A stretch of 64,000 bases of DNA from contig VDMD01000017.1 in the NCBI GenBank assembly GCA_007026445.1, positions 496,001 to 560,000 of the forward strand, given 5' to 3'. The notes below the pieces were generated by a model. That model saw only the letters and a program-made list of their open reading frames with translations, did not search any database and had not been told where the DNA came from. This document shows, in pieces, positions 1 through 64,000 of the stretch. This DNA comes from Schizophyllum amplum. Its lineage: Eukaryota; Basidiomycota; Agaricomycetes; Agaricales; Schizophyllaceae. A program made the position numbers and the translations under genes. Numbering within the stretch: the first letter of the stretch is position 1; every line of letters begins with the position of its first letter.

Positions 1-2152
1 TGGTGGAGCCTCTTCGACAGAACGGCGCGCAGATCTTCCGTCTTCTTCGCCGAAAGGAGCTCAAAGCGTAGGCGATGAACTGGTTGCCGGCGCTATGACA
101 CTAAAATCAGTCATCCACACTGTGGCGAAGAGAGGACTGCGAGCGTACCGCGCATCGCCAGCTCATAGCTCGCACCATAGTGCACTGTGATTCATCTGTC
201 GTGCAGACGTACCACGGATCGCGCGCGTCCATATCCGTGTGCGTCGCCGTTTGGGGATCTAGGCCAGCCAGCGCGACAAGCTTGGCGGCGATCGGCGACG
301 TCGAGACAGCCAGCCGCTCCGCCGACCAGGGCCGGTACGTGCTGTAGTCTGTGGCCGACCAGGATTGGACGCGTTCCGTGTCGGGCGCTAGTAGGACGAA
401 TGGGTAGGGCATTTCTTTGTAGGGCTTCTTTGCATAGGTGAAGACCGTGGTGGCGAGGTCGAGATCGGCCCGCGAGGTCTGTTTTCCCGAGTCGCGCGTC
501 AATCCAAGCAGCTGGATGAGGCTATCGTCACACCGCGCCCGCCACTCGTCGAAGTATGACTGCGGGATCTTGTGTAGGATGGCGGAGAGGGCGGCCCTGG
601 TAATATTCTTGTCGTACGGCGTGTCCACAATGGTGTGAACGACCTCGTTGATGGTCGCAATGTCTCCGACCCCGGGGAAGATGCTTCGGTGAGGTTGAGT
701 GAAACGAAATTCGTGATAGACTCCCACGAGCATGCGATAACGATTGTTGAGCGCGATGTGTTTCTCATCCTCTAGCCGTGACGCCTTCACATTCTCCATA
801 TACTCCAACAGCGGCTCTTGAATGGTGGACCAGACTGAAATTGTAGCGAGTGAGCGAGTCGTGTCCGGCACTGAAGACGGTCTGGACATCACGCACCCTT
901 GTCGGTCACCAGCTGAGTCTTGCTTACCAGTTTGTGCTTCGCAAAGGCCTGCGCATCAAACATCTCGATCTCCTTGCCCCATCCTAGGTCCATCAGCCGT
1001 CGAAGTATTCTGGTACGAAGGGAAGATGAGTGACTATATGATCGAGAAACACATTAGATGCTCACTCCGCCTTCCTTCGCTCCTTGATTTGTTGTAATTC
1101 GGCATTCCTGCCCAACTGGCGTTGCTCTTCCCACTCTTCACAGAGTGTGGCGTGCTGCGGGAATGGAGCAGTTAAAGTTAAGGCCGAGAGAAGGCCAAGT
1201 AACGCACTTCTCGAAGTTTATAAGAGTGTTCCTCCTTCTTCGACAGCCATGCATCTTGGAGGTTGTCATCGTCTTTCGTATCGCGAGTGTATTCGACCTG
1301 AAAATCACGAGCGATATCGACTGGGTACAGCTCTTCCTCGTTGTATCGGCCCTCTGTGTCGAGATTAGTTGATTGCAGAGTAGTATACAAAAGTGCAGCT
1401 TGCCGTTGATGATAATCCAGCCTGGGAGATAGCCATACAATTGTACGGTCACACGATGGTTCTGGTACAGGTCATCGCCGGACATGAACACATCACTACA
1501 GCAGGTCAGGTCTTCAACTGTGTGTACGAAATGTGACACAGAACACGTACGTGTTCGACAGGCATTTCTTGCAGCATCGTATCCTCGCGTCCCAAATAAC
1601 CTTACCGGCGCTAGGCTGGGAGCAGTACTACAGAGGAGCGCATGTTAGTAGCGCCAGAGGGGACAAAGTCATACGGGACTTGCATGGCACACTTTGTCGT
1701 ACACGAGGCTCACGAACTGTGGCACGTTCATGTCGTCAGGCAGGGGCGGAAGATCCTGCGCATGGGCGGAGTAGCTGTCCTTCCATATCCACGCCAGCGA
1801 CGCACTCATGAGTACGCTTCGGAGCATCTTCGTCGTCCGCGCGGTATGCAGAAGGTCCAGGGGATGCATATGGGTGAATATCTAGTACCCGAGGTCCGTC
1901 GGCATCGATTGAGCGAACAAGCAATAGGGTCACACACCTCGTACAGGATGTCCAGCGGCATCGACGTAAGCGCAGCAAGCGTCCCGCGCCGACGAGGTCG
2001 CAAAATGGGTTGGCCTACGTCTTGCTTCGCGCCCTTCTTAGGGCTTGCGCGTGTCTTGCGACGCTTGCGCGCCGGCGCTTTGTATCCACGATCGCCATCC
2101 GACTCAGCGTGGCTCGCGGCCGGAGATTTGTGTTCGTCATCTTCCGAAGCAT

Positions 2153-2159
2153 GAACAGG
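2153..2159. repeat. Target-site duplication GAACAGG, left copy
   Basis: Identical to 2823-2829, directly abutting the terminal inverted repeats of the 663-bp element. On the gene strand it reads CCTGTTC and belongs to the coding sequence; only one copy is needed to keep the frame. Confidence 0.85.
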
Positions 2160-2822
2160 TATGATTGTTGTTTCTGGACAAAATTGAGTGATCGAGGACC
2201 ACTATTTTCCACTATGGGACCCCCAATCACGCACTCGAGTGAACCACTCGGTGCGTGATATCACGCACCGACTGGTTCACTAGGCACTCGTTGTCACGCA
2301 TTCAATCACTCTGAGTGCTTTCGCCGTCACTGATAACCGGAGCTCCTCGGCTATTCCCGGCCGAACTTTGTTAAAGGCTGACCTCCGGGGGCGTAATGAG
2401 CGCCAGTGTTGCGCTACGACGTTTCTTGGCCTATTCTTCCACTGTTCATTTATGTTTTTCCTCAAAACAGCAGACCTTAGTGACAACAAGAAGGGAGAAC
2501 AACACGGCAATTCCCGGTCGGATCAGTTGAGACGGCTGACCGGAGATAACGATCGTGATCACCGCTCCTTTCACGCATCGAGTGAACCACGATAGTGACC
2601 TGATAGTGGCCATTTCACGCGGCAAGTGAACCACTCATTCTGCGTGGACTTCACGATTTGGGGGTCCCGGAAGTCATCACGCAGCGAGTGAAGCAGTCGT
2701 GCGTGATTCCTGACCGAAAACTCACTAAAAACCACTATTTTTCACTCGAAACGGGTGCTTTCGCGAGTGAAAGCACTCAAAAGCATTGGTGAAGCGCATT
2801 TTGTCCAGGATTTGCAACCATA
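2160..2822. mobile_element. Non-autonomous inverted-repeat DNA transposon (MITE-like), 663 bp
   Basis: Imperfect 25-bp terminal inverted repeats lie at 2160-2184 and 2798-2822 (19 of 25 match; both begin TATG.TTG and share CTGGACAAAAT). The direct repeat GAACAGG flanks the element at 2153-2159 and 2823-2829. The interior is rich in inverted copies of TCACGCA and GTGAACCA, including a near-perfect 42-bp palindrome. No transposase frame is seen, so it would need a helper. The 7-8 bp duplication would suit hAT- or KDZ-like elements, but I cannot assign a superfamily. It interrupts exon 1 of F-box paralogue 1. Confidence 0.85.
2239..2280. repeat. 42-bp near-perfect palindrome
   Basis: The two 21-nt halves are reverse complements except for one mismatch pair. 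The centre is GATATC and the arms begin GTGAACCA. It lies inside the inverted-repeat transposon and would extrude as a cruciform or hairpin. Confidence 0.9.
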
Positions 2823-2877
2823 GAACAGGCTTCTTCTTATTCGCGGAAGATTCAGCAATACGCGAGGATCTTCGCAT

Positions 2878-3315
2878 CTATGCGGTAAGAGAAGATTGGT
2901 GGTTCGGGTTAAGCTAGAGTTGTCACCGCGACCGTGACATGGCCCTCTTTTTGTGACCCAAAGGTCACCTGATCGCACTGTTATGTTACACGTGGATTCG
3001 CTGCACGAGTCGCGCAGGAGTTCCTTCCTCGGAGAAAAAGATATGCTCGCACGGAACATACAGGTTTTTCGCTATGGCAGGGCAAAGTCAATTATCGTCT
3101 GAACTTCGAAGGACGCGTCGGTGAGAGAAACTCGCAGTCACGTGCGGCCTCGGAGCCGTGAAGAACACGTGGGTTGCGAACGTCGTTGAACTTGTCGTAC
3201 CACTACAGTAGAGCACGAAAAGGTCCTTCAGAGCTGTATACTTGCATAATCTCTACTTATGAATAATAGTACCCGCCGTCCTCCGCTGACGACAAGCTCG
3301 AAGTCAAAACGCTTG
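2878..3315. other. Intergenic, upstream of F-box paralogue 1
   Basis: About 440 bp upstream of the F-box start codon. I find no conserved reading frame here, only short unsupported open frames. It presumably holds the promoter of the minus-strand F-box gene. Confidence 0.4.
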
Positions 3316-3329
3316 ACGAAGCCATCGGA

Positions 3330-3741
3330 CCTCTTGGAGAACCTCTGTGACAAATGGACCGATTATCGTCGTTCGCGGGTCTCGGCCAAGTTGAGGAAGA
3401 CAGTTCTCCGCTTCAAACTGAATAAGAAGCCGCTCGCTGACCATCTCGGATATGGAGCGACATCGTTGGGTTTGTCCTGCCGACAACTGAAAATTTTCTC
3501 GATGTCAACGACGTGTCCAACGCTTGTCCAACGCGCCACTCAGTGGCGACAACTCACGTTTCGCAAAGCGGTGGCCTGAAATTCTTCCATGTCCGCGTCT
3601 AGACGGGACAGGGTGTCTGCAAGACTGCATGCGTAGCGGGCCCAGTCAGAAGGAGATTCTATGGGATGAACCTCCACTGGAGTGGCAAGCGGCTGGGCGA
3701 AAGCCATGATGAGGGTCAAAGCAAAGACCGTGACGAAGTTC
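3330..3741 (-). pseudogene. Truncated 5' copy of the 9.3-11.5 kb gene
   Basis: This segment is highly similar to 11130-11540, in the same orientation. It contains the first exon (MAFAQPLATPVEV..., DWARYACSLADTLSRLD), the same GTGAGT intron, and most of the second exon (GRDPRTTIIGPFVTE). The match ends shortly after EVLQE and the rest of the gene is missing. The intron holds an extra roughly 11-bp tandem copy of GTCCAACGCTT. No function can be given for the parent gene, so this is best read as a duplicated, non-functional fragment. Confidence 0.75.
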
Positions 3742-3889
3742 GAACTCAGCCGAGGTGACCACGTGCTCACGTGCGCGTTCACGGTCTCTCCTGCGTCTTT
3801 CACATCATCCTCCCTCCAGCCTCACCCGGCAATCCTCGCGTACATAGTTTCCTCGCGCCACTTCGCGGTTCATTATCGTATGTATGTAA

Positions 3890-4870
3890 ACACGAATATA
3901 ACATCGAACCGCGCGTGGCTCCCGCCTGGACAGTCCTCGCCCAATGCTACGCCGACCTCGGACAACCCAATAACGCTGTCCACCTCCGAATCATGGCCGC
4001 GCACCTCCGACGCATCCCAGACGAGTGGGCCCGGCTCGTCGTGCAGTCGAGAGAGGCAGGGCTTGTGCGGCGGGCGCTTTACTGCTACGTGAAGCTACCG
4101 CAGGCGGAGCCCAAGAACGTCAACGTGATATGGGACCGAGCGGCGCTGGCGCGGAGCTGTAGAAACCTGCGCGCTGCACGTGCGAGCCTCGTCGCCTGCC
4201 TCACGAAGTGAAGTGCCGTTCCATATGGACTTTGGGATGTGCGGCGGCCGCGGGAATGTACGAGGGCATACGGAAGCGCGCTACATGCAAGCCATCCTAT
4301 TGCGAGTTCGATCCGCTGCTGCCGCCCTATGGACCGTGAAGAACAATTGAGAAGGGCAATATGGCGCCTGGGTACTTGTCGCTGGTCAATGCGCAGCAAC
4401 GTTTTGCGATAGCGCACATACGAATGAGGGATGTGTACGAGGAAAGCGAAGGTATGTTCCTCTCCTCCCCGTGACGCTCCTTCGCTGATTTTTGCCGTCT
4501 ACTTCTAGTCTGCACGATGCGCTACGACATTGTTGTTGGGCAGACGCACAAGATCATTTATGCGCATTACTTCAACGCGGAGATCATCCGTATCCTGCTA
4601 GCAGCCGCGGCATGCACTTTTCAAACGCCTTCAATCGCTCTACGCTGCAAAAACTTCTCGTTCGCAAGATAAGCTTTGACTCGACCGGCTGCGAACACGC
4701 CAGATTCGATACGCTGGGAGGAGGGCGTACGCGGATGCAGCGGACAAGTGTGGAAAGGAGGACCATGCCGCGAACGGGGAGGATATCGGCGCAGGTGTGA
4801 AGGACAGTCCACCTCCGCCGAATGTGTACCTAGCGGCGAGGACTCGCCAGCGCGCCTTTGGGTGAGCAAA
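3890..4870 (+). pseudogene. Decayed, internally deleted copy of the TFIIIC TPR subunit gene
   Basis: The plus strand encodes pieces that match the minus-strand TFIIIC gene at 48.4-52.4 kb. Bases 3900-4210 give APAWTVLAQCYADLGQP, LRIMAAHLRR and ALYCY. Bases 4350-4460 match the APGYFSL / ARIRMGDV segment. Bases 4510-4870 match the RYDTVVEQTRKIIY block and the following RPALPKVYNPVN region. The parent's N-terminus, the middle exons (about 49.4-51.0 kb of the parent) and the C-terminus are absent. A stop after LVACLTK and several frame changes break it. It lies head-to-head with the fragment at 3330-3741. Confidence 0.8.
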
Positions 4871-5029
4871 CTCTCTCGAATCGACAACGCGCTCGCTCAC
4901 TGGCGAGTAGCCTACTTTCTGCACACTTACGATCGTAATCGAATGCTTTCATTCTGCGTCTACTGCTTTAGGACCGCGAAGCATCCTCCTGAGCCCTTAC
5001 GGACTTGACGGGCTCACCACGCCATCTTG

Positions 5030-5860
5030 ACCTTCGAAGACCCCGCCAGAGAGTCCCTCGAGGCTCGCCAAAGTCATTCTCGGCAGGTCCCGCCACCGCC
5101 CTCGAGGCTCCCGCCACCTCTTCGATCGGACGAAACAGCTCCATCTATCGCCCTTTGTCAGCCCTTCGTCCTCTTCGTCAACTGTTCGTTTCCTTCGTCG
5201 ATCCGCTCTTGCCTACCGCCCCCTCGTTGATCAGCTCTTGCCTACCGTCCCCTTGTCCGGCAAGAGGGGAGCGGGGGCGCCGAGGAGAACGGCGGAGATG
5301 ACCAGGAGAGCGATGTGCGGCACCTCGCCCTCGCCCTTTTGTCTGCAAGACGGGAACAGGGCACAAAAGAGGCAATGAGAGGCACGAAGGAGATGCACGG
5401 GGGCAGACGACGAGGGCGCGGGGGAGGCGACGAGGGCATGGGCGCTTCGTCGAGTTCTTTTTTTTTCGCTGACAGCTGCTCCTTTGTTGAGCGCCTGACC
5501 ATGAAGCTCGCTGGCCCGCCTCCATCGACAAGAGGCCAAGGAGAGTGATCTGCTCATCTATCGGTTCATGTGGGGAGCCGTTCCCTTCGTGCCACGGCTC
5601 GCTGCTGCCTCCGTTGCGTGGCTCGTTGCCGCCCTCGTCGCGCGTCTCGCTGCCGTCTCCGTCGAGCTGCAGGGTCAAGTAGCACCCTCGTCACGCGACT
5701 CGTGCCCTTGTCGAGCTGCTCGTTGCCACTCTCCGTCACGTCACTCGGTGCCCGCTTCGCCGCGCGGCTCGTGCCCTCGTCGAGCTGCTCGTTACGGCCC
5801 TGGCTACACGGCACTATAGGCCTCTGCCGCCCTTGCTTTATGGTTCTTGACATGCCGCCT
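5030..5860. repeat. GC-rich degenerate short-repeat region
   Basis: The plus strand is dominated by variants of CTCGTCG, GCTCGTTGCC and CTCGTGCC, clearest at 5560-5810. Several open frames cross it on both strands but are compositional, rich in R, S, P and A, with no conserved motif. Bases 4871-6287 otherwise hold no gene I can support. A similar motif in the opposite sense fills 15.9-16.7 kb. Confidence 0.6.
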
Positions 5861-6287
5861 CGCCTTGTCGTCGACTACGCGTGCGCACGTCGCCGCCTAC
5901 TCTCTTCCCGTAGTAGTCAACGAGTCGTACGCGTCGACCGGTTCACGGCTAGTCGGCCCGTCGACAGGAACAAATACGAGGGAAGAGGATTAAACGAGAA
6001 GGAAAGGGAACAGGTGGAGGAGTGGTAGAATACAGGGAGAGGAGGGATGGAGTGAAGGGAAAGGGATCATTGTGTGTGGCGTGCCTAGCCATCTTCTGCC
6101 TTGCACACTATTGACATATCCAAAGTTCAGGAGATCCACTGCTGCTATCCTCACACCCGCCGGAGAATGCTGTGTGTTCCGCGTTGGATCTGCTGCGTCG
6201 ATAGACCATGACCTCGTAGGCGAAGCTTAAGCATCATACATAAGCAGTGTTTGGCGGGCATGGAGGTGAAGATATACATGTATATTT

Positions 6288-8552
6288 CTACGTCGAGCCC
6301 TCGGATTGCGCCGACATACTACGCTTCAACACCCTCATGTCTCTGTTAGCTGTCTCCCTGGCCACTTTTTCCTCATGCTCCCTCGCCTCCGTCTGCTTCT
6401 GCATCTCAGCTGCAATCTTCCTCGCCTCCTTCTCCGCCTGCGCCTTGCGCATATCCTTGTTCTTCACCACTAGCGCATCCTTCTGGGCCTGTAACCTATC
6501 GTAAAGCGTGTCGTTCTCGGCCTTCAGCCGCGCTTCTACTTCTTTATACTCGTCTGTCTTCCTCTGGTGGGCCATCGTCCAGCGGAAACGAGCACGCTTT
6601 CCCTCGTCCCGCCAGTCAGCCACGAACTTGGCTCTCTTCGCCTCAAACTGGCGGACGACGTCCGGGATGTGCTCGGTGCGCAGCAGCATGAGGAAAGAAG
6701 CAAAGTCGATGGCGTCCGAGCTGTCGCTCAGGTCCCATTCCGGACAATTGGTGTCGACGATGTGGTGGACGAATTCAACCACCTATGATGAGGTCAGCTC
6801 CAAGGCGCACAGACGATCAATGCTGATCACGTACGCTTGCATCAGGTCCACTGTTGACGACCTTCTCCCCCCAGCCGCATAAGAGGTGTCCCTTCAAGCC
6901 CACCGTCGCCAGCGCAAACACGACAACATCGTACATGTCTAACGCCGCATAGAAGCTTATGGCGGAGATGAGGTAGGTGCGCGCCTGGTTCAGGCCCTGA
7001 AGCGGGTGGACACGACCACGCTTGTACTCGCGGTAGAAGATCGGGAGGCAGAGTGCTACAAGGCATCAGCAAAGTACAGAATCATGTTGCCGCTAGTGAC
7101 GTACACCGCCAATTCGATTGCCTGGCTGACATGTGGGTAGACAACTTGAGCGCGGCCTTGGACATCAGGCTGGGCTTCGCATTGTCCGTCGGTGGAGCAC
7201 TGACTGTAGGACTGGGAAGCGATGGGCCGTGAACGGGACGACTGGGCTCCCGCTCCGACGTGTCTGTGCTGCTTGTCGAAGCTTTCCCAGCGACACGATC
7301 TGCGTTGGCAGGAACATCAGCTGTGGTGAGCAGAGCATGGACCAAAGGATACTCACCAACTATCGGCGACGACTCCTGCCTGCCAGGCACGGGCAACAGT
7401 GGGCCGTCGACGGGACGATCCAGCGCCTGCGCGGAGGACTGTGCGCTCGTCGACACGCCTGCATCGGAAGGGTGCGCGGCAGAGTCTGTATCCGTGGGAG
7501 GATTAGCAAGCAAAGACGTCCGGTCGAAGGCAGCTCACCTGCTGACGGCGCGGGCTCCCGATGCCGCGGCAATGTACGGGCAAACTCTCGAATTCGATGG
7601 ACCATCTGAGGAGCCGACTCGGGCAGTGGCTCGTCTGGCCGTGGGGCGAGATCGATCTCTTCTTGAGCCTTGGTGTGCCTGTCGTCATCCGGTGCACCTA
7701 CAATCGCAAAAGCCAAGATCTCGTCGATAACGGCCTTCGTGAACTTCTCGTCGTCGTCGAAAACATCGTGAACCTCCGCAAACACAAGCCCGTCACAGAC
7801 TCCATAGTCGAAATCGTTGAGGACGCGGCCGTCAAGGGCGTCGTTGTTTGCGGAGTGCATCCTGTATAGATACTCGCCCTTGGTGCGCCACTCGGACTCG
7901 TTCTTCATGAGCGCTGCCAATCCTTTCTGCGTTTCCTCCAGATCGTTCAGGGAGTGCTCCACGAGTGGGCCTATGACTCTAGACTCGTCGTTGGCCAGCA
8001 TAGTACGAGGGACAAGGGAGCCGGCATCCGGTTCGCTGAATTCTGAGCCGAGTAGTCTGCGTGTGTTGCCGTACAAGTCGGAGAAATCCAGATACGGATT
8101 GATTCTGCGTCGGACGTTGCCTGTCTGCTTCGGTTTTTGCAGCCGTTTGACTATGGCGAAGAGCGTGTTCAGGGGCAGCGGTGTCCGGCGCTCAAGTCTA
8201 TGCCAATATCGTCAGCTGGAGCACTCAGGCGTCAAAGACCTCAACGAACCGGTTGTGAACGTGGTAGCCTTGACGACCCTCGTGCTCAGAGGGGCCCGGA
8301 ACATATCGTCCTAGGTATGCGTCGATGACACCATCCCAAACTTGGCGAGATTCCATCTCGTTAGAGGCGTCGAAGTATAGGACGCCACGAGAGACAAGTG
8401 CAGAGGCGTCCAGCGCGGTACGAAGTCCCGACATCAGAAGTTCGCGCGGCTCTTGGCTCTCGGACGCGTTGAGGGGAGTGAGCGGGTCCATCTGGCAGTA
8501 CGACCGGAAGGCCTGCTGGAGGCCAATCTCCTCGTGGTAAGAAAACCAGCTA
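6288..8552 (-). CDS. Unknown multi-exon protein (5' side next to a solo LTR)
   Basis: I do not recognise a characterised family. Exons read, in order: 8230-8552 (HEEIGLQQAFRSY, DPLTP, SALVSRGVLYFDA, VWDGVIDAYLGRYVPG); about 7550-8190 (NTLFAIVKRLQK, INPYLDFSDLYGNTRRLLGS, DYGVCDGLVFAEVHDVFDDD, DEILAFAIVG); a low-complexity S/T/P segment near 7080-7510; then 6850-7060 (LPIFYREYKRGRV, TYLISAISFYAALDMYDVVV); and the C-terminal exon 6288-6782 (CPEWDLSDSSDAIDF, then a charged coiled coil rich in K, E, A and R). The stop is at 6288-6290. Not every exon junction could be fixed. The first exon seems to begin right after CGTAG at the edge of the solo LTR, so the true start lies upstream. It may be the 3' half of one gene with 9253-11499. 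Confidence 0.6.
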
Positions 8553-8557
8553 CGTGC

Positions 8558-8991
8558 TGTCACGACGCGCCAGTATACCCTTATTTTCCCTTGTTTGTCC
8601 CTTTTCATTTTCCTTTTCCCCCTATTTTGGACTGTTTACGCATCTAGACCCACCGGCTATCTCGAGATCCGACCCTTATCACATGCTCCCCACTTTGGCT
8701 TTCCCCTTTCGTCCGCCTCTGCCTCTGTACTATATCGCATCATATCGCGCCATCCTGACGCCTTAGAACTCGCTTCTCCTCCCTCTTACCTATAAGCCCT
8801 GTACCAGCACCTAGTTCCCCATCTCGACCTCTTGGTCATTGGGACTAGGTGCGCCTTACTATACCTTTAGGTAGAAGGGAATGCTAACTTGGTCATTGGG
8901 ACTAGTGTGCACAACACGCGTCTTCGTCGATTAGCGCTCCTCAGCCGTCGACACCGTCGGGATCCCCCTCCTTCTCCTCCACTGCCCTACA
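8558..8991. mobile_element. Solo LTR, 434 bp
   Basis: It begins TGTCACGACGC and ends CCCTACA, the usual TGT...ACA ends of Ty3/Gypsy LTRs. The 5-bp direct repeat CGTGC flanks it at 8553-8557 and 8992-8996. A TATAAG lies near 8791. Inside are an 18-bp direct repeat (8831-8848 and 8888-8905) and a short inverted repeat (8808-8819 with 8840-8851). There is no internal coding region, so this is a recombined solo LTR. It sits immediately before the first readable exon of the 6.3-8.5 kb gene. Confidence 0.65.
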
Positions 8992-9252
8992 CGTGCCGAT
9001 CACGTGTGGTGTTCGTCTCTGGTTGTTTGTTGTTGTTGTCTGGTCGCTTCGAGTCTCGTCAGGACACGTGCTTGCGCAGGCTATGCAGTGACGCGCGTGA
9101 GCGGCTCGGAGCCCGGCAGATGAAGTCAGAAAGCTCACATCCAGCTTGCAGGAGCTCCCGCTTTGCGTGACGTCGTAGATGAGACACATTTTCTCCTGGT
9201 CGAAGCCTACGATTGTCCTTTGGGGAGGATCAAGCTCGTCGCATGGGATGGG

Positions 9253-11499
9253 CTATAGGTATGTTGTGAGGCAATCGACACTCGATATAGGCGACAAGCC
9301 TACTTTGGCATCGCACAGCCTGGGAAGCATGAGCGTCGACCAAGCCCTAGCCATCACAGGATACATGTCACTTGATGAGTCATGCATGGATGGGAAAGTG
9401 TCGAAGCTGATACCACGGTCGGTGAAAATCTCGGTCGGCCGGTCACATCCTTGGTCCCTTGTATCCTTCGAGACCCTATAGAGAAAGTCAGGTGAATGCG
9501 GAAGTATTAGAAAGGAAATGTCGGACCCAGACGCGCTCATGGCTTTGTTCACTCGGTAATACCTGCAAGGTAGGCGTCAGCATCAACAGCGACAAGACAA
9601 TGAGTCGACATACGAGGTAATCGGTGTTTTTCTACAATAATATGTCAGTCATGAGCGCAATACACGTCCAATACGCACTGGCGTTGTTCATTTTCGAGGG
9701 CCTCGTATTCCCTTTGTAAATTTTTGTTAACCCAGTAGCCAGGCTCGTGGATCGTGCTTCGATGGGGGGTTAGCGCACACCATCTATTACAGGGGCCAAG
9801 AAACGCACGGCATGGACGGAGCATAGGTGCTGCATGCATTATCAGCCAAGAGACAAGGCAACTGCGATCGTATCCGAAGATTACCTCCTGGGACGACTAA
9901 TTTGGGAGTCAGTTTGCGCTTATGGGCGAGAAGATTTAAGGCATACCTAGTTTGAGAGGTCATTGACGGTGAACGTGGATTGCTGAAGTTATCGATAAGC
10001 AATGCGCGGCTTGACGGAAGGAAATGACGGACTGAGAAGACGAGAACGATGAGGAAAAACAGCCTGTAGACGTCGAGGAGTGCGAATAAGGGGAACCATT
10101 GCTGCTGAAGCTGCTGCAGCTTACATGAGCGGGCAGCCCACCATCAATTAGCGTACGCACATGCAATCGTCCAGCCAGCGCTTCACACGCTGATCAAAGT
10201 CCAGTCCGCTCCCCGCGACGTCTGCGGCCTCGTGAGCAAGGTCGATTCGCCAAGACACATTGTTCTCCGATAGAAGACAGCGCTGCGTGTCCGAAACATG
10301 AGCGCACGCTTTCTGCGCACAGGTGGAAATACTGTCTCGGCAGGATATTAAGAGAAGGGCCAAAGCCCACGCTGAGAAACGGTCGGACAAGTCGAAAACG
10401 CCAAGAGCATGACGAGCACCCGCAATGGAAGAACATGCATGAGCGAAATGTGCTTGAAGCTGTCCATCGAGTCTGTCAATATACCCAGAGAGGCCGACAA
10501 GCAAGAGACTCACGCACGGATGTGACGGATGGTTCTCCAGCCAGCCAACTACGAGCTGATGGTAGCACTCCTCAGGATTGAAGACGAAGCCGATGAGCGG
10601 GTCCCGGATGCCAAATACGCGACGCTGCATCATGACACTGAGCATCAGGCTGTATACCTCGCTCTCGTCCGCAACACATAGAAGCGCCAGAGGGACAGGT
10701 TTGTGAGGTCGGCGAGGGACAAGAAGATGCGCGTTTGAAAAAGGGTGCCGGTCGTCGTCGGGCTGAAAGATTGAACAATCAGATGGGGTCTCATCGTCCC
10801 CTACAAGGAGCAGGTCCTTCTCGAGCCCAGAGCTGTCCGTGTCTGCACTCTGTTTGGCAGGCCATGGTGCTTCTCTGCCACGGTCCGCGTAGAGATCTTT
10901 CACGTCAGCGGAGCAGACCAAGGATATGAGGTCTTTCAAAAAAGTGACAGGGGACGTCAACACGGACGTTCCGCGACCGGTGTGAGGCACCAAGCGAACA
11001 GCAGATTCTCCGGACTGGCATGGATATAATGCTCGCGCATACAAGGGCTCAAAGCTGATGGCCACATCAGCTATGCTTTCATGTACCCGACAAAGAGAAC
11101 AATAGCGTACTGCATATATGATCCGGGGATGACCTCTTGGAGGATCTCCGTGACAAATGGACCGATTATCGTCGTTCGCGGGTCTCGGCCAAGCTGCGGG
11201 AGACAGTTCTCCGCGTCAAACTGGATACGAAGCCGCTCGGTGACCCTCTCAGATATGAAGCGACATCGATGGGTTTGTTCTGCCGACAACTGAAAATTTT
11301 CTCGATGTCAACGACGTGTCCAACGCGCCACTCAGTGGCGACAACTCACGTTTCGCAAAGCCGTGGCTTGAAATTCTTCCATGTTCGCGTCTAGACGGGA
11401 GAGGGCGTCTGCAAGACTGCATGCATAGCGAGCCCAGTCATCAGGTGATTCTATGAGATGAACCTCCACTGGAGTGGCAAGCGGCTGGGCGAAAGCCAT
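9253..11499 (-). CDS. Unknown multi-exon protein with one hydrophobic segment
   Basis: No family recognised. The start ATG is at 11499-11497 (MAFAQPLATPVEV). An intron of about 60-65 nt leads to GRDPRTTIIGPFVTEILQEV. A possible 32-nt intron then joins to the largest exon, 10148-11065 frame (FEPLYARALYPCQ, VTFLKDLISLVCSADVKDLYA, VPLALLCVADESEVY, RDPLIGFVFNPEE, QRVKRWLDDC). After an intron ending GCTGCAG the next exon encodes a hydrophobic stretch, FALLDVYRLFFLIVLVFSV, probably one membrane helix. Several very short exons follow, then RYYRVNKAMSASGSD, DTRDQGCDRPTEIF and SFDTFPS. The stop is at 9253-9255. The 5' part was duplicated to 3330-3741. The next minus-strand frame starts only about 60 bp downstream, so this and the 6.3-8.5 kb gene may be a single large gene later split by a solo LTR. 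Confidence 0.55.
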
Positions 11500-11659
11500 G
11501 ATGAGGGTCAAAGCAAAGACCGTGACGAGGTTCGAACTTGTGTTAGAGAGGGCCAGCGCTTCGCGTGGCAGGTGGTGGGTTAGGAACTTCCAACAGTCGA
11601 ATTACTAGTACATCCGCAGTATCATGTACCTGATCACAGTGATGCAGTGACAGTCCTTT

Positions 11660-12240
11660 TTTGGTTTACCACATGCGGAAACCATTTTGGGAAACCTATT
11701 TGGGAAACCTATTTGGGAAGCCTATTTGGGAAACCTTATTCGGGTTGTCTGTTTTGGGAATTCTACTTTGGGCGACTCGGAGGTTGGGCCAAAGCATTCC
11801 AGAGATATCCTTAGCACTTTATAGTATTGCCAAATTGCGTTAAAAACGCTAAATTAAAGGCTAACTACGTGGCAGGCGTATTATCTCCCCCACACCAAAA
11901 TCTTGACCGTCCTCGGTCAGCAGTCCCCTGAGGAACCCATCGCGAGCGTCGTTTGATGCGAAGTTCAACTTTCTTCGGCAACCGCCGTGATCGGAAGTCG
12001 GACCGCGACGCGGTACTGAAGTCCCTTGTTCTTTTTGCATTGTTCTCTCGCTCGCCACGGTGCCTCTTTGTGCGCGGGGTCTCCCCACACCAAAGGCTTG
12101 TGACCCGGTACCTTTGATTCGATTGACGCCTCTCAGAACCGCGGCCGAAGCCGGTTGAGCGCGAGACGCGCCCGTTCCTCAAGTTAAGCGCCCGGTTGGT
12201 TTTCGCCGCGCGTCTCAGCCGCGACGCAATTTCCCGCATT
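11660..12240 (-). mobile_element. Decayed 3' end of an LTR retrotransposon related to the 17.5-32.4 kb element
   Basis: Read on the minus strand, 11865-11920 gives a segment with GACCGAGGACGGTCAAGATT, a G-rich polypurine tract (GTGTGGGGGAGA) and an LTR start TAATACGCC. The same order and nearly the same bases occur at 31122-31164, the 3' end of the intact element. The LTR body then differs and is AT-rich, with a 13-bp tandem repeat at 11686-11740. Upstream internal sequence (11920-12240) has one open frame of 124 codons without known motifs. No gag or pol remains nearby. This is a related but diverged family member, truncated. Confidence 0.65.
11686..11740. repeat. 13-bp tandem repeat, about 4 copies
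   Basis: Four imperfect copies of TTTGGGAAACCTA in the AT-rich presumed LTR body of the decayed element. Confidence 0.85.
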
Positions 12241-12528
12241 CAAGAAGCGCATTTTTAACACTGATACAGATACAGAAAAGACCGTTTTCCGTCTCAGGTA
12301 ATCCCCCAAACTATTTTATTACCTCAACAAAGCTAACCTGTGATAGATGTCTGCCTTCGTTGCGGTTGAACTCGGCGCTTTCGCGCCACAACTTTCCAGG
12401 CCCTCATGCGCGGCTGTACTCTAGAACGTGTCCTGGTGAGCTGACTCCCTCTGTAATATTTGTTCCGCTTTTTCACGCCATGATCGCATGGGATCCGGCA
12501 GCGCGTTCGCAGCGGGACTGTGCATCAA

Positions 12529-15175
12529 TCATGGCGATGGCGGGGCGCCTGGCTTGCGTTCGAGATTCGGAATCTCGATGTCCGATTCCGCTAATCGCAC
12601 GTGGTTCCTCGTCTCTGCGCTAGGCGCTTCGACGGTGAGTTCGTTCATTTCGCGCTCTTCATCTCCTTGCACCGGGGATGCGATGCCCTGATTCTCTTTG
12701 ACTCCCACACTCGACGGGTCGCCTGTGGCCTCGGACTTTCCCCTTTGATCTAGAAGCGACACCTCGTTGATCATAATTTCGTAGCTTTTCGGGCCCACAA
12801 CGTCTTTGACCCAGTCGTGGTCCACCTCAAGCTTGTGCAGCAGCGCTTTGGGGTCGTCAACAGCGCCCATGACATCCATCTCCTCCAGGAGCGAAGTCCA
12901 GAGGAACGGTCTTCGAGGTAAGTTGGTTGGCACTTGCTGTACGAGCAGCCACCTCATGGGATGCCTAGACACGTCGGGCGCCGCTTTTCGCGCCAGAAAC
13001 GACCGAATGCGGCCTACTGCATCACTCGCAAGTACAAAATGATCTCCGAGGGTTGAGTCTCGGGAACGCGCTGGTTCTCTCTCGTCCGCACTAGGCGCGT
13101 TAGCAGTGAGTGCTTTATTCGTCACTTTTGAGCTGACTTCGTCCTCAGAGTTCGTCGGATGGGTCGGCTGATAGCCGCTTCGTTCCCCCTCCGTTGACTG
13201 TGACGGTGAACACGGTCGGTCCGACTCAATCTCGAGAACGCTGTCTGCCGGGCCAAGTAAGTCAGGGCAGCTTGAAGGCGGCACAACGCTGACGACTTCG
13301 TGTGCGGACTCGCTCGCTTTGCAGGTAGCACGCCATTCGACATCGTCCTTACTCGCGCGAAGGCGTGAGTTCGAAAGGAAGTCGCTCGGCGGTTTCTGCT
13401 CGGGTTGCGACTCAGCAGGGGTCGTCCAACCGTCCCCTTGCTCCTTCGAAGCGCGACGCTTCGCTCGCGCAAGGAAGCCGTGCGTCGCCTTCGTCTTCCT
13501 CGGTGCTTTGTTCATCAGAGGTACGAGTTCGTTTGTGGCGAGTACAGGCACACTCTGACGCGTGTATGTTTCCTTCTCCGTCGCCGAAGCGCTCATAGGT
13601 TTGTCAGGACCAGCGGCGTTAGCAGCCGGTTCAGGTGGCTTCTCCAAAACGTGGTCAGGAGCGACCCGAACCTGCCGAAGCTCGCGAGGTGCGCCCTTGT
13701 GCACGCGCCCGTGGTTTCGACAGGCGGCTCGCCTTAGAGGGAGCTCAAAGTCCCATGAGGGCCTTGAGATACGTGTCTGCGAGTTTCCTGACGCTTCCTG
13801 AATAGGTTCGGCGTTGGAGTTCCCAGCGGACGCGTCTCTCAACGACGGAGTCTCCCGTGCATCGAAATGCATCTGAGGTATGTCTTTATTTCTGTTCCCA
13901 TTGCTCACATCGCTTTGGGTAGGTTTCCTCTCGTCCGGCACGTTGGGCCGGCTCGCAGGGATGCTCAGGCCAAGCGCGCTCGATACTGGGCCAGAGTACG
14001 CCGCGGAAATGCGTCCGACGAGGACAGGAGCGCATTGCGCCTCGCGAGACGTGCCAGAAGGCTTGTCATTGCGGTTGGAAGACGCCGGATGCGCCAGGGG
14101 CGATCAAGGTGCGTACTATCATAGTAACGAAGCTCGGAATCCGCTGACGCTTGCTGAAATGGTGCAGTATTGCGCAGCGTTGACAATGTGTTCCAGGACG
14201 CAGGACCTTGCGCCTCGAAGCACTGATGCGGTACGTGTCTGGTCGCCGAAATCTCATCCCAAATAACACCCCCACATTGTACGGCGCGCTCGACGCGTTC
14301 GCGCGCTGGTTCTGGGATTTGGGCAGGCAGTCCGTAACGAGGTGCGTCGGCCGGAGCATAATCCGGCGAATACAGCTCGTACTGACGACTGTCGTACGTC
14401 CCAGCGACTTCGCCGTGAGGCGTGGTATTCCCGTTCATGCCCTCAACTCAGAAGGCGACAGAGGCCCGCCATTCCAGTTGTCTGGGAACACGGCAGGTAA
14501 GTAGACGCTTCCAGCGCCTGGCTGGTAGGTTACGTGCTGCACTGACATATCGTTTTGCACAGAAGCGTGGTATTGACTTGGAGGCGGCAAATGCGGCGCG
14601 TTCTGCATCGCCTGTGTCTCTGGCAAGCCCATCCCACCATGCCATCCACCATAGGTGCTCCGCCGTGTATCCTGAATCATCGGGTACGAGTAGCGGCTGC
14701 CGCTCGGAGGCTGCACTTGTGAGTACGCCTCGACGAAACCTGGCATTGGCTGACTGTATGGAACGCCCGGATAGGATGGTCGCTGCGACGCAGGCGCCAG
14801 GGCAGGCGGCAGAGGGTCACGGTCAGCAGGCAATTGTATGTGCCAGGACACGTCGCTCTCGACCTTCGCAACCTGTGCATGCAGTTGACGGAGGTCATCG
14901 CGCACTTCGCCTTGCCATATATGCAGCGCGTTATGTGTTTCTTTATTATTGTATTCACTACTCAATGACAACAATGAGCAGCGCGTTTCCAGCGCATCAA
15001 GGCGCTGGTGATCGAACAGCCGTTCGTGAGCCGCCCATTCCCATTCTAAGGCTGTGTCATCGTCGGCATGCGCAGAGGAGAGGCGGCACGCCCGCGATCT
15101 CGCAGTCGATGTAATGGACACTGCGAGGGCACGCGAACACGCATTGAAAGAATGGGCCACGTTTAGGTGCGCCAT
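12529..15175 (-). CDS. Three consecutive reading frames of a disordered, low-complexity protein
   Basis: Three long open frames follow one another on the minus strand: 15175-14435 (246 codons, ATG start), 14438-13965 (157 codons), and a frame open to 12529 (read from 13941, 470 codons, no ATG at its head). The first two overlap by ATGA, and each step is a -1 shift. The first frame has a helical charged segment (YNNKETHNALHIWQGEV, LRQLHAQVAKVESDV) followed by Pro/Tyr/Gln-rich sequence; the third is Ser/Pro/Glu-rich with one more ordered stretch (RWLLVQQVPTNLPRRPFLW, KALLHKLEVDHDWVKDVVG). I see no gag, zinc-knuckle or enzyme motif. It could be a host gene with introns I could not place, a frameshifted pseudogene, or an accessory region of the neighbouring retroelement relic, whose sense strand it shares. 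Confidence 0.4.
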
Positions 15176-15780
15176 TACCTTCTACCACAACGACACACGC
15201 CAAAATGCCCTAGGTTACATCGCCCGACGATCGTCGCAGATGGACGTGCCAGCGTCGTGCAAGGAGTAATCATTGCATAGACCTTTCATGCACGACAAGG
15301 AGGGCCGTGCTCTCAGTACTTCCCGATTGTTGGAGAAGTGCGCGGGATCGCCCTGCTGAGAATAGGAATAGGTATGCCTTCACCTTTGTCACACACCCCT
15401 GTTCCACGTCGAGAATAACCGCTCTGAGTCCTCATCGCACCAGGAACTCGCGGTGCTGTCCTCGACATGAGCAACGCATCCTTGTTCTTTACTGTGGGCC
15501 ATTCTGTCGTGACGCGATAACGTGTCTATAGAGTTTTTGCCCCTCTTGAAGTGTTCTTGCACGTCTATGGAGAAGATGCGGTAGCCCGTCTACCACACAG
15601 CGAGTGGCAGTGCGCACGTTTGCATGGGAAATGACAATGACAAATGTATAGTGACATTATAAGGTGAGTTGATGAGTTCCCTCGCCGCAGACGCCTGACA
15701 ACACGTTTATAGATGATGTACACAACTGCCTGGACGCGCTGGAGGCATGCACAGACGCGCTAGACGCACGAAACGTCTAA
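15176..15780. other. Intergenic
   Basis: About 600 bp with no reading frame I can support on either strand. The left part may hold the promoter of the minus-strand frames ending at 15175. Confidence 0.35.
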
Positions 15781-15899
15781 CGGCTGATGATGTGAGCACA
15801 TTCCAATCTTCCTCTCGGGCATGTGGGGGGACTTACCATAACTTGGCTTCCCCTTCTCAGCGCGAGGCCGTAAATCACAACACGATGGGACCCGATGAG

Positions 15900-16680
15900 A
15901 GGCTCGAAGGACACAGTCCAGAGGATGCTCAACGGACGACTCGGAGAGGACAATGAGGAGATACCGTCAAGGACGATAAGAGAATGAGAGGGCGACGAGG
16001 AGTCAACGAGAGGACAGTGAGAGAGGGAAGGCGAAGGGCCCCGGCTCTCCCTCCTTCTTCTCAGGCACGAAGTCGAGTATCGCAAGGACGCGCGCACGCG
16101 GCGAGAGGACAACTCGCCCCCCCTCCCTCCCTCCTTCATAGCGCAAGGGTGACGCGCGGACGACCAAGTTGCCTGATGACGACAGGAGGACACCGTCAAG
16201 AGGACTTGATCAGCGCTCGAGGATCAATGGCGAGAGGCCACCTTCCTAGCGCGACGAGAGGACGACTCTCTGCCCCCTCCAGGGCCCTCCTTCCTCCCCG
16301 CGTTGACTGGCGCGAGGAGAGGCCGCCGCCTCTATCTCTCCTCCTCCCACTGAGCTAGCCACGGACGGCGCTTCAAAGAACATCCTCGAGGATACGAGGT
16401 CGACGCTAGAGGACGCGCGAGGACCATGCAATGTAAGAACGACACGAGGCCAGTACGCCACGCGCAGGCAGGCGACTCGACTAGTGCACGGAGGGAGGCG
16501 AGGACGTACGACGAGAGGATGGTGCGAGCTTGCCGAATCATCGACGAGACAAGGGTATACCGTCGACAGGCCGACTTGAGGACGACGAGAGGTCGACTCG
16601 AGCGGGCACTGACGAGAGGGCAAGAGGGGTACGACTCGACTAGCGCGAGGACAACGAGGTTAAGAAGGACGAAGATCACG
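15900..16680. repeat. Purine-rich degenerate short-repeat region
   Basis: The plus strand is built from variants of GAGGACGACGAGAGG and GCGCGAGGAC. Open frames here are Arg-rich and compositional. It resembles the 5.0-5.9 kb region read on the other strand. Confidence 0.6.
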
Positions 16681-16759
16681 TCAAGACTAACGCGACGTTG
16701 AGAGGGCGGTGAGCGGACGACTCTGAGGTCGCACTTCGTAGGGTCTTTGGTTCGTCTTT

Positions 16760-17524
16760 CAGTGAGTCGTTCTTTCTCTTCTTTATTGCCTTTTCATTGA
16801 CATCTTGTCTAGACTGCGGGTGAGGAAGCTTGGGCTGTCTTGGGGGCGGGGGGACGACTGCGCGGCCTCCGGCCGCGCCTCGCTGTAGGATCCTCGCTTG
16901 GTGCATTGGTGAGTTATATCTTTCTCTTGTTGACTAGCTTCTCATTGATACTTCGTGTAGATCGCGGGTGAGGGAGCTTAGGTTATCTTGGGGGCTGGGG
17001 GACAACCGTGCGCGCCGCCGTTCTCGTCTTTGTCTCGTGGACTGGAGTCGGCGCCGCCGCAGGCCTGTATCCTAGAGGAGAGCAAGGTGCGTTTCGTGTC
17101 TTATCTTCAGGTATAGTGCTGACCTTTCCGTAGCGCGCATCGCCGTCCGGGGAACAAGGTCCCTCCTCGCCATGGAGTCTCCCCATGGTTTCAAAGCGAT
17201 TAGCATCCTACAGGCTCCCAATACTAATCATCGTCCAGAACACCGTAGGCGATGAGTATCTGTATCGTCGTCCGGCGACCGAGGTGAGTAACATATCGTG
17301 TATTTAACATGTTGCTAACTGACTTGTTAGGTTGCTTCATCCTCGCCGGCCATGCATACTCACGCCCTTAGGCGATGAGTATATGTATCGCCGTCCGCCG
17401 AGCGACGCTGCGGACGTTGTTAGCCTCTTCGAGATGTGTTCGCCGTCGCCCTCAGCGTCTCCAGGACGCGCCAACAACGGTCTCCGCGAGGTTAGACGGC
17501 GAAGGCGATGAGTATATGTATCGC
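16760..17524 (+). repeat. Array of duplicated exon/intron-like cassettes, left part
   Basis: Two neighbouring copies (about 16760-16870 and 16908-17000) share an intron-like stretch that starts GTGAGT and ends TAG, followed by GCGGGTGAGG and CTTGGGGGC. Further on, a 35-bp unit is repeated at 17250-17277, 17370-17400 and 17503-17524. Its core is GGCGAT, 10 nt, ATCGCC, then GTCCG and GCGAGC. Each unit is preceded by TAG and several are followed by GTGAGT, so each could act as a very small exon encoding GDEY.YRRP. The last copy is cut by the large retrotransposon and resumes at 32373. Whether the array is transcribed is unknown. Confidence 0.55.
17521..17524. repeat. Target-site duplication TCGC, left copy
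   Basis: Matches 32373-32376 directly after the right LTR. It could be 5 bp (ATCGC), because the base before it equals the last base assigned to the right LTR. Joining the flanks rebuilds an intact copy of the GGCGAT...ATCGCC repeat, which confirms the insertion point. Confidence 0.85.
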
Positions 17525-18742
17525 TAATACGCCGTCTATAATTACGGGCTAGTTTTGCGGCATAATGAGCAATAAGCCTAAGAAGGCAGTTACCCATCGG
17601 GAAGAACCCGAGCAACGTTCAGACTCATAGCGAGTACTGTGTTCACGGAGAGACCGGCTTAGAGATAAAATAATAAGGATAGTAGCGAGGCCTCAGAGGA
17701 CGGCAGTCACCAACTCCGCGCCGTCTAGGGACACATCCTACGAGTCCGGAGGCCCACCAGGGTTTTCCTTACCGATGAATATCGAAGATCTCACCTTAAA
17801 GTCGTATACTCGCCGCGTTCATCAGACCTGTCTAGCGAGAAGAACAGGGGGACCGATATCAAGGATAGCCCAAAAGCATGCACAGAAGCCAGATAGAACT
17901 AGTTAGTATGAGCACGGACGAGCTAAGGTCTCGCGGTACAGGCGACGCCGGGGTTGACAATGCGCGGCACTCGCCGGGGCAGTTCCCACGGTTCGACTTT
18001 ATGGCCAATACCCGAGACACTGAGTCGGAAGCTGATGCTTCGCCGCGGGAGGTCTATTACTGGGAGGATAGCGGCTGTTGCACAGCCTCTCGGCTGTAAA
18101 CAAGCCCTCGGGAACCCTCAAAGCCGTAGAATTGAGGAGAGATCCCCCGAATCCAACTGGAACAAACAATGTGCCGTCTCCGGCAGGGCTTTAGGGCCAT
18201 TCTGGACCACAAATACCGCATGGGGAGGCGGAAGACAACCGTATAGAACACCCGAGAACGCAGGATTACGCGAGAAAAGCGTAGTAAAGCGCGGCGCGGC
18301 GCGGAAAGGGAATGACTCACAAGCATAGACCCGTTAACTATATAAGGCCTGGCATACGAGGGGATGGGGGACGACTTTTGGGACGAGACCATCGTACTAT
18401 CAGTTCTCCTACTGCCTCTCATTGAGACAGAATAAAAACCCGGCTCCTCTTTTGAGAAGCAACAACAAAACTCGTGTGACTAAGGCGTGCTCCGCTTTTG
18501 CAACATAAGAATTTCCCAGTTAGACCTAGACGGAAGTGAACTACTTGCTGTCGAAGCCTATCCAGTACCTAAAGGCGTGCTAGTTCCATTTGATTCTCCC
18601 TTAGCAATACAAGTCGCAACTCGCAGCTCCTCACAGGGCACAAGAGCTTGACAAGACAGTTATTGTGTGTATTTAGGGGTTGGTGTGTGTGTCTATTGAT
18701 TCTATCCCGCTGCTCTTGTTCTCGAGGCGCGCGTGCATATTA
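17525..18742 (+). repeat. 5' LTR, 1,218 bp
   Basis: Begins TAATACGCCG and ends GCATATTA, giving 5-bp inverted ends TAATA/TATTA. It repeats exactly at 31155-32372 as far as I checked. A TATATAAG at 18339-18346 is a good promoter candidate and AATAAA at 18431-18436 a poly(A) signal candidate, so transcription would start near 18370 and the R region would be short. Open frames within the LTR have no recognisable content. Confidence 0.95.
18339..18346 (+). promoter_or_regulatory. Putative TATA box of the LTR promoter
   Basis: TATATAAG about 85 bp upstream of an AATAAA in the same LTR; an identical copy lies at 31969-31976. Position fits a U3-R boundary near 18370. Inferred from sequence only. 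Confidence 0.5.
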
Positions 18743-18744
18743 TC

Positions 18745-18761
18745 TGGAGCCCACCGCGAGG
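18745..18761 (+). promoter_or_regulatory. Primer-binding site
   Basis: TGGAGCCCACCGCGAGG starts two bases after the 5' LTR. The leading TGG pairs with the CCA end of a tRNA, as expected for minus-strand priming. I did not identify which tRNA. Confidence 0.7.
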
Positions 18762-19340
18762 GGGAATCTATAAAAGAACGGGCGGTCGAGAGTTGCTGTG
18801 AAGCCTCACATCTCGTACATTCGCTGTTGTTCGAATCTCAGAGGATATCTTGACAAAAGCGTCACATCCGAAAGCCAAAGTTTGCCCACCACGCCTCCCG
18901 GACGTAAATCAAACCTCATACCGCTTGACTGGAACGGAGACGTCTCATTGACCTCTACCAGACGGCATACGAGGCTCCTCTACAAGGAAGTCCAAGAGAG
19001 CGCCGAGGCATCGCGCAATCGCGATAGAACGCGAGAGCCCGAAGCGAGTCAGTCTTCACAGACTAATCCTTCACAACAACCAAACCATCAAACACCCGAA
19101 CCTACATATCCTTCTCCAGTTCCTTCAGATACAGAACCTTTGACTCCTCTCTCTTCAGAATCAGAATCTTCTCCTGTTCCCAGTCTCTCTGAATTACTTA
19201 GCTTCGAACTTTTGCTTGATATAGAACTTCCTTTCCAGAACGAACCCACCCTTCCCGATATCAACTTCAACTCCGCTATACCTACCCCTTCAGGAACTGT
19301 TCTATCAAACAGTAACCAAAAACCCGGGACTGCGAGCAAA

Positions 19341-20864
19341 ATGGCTACAAAGTTCAATCCCATGAGCAGCAATGCTCCCAAGTTCAGAAAGGAGGCGAGG
19401 CACGAGCTGCCTTTCTTCCTGGAAGATGCCTTGGAATATATGAAAAACGCGGGGGTGGATGCAGCCGAGTATCGCCTCAAGTTGCCGTTGTTGACCGGAG
19501 ACCAGGACACGAGAGAGCTGTGGACCCAACTAGCTAAATCAACGGCTGATTGGGACGCGCTCGTAGCAGCTATCAAGGAACGCTATCCAGACGTACAGTA
19601 CAAAACGTCGGGAACGCGGGCTTCGTTGGCTCTACTGGTCAAGGAATACAAGGGCCTGAAGGAGGCAGAAGCAGAACGAGGGCTAGATTTTACGCGCGGC
19701 TTCGAAGCTACTGCGTCGACGCTGGTTGATAAGAAATTAGTGACGAACTACGACTTGCTGATGCGGATTGTCGAGGTGTGTGACTCTGCACTAGTCTCCA
19801 CCCTCAATATCATGCTGTCGGCGAAGAGTTCAACGCTGAGTAAGCCAGCTGAAGCGGGACAGACGCCACCAGGACATCCGATTGGTACCTCCTTGGAGGA
19901 CGGCGGATATAAATGGGAGGATGTTCTTGCTACGATGCGTGAATTGTGGCGTCGAAGCTACGCAGCTGGTTCTGTCGCGACCGTAGCGACCGGTAGATCA
20001 GTCGAACCTGTTCCCTATTCGAACAAGGGCGCAGACTCGAACAGCCGGTACGTGAAATTGGAGCAAGACCTCCAAGAACTGGCGGACAGAACCGAGCGCG
20101 ACAACGCGGAGACCAAAGCCTCGCTCAAGACCCTAAAAGCGGAAGTACGTTCCGATCTCAGCCAGGGGATGGAAAAGCAAGAGAAGAAGATGGACTCCAT
20201 TCATGGGACATTGCAGCAGTTAGCGGCGAGACTGACAGCCAGTCAGACCGTCGCACCCGCAGCACCTACCGTGAATGTGGCACCAGCCGCTCCGAGTGGA
20301 TGGGGACCCCGACCTGCCTATGGCGCTGGGGCCCGCCCATCTAATCCATTCGGACAAGGACCCAGAAACTTCCAACGGTCGGATATGACCTGCCACTGGT
20401 GTGGAGGTCCAGGACATATCTCTAGGGATTGTCCAGATCTACAGCAGAACCTGAATACGGGGGAGCTTAAGATTGACCAATATAATAATATCACGACCAA
20501 GGAAGGAGTTCTGATCCCGAGGCGGTCGGGGCCGTTAGACAGTCCGATGAAGACGAAGTGGGAGCAGATGAAGGCAGCAGTCAATAATTATGTGATACAG
20601 CCAATCTACTCGTTAGCCCGTGCGGCGACTGGAGACATGTCTTGGTGGGGCCCGGGTACAGCTGGGGGCGCTTCTAATGGTCAGTATGGCCAGACAGACG
20701 TGTTCACAAATGACTGGGCCGGTCAATACGACCAGAACATGTATGACAGCCAGTTCGCGCCTCAAACCTACCAACCGTTTCAAACGGAAAGCTATGCTCA
20801 GTCAAGCACGATGGGACCGTCACAGATGGGTCCCTCTGCCGAGCAGAACCTAGGGGGTTTTTAG
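19341..20864 (+). CDS. gag: Gag polyprotein of the LTR retrotransposon
   Basis: Structural protein that should assemble virus-like particles and package the element RNA. The first in-frame ATG is at 19341 (MATKFNPMSSNAPKF), giving 508 residues. A capsid-like helical region follows (ELPFFLEDALEYMKNAG, ELWTQLAKSTADWDALV, ERYPDVQY). Near residues 250-300 there is a charged coiled segment. A CCHC zinc knuckle of the form C-x2-C-x4-H-x4-C lies at residues 351-364 (CHWCGGPGHISRDC). The C-terminus is Gln/Tyr/Ser-rich. The frame is open upstream to 18798 but holds no ATG there. The TAG stop at 20862-20864 is directly preceded by a GGGTTTT slippery site leading into the protease frame. Confidence 0.9.
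   Translation: MATKFNPMSSNAPKFRKEARHELPFFLEDALEYMKNAGVDAAEYRLKLPLLTGDQDTRELWTQLAKSTADWDALVAAIKERYPDVQYKTSGTRASLALLVKEYKGLKEAEAERGLDFTRGFEATASTLVDKKLVTNYDLLMRIVEVCDSALVSTLNIMLSAKSSTLSKPAEAGQTPPGHPIGTSLEDGGYKWEDVLATMRELWRRSYAAGSVATVATGRSVEPVPYSNKGADSNSRYVKLEQDLQELADRTERDNAETKASLKTLKAEVRSDLSQGMEKQEKKMDSIHGTLQQLAARLTASQTVAPAAPTVNVAPAAPSGWGPRPAYGAGARPSNPFGQGPRNFQRSDMTCHWCGGPGHISRDCPDLQQNLNTGELKIDQYNNITTKEGVLIPRRSGPLDSPMKTKWEQMKAAVNNYVIQPIYSLARAATGDMSWWGPGTAGGASNGQYGQTDVFTNDWAGQYDQNMYDSQFAPQTYQPFQTESYAQSSTMGPSQMGPSAEQNLGGF
20855..20861 (+). promoter_or_regulatory. -1 ribosomal frameshift heptamer GGGTTTT
   Basis: In the gag frame it reads G GGT TTT, followed at once by the TAG stop. Slipping back one base gives GGG TTT TTA GGC and enters the frame of the downstream protease region, which is open through to 22087. 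This fits the X XXY YYZ rule for programmed -1 frameshifting. Confidence 0.75.
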
Positions 20865-22087
20865 GCAGTTCGAGGAATCCCGCCGTACAACCAGTGCAGC
20901 GCTGGCGGCGCGATGAGGACTTTAAACAAAGGCCAGCGCAGAGAGAAAACTTCACAAATAATTCGAAAAATACACCCACTGTAGTACCTGCTCAAGGTGC
21001 GACAGAACCAACTACGAACTCGCGGCCGGCGCCCCCGCCACAGGGGCCCGTACACCCGTTCAGAAGTGTGCCAGAAACACGCTTTATCCCGAATGATCAA
21101 AGACCACCCGCGTTACCCGTCCGTCCCGGTGTGCAACCAGCCATCAGAGACGAGATAGAACGAGGAAGTGCTCAGAGAAAGGTGCAGGCTCCCATACAAG
21201 GGACCGCCGACGCACAGACGGTCCTGGACAAGTTATTAGACAGCAAATGCCCGACCACGGGAATTTCGTTAAGAGATTTCCTAGGTGTGAGCTCGTCAGT
21301 ACAGGACCTTCTCCGGAAACTGTTGACTCGAAAGCAGACAGTGGTTGATCATTTTGGAAATAATCTATACATCACCGCCGTAACCGAAGTATGGCAGGTG
21401 AAAGAGTTAGCATCGGCAAAGGGGGAACATATGGAGCCTTCGATGCAAGAAATACCTCAGATAGACTGGGCTAGCCTCAAGGGTGAACTCATCCAGACCA
21501 CGGTAGAAATGCCGAGCAGTTCTAACGGTACAGTTCCAATAGGAGCATTTGTACAGCTCGACGCAGCGCTCGAGGTTTACCAGAGCATGGGTGAGCAAGA
21601 AAGGACTGGGGTGACGTTCGCGGGAGAGGAATCCCAAAATCTGAGGACGGTGTGGCCTAACGTTAACGGTCATGGCGGGACAGAATGCATTATGGATGGC
21701 GGATCACAGATAGTTTCCATGTCAAAGACTTGTGCGCGAGAAGTGGGGGCCTCTTATGATCCGACGATCACAATCCGGATGCAGAGTGCCAATAATCAGA
21801 TAAATTCAACTTTAGGACTAGCGAAGAACGTCCCATTTGAGTTTGCTGGTATCACCATCTATCTGCAATGCCACATTTCGGACACGGAAGCCTTTGGCGT
21901 GTTGCTCGGACGTCCCTTTGATACTCTGTGCGAGTCCGAGATCAAAAACGACCGCTACGGCAACCAGGAGATCACCATCACCTGCCCGAACACCCGTAAT
22001 AAAGTGACCATGCATACCTATGCGCGAGGCAAGATACCTGAGCATCTCAAGGAGAAGCTGGGGTTTCCGGAAGCTTCAAGGAACTGA
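20861..22087 (+). CDS. Retropepsin-type protease frame (pro) of the LTR retrotransposon
   Basis: Open in the -1 frame relative to gag and lacking a good ATG at its start, so it is most likely made as a Gag-Pro fusion by frameshifting at 20855-20861. The N-terminal half is Pro/Arg-rich linker. The protease core is near 21690-21930. It has the catalytic motif CIMDGGSQIVSM, in which the usual D-[ST]-G appears as D-G-G, then MQSANNQINSTLGLAKNVPF and the second-domain motif FGVLLGRPFDTL. The enzyme should cut Gag and Pol into mature proteins. The stop is TGA at 22085-22087. Pol lies in the next -1 frame, and I could not find a canonical heptamer for that second shift. Confidence 0.8.
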   Translation, partial: LGSSRNPAVQPVQRWRRDEDFKQRPAQRENFTNNSKNTPTVVPAQGATEPTTNSRPAPPPQGPVHPFRSVPETRFIPNDQRPPALPVRPGVQPAIRDEIERGSAQRKVQAPIQGTADAQTVLDKLLDSKCPTTGISLRDFLGVSSSVQDLLRKLLTRKQTVVDHFGNNLYITAVTEVWQVKELASAKGEHMEPSMQEIPQIDWASLKGELIQTTVEMPSSSNGTVPIGAFVQLDAALEVYQSMGEQERTGVTFAGEESQNLRTVWPNVNGHGGTECIMDGGSQIVSMSKTCAREVGASYDPTITIRMQSANNQINSTLGLAKNVPFEFAGITIYLQCHISDTEAFGVLLGRPFDTLCESEIKNDRYGNQEITITCPNTRNKVTMHTYARGKIPEHLKEKLGFPEASRN

Positions 22088-25000
22088 TTCCAGGCCTTGA
22101 GGATCAGGGAGAAGCAGCGCTACAGGTAGAAGTGGATGAAGGGAGACGAGTGTGGATAAAGAGCATACATAAACTAGAAAATACAAAAACATATACGCAG
22201 AAGGACCTTCAAGAGGCCTATCTCCAAGCGGCACTAGACGCGGACGAGGTAGAGGATGAGGAAGGAAGAAAGACCTTGGCGAGTTTCTTCGGGACGAACC
22301 TGGTATATTCTGGCAAAGCGAGTGACAGTCTCGGGGATGCCCCGATCAATGGCAGACCAGATTCAGTCTACTCTGACAAGCGAGACAGAACATATTATGA
22401 CCAGCGGGGTCGGGTCCGGGAAGCAGTGAACTCGCTAGACCCCCCAGTCTCTACCTTAGCGGGGAAGAAATACAAGCCGGTCGCGATGAAGGTTCGGCCA
22501 GTGTACGAACATCTACCACAACAATTTCGCATTGTAAGAAATATACAAGGAGATCCAGAGAAGGACCTGCCTGTGTTGCCGACGCATCCGCCGGAATATA
22601 CGCCTACGGGTCGCTATACCGCGGAAAGAAAAGAGATAATTGACAAAGCGCATCCGGGAGACTTTCTCTGGCCTGAAGAGCGCAAACTCCTACACTATCT
22701 TATGATGGTACAACACCGGGGTTTCGCTTGGAACGATGATGAACGTGGCTGCTTTAGGGAGGATTTTTTCCCTGCGGTAGATATTCCCGTAATACCCCAT
22801 AAACCGTGGGTGGAGCGCAACATACCGATCCCGCCGGGCTTGTACGAGGAAGTTTGTAAAATCATCCTCAAAAAGATACAAGCCGGTGTCTATGAGCCTT
22901 CGAACTCGTCGTACCGCTCTAGATGGTTCTGTGTGGTCAAGAAAGATGGCAAGAGCTTGAGACTCGTACATAGTCTCGAACCCTTGAATGCAGTCACTAT
23001 AGCTCATTCGGGACTACCTCCCGCAACAGACTCGCTCGCCAGCTGGTTCTCGGCTCGAGCGTGTGGTGGTATTCTTGATCTGTTTGTAGGTTACGATGAG
23101 CGGCTCCTTGCGGAGTCCTCTCGAGACCTTACAACATTTCAGACGCCTTTTGGGGCGTTCCGACTGAGGACGCTACCTATGGGATGGACAAATGCAGTAC
23201 CAATATTCCATGACGATGTCACGACTATCTTGCGTCCTTTAATACCCGAACTAACGATACCGTACATTGACGATGTACCTATCAGAGGGCCGGAGACGAG
23301 GTACGAATTGAAAGAAGGAGGATACGAGGTCATACCAGAAAATACAAAAATAAGACGCTTCGTTTGGGAACACCTGAACAACGTGAACAAAGTAATCCAG
23401 CACATGAAGTATTCCGGGGGTACGTTTTCGGGCACGAAGGCGTACCTCTGTGTACCCGAATTCGATGTAGTGGGCCACCGGTGCGCGTACGAGGGACGCA
23501 AACCAGAGGACAACCGCATTGGGGTGATACAGAACTGGGGTGCGTGCAAGGACCTCTCAGACGTACGAAGCTTTCTGGGAGTCGCAGGAGTATATCGCAT
23601 GTTTATCAAAGACTACGCGAAAATAGCAGAACCTCTAGTGAAGTTGACGCGCAAGGGCGTGCCCTTCCAGTGGGGGCCTGAACAGAAAGAAGCACAGGAG
23701 GCGCTGAAAGACGCGCTCGTCAAGAGTCCACCGTTGCAGCCGGTAAGGTATCACGTTGACTGGGAAACCGTGCTCGGGGTAGATACATCGTACAAGGCAG
23801 TCGGCTGGTACATACAGCAGATAAATCCTGACGATACCAAAGAATTCTACTACTGTCGCTTCGGCTCCGAAGTGCTCAGTGAGCGCGAGTCTCAATATTC
23901 CCAGCCAAAGCGAGAATTATTCGGTTTAATGCGGGCGCTCTTGGTCGCGCAGTACTGGCTGTTAGGTTGCAGGCATCTGGTCATCGAGACAGACGCAAAA
24001 TATATACACGGCATGCTGAAGAACCCTGGAAGCGGTCCGAATGCAACGATCAACCGTTGGATCGAACATATACTTCTATTCCACTTCACGCTACGCCACG
24101 TATCTGGCAAATCACATTCTATAGCGGATGGTCTATCTCGTCGACCTCTTTACGTGGGTGACGAGCGTCGGGCTAGAACTGACGGAGGGGACCTGGAATT
24201 GCAAGGCTTACGAGGTTTTGAAGTGAAATATGGCCTACCCGATGATACTTTGGATCTGGAAGAATTCAGAGACTCCATAGACACCCGGGGAGGTTATGTA
24301 CAGTTCAGCTCGCCTGGCATACCGCGTAGAGATCTGTTTGCAAGAGAAAAGAAGGTGCAGATGGCGTTTCTACAGTTTAAGCAAGACTGTGTCGCGCAAG
24401 GGGGAGAGCCTACACTGGGCGTGCTACTGGCATCGCGAGGAGTGACCCAGCCACCCCGGTTACCCGATCCTGTGGAGAACCTGAAGGATGAGGAATCTCT
24501 GGCCCGCTATCGCGAACTACCAAGGTCTGAAGAAGATCGCCGGTTGGACGACGACTTGTGGCATTTAAGGGATTACTTCAGTCAGAATCCCATAGACTTG
24601 TCGCCGCTGAAGTGGGACGAGTTGGCCTGTCTCGCTGCCGACTTCCGAATGTCAAAATCCGGAAGAATATACCACAAATCAAAGGGAGGGAGCGCGTTGC
24701 TAGTATGGCCTAGAGACCGCTGGTTTCTCATGAATCAAGCTCAGTCCGTGGTTAACAACGCTACCTTCGTGGAAGTATGGGGGCTATTGAAGGACAAATA
24801 CTGGTGGCCCAGCATGAGACAAGATGTAGAAAATTACCTGGGGAGCTGTGACGGCCACCTCTGGGATAGAAAAGAAATTCTGGCATTGCCTACCAAACTA
24901 CCGCTCACACAAGGACTATTGCAGGTGTGCTACGAACCTAGCGAGTCTGCGGTAAAAGTAGAAGGGATGTCGGCCTTAGAATATGAACTACGAACAGTGA

Positions 25001-27030
25001 AAGGTCTGCCCACCAAAGTAGTGGACCCAGTCGCTCGCCTAGTAATAGAAGAACTGTCGTCAAAAATAAAACTGCCAGTCCCGGAGAGGGAAGCCGAAGT
25101 ACGAGAGCTCGAACCGCCGCCACCAGTTTTTACTATGGCGCTCGATGAGAGCGACTTCAAGGCGGAAGTTGAGCTAGCAAGGAAGGAGACAGAAGCGCAT
25201 AGCCTGGTGTGGAAGAGTCATCTCGCGAATATGGGGATCGACGAAAACCACGAGGTGTATAAGGCTTTTGTGATAAGCGAGAACGAGGAGGCGGCAAGGG
25301 GAGAAGAATTGGGGGCATACCCACCCAAGAAGCGGACCCTTGTCGCAAGGAACGAAGACGCCAACATGCGCCGAGCGCTGGACGCGTTAGAACGAACCGG
25401 GGACTTTGCAGACGCAGAGGTCCGCCGGAAAAATAAGGATAAAATAAAGAAGTGGGCACGGCACTATGAGGTGCATGGTGGACGGCTGTACCGCAAAAGC
25501 GATCACGATCAGCGGCCTCTACTGTGGGTGCCACCAGAAAAACGAATGGAGATGATGAGACAAGCGCATGATAGCTTGGGTCATCGAGGCGCCTGGGCAA
25601 CCGGGAGTCAACTCTTGCTCCGATTCTGGTGGAAGGACCTTCGAGAGGACGTGGATTGGTTCGTTGGGACGTGCCACCCGTGTCAAGAACGGCTGAAAAC
25701 AATCGTCAGGATTGCGCCCGTAATAACTTTCACACCAGCGCTATTCCAAGTGATTCACATAGATACCATGCATATGACCCCGGCTTCTAATGGTCGGAAA
25801 TATATCATACATGCGCGGGACTCTCTGTCTGCTTGGGTAGAAGGACGAGCGCTGTCGAAGGAAACAGGGGAGCAAGTTGCGAGGTTCATACTCGAAGAGA
25901 TAATCTGCCGTTGGGGATGTCCATCGGAAATTGTCACTGACAACGGACCACCCATCAAAGCCGGGCTTGCCTGGATCAAGGCGAAGTACGGGATAGAACA
26001 CATCAAGGTGTCTACGTACAATTCGCAAGGAAACGGGAAGGTGGAGCAGCTACACTGGGATATCAGACAGTCGTTGGCGAAAGCCACAGCCGGACAGATG
26101 CACAAGTGGTACTTCTACTTGCATTTCGTATGGTGGGCAGACCGGGTGACACTGAGGAGAAGACTGGGAGTATCTCCTTACTTTCTAGTAACTGGAGCGC
26201 ACCCCATCTTACCTCTAGACCTGGCAGAAGCTACCTGGCTAGTAGATTATCCCGGAGAATTCTTGAGCCGCGACGACCTGGTCGGGCTTCGCGCTCAAGC
26301 ACTCGCGAAACACCACGATACCGTAAACCAAGTACGAGCAAGAATTACGCGAGAGAAGCGAGCGCGTCTATCCCGATACGAGCAGCAATACGGTACGGTT
26401 ATCAAAGTCCTAGACTTTAAACCCGGCGACCTAGTCCTCATAAGGAACACTCGTATCGAGAAATCACACAGTACTAAGATGCTGCCACGCTATTTGGGAC
26501 CCATGGTGGTCCTAAGGCGCACTACGGGCGGGTCCTATATTGTCTGCGAAATGGATGGTACGGTCTATCATAGTAAAATCGGAGCGTTCCGTGTGCTGCC
26601 CTATAAAGCGCGCACAAGCATACCGTTGCCCGATAACATACAAGACTTGATTGACACGCCGCCAGACCGCATTGATGAGCTGATGAGGGAACCCGAGACA
26701 GAACACCCGGACGATGTGCCAAGCGAAGAGGAAGGCGCTGAAGCCCCGGACCAGGGGGTTGCGCAAGTGTTAGACGAGATAAATAGCGAGTTCGAAGCAA
26801 TAAACGGTGCAAACCCCGTGGCAAGGCCTCTCTCTCCTATTCTCGAAGAAGATGAGACCCCAGGTCTACCGGACGATCCGCCAGATCTACCCTTGATTAC
26901 TGCAGATCTACCAGAGGACCTAGGGGAAGACGAGATAGAACCAGTGGGGAGACCCGCGCGACAGCGAAAGCCATCGGGAGCGCTGGCGCGAGCGGGAGGC
27001 TGGGACGCGGTTTTGAAGCGAGTGCGATAG
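22088..27030 (+). CDS. pol: Pol polyprotein: reverse transcriptase, RNase H, integrase
   Basis: One long frame without an ATG at its head; it is readable upstream to about 22060 (KELIPGLEDQGEAALQVEV), consistent with -1 frameshifting from pro. Numbering from codon 22132: reverse transcriptase at about 230-480, with GGILDLFVGYDER and YIDDVPI (YxDD near 377); RNase H at about 540-660, with LGVDTSYKAVGWY, RELFGLMRAL and IETDAKY. An H2C2-like but degenerate block lies near 870-920 (KDKYWWPSMRQDVENYLGSC), and an intact H2C2 at about 1144-1185 (AHDSLGHRG...TCHPCQ). The integrase core has HIDTMHM, VTDNGPP and GNGKVEQL with the last D and E 35 apart, and a C-terminal RYLGPMVVLRR module follows. All catalytic residues are present. 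An acidic tail of about 130 residues ends at TAG 27028-27030. Confidence 0.93.
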
Positions 27031-27341
27031 AACCAAAGCCCGCGCAACGAAGTTATGGCGCCTCAAAATAGTGATGCCATTGACTTCGTAAGTGCAGAAG
27101 TAAACTACCGTACTACTAGTCTTTTACGGAACACAACAGCGAGCAAAGGGCAGGTACACTAATCGGTGTCTAAGAGTCCGAGTACCCGTGCCGCTCAAGC
27201 AGCCAGCCAACCCGTACGCTGCAGAAATACGGAAAGAATTACAAAGATGGCGAACGCAGCCTGGCAGATCGACACCAGAGAAAGTTGAAAGAAGGAACGG
27301 AGTGAGATAGAACCGCACGTATTCGCCTCAGCGCGGAGGAG
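27031..27341. other. Gap between convergent pol and antisense gene A
   Basis: No supported gene. It must hold the 3' end signals of antisense gene A on the minus strand. The motif GAGATAGAACC at 27307 recurs at 28653. Confidence 0.4.
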
Positions 27342-28620
27342 TCAGGCGTCGGTGGCAGGCATGACCGTCTCGGCATCACTGCCCTCGGCGTCCTCGTCAT
27401 CGGCCTGGGGGGCAGATTCGTCCTGAGTATCGACGTCCATCTCGTCGGAGATCACGGCCTTGGACTTAGGCGCGCGCTTGCCCTTGCCTTTGCCTTTCGC
27501 CTTACCGCTCTGAGGAAGTAAGAATGAGATAGGGCGCCAAGACGTAAGCAACAACGCACCTCGGTCGAGGATGACCCCGCGGCGGACCCACTGGGAAGGC
27601 CAGCGAGGAGAGCGGCCACGCCGTCGCGCTGCTCCTGGAGGTGCTGATGCACGAGATAGTGGACGCCGAGGGCGCAAGCCGTAGTCGCGAGCTGGGAGTC
27701 CAAGTCCTTCAGCATAGCCGAAAGGTGGTTGGGCTTGGGGCTGCCGAACGACGACGCCTTGGCAATGGTCTCCGCGACCTTTTCGAGTGCAGACGCAGCG
27801 TCGGTACCGAGGAGAGCGGTGAAGATCGCCTCAGTGTTCGCCGCTCCGTGCTCAAGCTTGAGCTGGCCGTACGTGGTGATGTTGGGCAACTAAGGGAGGA
27901 TCAGTAACGCTATTCGGGGCAGGGCACGGCACACGTACCTTGTGGGGACCAGCGGCGTCTAAGGCGTCAGCAAGAGCACGCTTAGTGGGCTTCTTGTCCA
28001 CCACCAGAAGGACGTCCGGAGTCTGAACGCCAGGGATGAGCAGGGGCTTCTTGCCGCGGGCAGCACGCGGGGGCTTGGGGGGGGTCACGACCTCGACCTC
28101 CTCCTCCTTCGCAGCTTCAGCCGCGGCAACTTGAGCCTCTAGCTGAGAGAGAGCGTAAGCAACAGAACGATGAGGGTGGGATAGAACGACGCACCATTGC
28201 CACAATCGCGTGAATGCGCTTCTTCACCGTAATAAACCCTGGGTACCGATCCGTCGGGGGCAGGTCGGGCGCGAAGGGGCTCTGCATGGCCAGGATCAAC
28301 TGCTTCATCTTGACGTAGATCTCAAGATGGTCGATGGTGGCAAAGGCGGTGTCCTCCACCACAACCTGATGAGAAGCGTCAGACACAAGACAGGTCCGCC
28401 TGAAATAAGGAGTTACCTGGCCCCAACTGAAAACGTCGCGGGTCGGGCGGTGAAATTGGTCTATGTTGTCCTTGAAGAAGGGGCTTTTGCGACCTTCCGG
28501 ACTCGCCAGGTGGTGCCCGGATCGTGAGTACGCGACGAGGTCGAAAGTTTTGATGTGGGAAGCGACCTGGAGGGTGCGCGGCTGTCCCATGGAGGGAGTG
28601 GCGGATTTGGGAGGAGGCAT
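27342..28620 (-). CDS. Antisense accessory gene A inside the retrotransposon, five exons
   Basis: The function is unknown. The start ATG at 28620 (MPPPKSATPSMGQPRTLQV) and the stop at 27342-27344 are joined through four introns of about 50 nt with good borders: GTAACT, GTGCGT, GTACGT and GTGCGT donors, each with a CAG or TAG acceptor. All four junctions are phase 0 and keep the frame, which random sequence would not do. The spliced product is about 355 residues. It has an N-terminal part with HIKTFDLVAYSRSGHHL and TRDVFSWGQ, then HLEIYVKMKQLILAMQSPF, a charged Ala/Glu/Lys/Pro linker, a helical region (AIFTALLGTDAASALEKVAE, GVHYLVHQHLQEQRDGVAAL), a GKGKGKRAPKSK basic stretch likely to be a nuclear signal, and an acidic tail. 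Because it lies opposite the genomic RNA, its introns are not removed during retrotransposition. Confidence 0.8.
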
Positions 28621-29139
28621 CCTGAGAGGAAAGACAGTGGAGGTTGGCTGAAGCGAGATAGAACCTTGCCTGTCCTTATATATCCTGGCCGAGGCGGAGG
28701 ATCGACTGGACGGCAGAGGAAAGAAGTTTTACCCCGGCTTCAAGTAACGGATGTCTGCCGTAACGGCGAGGACGCCGTCTATTTTAGTGTGGGGGAGGAT
28801 AGACTGTCTCGGGATATACACAGCCGCCTAGCGCAAATTTTCGCGTCAAAGTCAGCACGGATGAGGTCTTACAAAAAGAACTCAAACATCTGACACGTGA
28901 CTTCGGTACCGAACGACGGAACAAAGCGAAAAGCCAACTTCGGCAAATTAGACACTTGTTCGCAATTTTGATCTTACTTCAGACAATGGAGGCATCAAGA
29001 ACAAGGATTTATATTGCCAAGAAGTAAGGAGCTATGTATATATGCCCAAGAAACAAGAACTCGACAGAGTAAATAAATAACAGAGTCCCGAGCAGGGCAT
29101 GTAAGCAAGAAAGGGGGAGTAAAAAGATCCGAAAAACCC
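28621..29139. other. Spacer between antisense genes A and B
   Basis: No gene supported. It contains an extra polypurine-tract-like segment at 28783-28797, and presumably the promoter of gene A (minus strand). Confidence 0.45.
28783..28797 (+). promoter_or_regulatory. Internal polypurine-tract-like copy
   Basis: TTTAGTGTGGGGGAG here equals the sequence just before the 3' LTR (31139-31153). Ten bases a little upstream, CGCCGTCTAT, also match the LTR start region. It could prime a second plus strand (central tract) or be the scar of an old rearrangement. Confidence 0.5.
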
Positions 29140-30753
29140 TAGGGAGCAGGCTGAGGGCGAGTTAGAACGACCTAAGCATCCTGTAAAGGCTTGCACTCAC
29201 GCTGGCCAGACGGTCGGAGCGACGAAGGTTATAAGACCTAGCCTCGGCCCGGCTCAGGCGAGGAGGGACGGAATTCCCGGCGATGGGAGTCAGCGTCGGA
29301 ACCCGCGGAAAACTCGATGGGGGAAGCCAGTAACGGACCCGCCCGTCACCGTCGTAAATGGCGGTGTATCCCTGCAGCCGATCCTAGATCCAGGACGAGT
29401 TAACGTCGTACCAGGAAAATTGAAGAAAAACATACCTGTGTCACCCAGCGAATCGCGCAGCCTATCAAGGCCGGAAACGTCTCAGGGGAAGCCCTCGAAT
29501 CAGAGGGCCCCGCCACGGCGTTGACGGCAGACTGAGGCAAAGAGGCGGTGGGTGCCGCAGGAACCTGCGACCGTTAGTAACAGTGCCAAGATGAGAGACG
29601 AGGTCCACTCACCTCTGTCGACTCTTGGGGTACCGGGGAAGGAGGTGGTACGGCCTCGGCAGTCGCCGCGGTCCCTGACTCTGACACTGGTGCTGGAGGC
29701 GCAGGAGACGGAACGCGAGGCGTAGGCTCGCGCGCCGGAGCAGGCCAGAAGCGGTTGGAGCCCGGATGGGCAGCCGCGTGCTGCAGGAAGCCTGGCTCAT
29801 ACCACACTTCCCGGGGCGGAGTACCGGCGCGGCGACGACGACGCACCAGCCCTACCGAGCTCTGAGGGGCAAGGTTGGGTGTGGAAATCACACGCGACTT
29901 CCTAGCGCGCTTCGGCGGCGGCTGGGTAGGATCAAGCGTAAACAAAGAAAGAAAAAGGCGAGACAGAACAGGAACACGTACCGGGGAAGCACGAGGTGGA
30001 GGAGACGCCGCCTGGCGGCGCTTCGCCTGCGCAGCTCGACCCCCAGCGCCCCGTTCAGCGTCGGTGGCGCAATCGCAATCCTGCAAAGAGAAACCCTCGA
30101 CGCCGAAGGAGCGCGCCAGAAGCATCAGCTCCGAATCAGGGATGTAGCGATCCTTGCGACGGGAGAGGCGCTTGTCCTAAAGCCGGATTAGTCTGTAACA
30201 CGCGGAAGTTAGCGTAAGAAGGACTCACCAGCGCTTCATTCGCCCGGCGAATTCGCGTCTCCAGACTCGACGCCTTCGAAACCTCGTCCGGCATCGGAAT
30301 GTCCAGACCCACGGGGTTGAAAGTCATCCTGAAAATTAACTGTTAAGCAGTAAGAAGGAAAGGGGATAAATGAAAAACGCACGACGGGCGAGAGATCGGG
30401 TGGTTCGAGTACCACTTGGGACCCGGCTTGGCGACGCGTAAGATGTCGTAGAAAAAGAAGAGGCAGGCGCGGACGACCTCTTGAGGCTTGCCGCGACTGC
30501 CTGGGTGGACGGTTTCTTCATAGAAAGCGTCGGCCAAACCGTGCTAGAACACGGAATGAGCCCTCTGCCAAGCTAGCCAGGAAATAAGCAAACTCACCAA
30601 GATCGAACGTATTTGGAGGGGGAGTGCGTTGTTCTTGCGAAGAGCGCGAACCAGGTTGTGGGGGGTAGGCTCCTGATCACCCAGGGCCGTGAGCAGGCGC
30701 GAGTTGACCGTCAGGATCTTGTCACTGAAGGTTTTAGCGCCCTTGCGCGACAT
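29140..30753 (-). CDS. Antisense accessory gene B inside the retrotransposon, about eight exons
   Basis: The function is unknown. The best start is ATG 30753 (MSRKGAKTFSDKILTVN); a further upstream exon cannot be excluded. Exons are separated by introns of about 45-60 nt with GTGAGT, GTGCGT, GTGAGT, GTACGT, GTGAGT, GTATGT and GTGAGT donors and YAG acceptors; the joins I could check keep the frame (one is phase 2, the rest phase 0). The stop is TAG 29140-29142. The product is about 410 residues: an N-terminal ordered region (NSRLLTALGDQEPTPHNLVR, HGLADAFYEETVHP, VRACLFFFYDILRVAKPGP), a short domain with DKRLSRRKDRYIPDSELMLL, a basic stretch PPPKRARKSR like a nuclear signal, then Pro/Ala/Ser-rich linker and a C-terminus with DRLQGYTAIYDGDGRVRYWL and RSYNLRRSDRLAS. 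Its promoter would lie next to the 3' LTR, where TCACGTGA occurs near 30931. Confidence 0.78.
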
Positions 30754-31138
30754 CCGGTGCGTCTGCTCGCTGATGGGACGATCACGACGTGCTGTACGCC
30801 GGGGCTCAGTAAGGGCGAGACAGACGTAACGCAAAACTTACGAGTGGCCATGAGGGCAAGAGAGAAGGAGAAATAAGCTCGAAGAGGCCGTGCGGCGTTT
30901 AAGTACGTCAAACGGCGGCGACGGACCGGTCACGTGACGGCATGTTCGAAAGTTCAACTCCCGAGAAAGAGCCGTGAACTGAAGAAATGCCTGTAACTGG
31001 AATAAACCACCCACCATGCCGAGGCTCTGAGCTGGCTGGAGGGACCCTCTACACCCATTTGTGGGAAAATACGAACTCAGGTTCGAAGATAAAAAGATAT
31101 GATGGGCTATTGAAGCCAGTGACCGAGGACGGTCAAGA

Positions 31139-31154
31139 TTTAGTGTGGGGGAGA
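31139..31154 (+). promoter_or_regulatory. Polypurine tract
   Basis: TTTAGTGTGGGGGAGA directly abuts the 3' LTR start TAATAC. It is the expected primer for plus-strand synthesis, and the same arrangement is kept in the decayed relative at about 11.88 kb. Confidence 0.85.
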
Positions 31155-32372
31155 TAATACGCCGTCTATAATTACGGGCTAGTTTTGCGGCATAATGAGC
31201 AATAAGCCTAAGAAGGCAGTTACCCATCGGGAAGAACCCGAGCAACGTTCAGACTCATAGCGAGTACTGTGTTCACGGAGAGACCGGCTTAGAGATAAAA
31301 TAATAAGGATAGTAGCGAGGCCTCAGAGGACGGCAGTCACCAACTCCGCGCCGTCTAGGGACACATCCTACGAGTCCGGAGGCCCACCAGGGTTTTCCTT
31401 ACCGATGAATATCGAAGATCTCACCTTAAAGTCGTATACTCGCCGCGTTCATCAGACCTGTCTAGCGAGAAGAACAGGGGGACCGATATCAAGGATAGCC
31501 CAAAAGCATGCACAGAAGCCAGATAGAACTAGTTAGTATGAGCACGGACGAGCTAAGGTCTCGCGGTACAGGCGACGCCGGGGTTGACAATGCGCGGCAC
31601 TCGCCGGGGCAGTTCCCACGGTTCGACTTTATGGCCAATACCCGAGACACTGAGTCGGAAGCTGATGCTTCGCCGCGGGAGGTCTATTACTGGGAGGATA
31701 GCGGCTGTTGCACAGCCTCTCGGCTGTAAACAAGCCCTCGGGAACCCTCAAAGCCGTAGAATTGAGGAGAGATCCCCCGAATCCAACTGGAACAAACAAT
31801 GTGCCGTCTCCGGCAGGGCTTTAGGGCCATTCTGGACCACAAATACCGCATGGGGAGGCGGAAGACAACCGTATAGAACACCCGAGAACGCAGGATTACG
31901 CGAGAAAAGCGTAGTAAAGCGCGGCGCGGCGCGGAAAGGGAATGACTCACAAGCATAGACCCGTTAACTATATAAGGCCTGGCATACGAGGGGATGGGGG
32001 ACGACTTTTGGGACGAGACCATCGTACTATCAGTTCTCCTACTGCCTCTCATTGAGACAGAATAAAAACCCGGCTCCTCTTTTGAGAAGCAACAACAAAA
32101 CTCGTGTGACTAAGGCGTGCTCCGCTTTTGCAACATAAGAATTTCCCAGTTAGACCTAGACGGAAGTGAACTACTTGCTGTCGAAGCCTATCCAGTACCT
32201 AAAGGCGTGCTAGTTCCATTTGATTCTCCCTTAGCAATACAAGTCGCAACTCGCAGCTCCTCACAGGGCACAAGAGCTTGACAAGACAGTTATTGTGTGT
32301 ATTTAGGGGTTGGTGTGTGTGTCTATTGATTCTATCCCGCTGCTCTTGTTCTCGAGGCGCGCGTGCATATTA
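31155..32372 (+). repeat. 3' LTR, 1,218 bp
   Basis: No difference from the 5' LTR in all blocks compared (offset 13,630 bp), including the TATA-like element at 31969 and AATAAA at 32061. It ends GCATATTA, followed by the TCGC target duplicate at 32373-32376. Confidence 0.95.
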
Positions 32373-33020
32373 TCGCCGTCCGGCGAGCAAGGTGTGTAAC
32401 TCATTGTTTCTTTCAATCTCGTCACTGACTATCATAATAGCTCACTACATCGTCGACGGGGGGACGTACTCAGTCCCGTAGGCGATGAGTATACGTATCG
32501 CCGTCCGACGAGCGAGGTGAGTGCTACGTCCAACGGCTTGGCATACGACTGACCCTCCCGCCTAGACAATGAGTATATGGATCGCCGTCCGCCGAGCGAC
32601 ATGATCGACGCGCCCGACGGTCTCCTAACACTCTCACGATGTACCCTCACCTTACGCCCACCAAGCGGCGAGCACCTAGGCGATGAGTATATGGATCGCC
32701 GTCCGGCGAGCAGGCCATTGGTGAGTACTCAGCGGTCATTGGTCACGTTCGATCTGACTGAAACTTGTAGGCTCCTTCACCATTGTCGTTGCACCACGCC
32801 CTCGATCTCGGACACATCCGACATGCCCCCCACCCCCCACCCTCGGACGCGATACGCCCTCTGCGCACCCCGCCTAGCACCAAAGCAACGTATCGCCGTC
32901 CGGCGAGCAGGCCATGCGTCGGGGACGTGTATTCTGTGAGTCCAACACTCTCCTCATCCGTATTCCGCTGACGTTTTCTTAGCAGATGGTGACCTTCTGG
33001 TGTCGTAGATGCCGGCGGAG
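32373..33020 (+). repeat. Array of duplicated exon/intron-like cassettes, right part
   Basis: Continuation of the array at 16.8-17.5 kb beyond the retrotransposon. Copies of the GGCGATGAGTATA...ATCGCCGTCC unit lie at 32373 (right half), 32478-32511, 32563-32597, 32678-32705 and 32888-32915. Intron-like stretches of about 47-50 nt, each GTGTGT or GTGAGT to TAG, start at about 32390, 32512, 32715 and 32936. On the minus strand the unit reads GRRYVYSSP, so coding could also be argued there. The plus strand has the better splice signals. Confidence 0.55.
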
Positions 33021-33189
33021 TCGACGCCGCGTGTGAGGGGGAGGGCCGTGAGGATGTGGGGGGCAGTCCTAGGCGGGCCGCGAGGATGTGGGGGACTTGT
33101 AGTGTGTTATCGGGGCCATGTATATCAGTAGTTTTGTAGCCCGTCGCTGTAAAGTCGAGTAGCTTTGGATATGAAATGTGTGGAATGAA

Positions 33190-33240
33190 ATACAATGACT
33201 TGAAGAAAACAATGACTTGCAGAAATACAATGACTTGCAC
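33190..33240. repeat. Short tandem repeat with ACAATGACTTG core
   Basis: Three copies of the core spaced 17-20 bp in an AT-rich stretch. No gene is supported between 33020 and 33970 apart from a compositional frame at 33286-33858. Confidence 0.7.
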
Positions 33241-33755
33241 AGCACAAAGCCCGGAAAACAATCAAGTTGAACTTGTCGAACGAACGTGACTGTGAGGGCC
33301 TTGGCGCGGCGCGGGGGACTCGGGCATAAAAGGCACAAACACGATTGTATTCAGCTAGCTACGACTACCTACACGCCACCAGGTCCCTTGGCTTCAAAAA
33401 GTCCCGGGGAGGTCCCCCCCTCTCGCACAGGGAGCCTGCGCCCCCTCGCCCGAGAGCGCCCGTGCTTTAACGAGGTCGAGAGCTGGAGAGACGAGGTGAG
33501 TGCAGTCGCAACAAAGGTCACCTACCCATCCCTCCTCGGCTGCCCGTCGCACAAGCTCACGCTAGCCCGCCCCCGCACACCTTCGCAGTCCCGCACTCGT
33601 CGCTACCGAGGACGCGGCGCACCGCGGGGCTTGGCGAGAGGGAGTATAAAAGCCCCTCCCCTCTCGCCCTTCCCTCCATCATTCCCTCCCCCCCCTCTCG
33701 CCTCGCCGCTGGTCGTGCTCATCGCCGCCAGTCGTGCCGTCGTCGCATCCCGGGG

Positions 33756-33830
33756 TCATGCTGGTAGAGTCCATGCTGGTAGAGGCCATGCTGGTCGAGG
33801 CCATGCTGGTTGGAGGTATGCTGGCATGCA
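33756..33830. repeat. 15-bp tandem repeat, about 5 copies
   Basis: Repeated CATGCTGGTAGAGGC with changes. It falls within a plus-strand frame that would read GHAGR repeats, but nothing else suggests a real protein. Confidence 0.8.
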
Positions 33831-33876
33831 GGAGAAGGGTCGGGTCAGTAGTCAGTAGTAGTCTTCGACGTGGCAC

Positions 33877-33921
33877 GCCCCCGGACATGGGCCCCTGTAG
33901 GGGGAACCCATGTCCGGGGGC
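33877..33921. repeat. Perfect 15-bp inverted repeat
   Basis: Arms GCCCCCGGACATGGG (33877-33891) and its reverse complement (33907-33921), with a 15-nt loop that itself pairs CCCC with GGGG. A very stable hairpin just 3' of the minus-strand PPR-like gene, so it could mark its transcript end. Confidence 0.85.
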
Positions 33922-33970
33922 CCACAAAAGGAGGGATGGGCGCTAGACACCTATGAAATCTCATGCCGCT

Positions 33971-35515
33971 TCACCGCGCTATGAAGTCACGTGAGCGTCG
34001 GCGTTCAGGTAAAAATTGCAACGGGGGGCGGGCAAGGGGGGAAGCAAGGAAAGGGGATGCGAAAGGAGACCAAAAGGAAATGAGCACCGGCCTTGTGCGA
34101 GTCTCCCACCGCAGCGCCTTCGGCATCGACAGGAACATCGCGCGCCGCATGAGATTTTCCAGTGGTATCGTCGACAGGAACGTGCGCGGGGGCAGTGGCC
34201 TCTTGCCCACCATATGCACGTAGAGGGGCACCTGCGCGGGAGGCTGGTCCGCAGCAGGCGGCGGGTCGCCGAGTTCGGTCACTGGCTGCTGCCCGCGGTG
34301 GACGAGCAGGGCAGCGACGGCCGCGTCGTCCGCCATGTCAACCTCCGCGCCCTCACCCAAAGGATACGAGAACCAGCGCGGCGCCGGGTCGTCCTCCCGC
34401 GGCTGCGCGTTGCCGCGCTCCACCGCTGCCGCGTACGCAGCGCGCTCAGCGGAGTTGGCCGCGACGTTGTTGCGCAGGCGCTTCATGAGGTGCCGCGCGA
34501 CGTACAGGTACACCTGCGGCGGGACCGCTACGCCCCGCTCCGCGAACTGCCGCAGCGCGACGTGCGCGCCCGCGTAGTCCGACGTCGCCAGGAGCGCACG
34601 CAGCGCGGACACCAGCGACGCCTGCGCGACGCTCGCCGACGACCACGGGCGCTCGTACGCGCGGTTGAACTGGAAGCGCATCATGTCGCGGAACACGCGC
34701 CACGGCGGGACCGCGTTCTCCGGCACCTGCGCGGCGTGCGCCTGGCGCAGGGCGGCGCTGCGCGTGCTCATGACGGGCTTGTACAGCCGCGTCGCCGCGT
34801 AGAAGACGGTCTGGAAGGTCTCGCCGTCCGGGCGGACGGGTGTCCGCGCGCCGAGCTCGAGGAGCACGGCGTAGAGCGCGTAGGCGAGGTCCCAACGCTC
34901 GTGGTTGATCTGGCGGTGGATGAGCGCGTTGAGGATGTGCACGTCGAGGTGCGCGTTGGCGTTGGCGTCGACCGCATGCTGGCCAGGCGTACGCCGGCGC
35001 GGACGAGACGTGCGTTCGACTCGGGGCTGTCCTCGTTCTGGTCCGCGAGGCTGGCCAGCAGCTCGGTCTGGTCCGCGAGCGACACGTCCACCGTCCGACC
35101 TTGATACTGGCGGAGCGTGACACGCGCTTCCTGCTCCATGCCGCACCTGCAGTTCGACAAAGTCGCTGATGATGTCTTGGGAGGGGCGGTAGGAGGCGTC
35201 TTGGGCCTTGACGGCGAGGTAAATGCTGACAACGGGGATGATGGTGCGAGGGGAATGATTGAGGCGTCTCATGAAGGTTATGAGGTGGGAGAGGTCGTGG
35301 TCGTCGAACGTGTGGTGCCTGAAGCACTCTGCCAGCTCGTTGTGGATGGCGCGCTCGTCGGAGGGATCGGTGACGAGGGCTATGGCGAGCATATCTACGT
35401 TCGTGGCGGGGGAGGGTATGAGTCCCGCGTCAAACATATCTCTGTGAACGACGTGAGGAGAGGCGAAGACGCCGGTGCGATTGGGCGAGCTGATGCACAA
35501 CGCACAAAGAGGCAC
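33971..35515 (-). CDS. PPR-like helical-repeat protein, possibly mitochondrial
   Basis: Long minus-strand gene with helical-hairpin repeats resembling fungal pentatricopeptide proteins of organelle RNA metabolism (family inference from pattern only). Segments include MFDAGLIPSPATNVDMLAI, LSHLITFMRRLNHSPRTIIP, ILNALIHRQINHERWDLAYA, PDGETFQTVFYAATRLYKPV, WRVFRDMMRFQFNRAYERP and GVAVPPQVYLYVARHLMKRL. Two irregularities: between about 35108 and 35150 a 40-nt intron (GTGCGG to CCAG) is needed to enter the better frame (YQGRTVDVSLADQTELL), and near 34970-34995 a one-base shift is needed to return. The second has no good intron and may be a frameshift or a sequence error. No ATG fits the first readable codons, so the start is probably in an upstream exon. 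Confidence 0.6.
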   Translation of the reverse strand: MPLCALCISSPNRTGVFASPHVVHRDMFDAGLIPSPATNVDMLAIALVTDPSDERAIHNELAECFRHHTFDDHDLSHLITFMRRLNHSPRTIIPVVSIYLAVKAQDASYRPSQDIISDFVELQVRHGAGSACHAPPVSRSDGGRVARGPDRAAGQPRGPERGQPRVERTSRPRRRTPGQHAVDANANAHLDVHILNALIHRQINHERWDLAYALYAVLLELGARTPVRPDGETFQTVFYAATRLYKPVMSTRSAALRQAHAAQVPENAVPPWRVFRDMMRFQFNRAYERPWSSASVAQASLVSALRALLATSDYAGAHVALRQFAERGVAVPPQVYLYVARHLMKRLRNNVAANSAERAAYAAAVERGNAQPREDDPAPRWFSYPLGEGAEVDMADDAAVAALLVHRGQQPVTELGDPPPAADQPPAQVPLYVHMVGKRPLPPRTFLSTIPLENLMRRAMFLSMPKALRWETRTRPVLISFWSPFASPFLASPLARPPLQFLPERRRSRDFIAR

Positions 35516-37320
35516 GGTGAGGGGTATGTCGAGAGTGAGGGCGGAGGTGAGGAGTTTCAGGCGAGGTTCGGGGAGTGAGCACGAGCGAGGCGTGAACCCC
35601 GCCGGCGCCGTTCATCACACGATGAGGAGCCGCGAACAGCGCCAGAGCGATGTTCAAAAAGCTCCGCGTCTTTGCGCCCCAAGCCCCTCCAATCCCCCGC
35701 CCCCCCTGCGCTCGCTCGTCTGCCTGTGCGCGCTGTGTGAATGATGCGCACGAGCGCGGCACCGTTGTCGCGGACGTGCTGCTACTGCCGCCGCACGCGC
35801 ACCCTCCCCATCCCCATTCTGTGATCATGTGTATGATCCCTAAAGGCAAATATATGTTAGTAAAGAAGGGGGCGGAGAGGCGCGTAGGAGACGCACTTGA
35901 GGCGGGCAGCACCTACAGCGCCTCGCCCGCCATATCCGCCGTGGCACGCTGTTGAGCACACCAATTCGGGTGAAAGTCAATGATATTGAGGGGGGACGTA
36001 TCTTGAGGTGCTGGGAAGTAAGCGGGGCGGAGGGGAGCAGCCACGATAGCGGCGCGGTCGTGGTTGCTGGTCAAGAGGCGTTGATCGACGACGCTCGGCG
36101 CCTCGGACCGACCTCCGAGGCTCGTCGTCGTCGCCCTCAGCAGCCTCGGAAACGTACCGTAGTGTGTTTGAGCTCAAAAGGTTTTGGAAAGTCGTCAGTA
36201 GCGAGCTGTATGAACGTACATATTCTGAGAAAATTATAAGCAGACGAGAGGTTTAAGGTGTTGAACTCGCCCCTCGACTTTCTCGGGGACGAGTGCTCGT
36301 CCTCGATGCGTTCGGCGAGCTTGATGACGGCGTTTCCGTTCAAATTTCTTGTTAACGTTCGCGTGCATAGTCACAGTGAGAGGGATGCGAGAGACGAATG
36401 ATCGGATGGCGGTCATACTTACGAGCATTGCTTACGCAGATGCCGCGATGCCGACATGTTGACCGTTGCACAACTGCGTGATACAGAATTCTCTAAGTCG
36501 CTTCGTCGGCAGGCTAGCGAGATGTAGTAAAGTGCAGATAGCATCTAGGCTCCGACCTCAATGAGATCACCCTTTAATGCTGCATAAGTCGCGCAGAATG
36601 TCGATGAAGACGCTGTCGACGTTTCGTGTACGCAAAGTCAATGACAAGCTGCCGGAATGCCGCGCTCGGCGTCCGACTCGGCGCGGAATTTTTGACACGT
36701 CACGAAAAATTGCGAGCCTCGTAGCATCTACAGTTCGGCGAGTAAGCACTTCATTTTTCGCACAGATACGCGCCCTGCCAGTCACTACAGTACTCTCAAA
36801 TTTGAACGGTAGCAGCAACCCGTCGCCCGCAGGATCGGTGATTGATCTAAAAAATCCGGCGATCACACCGGTTAGATGCGGCCATAAAAATGCACCCAAA
36901 ATCCTTGGGGGCGGCGATGATAAAACGGTGGATTAGTTCCTAACCCACCAACTCAACCGAGGTGACCACGTGCTCATCCTGAATTTCCCACGGCTCCGAC
37001 CTTCCCATCTCGAATCCTCTCTCCGGCCTCCCCCTTCCTCGCGTCCCCGTAGTCGTTTGTGCAAGCTTACGTTACATAGCGCTCAGCGTCCCATTTCCGT
37101 CGATATGATCTTAGCCCGAAGCCTGGGTGTTGAGATGGATGTAAAACATTGTAAATAACTTGACTCGAATTTTCAGCCTCAGATTCGTTTAGAAGTATTC
37201 AAGAAAGACGTGACTCATTAGATGCTGGAGTAGATATGCCTTTTCCTCTTTCCCCATCGATCCATTCCCCTCCTCTAAACTCCACAAATCCGCACCCATC
37301 GCAGTCCGCCCCACGCCCCC
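35516..37320. other. Intergenic with one unsupported frame
   Basis: Mostly without supported genes. The left part (35516-35912) may contain the first exon of the PPR-like gene. A 119-codon plus-strand frame at 36577-36936 (MLHKSRRMSMKTLSTFRVRK) has no recognisable motif. Bases 36950-36976 nearly duplicate 3743-3769 and contain CACGTG. Confidence 0.4.
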
Positions 37321-39715
37321 TCACAACTTCGCCCTCACCGTCCCCCTCTCATACTCCTCCACCAACACCCGCCTCAGCGTCTTCCCCGTCGGACTCTTCG
37401 GCAGCTCCGGCACCAGCTCAATCCCGCCCCTCAGCCACTTGTAACGGCTCAGGCTCGCGCGCGCCCACGCGTCGAGGGACGCCAAGATCGCGTTCTCCTC
37501 CTCGATGTACACGATGCCGCTGAGCACGACCCACGCGCGCGGCACGCGCTCGTCCGGGGTGCGCCCGTGGCCCGAGACGCCGGCGACGGCGACGTCGATG
37601 ACGCGGAGGGAGGGGTGGGTGTTGGCATCAGGGAGGCCGGCACCCGGCGGGGCAGATGCGCGAGCGGAGGAAGAAGATGACGGAGCGCTGGCGTCTGGGA
37701 GCGAGGCGCCGGGCGGTGCTTGTTTCGCCGATGAGTCGTCGGACATGCCCGGCCAGGCCCTGAGCACCTCCTCAATCTCCCGCGGGCTAACTTGCGCGCC
37801 CGAGATCTTGAGCGTGTCCTTGGCGCGGTCGGCGAAGCTGGGGAAGAAGGTCAGTATGAACACGATATGGGAGACGAAAGCAGGGAGGGAGACGAAAGCG
37901 GGGAGTGAGACGACCGTATCGGAGCTGCGTATGACTAGACCAGAGCACTCACTAGAACCACCCATCCTTATCCACCCAGAACCGGTCGCCCGTCCTGAGC
38001 CATCTCTCGCCGCCATCCTGGATGAATGTCTCTTTCGTCGACTGCTCATTGGCCCAGTACCCCGCGGCGATTGTTGGACCAGAGAGTTGGAGCTCACCGA
38101 CAGGAGGAGCATCGGCACTTGCTGGGTAGAGCGTTAGTTCGTGCGTGTACATACTCGTGAAATGACGTACCAGCTGGTGCGGCATCATCCTCGTCGACCA
38201 CAATCCTGGCCCTGAGACCGGGTAGCAATACGCCAGCCGAGCCGCGGGGTAAGGCCACGCCAGGCGGGTGGACGATAGAGGCAAGGGTCTAATGGTGATT
38301 GAGTATTGCATTTGACGGACAGAGCTCAGAGCTTACCGCCTCGCTGAGTCCGTATCCTGTGATATTCAGTCAGCGTCAACGAATTCGCGAGGGAAGAGGC
38401 TCAGAAAAACCCATTGCAAGCCATCAAAGGACGGTGAAGAGCGACGAATCAGATAGACGCGCAGAGAAGCTACGTTACTCACCCTCCGTGAACACCGCAT
38501 TAGGCGCGCACTTCTCCCTGAACTTGTCCTTCAAATCCGCCGGAAGATGTGCGGCGCCACAAGACAGTCCGGCCACCTTGGAAAGCGCGCTGCGGATAGA
38601 GGCAGCGGAGGATGCATCGCGCGATGCGTGGGTGACAAGCTGGTGGACGACGGAGGGGACGAGGGCGAGGGCGGTAATGTTGTATCTAGGATCGTGTCAG
38701 AATGCCTGACGCGAATAGCGGTGAGCGCGCGAACCGCCTGATCGCTTCCAGCCCTTTCCCCACGTCCCACTTGCGCATGACGACGACCGTGCTCGGGGCG
38801 AGCAAGGGGCGGAAGAGAGCGCCGTGTAGCCCATAGGTGTGGTACATGGGCAGGAAAGCCAGCGACGTCGGGCGTGGCGGGGGTGCTGCCGCCGTCGCCC
38901 CCGTTGCCGCCGCCTTCGCCACCGCCTCCTGCATGACCTGCCCCACCACCCCCATCTGCAGTGTCGACGCGACGAGATTGCCGTGCGTGATCATCACCGC
39001 TGCAGCTCGGTCAGTACGCGGCCACACCCGAGCTTTGTCACCACGCACCCTTCGGCAGCCCGCTCGTCCCGCTGGAGAGCACGAGATAGGCGAGCGTGTC
39101 CGTCCCCGCCTCCTTCGGGCCCACAAGCGCCCTCTTGTCCCTCTTCGCCTCGTCGATCATCGCCGGCAGGGTGTCCGTTCCCCCGCCCTCCAACAGCCAT
39201 ACATTCTCCGCCGGCACCAAGCCCGCCTGCTTCACCCTCCCCAGTAGCGCCGGGGATACAAAGACATGCGTTGCCCCCGTCAATTTGAGCGCGTGCCGCA
39301 GCTCGTACGCGGTCGACTGCGCGGGAAGCGGCGCCACCGGGACGGCCAGCCGCAAAAGCGCATGCACCGCCACCGCGTACATCTGCGAATCCCGATCGAC
39401 GTTAGCCACACTGAGCGTCGATCAATGTCATGATGCACGCACCGGGCAGTTCTCGCTCAGGATGCCAACCATGGCGGTCGAGGGGACGCCCGAGGAGGTG
39501 GCGGGGAGGCGCGCTGCAACCGCGGTCGCCGCGAGGGCTACCTGCATTCGGAATTCTGTCCAAGAGAGCGCGGTGCCGTTGTCGGCGTCGATGTAGAGGG
39601 GGTAGTCGGGCCATGAGGCTTGATCGGGGCGGTTGAGCAGCACGTTGTGCGCATTGATGCTCGGCAGCGGGGGGAGTGGAGGGAAGGGGGAGGCGTGGAT
39701 TTTCGTGGGTGCCAT
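37321..39715 (-). CDS. AMP-dependent acyl-CoA synthetase, 4-coumarate-CoA ligase-like
   Basis: Adenylate-forming enzyme that activates a carboxylic acid with ATP and transfers it to CoA. The start ATG is at 39715 (MAPTKIHASPF) and the stop at 37321-37323. Multi-exon: 39450-39715, 39040-39409, about 38740-39010, about 38475-38685, a tiny exon near 38330-38350 with GYGLSEA, then about 38175-38290, about 37955-38145 and 37321-37840. Motifs in order: LSSGTSGLPKG (ATP loop), LAFLPMYHTYGLHGALFRPL, GYGLSEA, GELQLSGPTIAAGYW, RTGDRFWV, AKDTLKISGAQVSPREIEE and PKSPTGKTLRR (catalytic Lys). The C-terminal lobe has an extra Ala/Pro/Ser-rich insert of about 45 residues with PPGASLPDA and PPGAGLPDA. The first exon junction could not be placed in frame. 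No peroxisomal signal is seen at the end (RAKL is only weakly like one). The substrate cannot be told from sequence. Confidence 0.88.
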
Positions 39716-41024
39716 GATTGCGGTCTCCGTCGCGGTCGTCGCTGTCGTCGCGTCCGTTATCTCTTTCCTCGGGAATGGAAGGATAGGAAGAGCAGTGCGC
39801 CATGTCTTCGACATATCTAAAGCCCCAACAGCGGCCGCGTCCGCGCAGCGGGACACGGCAAGAAGCACCCCCGGTTATGTTCCCGTCGCCGAGCCGGGTG
39901 CTTTCCACTGTTATTATGTCTTGATGATTTCCCACTCCCCGTCGCGCTAAGCCAACGCTAGGTCGCGCCACTCTGCCGTCTTCCGCCACTCATTGCGCTC
40001 TGCCGTCTTCCGTCATTCGACACCGTAGCCATCTGCGAAAAATGCGGACGGGCTGCCGACCGTGTTCGTAACTGACCACGTCGGAGCAGCTTGAACAAAG
40101 GCGTGCATAAGCGCCCGTCGATCGTCGATCATTCAACCATGCGGACAGCCTGATAGCCGCCCACGAATCCGATCGTTCTGCCTCTTACGGGCAAGTTGCA
40201 ACTCGCGGGGCCTATGTATCGGTGCAAGCACCCGTTGGCGGTCTCGCGCAGGCGCTCGTCAGCCCCCCTTTACGATTTCTCTCTGGTCATCGGCTAGTTG
40301 GGGTCATCCGGCTTCGTCCTAGTACTAGCCGCCGCGATCATTGGTTTCGCACCATCCATATCCTTCAATCCGTGGTCTGGACCCGAGCCATTGTTCTCGT
40401 CACCGCATCGTTCTCTTCACACCATCGCTCTATTTGCACACTGCCACCGCTCATCCGCATGCCGGTGCATGCTGCCTCCGCACTCTTCCAGCCTCATCAT
40501 CTACTTTCCTCGACTCCACCGACTTTGAGTCGACTCTATCAATCTCCGCCGTCGCGTTGCACCATAGCTTACCCAGCGTCTTGACCGCGGCGCAATCTGA
40601 AAAGACGCATCCCATACTGCTCGATTTGAGGAAGAAAGGAAGCTCGGTGTGATGATGATACCAGCAGTACTTACCCGGGCCGCAGCCAGTCCATGTCACT
40701 TCTTGTACGCAGGCGAAATTGTTTGTTTCTGACAACAGGACCCGTTTGAGTTGGGATAGGAACAGGAGCGATCTGAATGAAAAGAGGGTTTTCTGTGTAT
40801 GTATCTAAGGCTGGCTGTCAATGCGGGCAGTAACTCGTCCGTCGTGGCCCAACGTATGATTGCGAGTGACAGGGGCCCGGACATGGCCCATGAACTGAAC
40901 CGAACTGCGCGGTCACCTGACCAACATAGCGGCTCGGAGCCGGGAAAAGACGCGTGAATCAATGATCGAACTGGAGTCGCACTTCGTCTTGAACCAGCTT
41001 GTACTGCGACCGCCACGTTCGATC
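39716..41024. other. Intergenic between divergent synthetase and F-box genes
   Basis: About 1.3 kb with pyrimidine-rich stretches (40340-40560) and no supported gene. Bases near 40873-40893 echo part of the 33.88 kb hairpin arm (CCCGGACATGG). Confidence 0.4.
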
Positions 41025-41695
41025 ATGAGAAGATCTTCCAGACTTGTCGCTCGGAGAGAGTCTGCCGAAGCTCACGACGGTGTCGACACCGGGTCAAGGA
41101 CATCCGAGTCGCCTGAACCTGCCGCGCCGCCCAAGCGATGCAAGAAGGACAACCGCCCCGCAAAAGCCAAGTTTGTGACTCGGGGCAAGCTCCGTCGGCT
41201 CCCAGACCTCCCTGTGGAGCTCTTATACGAGGTACGCGGGCGGTCGATATGCTCGACGCCGAATCCGACAGACCGAGCTTACGCTAACCACCGCCTCTCG
41301 CAGACCTTCCAATACGTCGAACCCTCTGCCCTACTGCACCTCTCGAGGTCGGTCAAGTCATTTAGAAACCTCCTGATGAGTCGCTCCGCACGGCCTATCT
41401 GGCAAAGCAGCCTCGCCAGCGTCGAAGGCCTTCCCCCAGCCCCTGACTCCATGAACGAGCCGCAATACGTTGATCTCGTCTGGGGATATGGTTGTCCAGT
41501 AAGTGTTACGCGCTGCTGAGTCCGCTCTTGCGCTTCCTGCTTGCTACGCTCCTCTCATTAAAGCGATGCTTATTTAAGCACAGTTCTGCGGCACCGCGTT
41601 CGGCGGTACGATTTCGTGGCTCGCGCGCGTGCGCTACTGCACAAAATCAGGAGATTCATGGATTGAATTCGAATCGACAACATCGTCAATGACTA

Positions 41696-42762
41696 ATTAA
41701 TTCGAAGTGGTCACAATTCGAATCTCTGCGCGGACCGCGGCGCATGACGACAGGTCTTGGGGTGCTTGTCTGCTACAGCTCGCCACTTAAACGGTATGCA
41801 GGAGGTAGTCTACGTTATTGAGCTTTATGTATTGAACGTGAAGTCTTTAAATTGGGCTTCTAATCCTCATTTGAGTTACGGACGTGGCAGCTCACGCAAC
41901 GCTACTCATCCGGGGTGAGCTTGAAGTCCGTAGCTTGCGCGGCGCCGCCGCTAATACAAGGAGCCTAACAGAACCACTTCAAAATCACGAGAACAAAGGC
42001 AATCGTGCATGTGGGCAGGAAGAGGGGCGGTGTCGACACGGTTTGGGATGCGCTTAAGTGCATACAGCAGACTAATGCGAACAGGGCAAGTCCAGTGCAA
42101 GCATAGTTCGGCAGCACCTGCGGAGATGTTAGCAGGGTACAGCTAGTTTTGACTATGAGAACGCACCCATCCTCAGTCATCGTAAGCCGAGTGGCACCCG
42201 TCAGTGCTGGTGGTCCCGGTCAGGCGTGATCAAAATCGGCGCGAGCATGACGCCGCCGTGCTGACACGTAGCGTGCATCGTCGACGGATGATGCAGCGGA
42301 GGGGGGAGCGAGGGAGGTGCGACAGTAGGCTGGGTGCGTGGCGAGTGGGGGAAGACAGAATGAGTGGATGTGCGCAGGACGTGCACATGCCACAAAGGCC
42401 GCGAAAGGTTGATCATTGACTAGCCGCCAGCCCGTGCCCGTGCCCGTGAGCCCGTGGCCCGTGGTTCGGGCGCCGACACGTGGTTTATGTGCGTGGGAAG
42501 AAACTGAGCTCAATTGTATTATAGATGACGGCAGATGCCGTTTGTCGTGTACGTCGTCATGTTCCTCTACACCCAGTCTACACCATCGCCACTCCCTCCC
42601 TCGCTATATGTTTCCAGAGGTCAGCCTACTTGCTTGCTTTATATGGTATGTCATCAACTCATCTCCTCAGGTTGAGAGAATTATCGTGATTTGCTGTGGC
42701 ACTCACATTGTATGCTTGTATTTGTACGCTTTTGGATTCGAATTGTGTGCTTCAAATTTAAT
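41696..42762. mobile_element. Putative inverted-repeat insertion with ATTCGAAT termini
   Basis: The ends 41696-41724 and 42735-42762 are inverted copies of each other (ATTAA.T..GAAG, then CACAATTCGAATC). More TTCGAA copies cluster just outside (41660-41680, 42765, 42897, 42938, 42953). The inside has two short minus-strand frames (about 41965-42180 with a hydrophobic ACTGLALFALVCCMHLSA, and 42220-42513) without known motifs. No target duplication could be fixed, so the true ends may lie further out, up to 41650 and 43080. Confidence 0.5.
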
Positions 42763-42870
42763 TCGAAGCCGACTGATTTGAATGTCCAGTAATGGGTGCT
42801 TTGACGTTGTTTATGACACCCTAGTCCGAACCCAGGCTATCTTACAGGCTATAGTACTGGTCAAGGTGTA

Positions 42871-42921
42871 GGCAAGGACCGGCGGGCCTTGGCATAATTC
42901 GAATCCCCGCCGGTCCTTGCC
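42871..42921. repeat. 16-bp perfect inverted repeat
   Basis: GGCAAGGACCGGCGGG (42871-42886) pairs with 42906-42921 across a 19-nt loop that contains ATTCGAAT. GC-rich and unlike the AT-rich surroundings. Confidence 0.85.
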
Positions 42922-44879
42922 ATATATGATATAATTCGAATCCCGACTGCTTCGAATTGAGCTAACATCCATGATCTTGTCAATTCAAATTGAACCCATG
43001 CAACTTATGACAAAATGTGTGCGTAAGCGGTACGTGTTTGGCTCTGGTACTCATTGCATTGTTGTACCCCGCTTACATTGACCTATTTCGCCTAGCTTCC
43101 TGTCCTTCGACGGCAGTGAACTGTGCAACAAAGCCTACTGCCTGGTGTCTATGACTAGCGAGACACGCCTCGCAAAGATCGTCCCTTACATTGAAGTGGA
43201 GGATAAGAGTGAGTGGTTCATTGAATTCATCGCAGAGGCCCAGAGCTCACGATGCTGCTATAACTCGTACTATCAGGCGGCGATACCATCAGACTGTTTT
43301 CTGTAGATGTCGCAGTCAAGTACAACGTCGACTTATCCAGTAACAGGAACATCGATCGGATAGCGCGATGGATGCTAGACAAAGAGAGGGCCTTCAGGGC
43401 TGTGCTTCAGGTGGGCACACCATGATGGGTGCCCTTGCGTACTGCTGACCTGACCCCTCATCGTCTCTTTTGCAGCATGCGCAGCTTGAGGAGAAATGGG
43501 ACGCGCATCGTCAGAATGACAAACAGAAGGACCTGGACCGAAGAAGAGATCTTCGGCAACAAGCGTGTGTCCCTTTGCAGCAGGCGTTACAGGAATTGCT
43601 GACGCACCTGACAGCATCGAGAAGCGCTTGCGGGACCTGGGTTGGGTCGACGAGATCGCAAAACTCCCGTCAGGTGCTCTCGCCGCGCAGAAGTCCGTAC
43701 GGACGGTAGCGCCGTTGTCGGAAAAAGGTATGCGCCGCAGATCCATACACCCTCGTCTGCTGAATAGGCGTCCATGAAGGCTGGCTCGCTATACAAGACG
43801 CGCTGATTGCCTTCATGCAAAAGGCGCGCGATGTCCGGCTCGCAAAGGAAAAATCCTCCGCCCTCGAAGCTCGCCGCAAACTGCTCAGTGATATATATTG
43901 TGAATACCGTCTCACGAAACCGTTCGGGACTATCCTGCCCGGGATTGGTGACCTCAAAAACGCGCCTGTCATTGTTCGCCTCTTCCAGGAAACCCCGTTC
44001 GACAAGCAGATCTCCGCTTCCACGGTTCTTGCCGCCCTCGATACTATCCCGCAATCTTTCTTGGACGAATGGCAAATGCAATGTGACAGCAAGCTCGTGA
44101 GCATCGCGCAGGACCAGCTCAGCAAATCGGAAACCCTGCCAAATGCACTCGGCATCGATAACTTCACGGCGGACAGCCTTCGTCTCGCCTCCGTGCTGTT
44201 CTCCGTAGATGGTGTGGGCTACAGTCATTACCCGCGTGTGCTCATCAGCCCCTATCCGTACTACTTCTACATCGCGTGGCAAGCTGGTATTATACGGCTG
44301 CATCTTGACGCAGTAACACTCGCACGCCGTGCGGTGGAGCTCGTCGGGAAGGATCCGCTGACGGCCACAGTCGAGGATATGGATCGCCTGGAGCCGTGGT
44401 ACTACTACCAAGCGGCCTGTGGTAGCGTTGCTGTTTCTCGTGCTAGCGACGCGACGCGGATCGTGTATCCTTGGCGATATGTCGTGCGTTATGGCTACAT
44501 CACTCGCGTGCTGGCTAATGGTGCTTCAGATTCTGCAACAAACTCATCATCAGCCAAAGCAGCTCGCCCTGCTTGGCCCGGAGGACACGGCCATCGCTCG
44601 TGAATTCCTCCAGTCGGAGCTATATGACGTGGAGTTTACCAACGCGGATGCGCAGTGTCTACACTGTGCCGAGCGCTTCACAGCGTCGAGCGATATGAGG
44701 GAACACATGCGCGAAGTGTAAGTCACTAACTCCTCTATATATTGCGAGCTCACGTCATGACACGCACTGGACACGGCATAGCAAGGATGACGAGACAGGA
44801 CTTCAACCCGGGCATATACGCGCAGACGCTCAGACCGGTCACGCTGGTTGTAGAGGATGGCGTAACGCTGGCTTCGTAG

Positions 44880-45508
44880 GCCCGTCACAATGTACAGCGT
44901 ACGGGGTGCTTGTACGTGCGGTATTACAGGCGTCTCTTACCGCGCCAATATAATGGATATACCCATCCCCGGATCCCCTGCCTCATCTTTTGGCAGTAGT
45001 TTTGCCGACGACGTTGAGGGTGTGAACCGTGACTAAGTATTCGTCGCCTCTGGTAAAGAAGGCAAGTGCAGAGAGGGCATTTACTGCCGTTAACCGGTCT
45101 CAGCCTGCATCAGAGCCATCTCGGCACCATGTTATGCTCATATGGGCGAGAAAACTGGGCGCCACAGAGCGCATGGCCGCGCGAAAGACTAAGTTGAGAG
45201 GGCGAATCAAAGTGAGAGAGAGACCTGAGCCCAGCCTGAGCCACACCTTAAGTATGGACATTAAGAGCGTGAATGCTCAATACAGTCCCTTCCACAAGAT
45301 GCTGGGTCTCGGGCCCTTGAAGTTGGCAATGGGAGGCCACAAGGAGGCCACAAGGAGGCCACAAGGAGGAGAAGGTTCGATTGGATCGTCACAAAATGTC
45401 ACAGAATTGCCATTGTTCTTCTTTCGTCTTTTCGCCATCTTCCCCGTCCAACTCTGATCCTCGACGTCTATCTGTGCAGAAGAATTACTTGAATCATCGC
45501 TTCTGGAA
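44880..45508. other. Intergenic with an 11-bp tandem repeat
   Basis: Upstream of F-box paralogue 3. Bases 45332-45370 hold three and a half copies of GGAGGCCACAA. A 142-codon plus frame here has no support. Confidence 0.5.
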
Positions 45509-48045
45509 ATGCGGACCTCCGCCCGTCTGGCGGCTAAGCGGCAGAGCGCCGCTGACATCAACGTCCATGCCGACTTCGACGGCGTCAACGACGACGACGA
45601 GAACATGGAGCCTAGTCCACCGAAAAGACGGAAGAAAGGCAAGGGATGGGAGAGCACCGTTAGGAAGGGAAGAAAGCGCGGTCCGAGTCTGGCCGCGTTA
45701 CCAAGCATGCCGCTTGATATTCTCTACGAGGTGCGTACTAGCGCGTCTGTCTGCCTGAACCACCCTGACAACTCCGACCAGATATTCGCTCTTTTGCAGC
45801 CCATGGACCTCCTGCATCTCTCGCGGACGACTAAATCACTGCGCGCCATCCTGCTGAGCCGATCGGCGACCTACGCTTGGAAACGCAGCTTCTCCGCCGT
45901 TGTAATGGCGCCCCCCATCCCCGACGACATCAGCATACCCCGTCTTGCAAGCCTCATGTTTGAAAACTACTGCAAGGTGAATCAGCGCGTCATTGACGCG
46001 TCGTCTCGCGACCACTTACCCATACGCGTCGCAGTACTGCTCGACACGTACCAGCAACGTATGCTGGGAATGTCGCGTTCGCATCTGCAGATCATGTGTC
46101 GATGAATTGTAAGCGTCTTTCTGAGTCTTCGTACACTACTCTGAGCCCTTCCTTAGCTTTGCCGAAGTCCCATCGACGCTGCTCATCAATGCGCCCAAGT
46201 CAATATACAAAACGCTCGTCAGCGTACTTCCCAATGCTCTTACATTCGGTGGAGGTACGTTTTGCGTTCTGCATATGACAAAGGATTGACAAGACTAGGT
46301 GGTTCCCGTGTCAAGCACTTGAGATACCCGAAGGAAACGCTCCATCGGTATCACGACGAGTATCGGGCACTCTCAGAGAATGAGAATCCGGATGCGCTCC
46401 AGCAATGGATTGACGAGAAGAAGGATCACCTGAAGAAGCTCACAGAGGTGAATAAGCTCAGCGACTTTGCAGTGCTTCACATTTAACGTTGCCCTAGCAT
46501 GCCAGGAAGTGCAGAATGTGGCAGTACTATCAAGAAGTCCGACGGCAAGAAGAGCTTGAAGAGCTTCGCCAACAGCGAAAGGATGCGTAAGTGCTTAGCT
46601 TGGTGCACGGGTAATAGCACTTACCGAGCTCTTTCGTAGGATTCTCGAGAAGTTGACGGAGCTTGGCTGGGGCGATGAGATTAACCAGCAAGACATGGAC
46701 TTTTTGGACAATCACGCCGAAGGGCGCAAGCCGCAGCGACTGACAGAAAAAGGTCTGTCGATGCGCTACTCTTTGATCGCACCCTTGCTCATTACCGTCA
46801 TGCAGGATGGTTGAAAATCAAGGACACAATGGTTGATTTCATGGAGAGGGTCAGGGAAGACCGCATCCAGGAAGAGTGTTTCGCCATATGCACCCGCTAT
46901 ATGCTCATGCGCAGAAAGTATGATGACCTTGCTCGCGCCACGCCCGTCCGATGGCGCGACCCTGCCCCGGGCGCCGTTCACGGAGCACCTTCAGGCACCC
47001 TTCGCGGAGTGCGCGCCGGCGCACACAATCTCCTCCCACCCCCGGGCGACATCCTCATCCATCCAACGTGCCGCGACCTGCTCCTCGACCTGAGGACCCC
47101 CCTCTTCGGTATTGGGACGGTAGCCGCCAACACGCTCGACAGCATCCCGGACACCTACGTTCAGCAGTGGCGCGCGCGCTGCGATGCCGCCCTCGTCGCC
47201 CTCGCCTGTAAACACGAGGCGCCCCGCCGCGTTGGTGAACCCGATGTGCTCCGTCTCGCCTCCACGCACTTCGTCGTCGGCGCCGGGCGCGACGTCGGCT
47301 TCGTGGGGTACCCGCGCGTGCTCGCGGACCGGCGCGTCGTAGAGCTGGGCAGGTGCATCGCGGAGTTTGGCAATGTGCAGGCGAATCTGTGCGACATGGA
47401 GGTGCTGGCGCTGACGGTGATGAACTGCCAGCCGTGGTCGACGAATCGCGTGTATTTTTCGATGGCGATGTATGAGCGCGCGAGGGAAATTGTGGCGCTT
47501 GTGGGTGGGGATGCGGATACGGAAACAGCGGATGGGATGGATGCAAGGGATCCGTGGTTCAGGCTAGAGGAGTCGGAGGAGGCGTGGCAGTGGCGAACGG
47601 TGGTACGTGGCCATCGATATGGCTGAAGTGGCACTTCGACTGACGTATGCGCAGCTCTACTCTCCCCGACCGTTAAACATGTTTAAGCTGTTGGGTGAGG
47701 ATGATGCACGGCGGGCACGCGCCCAGTATGAGTGGCGTCCGAGGTTTGAGGACGAGGACGCGGAGTGTGCACATTGCGCTCTGGACAGCGAGCCGCAGGT
47801 TTTCTCCACAAGCGCGCTGCTTTACGGACATCTGGCGCAAGAGTAAGTTCTCTTCGCTTCTTGTTATGTGTTTCTTGTCCTCGTCGAAGGCTACCTTTCG
47901 TTTCAGTGCCTATCATCGTGCTCACAGCTGACTGAACGTCAACAGACATGGAATCTCTATCGTCAAGCCAACTGATTTCGTACTGAGGCTACATAGCACG
48001 CTACAGCTTCCCGGGAAGGTCACACTCCCAGCCGTGACAGATTGA
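45509..48045 (+). CDS. F-box/zinc-finger paralogue 3, apparently intact
   Basis: Best complete family copy. The start ATG is at 45509 (MRTSARLAAKRQSAADINV), with an acidic stretch and basic PPKRRKKGKG. The F-box crosses an intron (LPSMPLDILYE; IFALLQPMDLLHLSRTTKSL). A small zinc-like exon near 46040-46107 reads YCSTRTSNVCWECRVRICRSC. A coiled linker with HARKCRMWQYYQEVRRQEEL follows, then LGWGDEINQQDMDFLDNHAE. The long domain from 46806 holds IPDTYVQQW and DPWF, but its PG-GDI motif sits after an Arg/Ala/Pro-rich insertion. A C2H2 finger (CAHC... then H-x4-H) follows, and the C-terminus ends in TLQLPGKVTLPAVTD. The stop is TGA 48043-48045. About ten introns of 40-60 nt. Role: likely SCF adaptor; target unknown. 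Confidence 0.83.
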
Positions 48046-48411
48046 CCCGTAGAGAAAACTCGCATGCTGCTCGGACCCCTACAATAGATCGCGCATTCCG
48101 CATAATGTATATTCTACTCCGCTTATCGAGCCTACATCTACGTGTATTCTGCTGACACCATGGATCACCATGCTAATTCCACGAAAACCCGTCTCTGCTG
48201 AGAGACAACCGTCTGGAAAACCCCCCACGAGGAACAAAGGCGAAGATCGATTTCGAATTGAGCGCTAGACCTCATCCTGAAGTACTTAGTACAAGGTTGG
48301 CGCCTTTGTTGTACAGACGGAGGAAAGTTGTATTTCTACGACGGCACAATGCAAAGCTTCGATCAAAGTCAGCTCAGACCTGCACAGTGTCGGCAGTACG
48401 TTTGCCGAAAC
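48046..48411. other. Intergenic between convergent genes
   Basis: About 370 bp between the ends of F-box paralogue 3 (plus) and the TFIIIC gene (minus). Nothing recognisable. Confidence 0.4.
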
Positions 48412-51400
48412 TTATATTACAAGCCATTTCCGATACAGCGCCTCCGCTAGTGGTCTCGCCCCGGTAACTGAGTATATTAACGATAAGTTATACGCTGCCT
48501 CCCGCACAAACACGACGTTCTAGACATCCGTCAGCACCTGATGTCATACGCCGAGCAGTGAACACGCACCTCGCCCTCCTCCGCCCTCTTCAGCACCCGC
48601 TCATAATGTGTGACTGCTTGCGAGAACAGGCCTGAAGTTGAATATGTCAGCATTTGGAACTAGATGCGTGTGGCCGGCAGGCGGTCTGCTTACCTAGCTG
48701 CTGGAATGCGCGGCCAAAATTGTAGTCGGCCTCGCCTGAAGAGCCGCGCACGCCTCGCCGCGCCGCCCTGTACTTGCTCAAGAAAGCAAGTCCCTGCACG
48801 ATGAGGTGATGCCGGTTGTCCGCCTGCCGCTGCATTGCGCGTCCAAAAGACGCGATCGCAAGCAGTAAGCACAGAACGGGATCATCCGGACTATAGTCAT
48901 ACGCATGCAGCAGATAGACTATTCGCCAAGTGAGCGAGCATGCAATTGCATCAAGTGACCATACTCACCGAGCGCGCTTTGGTAGCTCTTCGCAGCCACA
49001 CAGGTCATGCCATACGCGATCATGTTAACCGGGTTGTACACCTTGGGAAGAGCCGGTCTATCCTTCACGCCTGCGCCGTCCTTCCCATCCGCGTCCTTGT
49101 CCTCCTCGTCCTCCTCCGCACCCTTGCCCGCCGCACCCGCGTACGTCCACCTCCGATTCGGAACCCAGCGCACTTGGTCTGGTGCGTTCACGGCCGCATC
49201 TCGGAGCTTCATCTCGCGAAAGAAGAACTTTTGAAGCGTAGAACGGATGAAGGCGTCTGTGGGGCGCATGCCGCTGCTGAGGGCGGCTAGCAGGAGACGG
49301 ATAGGCTCGGTGTTGAACTGATGCACATAAATGATCTTCCGCGTCTGCTCAACGACAGTGTCATAGCGCTTGGCAGCAATTGCGCAGGCTAGGCAAGGGC
49401 GGCGAAGGTCAGCGAGGAAGCGATGCCTCGTGAAGGGACCACATACTAGCTAACGCGATGCGAAGGGTGTTCTGTCTCTCGAGGGCTACGTATGCATTCG
49501 ATAGCATCATATGTCGTAGGATTTCTTCTGCCAGAGCGTAGTCGCCTTCCCTGGTCACGAAGAAACAGTACTGAACCATCGTCAGCAATAGGCCGATGAG
49601 CGCGATCCGTCTCACTCACTTGCATCGTCATCCTCAACCAGTCGTCAAAATGAATCGTCCGGAAGTGCTCCACTTTCTCATTCGTGTTCTTGGCTCCACC
49701 CTTCACCTTACGCACGCTATCTCCTTCTGAAAAACAACCGTCAGCTGAAAGACGCTGCACCATGCGGCGCTCAACGTACCGAGATCCAACTGCAGCCTCG
49801 ATGCCATCCGGTCCTCCTCGGCCTCTGTCTCCTGGGCCGTGCGCTTCCGTCGCTTGCCCATTCGAAACAGACCCTTGAAGTCGCTATGCTGCATGCGTCG
49901 AACCTCATCAGTTAACGCAGGACCCCGCACAGAATACCACCCACCCGATCAGTCGTGAACAGCCGCCTCGTCTCCCTGAACATCTCAATCAGCTTCTCCG
50001 CCTCCAGCATCCATTCCCGCAACGCCGCGTCTCTGCTTGCCGCGCCCTCATCCACGTTGTCAGCGGCGCCGGTGTCCTGCTTGGCCGCCGCCGCTACCGC
50101 CGCGCCCCACAAGTCTCTGACCCGGTTCCAACCCTGCGCGGCCTCTTTCTCCCGTTGCACTTCCAGCTCGAGTAGCTGCGCTCGGGTCAAGCCGGTGCGC
50201 TGCTTGCCTTTGCGCGTCGAGGTCGTGACGCCCTGTTCCTGGAAGAGAGACGCCGAGGCGGGTTCGGCGGAGCCCTCTACGCTAGCACCAGGGTCCCGAG
50301 GGCGACGCTTGCGGGAGTCGATGACTAGGGTTTTCGTCAGTAGGGAAGCACCGCGAGGTACTGTGGATACGTATAGGAGATGATGCGAGAGACGGTCTGT
50401 CGAGGAAAGAGATAAGAAGAAGGTATAGCTCACCTTGACAGACTAGATCATACGCCTTATGCACCTCGCCCGTCGCCTCGTAGATATTGGCGAGCTTCAT
50501 CTTGGCGTCGTTGAGCGTGGGGTCGGCTTGTATGACTGCGGATGAAAGACGTCAGTTATTAGGCGATGACGGCGGTGCCAAGTTTTGCTCGAAGTGAAAG
50601 GCAATGGAGAGCACATCAAGAGTGAGACGAGTAGAGAGAAGTACAGCGGAACGAATGGGCAAGGCAATACCTAGACCTCCGGCGAGGCAACGTACCTGAC
50701 TCGTACACCTCCGCCGCCTCCTGCAGCTCGCCGAGCATATGATAGCACGCCGCGGCCTGCATGAGGACTTGTATGCTACTGGTCTGAAGATTCGACAGTC
50801 AGCGACCGCCGTCCAACACAACACTATCTGTTATACTCACCGCCACGTCCCCGCCCAGTACTTCATAGATCGGCCGCGCCTCCGCCCACAACTCGCGATC
50901 GAAATACGCGTCCGCAATCTCGCCGAAAAGCACTGCGTAATCTGTGGGGTCTTCGGAAAGGACGATGGTGGCGTGGATCTGTTGAGGATATATATCAGAA
51001 AAGTGCGGGTGATTGGGAAATCTCGGAAATCTGACGACAGCCAGTATCTGGTATGGAGAGTGTCGCGAAGAGGAACTTACCTTCCCCTCGTCCACGTCGC
51101 CCATTCGTATGCGCGCCACGGCAAGACGTTGCCGTGTATTGACGTCCAACGAGAAGTACCCAGGTGCCATCTCGCCCTCCCCGACCGCCCTCGTCGGTCC
51201 ATCTGGAGGCGGCGGATCGAACTCGCGGTCGTCAGGAACCGCGTCCCAGTAAGATTGGTCCGCTCTGCCCTGCAACCAACGCATCCCCTTACGGATGGCG
51301 TGCACAGCGCGTTCATGGGCGCTCGGCTCACGAGCATGCGCGCCGAGTGCGTTGTGCAGATCCGCCAGTACCAGTATCTCCATCATGCTGAATGGACTAC

Positions 51401-52388
51401 CAACGCCCGCTGGGACGGCGTGCATGTAGTGTTCCAAGGCGCCATCATACAATCCCGCGCACGTTCCCAGGTCCCCAAGCTCGATGAGAACGGGCCGCAG
51501 CTCTGCGAGAACGCTCAGGTCGTGAGGTACGCGCCTGAGGAGGGCGACGAGGCTTGCGCGCGCGGCGCGCAGATCTCCACAGCTCCGCGCCAGCGCCGCT
51601 CGGTCCCACAGCGCATCAACATTCTCGGGTTCCGCCTGCGCGAGCTTCGCGTAGCAATAGAGCGCCTGCTGCACAAGCCCTGCCTCTCTCGACTGCACGG
51701 CGAGGCGCGCCCACTCGTCTGGGTCGCGTCGGAGGTGCGCGGCCATGATGCGCAGGTGGAGGGCGGGTGTGGGTTGTCCAAGGTCAGCGTAGCATTGGGC
51801 GAGGACTGTCCAGGCGGGGGCCGCGCGCGGTTCGATGCGGATGGCCTCGGACATGAGACGGATAGCGAGGGGGAGATCGGCGTCGACATATGCTTGATTG
51901 CCGTCCCCCAACAGCGTACGGACTTGATGAGAGAGCGGGGGGCCAGTTCGAGGTCCGCGCTACAAACTATAAGTATGGGGTATCGGGAGACAACGATGCA
52001 GACGCACCCGACCACCCTTCTTGCGCTTGCCGATGCCGCTTGCCGCCTTCAGGTCATCGCGGAACTCTGCGTTCTGCGCTTCCAGCTGAAGATCCCAGTT
52101 CTGCGCAATCCCGCTGGACTCTCCTTTGGCGTTCTGTCGGATGTTTTGAACCAGGCGGCTGGGCGAATGTCAGCACATGGACCCCAGATGATGTCTAGCA
52201 CGCACTCGAAGTCCTGGTCGTTTTCCGGCTCATCGAGCGCGTCGTCGCTGGAGTCCTCGCTGTCGGATTCGTCGTACGCGCCTAGCCCTCTTTCTCAGAT
52301 CGCGAACGAGGTCCCGAGGTCATGCCGGCGCACCGACTTCTTCATCGTCGTCGGTCAGACCATCACTCAGGTCTTCTTCGTAGAACAT
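48412..52388 (-). CDS. TFC4: Transcription factor IIIC TPR subunit (tau131/Sfc4/GTF3C3 type)
   Basis: Subunit of TFIIIC, which binds tRNA-gene promoters and recruits TFIIIB for RNA polymerase III. The start ATG is at 52388 (MFYEEDLSDGLTDDDEEVG), with an acidic N-terminus, then RLVQNIRQNAKGESSGIAQN. Large TPR blocks follow from about 51.9 kb: RIEPRAAPAWTVLAQCYADL, HLRIMAAHLRRDPDEWARLA, ALYCYAKLAQAEPENVDALW. After introns: DPTDYAVLFGEIADAYFDRE, VLMQAAACYHMLGELQEAAE, DAKMKLANIYEATGEVHKAY. A charged linker with KEAAQGWNRVRDLW comes next, then FRTIHFDDWLRMTMQ, GDYALAEEILRHMM, RYDTVVEQTRKIIYVHQFN, and the C-terminal AAYNLSLIYSVTGARPLAEA. The stop is TAA 48412-48414. At least a dozen short introns. 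A broken copy lies at 3.9-4.9 kb. An upstream in-frame ATG at 52508 is possible but gives an atypical leader. Confidence 0.9.
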
Positions 52389-52710
52389 GTGGCGCCCGAT
52401 GGGTGTCGCGCTGGGTTTGGAACAATGAGGAGACGGTGGCGAGGAAGAGTGGTGGCGCGAGATGGCGGCAAGACGGAAGAAAGATTCAAATCGCATTTCC
52501 AATTTCACTTCATAGTTCGAATCCCGCGGAATGCATATGCAGACGTTGCTTTCAATATCGCACTGGCATCGTCTTCACGCCCGCCGAGCTAGTATACCTA
52601 GTCAAAGACACTCTATAGTCCATGCTCTCATCTGCGCTACTGGCTGCCTCACCACGTAAGGCAAGAATCTTTCTATAAGTGTATGTCATGCGCCTCGCTG
52701 CCACAAATAT

Positions 52711-55272
52711 TCATGGCAGGTAAATGTATTCCCCCCTGCCCTCGTCGCCGTGAAAGCCCAGAGTGTAATCTTTCTTTGTGGGCGCGGTGATACCATGCCT
52801 GTGATTTGGTGGTCAGTGTCTTCAGAGCAGCAAATAAATGACAGAGGCAGAGCCACTTGACAGTCATCGTGCATGTCCCCAACAACAGTAAATTCATATC
52901 CAAACTTACCTTCGTCCAAGGTGCTTGGCGAGATGGTCAGAATCCGAGAAGCGCTTGGAGCAGTGCGTGCACATCGCATCCTCTCCCCCGAACCTCTGAC
53001 ATTTGTTCTCAGCAGCAAACGTGTTGCGCGCCAAGGCGGTCTCCGCCTCCCCAAGGATCTCCACCGCTGCGGGGTTCATACACAGACACAGCTGGAAGGA
53101 ATGTTGGTTCAGTAAAAGGACGACCTTTAACTTAAACTTTAACGCGGACACGCACCATATTGCGCCATGACATCGCGCACCAGGTCTGCCCACTGCCATG
53201 CCGATAGTCGTAGTCACGTTCATCTCTATACCATGGATCCAGCTCATCCATGTCCTCCGGAGTGGCCTTTTTAGGATCGAGCCCCGCCTGAATGACGAGC
53301 TGCTCCGCGACTTCCGACCTCGCGGGGTCAGGAGACAGAAGTCCCGATGCCGTCTCCCAATCGACATGGCCGCAAACCGTAAGACGCGGGTCCTCCTCAT
53401 CCTGGTCCAGGTCCCAACCATAGCCATGGTAGACATAACGCTTGCTCGTGAGCTCCGGGTTGACCAGCACGAGCGGGTACGGGAAGTGGATCGGCCCGGA
53501 GTAGGCCCTGTCGTTGGTGAAGACGGTCGTGGCGAGCTTGAGGTCGGCCTCCGTCGCCCGCTTCTTGCGCGTAACGCTGTTGAGTAGATCGACCAGATAC
53601 GCATCGCACTTCTTGCGCCAGTCGTCGAAATACCATTGCGGGATCGCGTCGATTTTGGCGCGAACAACGTCTTTGGGGAGGTCGTCGGTCCACGGCGTGC
53701 CGGCAACGATATTGTTGATGTCTCTTATCCGTAGGATGTCGCCGATGCCAGGCAGAACGGTGCGGATCGGCTTGTCCAGGCAGTATTCGCGGTAAACCTG
53801 GGCGATTAGGTTGTACCGTAGGCGGGTAACCCGTTTCTCTCGCAGATCTTCCATGTACGCGACCAGCGGACCTTTGATCTGAGACCACACTATTACGGAA
53901 ACACAGTAAGCGGACGCGAATGCCGAACAGCGCATCTACGTACTCTTTTCCGTAAGCGGCTGGGACTTGCACACGTCCTTATGCTCGTCAAATAGCTTGC
54001 AATTCTTCTCAACTTCCTCGCCCAGGCCTAGTTCGGTCAGTCGGCGAGCGATCCTGGGTATAGTCAGCACAGTAATCATTAGAAAAAGGGACAGACCCAA
54101 CTCGGACTTGCGCGCGTCAACAATCCCTTGCAGCTCCATCTTCCTGACCTTCTTACGCCACGCGTCGCATTGCTCCTGATGCTTTGGAAGGAATCTCGTT
54201 TTAGTCAGTGTCGCGAGGAACCGTGCACAGCACATACCAGCAGTATCTTCCCGAATCGTTCGCTCTTAAGACTCAGCCACTCGCATCGCGCGGCAAAGTC
54301 TTTGCGCTCCATCCCATCGCGCTCGTACTCCTCAAAGAATCGACGCACATGGGCCGTCGGATACGACGACCTCGTGCATCGTTTGGTAACTACGCGCTTT
54401 CATTAAGACAACACCAGGAAGAGAAGGAGGAAGTCACTCACCTTGTACAGTGATGCGGGGAAGGCAAAGCCCGAGGTCGTATTGGCTTTTCTCGATCATA
54501 TCTCGAAGTCCGACTTGCGCGTCCGCCATCGTCGCCGCTTCGCTCATGAAGTTATTTCTGGGACAGTAGAATGATTCATAGGTTGAGCTGCTCGTTATCG
54601 CTTGGCCACTTACTTGTTCGTGAAACATTTCTTGCAGCACCGAAGTCGCGCGGCCCAGAAGACGGTGTTGATGCTCGGTCCGTGGCAGAACTACAGCGCC
54701 CACGTCAGAGCGTACATGATAGAAGAAAGATATTGACGCACATGGCACCTTCCATCATAAGCCAGGCTGAGGAGATGCGGAATGGGTATGTCATCGGAAA
54801 GCGGGGGAAGGGAATCCTTCGCAGCGCGAGCATAGACGGTCTTCCAGACCGAGCTCGACGAACGGCTTAGGAGGGCCTTACACAGAGACCTCGCCGTATG
54901 CGACAGGCTGAGGAGGTCTATAGGAGACAGGCTATTGAATATCTGCAGGTACAGCTCGAGGTCAGCTCAGCGGCACAGCGAGTACACGCCGCTACGCACC
55001 TCAAGCAAGACATCCAGCGGCATTTGAGAGAGCGTCGTGAGCTTCGGGAGTGGAGAATGCTGGTTAGACGTCGCAGAGAGGTCATGGCTCTGCGTGTCGG
55101 CGCAGCCTTCGGCCTTCTGACGCTTGGGAGCCGGCGGCGCGCTGCCCTGACGGTCGTCTTCAACGCTGCCAGGCAGCGAGTGGCTTCGTGGCAGAGAATT
55201 AGAAGAGCAGCCATCATCGCCTTCATTCCCCTTGGGGTCTGAGACAGCGGGAATCGTGGAAGACTTGCGCAT
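52711..55272 (-). CDS. F-box/zinc-finger paralogue 4, apparently intact
   Basis: The start ATG is at 55272 (MRKSSTIPAVSDPKGNEGD). The F-box crosses an intron (LSQMPLDVLLE; IFNSLSPIDLLSLSHTARSL). The zinc-like exon reads FCHGPSINTVFWAARLRCC then KKCF. Linker: CTRSSYPTAHVRRFFEEYER and HQEQCDAWRKKVRKMELQG. The long domain (from about 53890) holds IRTVLPGIGDIL, IPQWYFDDW, FPYPLVLVNPE and LDPWYRDE. A C2H2 finger follows (CTHCSKRFSDSDHLAKHL...H), and the C-terminus is DYTLGFHGDEGRGEYIYLP. The stop is TGA 52711-52713. It shares a 250-bp divergent intergenic region with paralogue 5 (55273-55522). Likely SCF adaptor; target unknown. Confidence 0.82.
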
Positions 55273-55522
55273 GGTGGTGGTTGGTGGTCAAGCTGGATAG
55301 GTTTGCCATCAATTGTTGTCACCGTCACTTCGGGGCCAAGCGTGACGCAGACAACGAAGGGGTCACATGATGCTTCGGTCCCGAGCTATTCCCGCGGATC
55401 ATTACTACGTGCCTCGACGCGACTGCCGAATCCCGATCGCGTTCCCCTTTGCTCTGCCGGCCACCACTTTCAGACTTTCGACGAAATTCGCCACATAGCG
55501 TCCTCCACAGGATACATTCGTC
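55273..55522. promoter_or_regulatory. Divergent intergenic region between F-box paralogues 4 and 5
   Basis: About 250 bp between two start codons. It contains GTCACTTCGGGGC (about 55322-55334); the comparable region between paralogues 6 and 7 has GTCACGTTACCTCGGGGC. The shared motif suggests both divergent pairs descend from one duplicated pair. Confidence 0.45.
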
Positions 55523-56830
55523 ATGCGCAGCTCGCCTCGCCTAGCTGAGAAACGCCGGTCTGCATGACCCAGAGCCTGACGATGTCACCGACGCAGAAGA
55601 CGCCTCGGTTCCCCGCCCAGCAAAGAGAAGAAAGTGCTCTCCGCATCGAGGCTCCGGCGTGAGTTTCACTAAGCGAGCTAGGAAGCGCGGCCCGAGTCTC
55701 TGGGCGCTTTTGACCATGCCACTCGACATCTTGTACGAAGTGCGTGTTTATCACTCAAGCCTTGCGCTATCCTTTATTCGCCCAGATATTCGCATCCCTT
55801 CACCCTCTTGACTTACTATGCGTTTTTCGCACAACAAAGATCCTGCGCGCCGTCGTGTTGAGTCGGTCGGCGACGTCCGCGTGGAAGCGCAGCTTTTCCG
55901 CTGTCGAAGCGGCACCCTCCATCCCCGACGACATAAGCATCCCTCACCTTGCCAGTCTGATGTTCGAGAACTTTTGTCAAGTACGTGAACCTGCCTCCTG
56001 CGAACCCCGATTCCTCATGCATTGTGCAGTACTGCCTGAAATACGCGCCCACCGTATATTGGGAATGTCGCGCTCGCGTCTGCAAACATTGCTTGTACAT
56101 CCAGTGCGTTCGCTACGTTACAGATCGCTCTATTGCTCTAACGTGTTTCTCTGCAGCTACCTGGTGTCGGAAGAGGCAGTCTTCGATTTAGAGTTACTGA
56201 TGTGCCGTACCATACGGGATGTATGTCCTGCAGCCGCCTTAGTTATCGGTACGCACCTCGCCTGTCTACATATCCCATTCTGAATTGGTTCATGCAGGTT
56301 ATACTCGACAAAAGACTTATTTACCAACTCGGACAACCTTCATCGAATATTGCGAGGAATACCGCCAACTGCGGAACGCTAACGCAGATGATGTCGCTAT
56401 CAAGGAGGTCCAAGATCAAGAAGGTATGCATGATATCACTGCTCATGCCCGTCGACCGACCACTCATGTTTCTCAGCACGTGCAAGAATGCCTCACATGG
56501 GAGGCCTGCCATAAGGGCGTGGGGAAAGAGAAACGTGATGTTCTGCGTCGACAGCGCCGGGATGCGTAAGCCTGGTCCAGCCTCGTTGCTCCTCGCGCTG
56601 AATACGGGCTTTCCAGCATTATCCGCAAGCTCGCGGACGACGGCTGGGCGGAAGAGATGAATCTCAGAAGGTACTCAAGGTTCTGTACAAATGTCCCGAA
56701 GCACGTAAGCCTCATCTTCTGACGGATAACGGTGAGACGTGGCGCTTCCATTGTAGCGCGTAAACTGACCTGTCATATTTCAAGGTTGGGCCAAGATCAA
56801 GGACGGAGTGTTATCACAAACTCGGGGATA
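55523..56830 (+). pseudogene. F-box paralogue 5, frameshifted and C-terminally truncated
   Basis: The ATG at 55523 gives MRSSPRLAEKRRSA and then TGA at 55565. A one-base shift there opens the family-typical acidic and basic N-terminus (HDPEPDDVTDAEDAS, PRPAKRRK), followed by MPLDILYE, intron, IFASLHPLDLLCVFRTTKIL and the zinc-like exon (YCLKYAPTVYWECRARVC). Linker exons are still readable (ECLTWEACHKGVGKEKRD; LADDGWAEEMN). After GWAKIKDGVLS near 56810 homology stops: the long C-terminal domain and C2H2 finger are missing. Two lesions make function unlikely. Confidence 0.75.
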
Positions 56831-57470
56831 CACTCGTGAAGGACCTTGTCCTCCTGAGCGAGGCTCTACACAGACAGCATACGTACGTCCTTCCCGTTCG
56901 CTCTTCGTTATTTTCCAATTCCTTGGCGCTATACAGCATTCATGAGCGCTGTACGGCTTCATGTTTGACGCAGGTCCGGCGCGAGTCGGCATCGTCACTG
57001 ACAGACGTTGCAGACACCACGACGCACCGCCTTCTTCGACCTGGCCCCATACGTTGTTGGCTTCAGTTGCGCGATAAGAGTACACCTCTTGTGCTATTGG
57101 CGTAGGTCGTCGAGACGAGAGTCGGCATAAATTCCGGGACGACGACCGACGTACATGGACGCGCAACCCTTGATCCTTGATTACTTTTGTGTACAGTTAG
57201 TTCACACTAAGCTGTAAGCACGAACTTGACTAGGCCGTCATGTCTCCAATGCCTCATCCTGAGGCAACGTTACTTCACGAGAGCAGCGAGTCGATGAGTA
57301 ATGAGCATTTTGATCCCTAATGTGCTCCTTTCACTGCATCACTTCTTGGCAAGAAGTAATGTACATCGCCTAGACTAAGATAGTATCAAAGAGCCGTTCT
57401 CTGTCGCGCCCCATTCTTTCTGCATATGCAAAACAGTAGGTAACATATGTGATATCGTCGCTTTGAATCG
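56831..57470. other. Intergenic
   Basis: About 640 bp between the truncated F-box copy and the end of the nucleotidyltransferase-like gene. No supported gene; it may be decayed remains of the missing F-box C-terminus, but I see no readable similarity. Confidence 0.4.
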
Positions 57471-59123
57471 TCAGATCGTGAACCCTAAGTCCCTCCAAAG
57501 CCAGGTCTCGATGAAAATCCGCGCATATTCGGCAACCCTCTTCCTCGACAGTGTCATGAACTCCTCACTGAACACTGCACGATCGTGCCAGGGGTGCTCT
57601 TGTATGACTTCAAGCACCCGCTCGCGAATATCCAGCAACTTGTTGATATCCTCCTCATCCTGCTGGCTACGAGTGAATTTGTGCTGTTCGCGCGAGTGTC
57701 GATGGTCGTCGTACGCCTGCAACTTCTGCAGCAGGAGAAGAGCGAAGGGAATAACCGGAAACCCTTCGATCCAGACGATGCGAGCGGTGGGGAGTGCGGG
57801 GAGATGGAGAATCCCGGGAAGGAGGATGTCGACTTTGCATTTCCACGGCTCATGGCCGTCGGACCGAAAATATAGAACTCGGTATGTGGCTCCCGGGTCG
57901 CGCGCTCTCACAGTGTAGAACCGCGTGGAATCCGTACGCATGATCGCATTCTTCAGGACTTCCGTGTCCTCCGTGTTTGCCTCGTTGGACGGTGGGAGAG
58001 CAAGGATATCTGCATCCTGAAAGTTGGGACAGATTAGTACACGGCTATCCACTCGAGGGGGTTGCATACCTTTGGCGCGCGTGGTGCGCCGTAAAGTGAG
58101 CAAGCGAGTCCACCGAAGATGACCGCTGAGTATCCAAGAGAGGCAAGGGTATTGATAGCGGCGGTGGCAGCTTCCTTAACGCATGGGGTCTGTGTATCGA
58201 GTTTCTGTGCACACGGACGCATCGCCCAGGTCCGCCGAGGGGCTGCAAGTTGTGGTTGTACGGCCGTATGCTCAGAAGTAGTTGTCGTAGCGGTGTCGCC
58301 GGACCTTGCCGCTGGGACGATCGTGAGCGAAGAATCGAGGACAGCCGCTGGAAGAGGCGTCTGCCCGTGCGGGCTCAAAGTGAATGCGGGGCTCGCTTCA
58401 GCCTCCTCTAATTGAGTAAGTATGCCTAGCCGCATAAGCGATGTCTTCCTCCTCGTCGATGTTCGAGAGAACTGATCGGCTAGATCAGCCATCTCTTGAG
58501 CAGCAGTTGGCGAGAAGGTGCCGCGGCGATTGGTGACATAGCGCGAGTCTCGCAGAAGGGCATGCGTCAGGTCGTCTAACGTCCTTGCACATTGCGGATC
58601 CTTGCCGTCTTTCACCGCGATGCGGCGGGTCTTCCACTGAAGGAGTAGCTCGTAGATGAGGAAGCGATAGGGAACAATGGGAAGGTTTGATTTCTCCAAA
58701 TCTGGTGTGTGAGCGAACGTGAAGTTTGCGAGAGTCGTGGAGAGGATGATGGTGCACGTCGTGTGCGTGTGCTGTCCCTCCGGAGCGGGATCAGCGTCGC
58801 CGTAACGATACTGGAGACCGGCTCTCCCAGTACAGGAGAAATGATCGCTGTCGATTCGAACGATGGAGTTGTATATTTTAGTGAGCTTCGCATTCGTGTC
58901 AACGTATACGGCCACAGTCCACAAGCTCTGCGTGTTGTCAAGAATATGCGACAATATCGAGCGCGTGACGTACGGGGAGTGCGCTCGAGCCTACAATGGC
59001 ATGTACTGCAAACGGTCCATGGACAGCGCACCGATAGCCCATGCGCTGTAGCACGGAAACAGTAGCGCGGGCAGCGCGCCATAGTACAGTCGATCGGTGC
59101 TGCTTGCGCGTCGTCGACGGCAT
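57471..59123 (-). CDS. Protein with two tandem nucleotidyltransferase-like domains, the first degenerate
   Basis: The start ATG is at 59123 (MPSTTRKQHRSTV). One intron (GTACGT to CGCAG, about 47 nt) follows, and another (GTATGC to TTTCAG) splits the second domain. The C-terminal domain has the pol-beta-fold signature: LGYSAVIFGGLACSLYG, then APRAPKDADILAL (GG, then D-x-D), followed by RTDSTRFYTV, WKCKVDILLPG and VIPFALLLLQKLQAYDDH. The N-terminal domain follows the same plan (RMGYRCAVHGPFAVHAIVG, VRIDSDHFSC, VPYRFLIYELLLQWKTRR), but the GG and D-x-D positions are lost. A linker of about 150 residues, Ser/Thr/Pro-rich, joins them. The stop is TGA 57471-57473. Family knowledge: such folds transfer nucleotides to RNA, proteins or small molecules. 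The substrate here is unknown. Confidence 0.72.
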
Positions 59124-59727
59124 CAATTGACAAGAAAGAGCGTTGGATGACAGAGATCGGTACTGGTGGATTGTCAGATCAGGCGACCAGACAGAGGACA
59201 ATGCGATGATTCGTTCGTGGTCGTCGGAAGGAACACGACGAGTGCGCGTGAGGCTGCTGCGCTTGTAGTGGCCGCTCAGTCCGCGCAGCTGTGCATGACA
59301 CGCGACCTCCGTTCTCATGCCGAACGGCCGGCTCTCATCTCAATAACGGCATAGGCCCGTCCCCGAATGCTAGTCTCACGGGATGTGCAGGCTGCTTCTT
59401 CGCGAGGGGGCTCATGTCACCCTTTGTACAGGGCATCGTAGATGTAGACAGGTTCGGCGATGCATTCGGAGGCCGTTGGCAGAAGACCTTGTTCGCAACT
59501 TGTTCGGATCTGCAACACTGTTGGTAGTTGCAAGAAGAACGTGGATGAACAGTTGAAGTGACGGTCCGAATACCGACACGAGTTGCCGGGCGGAACCGCC
59601 GGGGCGGCGGCTCACGTGCCGCGTCTTCGTCATTGTTCTTCTTTTTGTGCCGCTTGGTGCTCGCCCTGCTTATAGTGTGTGCACATGGATGGAAAAAGTG
59701 ACAATATTATGAGAGCTCCGCATCGTA
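59124..59727. other. Intergenic
   Basis: Upstream of the nucleotidyltransferase-like gene and downstream of F-box paralogue 6, both on the minus strand. No supported gene. Confidence 0.4.
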
Positions 59728-61266
59728 TCACTCATCTTCAGGCCAATAAGAGTAGCGAAGGCCTGGAGTAACAAAGCTCCTCGGAATCGTACGTCGACGG
59801 GCCCGTCCCTTCAAGTATTTAACCCGCCAATTTTTCTTGACATCCTCCATCAACGCAATTAGTTCGTTCGCGATCTCCGGCCATGCTGAATACGACGTCA
59901 GTCAGTTATGAGAATGAAGCAGTAATCGTCAGACTCACCTTCGTCCGTCAATTCTTGGGCCTTGCGCAACGCCTTATGCTTCTGCATCTTGTTGGGAGCG
60001 TTCCTATCGAGGAACTCGAGCGAATCGCCATAGCCCATATCGGTGAGGCGCTGGCGGATACTGAAAGCGGCGTGAGCAGCACATCTCACTTTGCCAGACG
60101 GCATGACTCACAAATCCAGCCTTTGGCTGCGTATCCTATCTCGCTCGTCGGCCTCGCTTGCTTGAACCCGTTTCTCCCATTCCACGTATGGCTGGATGTA
60201 CTGAGGAAGGCTTCATTAGCATTAAGGCAGAGCACAGGTGATATAGGACGTACAATCTCAGTAATTTTGCACAGGTCGAGCTTATTTGCATACCACTCTT
60301 CCCACTCGTCCTCATCCTCAATCTGCTCGGCTTCCGCTTCATACTCGTCGACGATATCATTGGGGTAGAACATGCAGCGATCACCGGTGAAGGTTAAGCC
60401 TGCCACGACAACTCAGCATCATACTTAACAGCTTAAGCCCAAGAAAAACTGACCGACGACACCGGGAACGAGCTGCGACATTTCGTACCATTTGTTTGAG
60501 GATTCTGCCGGTGACCGCAGATCGGGCAGCCAGGTCTTCTTATGAAAGCTGTGCATCATGTATAAGCAATCTCACAGACAAAGAAATGAAGAAGTGTGCT
60601 CACAACCGATTCAAACATTTCTTGCAGCACCGCACGCCGACGCACCATGCAATCGTACCGGCGTTATGCGCGCGGCAGTACTATGTCGCAACGGTCAGTC
60701 TCCGGATGAAGCTACGGACACGCACATCGTACCTCGCATCTCTTTTCGAATATCAAACTCGCATACCGCGGCTCGCTCATCCCGAAGGGTACCGGGGGCA
60801 GGTCCTCAACGCGAGCGAAGCTCTGCTTCCACAGGGACCTTGCCGATCGACCCATGAGGGCGACACGGATGTTCTTTGATGTCCTCGAGAGATAAAGGAG
60901 CTCTTTTGGGGCGAGATAGCCGTAGATCTATGATGAGTGGGGGTGGAGAAAGAAACAGGGGCATGTTAGCACTTCGCTGCACGCCACATAGTCCAGCACG
61001 CGCACCTCATAATGGATCTCCAGAGGCAGGTCCATGAAGGCGGACGGCTTGCGCCTCTTCCCACGGGGGACCTTCGTCTGCTTGGTTAAGCCGTCGCAGG
61101 CCTTCTTGACACGCTTGCGCGGAGGAGGCGCCGGTTCTCCCTCGTCGGATTCGTTCGAACAGGAACTTGCCTGGCGCTCGTGGGACCGCCTATCGTCATG
61201 ATGGTCGTGTACCGTAGTCCCCAGGCTGTTTTTCGCAGAGATAGCTGCAGCTCTCATTGGTCGCAT
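59728..61266 (-). CDS. F-box paralogue 6, short form lacking the C-terminal domain
   Basis: The start ATG is at 61266 (MRPMRAAAISAKNSLGTTV), followed by basic PPPRKRVKKACDG. The F-box crosses an intron (FMDLPLEIHYE; IYGYLAPKELLYLSRTSKNI). The zinc-like exon reads YCRAHNAGTIAWCVGVRCC then KKCL. Further exons include FTGDRCMFYPNDIVDEYEAE, IRQRLTDMGYGDSLEFLDRN, then AWPEIANELIALMEDVKKNW and a basic end (RARRRTIPRSF). The stop is TGA 59728-59730. Other family members continue for about 250 residues after this point, so this is a truncated form. It could still work as an F-box protein or act as a dominant competitor. Divergent to paralogue 7. Confidence 0.7.
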
Positions 61267-61493
61267 CGTTGCTTTAAGTTGGATGGTGGTTGTAGAAGGC
61301 CAAGGTGGAAGCGCCGGTCATTGCACCGCGGAGGCAGTAATATCAGCTGATAATCACGGTCACGTTACCTCGGGGCAGCAGGCGCGTGATTTGCACATGA
61401 CCTGCGCTCAGGTGATCTGACACGCGACGCGATCGCTGAGTCGCGCTCTTTCCACAGGCCATTAACGGTCGCAAGTTCCATCAAACACCCACC
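61267..61493. promoter_or_regulatory. Divergent intergenic region between F-box paralogues 6 and 7
   Basis: About 227 bp between start codons. It contains GTCACGTTACCTCGGGGC (about 61360-61377), resembling a motif in the other divergent F-box pair. Confidence 0.45.
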
Positions 61494-63787
61494 ATGAACA
61501 GATCCTCCCGGAATACCTCCGTACCTGAGAGACGCGAGACGGCCCCTGTTAATTCCGACAACGACCAATCTGGCAGACTCTTTGGTGACGAGTCCGCCGA
61601 CGTGTTCAGCATGCCCGCACAGAAACGTCGGAAGGCCAAAGGAAACACTGCTGGGAAAAAACAAACGATTCAAGGGAAAGCTTCGAGGCAACGCGTGCGT
61701 GGCCGACTGGCTGCTTTCGCGGAAATGCCACTCGACATTCTTTACGAGGTGCGTTCTTGAGCTCACACGCGTGATGGTGCGCATCCTCTGATCATTCATG
61801 CGTCAGATACTTCGATACATGCACCCTCGCGACCTTCTCCAGGTCTCTCGAACGACCAAAACGCTCCGATCGGTGCTCATGAGCAAGTCGTTCATTGGCA
61901 TCTGGAACCACAGCCACACCGCATACGACCTCCCACCTGTATTCTCAGGCATGACAGTTCCCCAATTCGTCAGTCTGGCCTATGATAGATTCTGTCATGT
62001 GAGTACGATCTCTCGTCGTCTTCGATGTATGTCACCCTCTGGTACTCTAGTTCTGCTCCGCGCCGAGCGTCAAGAGTGTCATCTGGAACGCACGAGTTCG
62101 ATGCTGCAAGAAATGTATGTCCAACGAGTGAGTCATCGTGACCTTCTGCCAGGCATAGTGGACCCGGGCTTATTCCGCACACAGAGAGAACTTTATCTCA
62201 GAGGACGACCTCGTGCGCTGTGGCAATGAGATCATCACTCGTATAATGGCTCACTGCGACCAATCCGACTCATTCTACCTGATCATTCCTTCCACCGAGA
62301 TGAGAGGTAAGTGTTGATTTTCTCACCATTGACATTGTTTTGAAGGAATCTAGACGGACGTTATTACAAGAGAATGTTCCCCACCGTCTTCGTGCGTGCT
62401 TTGTACGCGGACTACAGGCGCGATGATGTCGAGCATCAGAACGGGGTGGAAGTCCGCCGATGGATCGCGGACAAGCAGGCTCAGACCAAGGCGATCGACG
62501 ATGTGCGCTATCATGCCTACCTGATAGGACAGCGGCTGACCTAGTAACGAACTCCTCAGCATGCCGCTCTGTGCGAGGTGTGGGATCACAAGAGACGGGC
62601 AGGAAGAGACGACGAGCTGCAAGCCGCCCGAGACGCTCGGAAGGCGGAGTAAGACCATAGCCAGCTCGCAGATGTCTTACGCTAATCCTATTCAAGGATA
62701 TTGCGACGACTGCAAGATCTTGGATGGGCCGACGAGATCCGTCATCTCAATATGACGGTATTCGGAGAGCACGAGCTAGTGCGCAAGCCGCAACCGTTAA
62801 GCGAGAAGAGTGCGGCATTTCATTTTCCATTGACTGCCGAGTCGTGCTGACCTCTACCGGTAGTGTGGGGCCGGATTCAAGGCCCGCTGGTGGAGTACAT
62901 GAAAGGGGTGAAGACTGAGCGTCTGGCCCAGGAGAAGAGGGTGGCACTTTGTTCACGCTATGACTTACTTGTTGAGGCTTACGGCGAATTTCGTCTGACC
63001 AAGCCCTTCCGAACCGTCCTTCCCGGCATCGGAGACATTGTCGCCATCGAAGCCATCACTCGCGTTATCGAGGACACTCCTTACGACAAAGACCTCCCAA
63101 AATCCGAACTGCGCGCTCTTCTCGATGCTATCCCGCAGTCATATTTTGATGATTGGCGCGAGCAATGCGATGCGGCCCTCGTCGAAGTCCTCAATTCTTC
63201 ACAACGAGAAACACCAGCGACAAAAGCCGACCTCAAACTTGCGACCACAGTATTCACCCCCAAGGACGGCTCTTCGGATTTGTCGTATCCACTTGTGCTC
63301 GTCTCGAACGAATTGACGCAGTGTCCCGTGGATAGGGAGTACGGCCACGACAATGTGGCCGCGATCTGCAGACATACGTCGTGGTCTTCGGAATACCTCA
63401 AGGCGTCAGACCGACAGATAGTGGAACAGTTGGTGGTTCTGGCTGGGCTGGATCCGAAGAAGGCGACGTCCGAGGAGATGGACGAGTTGGATCCATGGTA
63501 CGCCTGCATGAATCATCCGGATAAGGGACGTTATATTGCGATGACATGGCGGCATGCAGTGAGTTGTCCTCAATGTGTCGTCGTATCCACACTGAGCTCA
63601 CTCGATACTAATTTTACCATAGCTTCGTCTCACTAAACCTCAGTTGAAGTTCATGCTTCTCCACAATGCCAACGCTGTACGCGCTCGAGAGATCCGCGTG
63701 AGGCACGGAGGACCCTATAACGTCAAGATCGATTATGTGCTGAGCTTCGACGATGGCGAGCTTGGTGTCGTCTATCTGCCGGACTAA
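61494..63787 (+). CDS. F-box paralogue 7, without the C2H2 finger
   Basis: The start ATG is at 61494 (MNRSSRNTSVPERRETAPV). The F-box crosses an intron (FAEMPLDILYE; ILRYMHPRDLLQVSRTTKTL). The zinc-like exon reads FCSAPSVKSVIWNARVRCC then KKCM. Exons follow with FISEDDLVRCGNEIITRIMA, YYKRMFPTVFVRALYADYRR, LQDLGWADEIRHLN and PQPLSEK. The long domain from 62866 holds FRTVLPGIGDIV, IPQSYFDDW and LDPWYACMN. After the last intron comes LRLTKPQLKFMLLHNANAVR, then the usual family terminus (HGGPYNVKIDYVLSFDDGEL), but the C-x2-C part of the C2H2 finger is absent, as if removed by an internal deletion. The stop is TAA 63785-63787. Likely SCF adaptor; target unknown. Confidence 0.8.
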
Positions 63788-64000
63788 GCATGACGGGACG
63801 TGAGACCTTACTGCCGACCTTATATATGCTGATGTCCCTTACGTACAAGCAACTATGGGACCTGGTCAAGAGGATGCCACTGGTGGTCAACTGGTCGGTG
63901 GTCCAAACCGCGAAGCGCGGCTCCGAGATCGCGGTCATGTGACTACTGCGAAACGCGCTCAGCGTGACCTTGCTGTGACCTCAGGTCGTGAACCAAGTGG

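Follow-up and report, generated by a model that had tools for sequence, protein, structure and literature searches.

We found that a Ty3/Gypsy-like long terminal repeat (LTR) retrotransposon of Schizophyllum amplum carries two genes, A and B, both on the minus strand between pol and the 3' LTR. Passage through RNA is expected to strip retroelements of introns, and this element appears to preserve them by carrying its extra genes backwards. A and B are almost certainly real, spliced coding genes belonging to the element, and their antisense placement very probably shelters the introns. Our overall reading, in which A and B are antisense spliced genes under selection, with antisense promoters and nuclear accessory products, has a probability of about 0.6. 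Features are listed in Table 1 in coordinates of the window, by which we mean the whole 64,000-nt stretch of contig VDMD01000017.1 that was analysed.

Table 1. Features of the element, in window coordinates
Feature	Position	Strand	Details
Target-site duplication TCGC	left copy 17521..17524, right copy 32373-32376		
5' LTR	17525..18742	+	1218 bp, ends TAATA...TATTA; identical to 3' LTR
gag-like frame, stop to stop	18774..20864	+	CCHC zinc knuckle
Protease frame	20747..22087	+	-1 relative to gag
pol frame	22042..27030	+	RNase H, H2C2, integrase
Gene A	28620-27342	-	358 aa, 4 introns, frame open
Gene A exons	28620-28417, 28365-28195, 28142-27939, 27889-27560, 27509-27342	-	
TATA-like box TATATAAG	28675..28682	-	~60 bp before A start codon
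Internal block	28763..28798	+	hairpin ACGGCG-AGGA-CGCCGT, then polypurine-like TTAGTGTGGGGGAG; upstream of gene A
CACGTG	28894..28899		upstream of gene A; also in C248, C236, C2
Gene B	30851-29139	-	430 aa, 8 introns, single terminal stop
Gene B exons 1-5	30851-30842, 30791-30598, 30543-30383, 30328-30229, 30176-29982	-	
Gene B exons 6-9	29921-29613, 29564-29436, 29383-29201, 29150-29139	-	
CACGTG	30931..30936		upstream of gene B; also in C248, C236, C2
Terminal block	31120..31154	+	hairpin TGACCG-AGGA-CGGTCA, then polypurine tract adjoining 3' LTR; upstream of gene B
3' LTR	31155..32372	+	1218 bp; identical to 5' LTR

The element spans 17525-32372 (14,848 bp, in agreement with the 14.85 kb of the original prediction), and its LTR end was placed using a second locus, C79b, together with the target duplications. 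C79b has ACGT on both flanks as its target duplication. The identical LTRs and the target duplications show that the element was mobile recently. We assigned it as Ty3/Gypsy-like from its domains and their order, finding the LTR pair, target duplication, gag, protease, reverse transcriptase (RT)-RNase H and an integrase downstream of RT. RNase H, H2C2, rve and CCHC matched Pfam above the cut-off and the aspartyl protease slightly under it in the protease frame; the RT core domain had no Pfam match in the element, and the YIDD motif used in the assignment was spotted by eye. A GGGTTTT heptamer (20855-20861) lies immediately ahead of the gag stop. On the sense strand, gag, protease and pol are long uninterrupted frames, with 12 introns on the antisense side, and the suggestion that antisense placement protects introns fits this layout.

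Our gene models bear out, with corrections, the original prediction of two spliced minus-strand genes between pol and the 3' LTR. The introns of gene A are 51, 52, 49 and 50 nt long, all in phase 0, matching the four introns of about 50 nt that had been proposed. Gene B was also present as predicted, but it starts at 30851, outside the end of 30753 that had been given, and has eight introns rather than about seven (50, 54, 54, 52, 60, 48, 52, and 50 nt; phases 1, 0, 2, 0, 0, 0, 0, and 0, in order). All 12 introns of the two genes are GT...AG, both frames are open, and 10 of the 12 junctions are in phase 0, much as had been described. The product of A has a basic stretch, KGKGKGKRAPKSK, an acidic tail and a lysine-glycine repeat; that of B is basic and proline-rich, with the basic stretch PKRARKSR. 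Both basic stretches, which had likewise been noticed earlier, were read from the sequence.

A and B coding sequence was found at all seven loci of the genome, with C10 and C236 counted as one insertion because their 3' flank is common (99.9%) and their 5' flanks differ. The A-B arrangement is the same at six of the seven, and the seventh is rearranged and retains pieces of both genes, which upholds the claim that the genes are part of the element. Both genes are demonstrably intact at two of the seven, the window copy (W) and C79b; A and B are open in each, and 1 base differs over A-B. C248 and C236/C10 lack the acceptor of A intron 3; C236/C10 carries an additional frameshift in A, and C236 has frameshifts in B; A has one frameshift in C272, B has one in C288, and both genes are broken up in C2. 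The original prediction had named broken or absent frames in sibling copies as evidence against itself, and the outcome was divided, with coding sequence present at every locus and damage at all but the two intact ones. C10 and C236 were also considered as recombinant mosaics, but as a single insertion with possibly misjoined 5' halves they are not taken as proof of recombination. Antisense spliced genes were suspected in a related family at C300, an idea dropped because the comparable window stretch (12.5-14.1 kb) has, by eye, a 524-aa sense-strand frame.

At the most diverged locus, C288, where A shares 47% amino acid identity, 11 of the 12 intron sites have a counterpart of the same phase, 8 of them at exactly the same position and 3 within two codons; sites with a lost acceptor or missing exons were set by hand instead of by the automatic spliced aligner. 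Introns 1, 2 and 4 of A fall at the same aligned residue in C288 and intron 3 within one codon, all in phase 0. In B, where correspondence was read by eye, introns 2, 3, 4, 5, and 7 match in residue and phase in both C248 and C288. The two introns near the termini match in phase: in C248 intron 1 is placed exactly and intron 8 is displaced by four codons, and in C288 each is displaced by two codons. Intron 6 lies within an unalignable proline-rich stretch. Over the 8 pairs compared, intron interiors were 48% identical (160/334), versus 46% (510/1119) in mismatched pairs. Intron interiors behave as neutral sequence and were randomised while the sites persisted.

We also compared substitutions between copies, as had been proposed. 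With codon counts that omit the variable B residues 291-366 and exon matches below the score threshold (A exon 5 and the last two B segments of C2; the fifth B segment of C288) and keep misaligned low scorers above it (e.g., the third B segment of C236, 10/33 identical), exon dN/dS between W and C248 was 0.20 for A (357 codons) and 0.23 for B (346 codons), with an excess of differences at the third codon position (74/44/167 in A, 97/90/184 in B); the close copies C248 and C236 gave pN/pS of 0.64 (A) and 0.97 (B), showing little sign of constraint, and C248 versus C2 gave 0.22 (A) and 0.49 (B). Within the same 3' module, protein identity was 94% for the integrase, 70% for A and 61% for B (dS, 1.8, 1.0 and 1.4, respectively). 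The A and B proteins change much faster than the integrase, as fast-evolving accessory proteins do. The comparison of loci shows that selection has maintained the protein sequences and intron positions of A and B over a long period. Judged from these alignments, A and B are protein-coding genes apparently kept spliced through many rounds of reverse transcription.

The block of hairpin plus polypurine sequence is present in two copies, one before A and one before B. Counterparts of the internal block with a 5-bp stem were read off the alignment in C248, C236, C2 (loop changed), and C288, and TATTTAAG occupies the alignment column of A's TATA-like box in C248, C236, and C2. CACGTG occurs twice in the element, once before each gene, and was not seen at either corresponding place in the upstream alignment of C288. 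Outside the upstream blocks, the spacer separating A from B shows little conservation.

Pfam searches with A and B of the window element at E values up to 1 and 5 returned no family, and the antisense TRP28 domain (PF04195) of the Retand lineage was not matched in either. As had been claimed, the products are unlike envelope proteins, the genes being antisense and no transmembrane segments being seen by eye. An O-methyltransferase dimerisation match (E = 0.26, in one of three A members) was rejected, as were weak or low-complexity matches to A and B in sequence and profile searches of PDB (e.g., the lysine-glycine stretch of DNMT1, E = 0.4). Pattern matches numbered 148 and 60 in viral contigs, and no relative was confirmed among them. 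The structure predicted from exon 4 of A by itself had two long helices and a low confidence (mean pLDDT, 56.6) and was left unused. Among the genome matches listed, those to A/B lay on element-bearing contigs in 37/37, 39/39, and 29/29 cases for three queries and in 19/21 for a fourth, the other two having E values of ~0.02; among these matches, no confident A/B homologue was found off such contigs in the element's own genome.

We propose that, in the integrated copy, each gene would have an antisense promoter to drive its transcription, with splicing done by the host. In the full-length sense RNA the introns would be reversed (CT...AC), and because the spliceosome would leave reversed introns in place, they would return intact to DNA in each cycle. 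By analogy with Grande GENE23 and HBZ, the products would probably be nuclear accessory proteins, acting on chromatin and transcription of the element itself or of the host. We rate a nuclear regulatory role at slightly under an even chance; the domain and structure searches gave it no support, the one fold prediction being of low confidence. The paired hairpin/polypurine blocks may coordinate A/B expression or prime plus-strand DNA. A bolder and rather improbable picture would be that of a two-strand retroelement, with gag-pol on one strand and, opposite, a two-gene, intron-rich regulatory unit with its own promoters and hairpin/polypurine blocks; antisense placement would then let the element keep and diversify spliced genes lastingly through reverse transcription, and the duplicated block would act as operator of the antisense genes and as second plus-strand start.

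There are many long frames on both strands of the region, and false gene models could in principle arise from joining high-GC frames across intron-like motifs by eye; the chance of such an artefact is negligible, as the comparison of loci already contradicts it, with 11 corresponding junctions from independent lineages and neutral intron interiors. Nor are A and B at all likely to be passenger cargo without function for the element. Several copies have decayed, and LTR elements of plants are known to capture cargo (passages of PMC7264820), but purifying selection acting over a long time between W and C248, together with splice sites retained across three lineages, already contradicts this, barring an artefact in dN/dS. 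If instead the antisense RNA, pairing with the sense transcript as double-stranded RNA, were the functional product and the frames incidental, the introns would shape the duplex, and control by antisense RNA has been discussed for elements of this kind (PMC7264820, in part). Yet constraint tracks codons (dN/dS of ~0.2), frames rejoin at corresponding splice sites, and neither intron interiors nor most of the spacer are well conserved, making this quite improbable.

A and B may have begun as two host genes that were taken up as genomic DNA, introns included. This is an idea about origin, compatible with our preferred reading of them as selected antisense accessory genes, and we rate it a serious though minority possibility. 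The 12 introns of 48-60 nt would point to acquisition of antisense DNA, not spliced cDNA, whereas the lack of a confident off-element match in the own genome, among the matches listed, would argue against recent capture, and divergence among element lineages shows A and B to be old residents. Transposon-encoded anti-silencing proteins exist, and A and/or B might likewise oppose host silencing of the element, which would explain their fast protein evolution relative to the integrase of the same module. Their location between pol and the 3' LTR is also typical of accessory genes (as described in part of PMC7264820). Such counter-defence is unlikely, however: overall dN/dS is ~0.2 and not >1, A and B have no domain, and speed by itself names no target.

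The surprising part is the many introns and their persistence, antisense accessory ORFs being already known. Eleven corresponding intron sites outlasted the intron sequence itself, across lineages in which A is about half identical. The family makes the antisense-shelter idea directly testable and offers a natural record in which intron sites can be traced across element phylogenies, and two further, unassigned protein families join the short list of antisense retroelement genes.

Passages of PMC7264820 and PMC11963269 report antisense ORFs between pol and the 3' LTR for plants and for Boty of Botrytis, so that "undescribed system", as the original prediction had it, was too strong. The plant cases are Retand-lineage Ty3/Gypsy elements whose antisense ORFs carry TRP28, such as maize Grande gene23 and rice RIRE2, and GENE23 of Grande localises to the nucleus and has a promoter of its own (PMC7264820, PMC11963269). 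A and B differ from these in having 4 and 8 introns and neither TRP28 nor another Pfam domain; in the Retand paper's main text the word intron occurs 0 times, and its passages describe ORFs, not multi-exon genes. Boty (Botrytis/Sclerotinia) is, by the citing description in PMC7264820, a fungal LTR element with an antisense ORF in the same position as in the present element. In the open-access literature we found no LTR element reported to carry antisense genes with multiple introns, which is no proof of priority. Passages of PMC9548176 describe a Didymium rDNA group I intron with an antisense homing-endonuclease gene whose spliceosomal intron is removed in vivo. There, too, an antisense gene of a mobile element retains a short spliceosomal intron, but the element class is different, there is one 47-nt intron, and movement is by DNA homing, not reverse transcription. 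HTLV HBZ is an antisense retroelement gene with nuclear localisation (PMC11963269, in part), and the promoter of HBZ and other retroviral antisense genes sits in the 3' LTR (PMC10186651, in part). Here there are two genes with many introns and putative internal promoters; the homology comparison with HBZ covered the Pfam and PDB searches of A and B. HBZ is itself spliced, and laboratory retrotransposition reporters use an antisense intron, which, lying opposite the transcript, escapes removal from that transcript. The physical logic is that of A and B, but the reporters are artificial and lose their intron on retrotransposition by design, whereas the natural introns of A and B are retained.

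The element is a recently mobile LTR retrotransposon. W, the window's own copy, carries TCGC on either flank, and its contig has another copy (C79:141420-156267), with ACGT in both places; the target duplication is 4 bp, and the LTRs start with TAATA and end with TATTA rather than with the usual TG...CA. Its gag, protease, and pol are long frames without interruption, each -1 relative to the preceding frame, and a slippery-type GGGTTTT lies immediately 5' of the gag stop (region 20747-22087). Two -1 shifts are closer to some retroviruses than to typical fungal Gypsy elements.

Features of the window's copy of the element and of its antisense genes A and B
Feature	Position	Strand	Description
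Complete LTR retrotransposon	17525-32372		14,848 bp; LTR pair and flanking duplication
LTRs	17525-18742 and 31155-32372		1218 bp each; mutually identical
Sense-strand frames		sense	gag with zinc knuckle; protease; pol, 1662 aa, with RNase H and integrase domains
Gene A	28620-27342	minus	four introns, all phase 0; 358 aa
Gene B	30851-29139	minus	eight introns; 430 aa
Internal hairpin/polypurine block	28763-28798	sense	precedes gene A
Terminal hairpin/polypurine block	31120-31154	sense	ordinary LTR-adjoining tract

Genes A and B, which sit between the end of pol (27030) and the 3' LTR, were found at seven loci of the 49.65-Mb genome, named here by contig: W, C79b, and C272 (type 1), C248, C236/C10, and C2 (type 2), and C288 (type 3). 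C10 and C236 were counted as one locus because the 3' flank is common to both. Gene order is the same at six of the seven loci; C2 is rearranged, with pieces of A and B separated. Type 1 copies are near-identical (one difference from W across A-B in C79b, two in C272), and C288 shares 47% protein identity with W in A and 76% nucleotide identity in the reverse-transcriptase region. Both genes are demonstrably intact only in W and C79b; A alone is also intact in C288. The C236 and C10 contigs (stretches L011-L014) have a single insertion in common over its 3' half and 3' flank but differ in their 5' flanks, and their 5' halves are near-identical to W apart from numerous small gaps; either haplotypes or assembly misjoins could explain this discrepancy.

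These comparisons show the spliced-gene anatomy and conservation of both genes. The original prediction of two minus-strand genes was confirmed with corrections: the predicted range (27342..30753) stops short of where B starts, and the introns put at "about seven" number eight, the eighth being added because an intron is present at that place in all three lineages. In A, introns 1, 2, and 4 of C288 fall at the same aligned residue as in W and intron 3 at most one codon off, all in phase 0, and the C288 reading frame is uninterrupted between its start and stop codons; the acceptor of intron 3 is present in C2 and lost in C248 and C236/C10. In B, read by eye, C248 and C288 each agree with W on the residue and phase of introns 2, 3, 4, 5, and 7; introns 1 and 8 keep their phase and are shifted by at most two codons in C288, and intron 8 of C248 keeps its phase four codons away. 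Intron 6 lies within an unalignable proline-rich stretch, where C288 has two introns. Intron interiors were 48% identical (160/334) in eight W-C248 pairs and 46% (510/1119) in mismatched pairs. The comparison covered 8 of the 11 corresponding sites; the other three are intron 3 of A, whose acceptor C248 has lost, and introns 7 and 8 of B, which were modeled later. As judged by alignment, splice sites are kept while intron sequence is saturated. An acidic tail is present on A in W, C248, and C288 and ends the type 3 B (C288, stretch L050, after 60875); the window's B is without one.

Between W and C248, A had a dS of 1.00 and a dN of 0.199 (357 codons) and B a dS of 1.39 and a dN of 0.320 (346 codons) by Nei-Gojobori counts that exclude residues 291-366 of B as well as a few exon matches with low scores; bootstrap pN/pS ranges were 0.26-0.39 and 0.34-0.49, respectively. 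Ratios involving C288 are uninformative, since its synonymous sites are saturated (pS 0.67-0.74). The C248-C236 dN/dS values (A, 0.63; B, 0.97) count against constraint and are as expected of decaying copies; those for C248-C2 were 0.21 and 0.46. Within the 3' module, W-C248 protein identity was 94% for integrase, 70% for A, and 61% for B (over exon pieces only); A and B are therefore fast-evolving as proteins, yet constrained.

In pol, W-C248 dS was 0.19 across 22.42-24.84 kb and then 1.8-2.0 up to 26.66 kb, and it was 1.0-1.4 in A and B; thus, the 3' module, which comprises integrase, A, and B, split earlier than the 5' module. C236 and C10 show the same divergence edge. This older split suggests that template switching took place between lineages of the element. 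A stretch of pol lying between RNase H and integrase (24841-25500) has only 57% W-C248 protein identity, against 94% in the stretch that follows; it evolves fast and is located at the mosaic breakpoint's edge.

Each gene has, upstream of it, a hairpin whose loop is 4 bases long; on the sense strand, a polypurine tract comes after the hairpin. The internal stem pairs in all three types: W and type 2 have CGGCG/CGCCG, the loop being changed in type 2, and C288 has CGGTG/CACCG, in which both members of one pair are altered. In the terminal block the stem is GACCG/CGGTC, and the terminal 16-mer had 13 exact genome matches (8 at A/B element loci, 5 elsewhere) versus 0 for a control. Types 1 and 2 have in common a TATA-like box about 60 bp upstream of A and, ahead of A and of B alike, a single CACGTG, the latter not being seen at the corresponding places in C288. 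About four CACGTG would be expected by chance (scaled) against two in the whole element, so the count is meaningless and only conservation counts. The hairpin (11904-11919) and polypurine tract recur, on the opposite strand, at a second, related element end (11880-15181), where they adjoin minus-strand frames of 524 and 248 aa; a degraded stretch on C300 (L059) resembles this element end.

By analogy, a regulatory role for A and B is our leading reading, to which we give a probability of about 45%. Antisense promoters would drive both genes, their transcripts would be spliced in vivo, the introns would be sheltered on the sense RNA, and the products may be nuclear.

The window's A and B proteins matched no Pfam family and, convincingly, no solved structure, and no relative was found among viral contigs. 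Their matches lay on element-bearing contigs in 37/37, 39/39, and 29/29 cases and, for a fourth query, in 19/21 (own genome, among the best-scoring candidates listed). Intron size and the original prediction suggest that the host is a fungus. One report describes a mobile group I intron with an antisense gene bearing one spliceosomal intron (PMC9548176). According to two others, plants (Grande, RIRE2, and Retand) and Boty have accessory ORFs in antisense orientation after pol and ahead of the 3' LTR, the Grande gene having a nuclear product and its own promoter (PMC7264820, PMC11963269). The A/B element matches this kind. A and B lack the TRP28 domain of Retand, and the element stands out in its intron number and in the demonstrated persistence of its introns.
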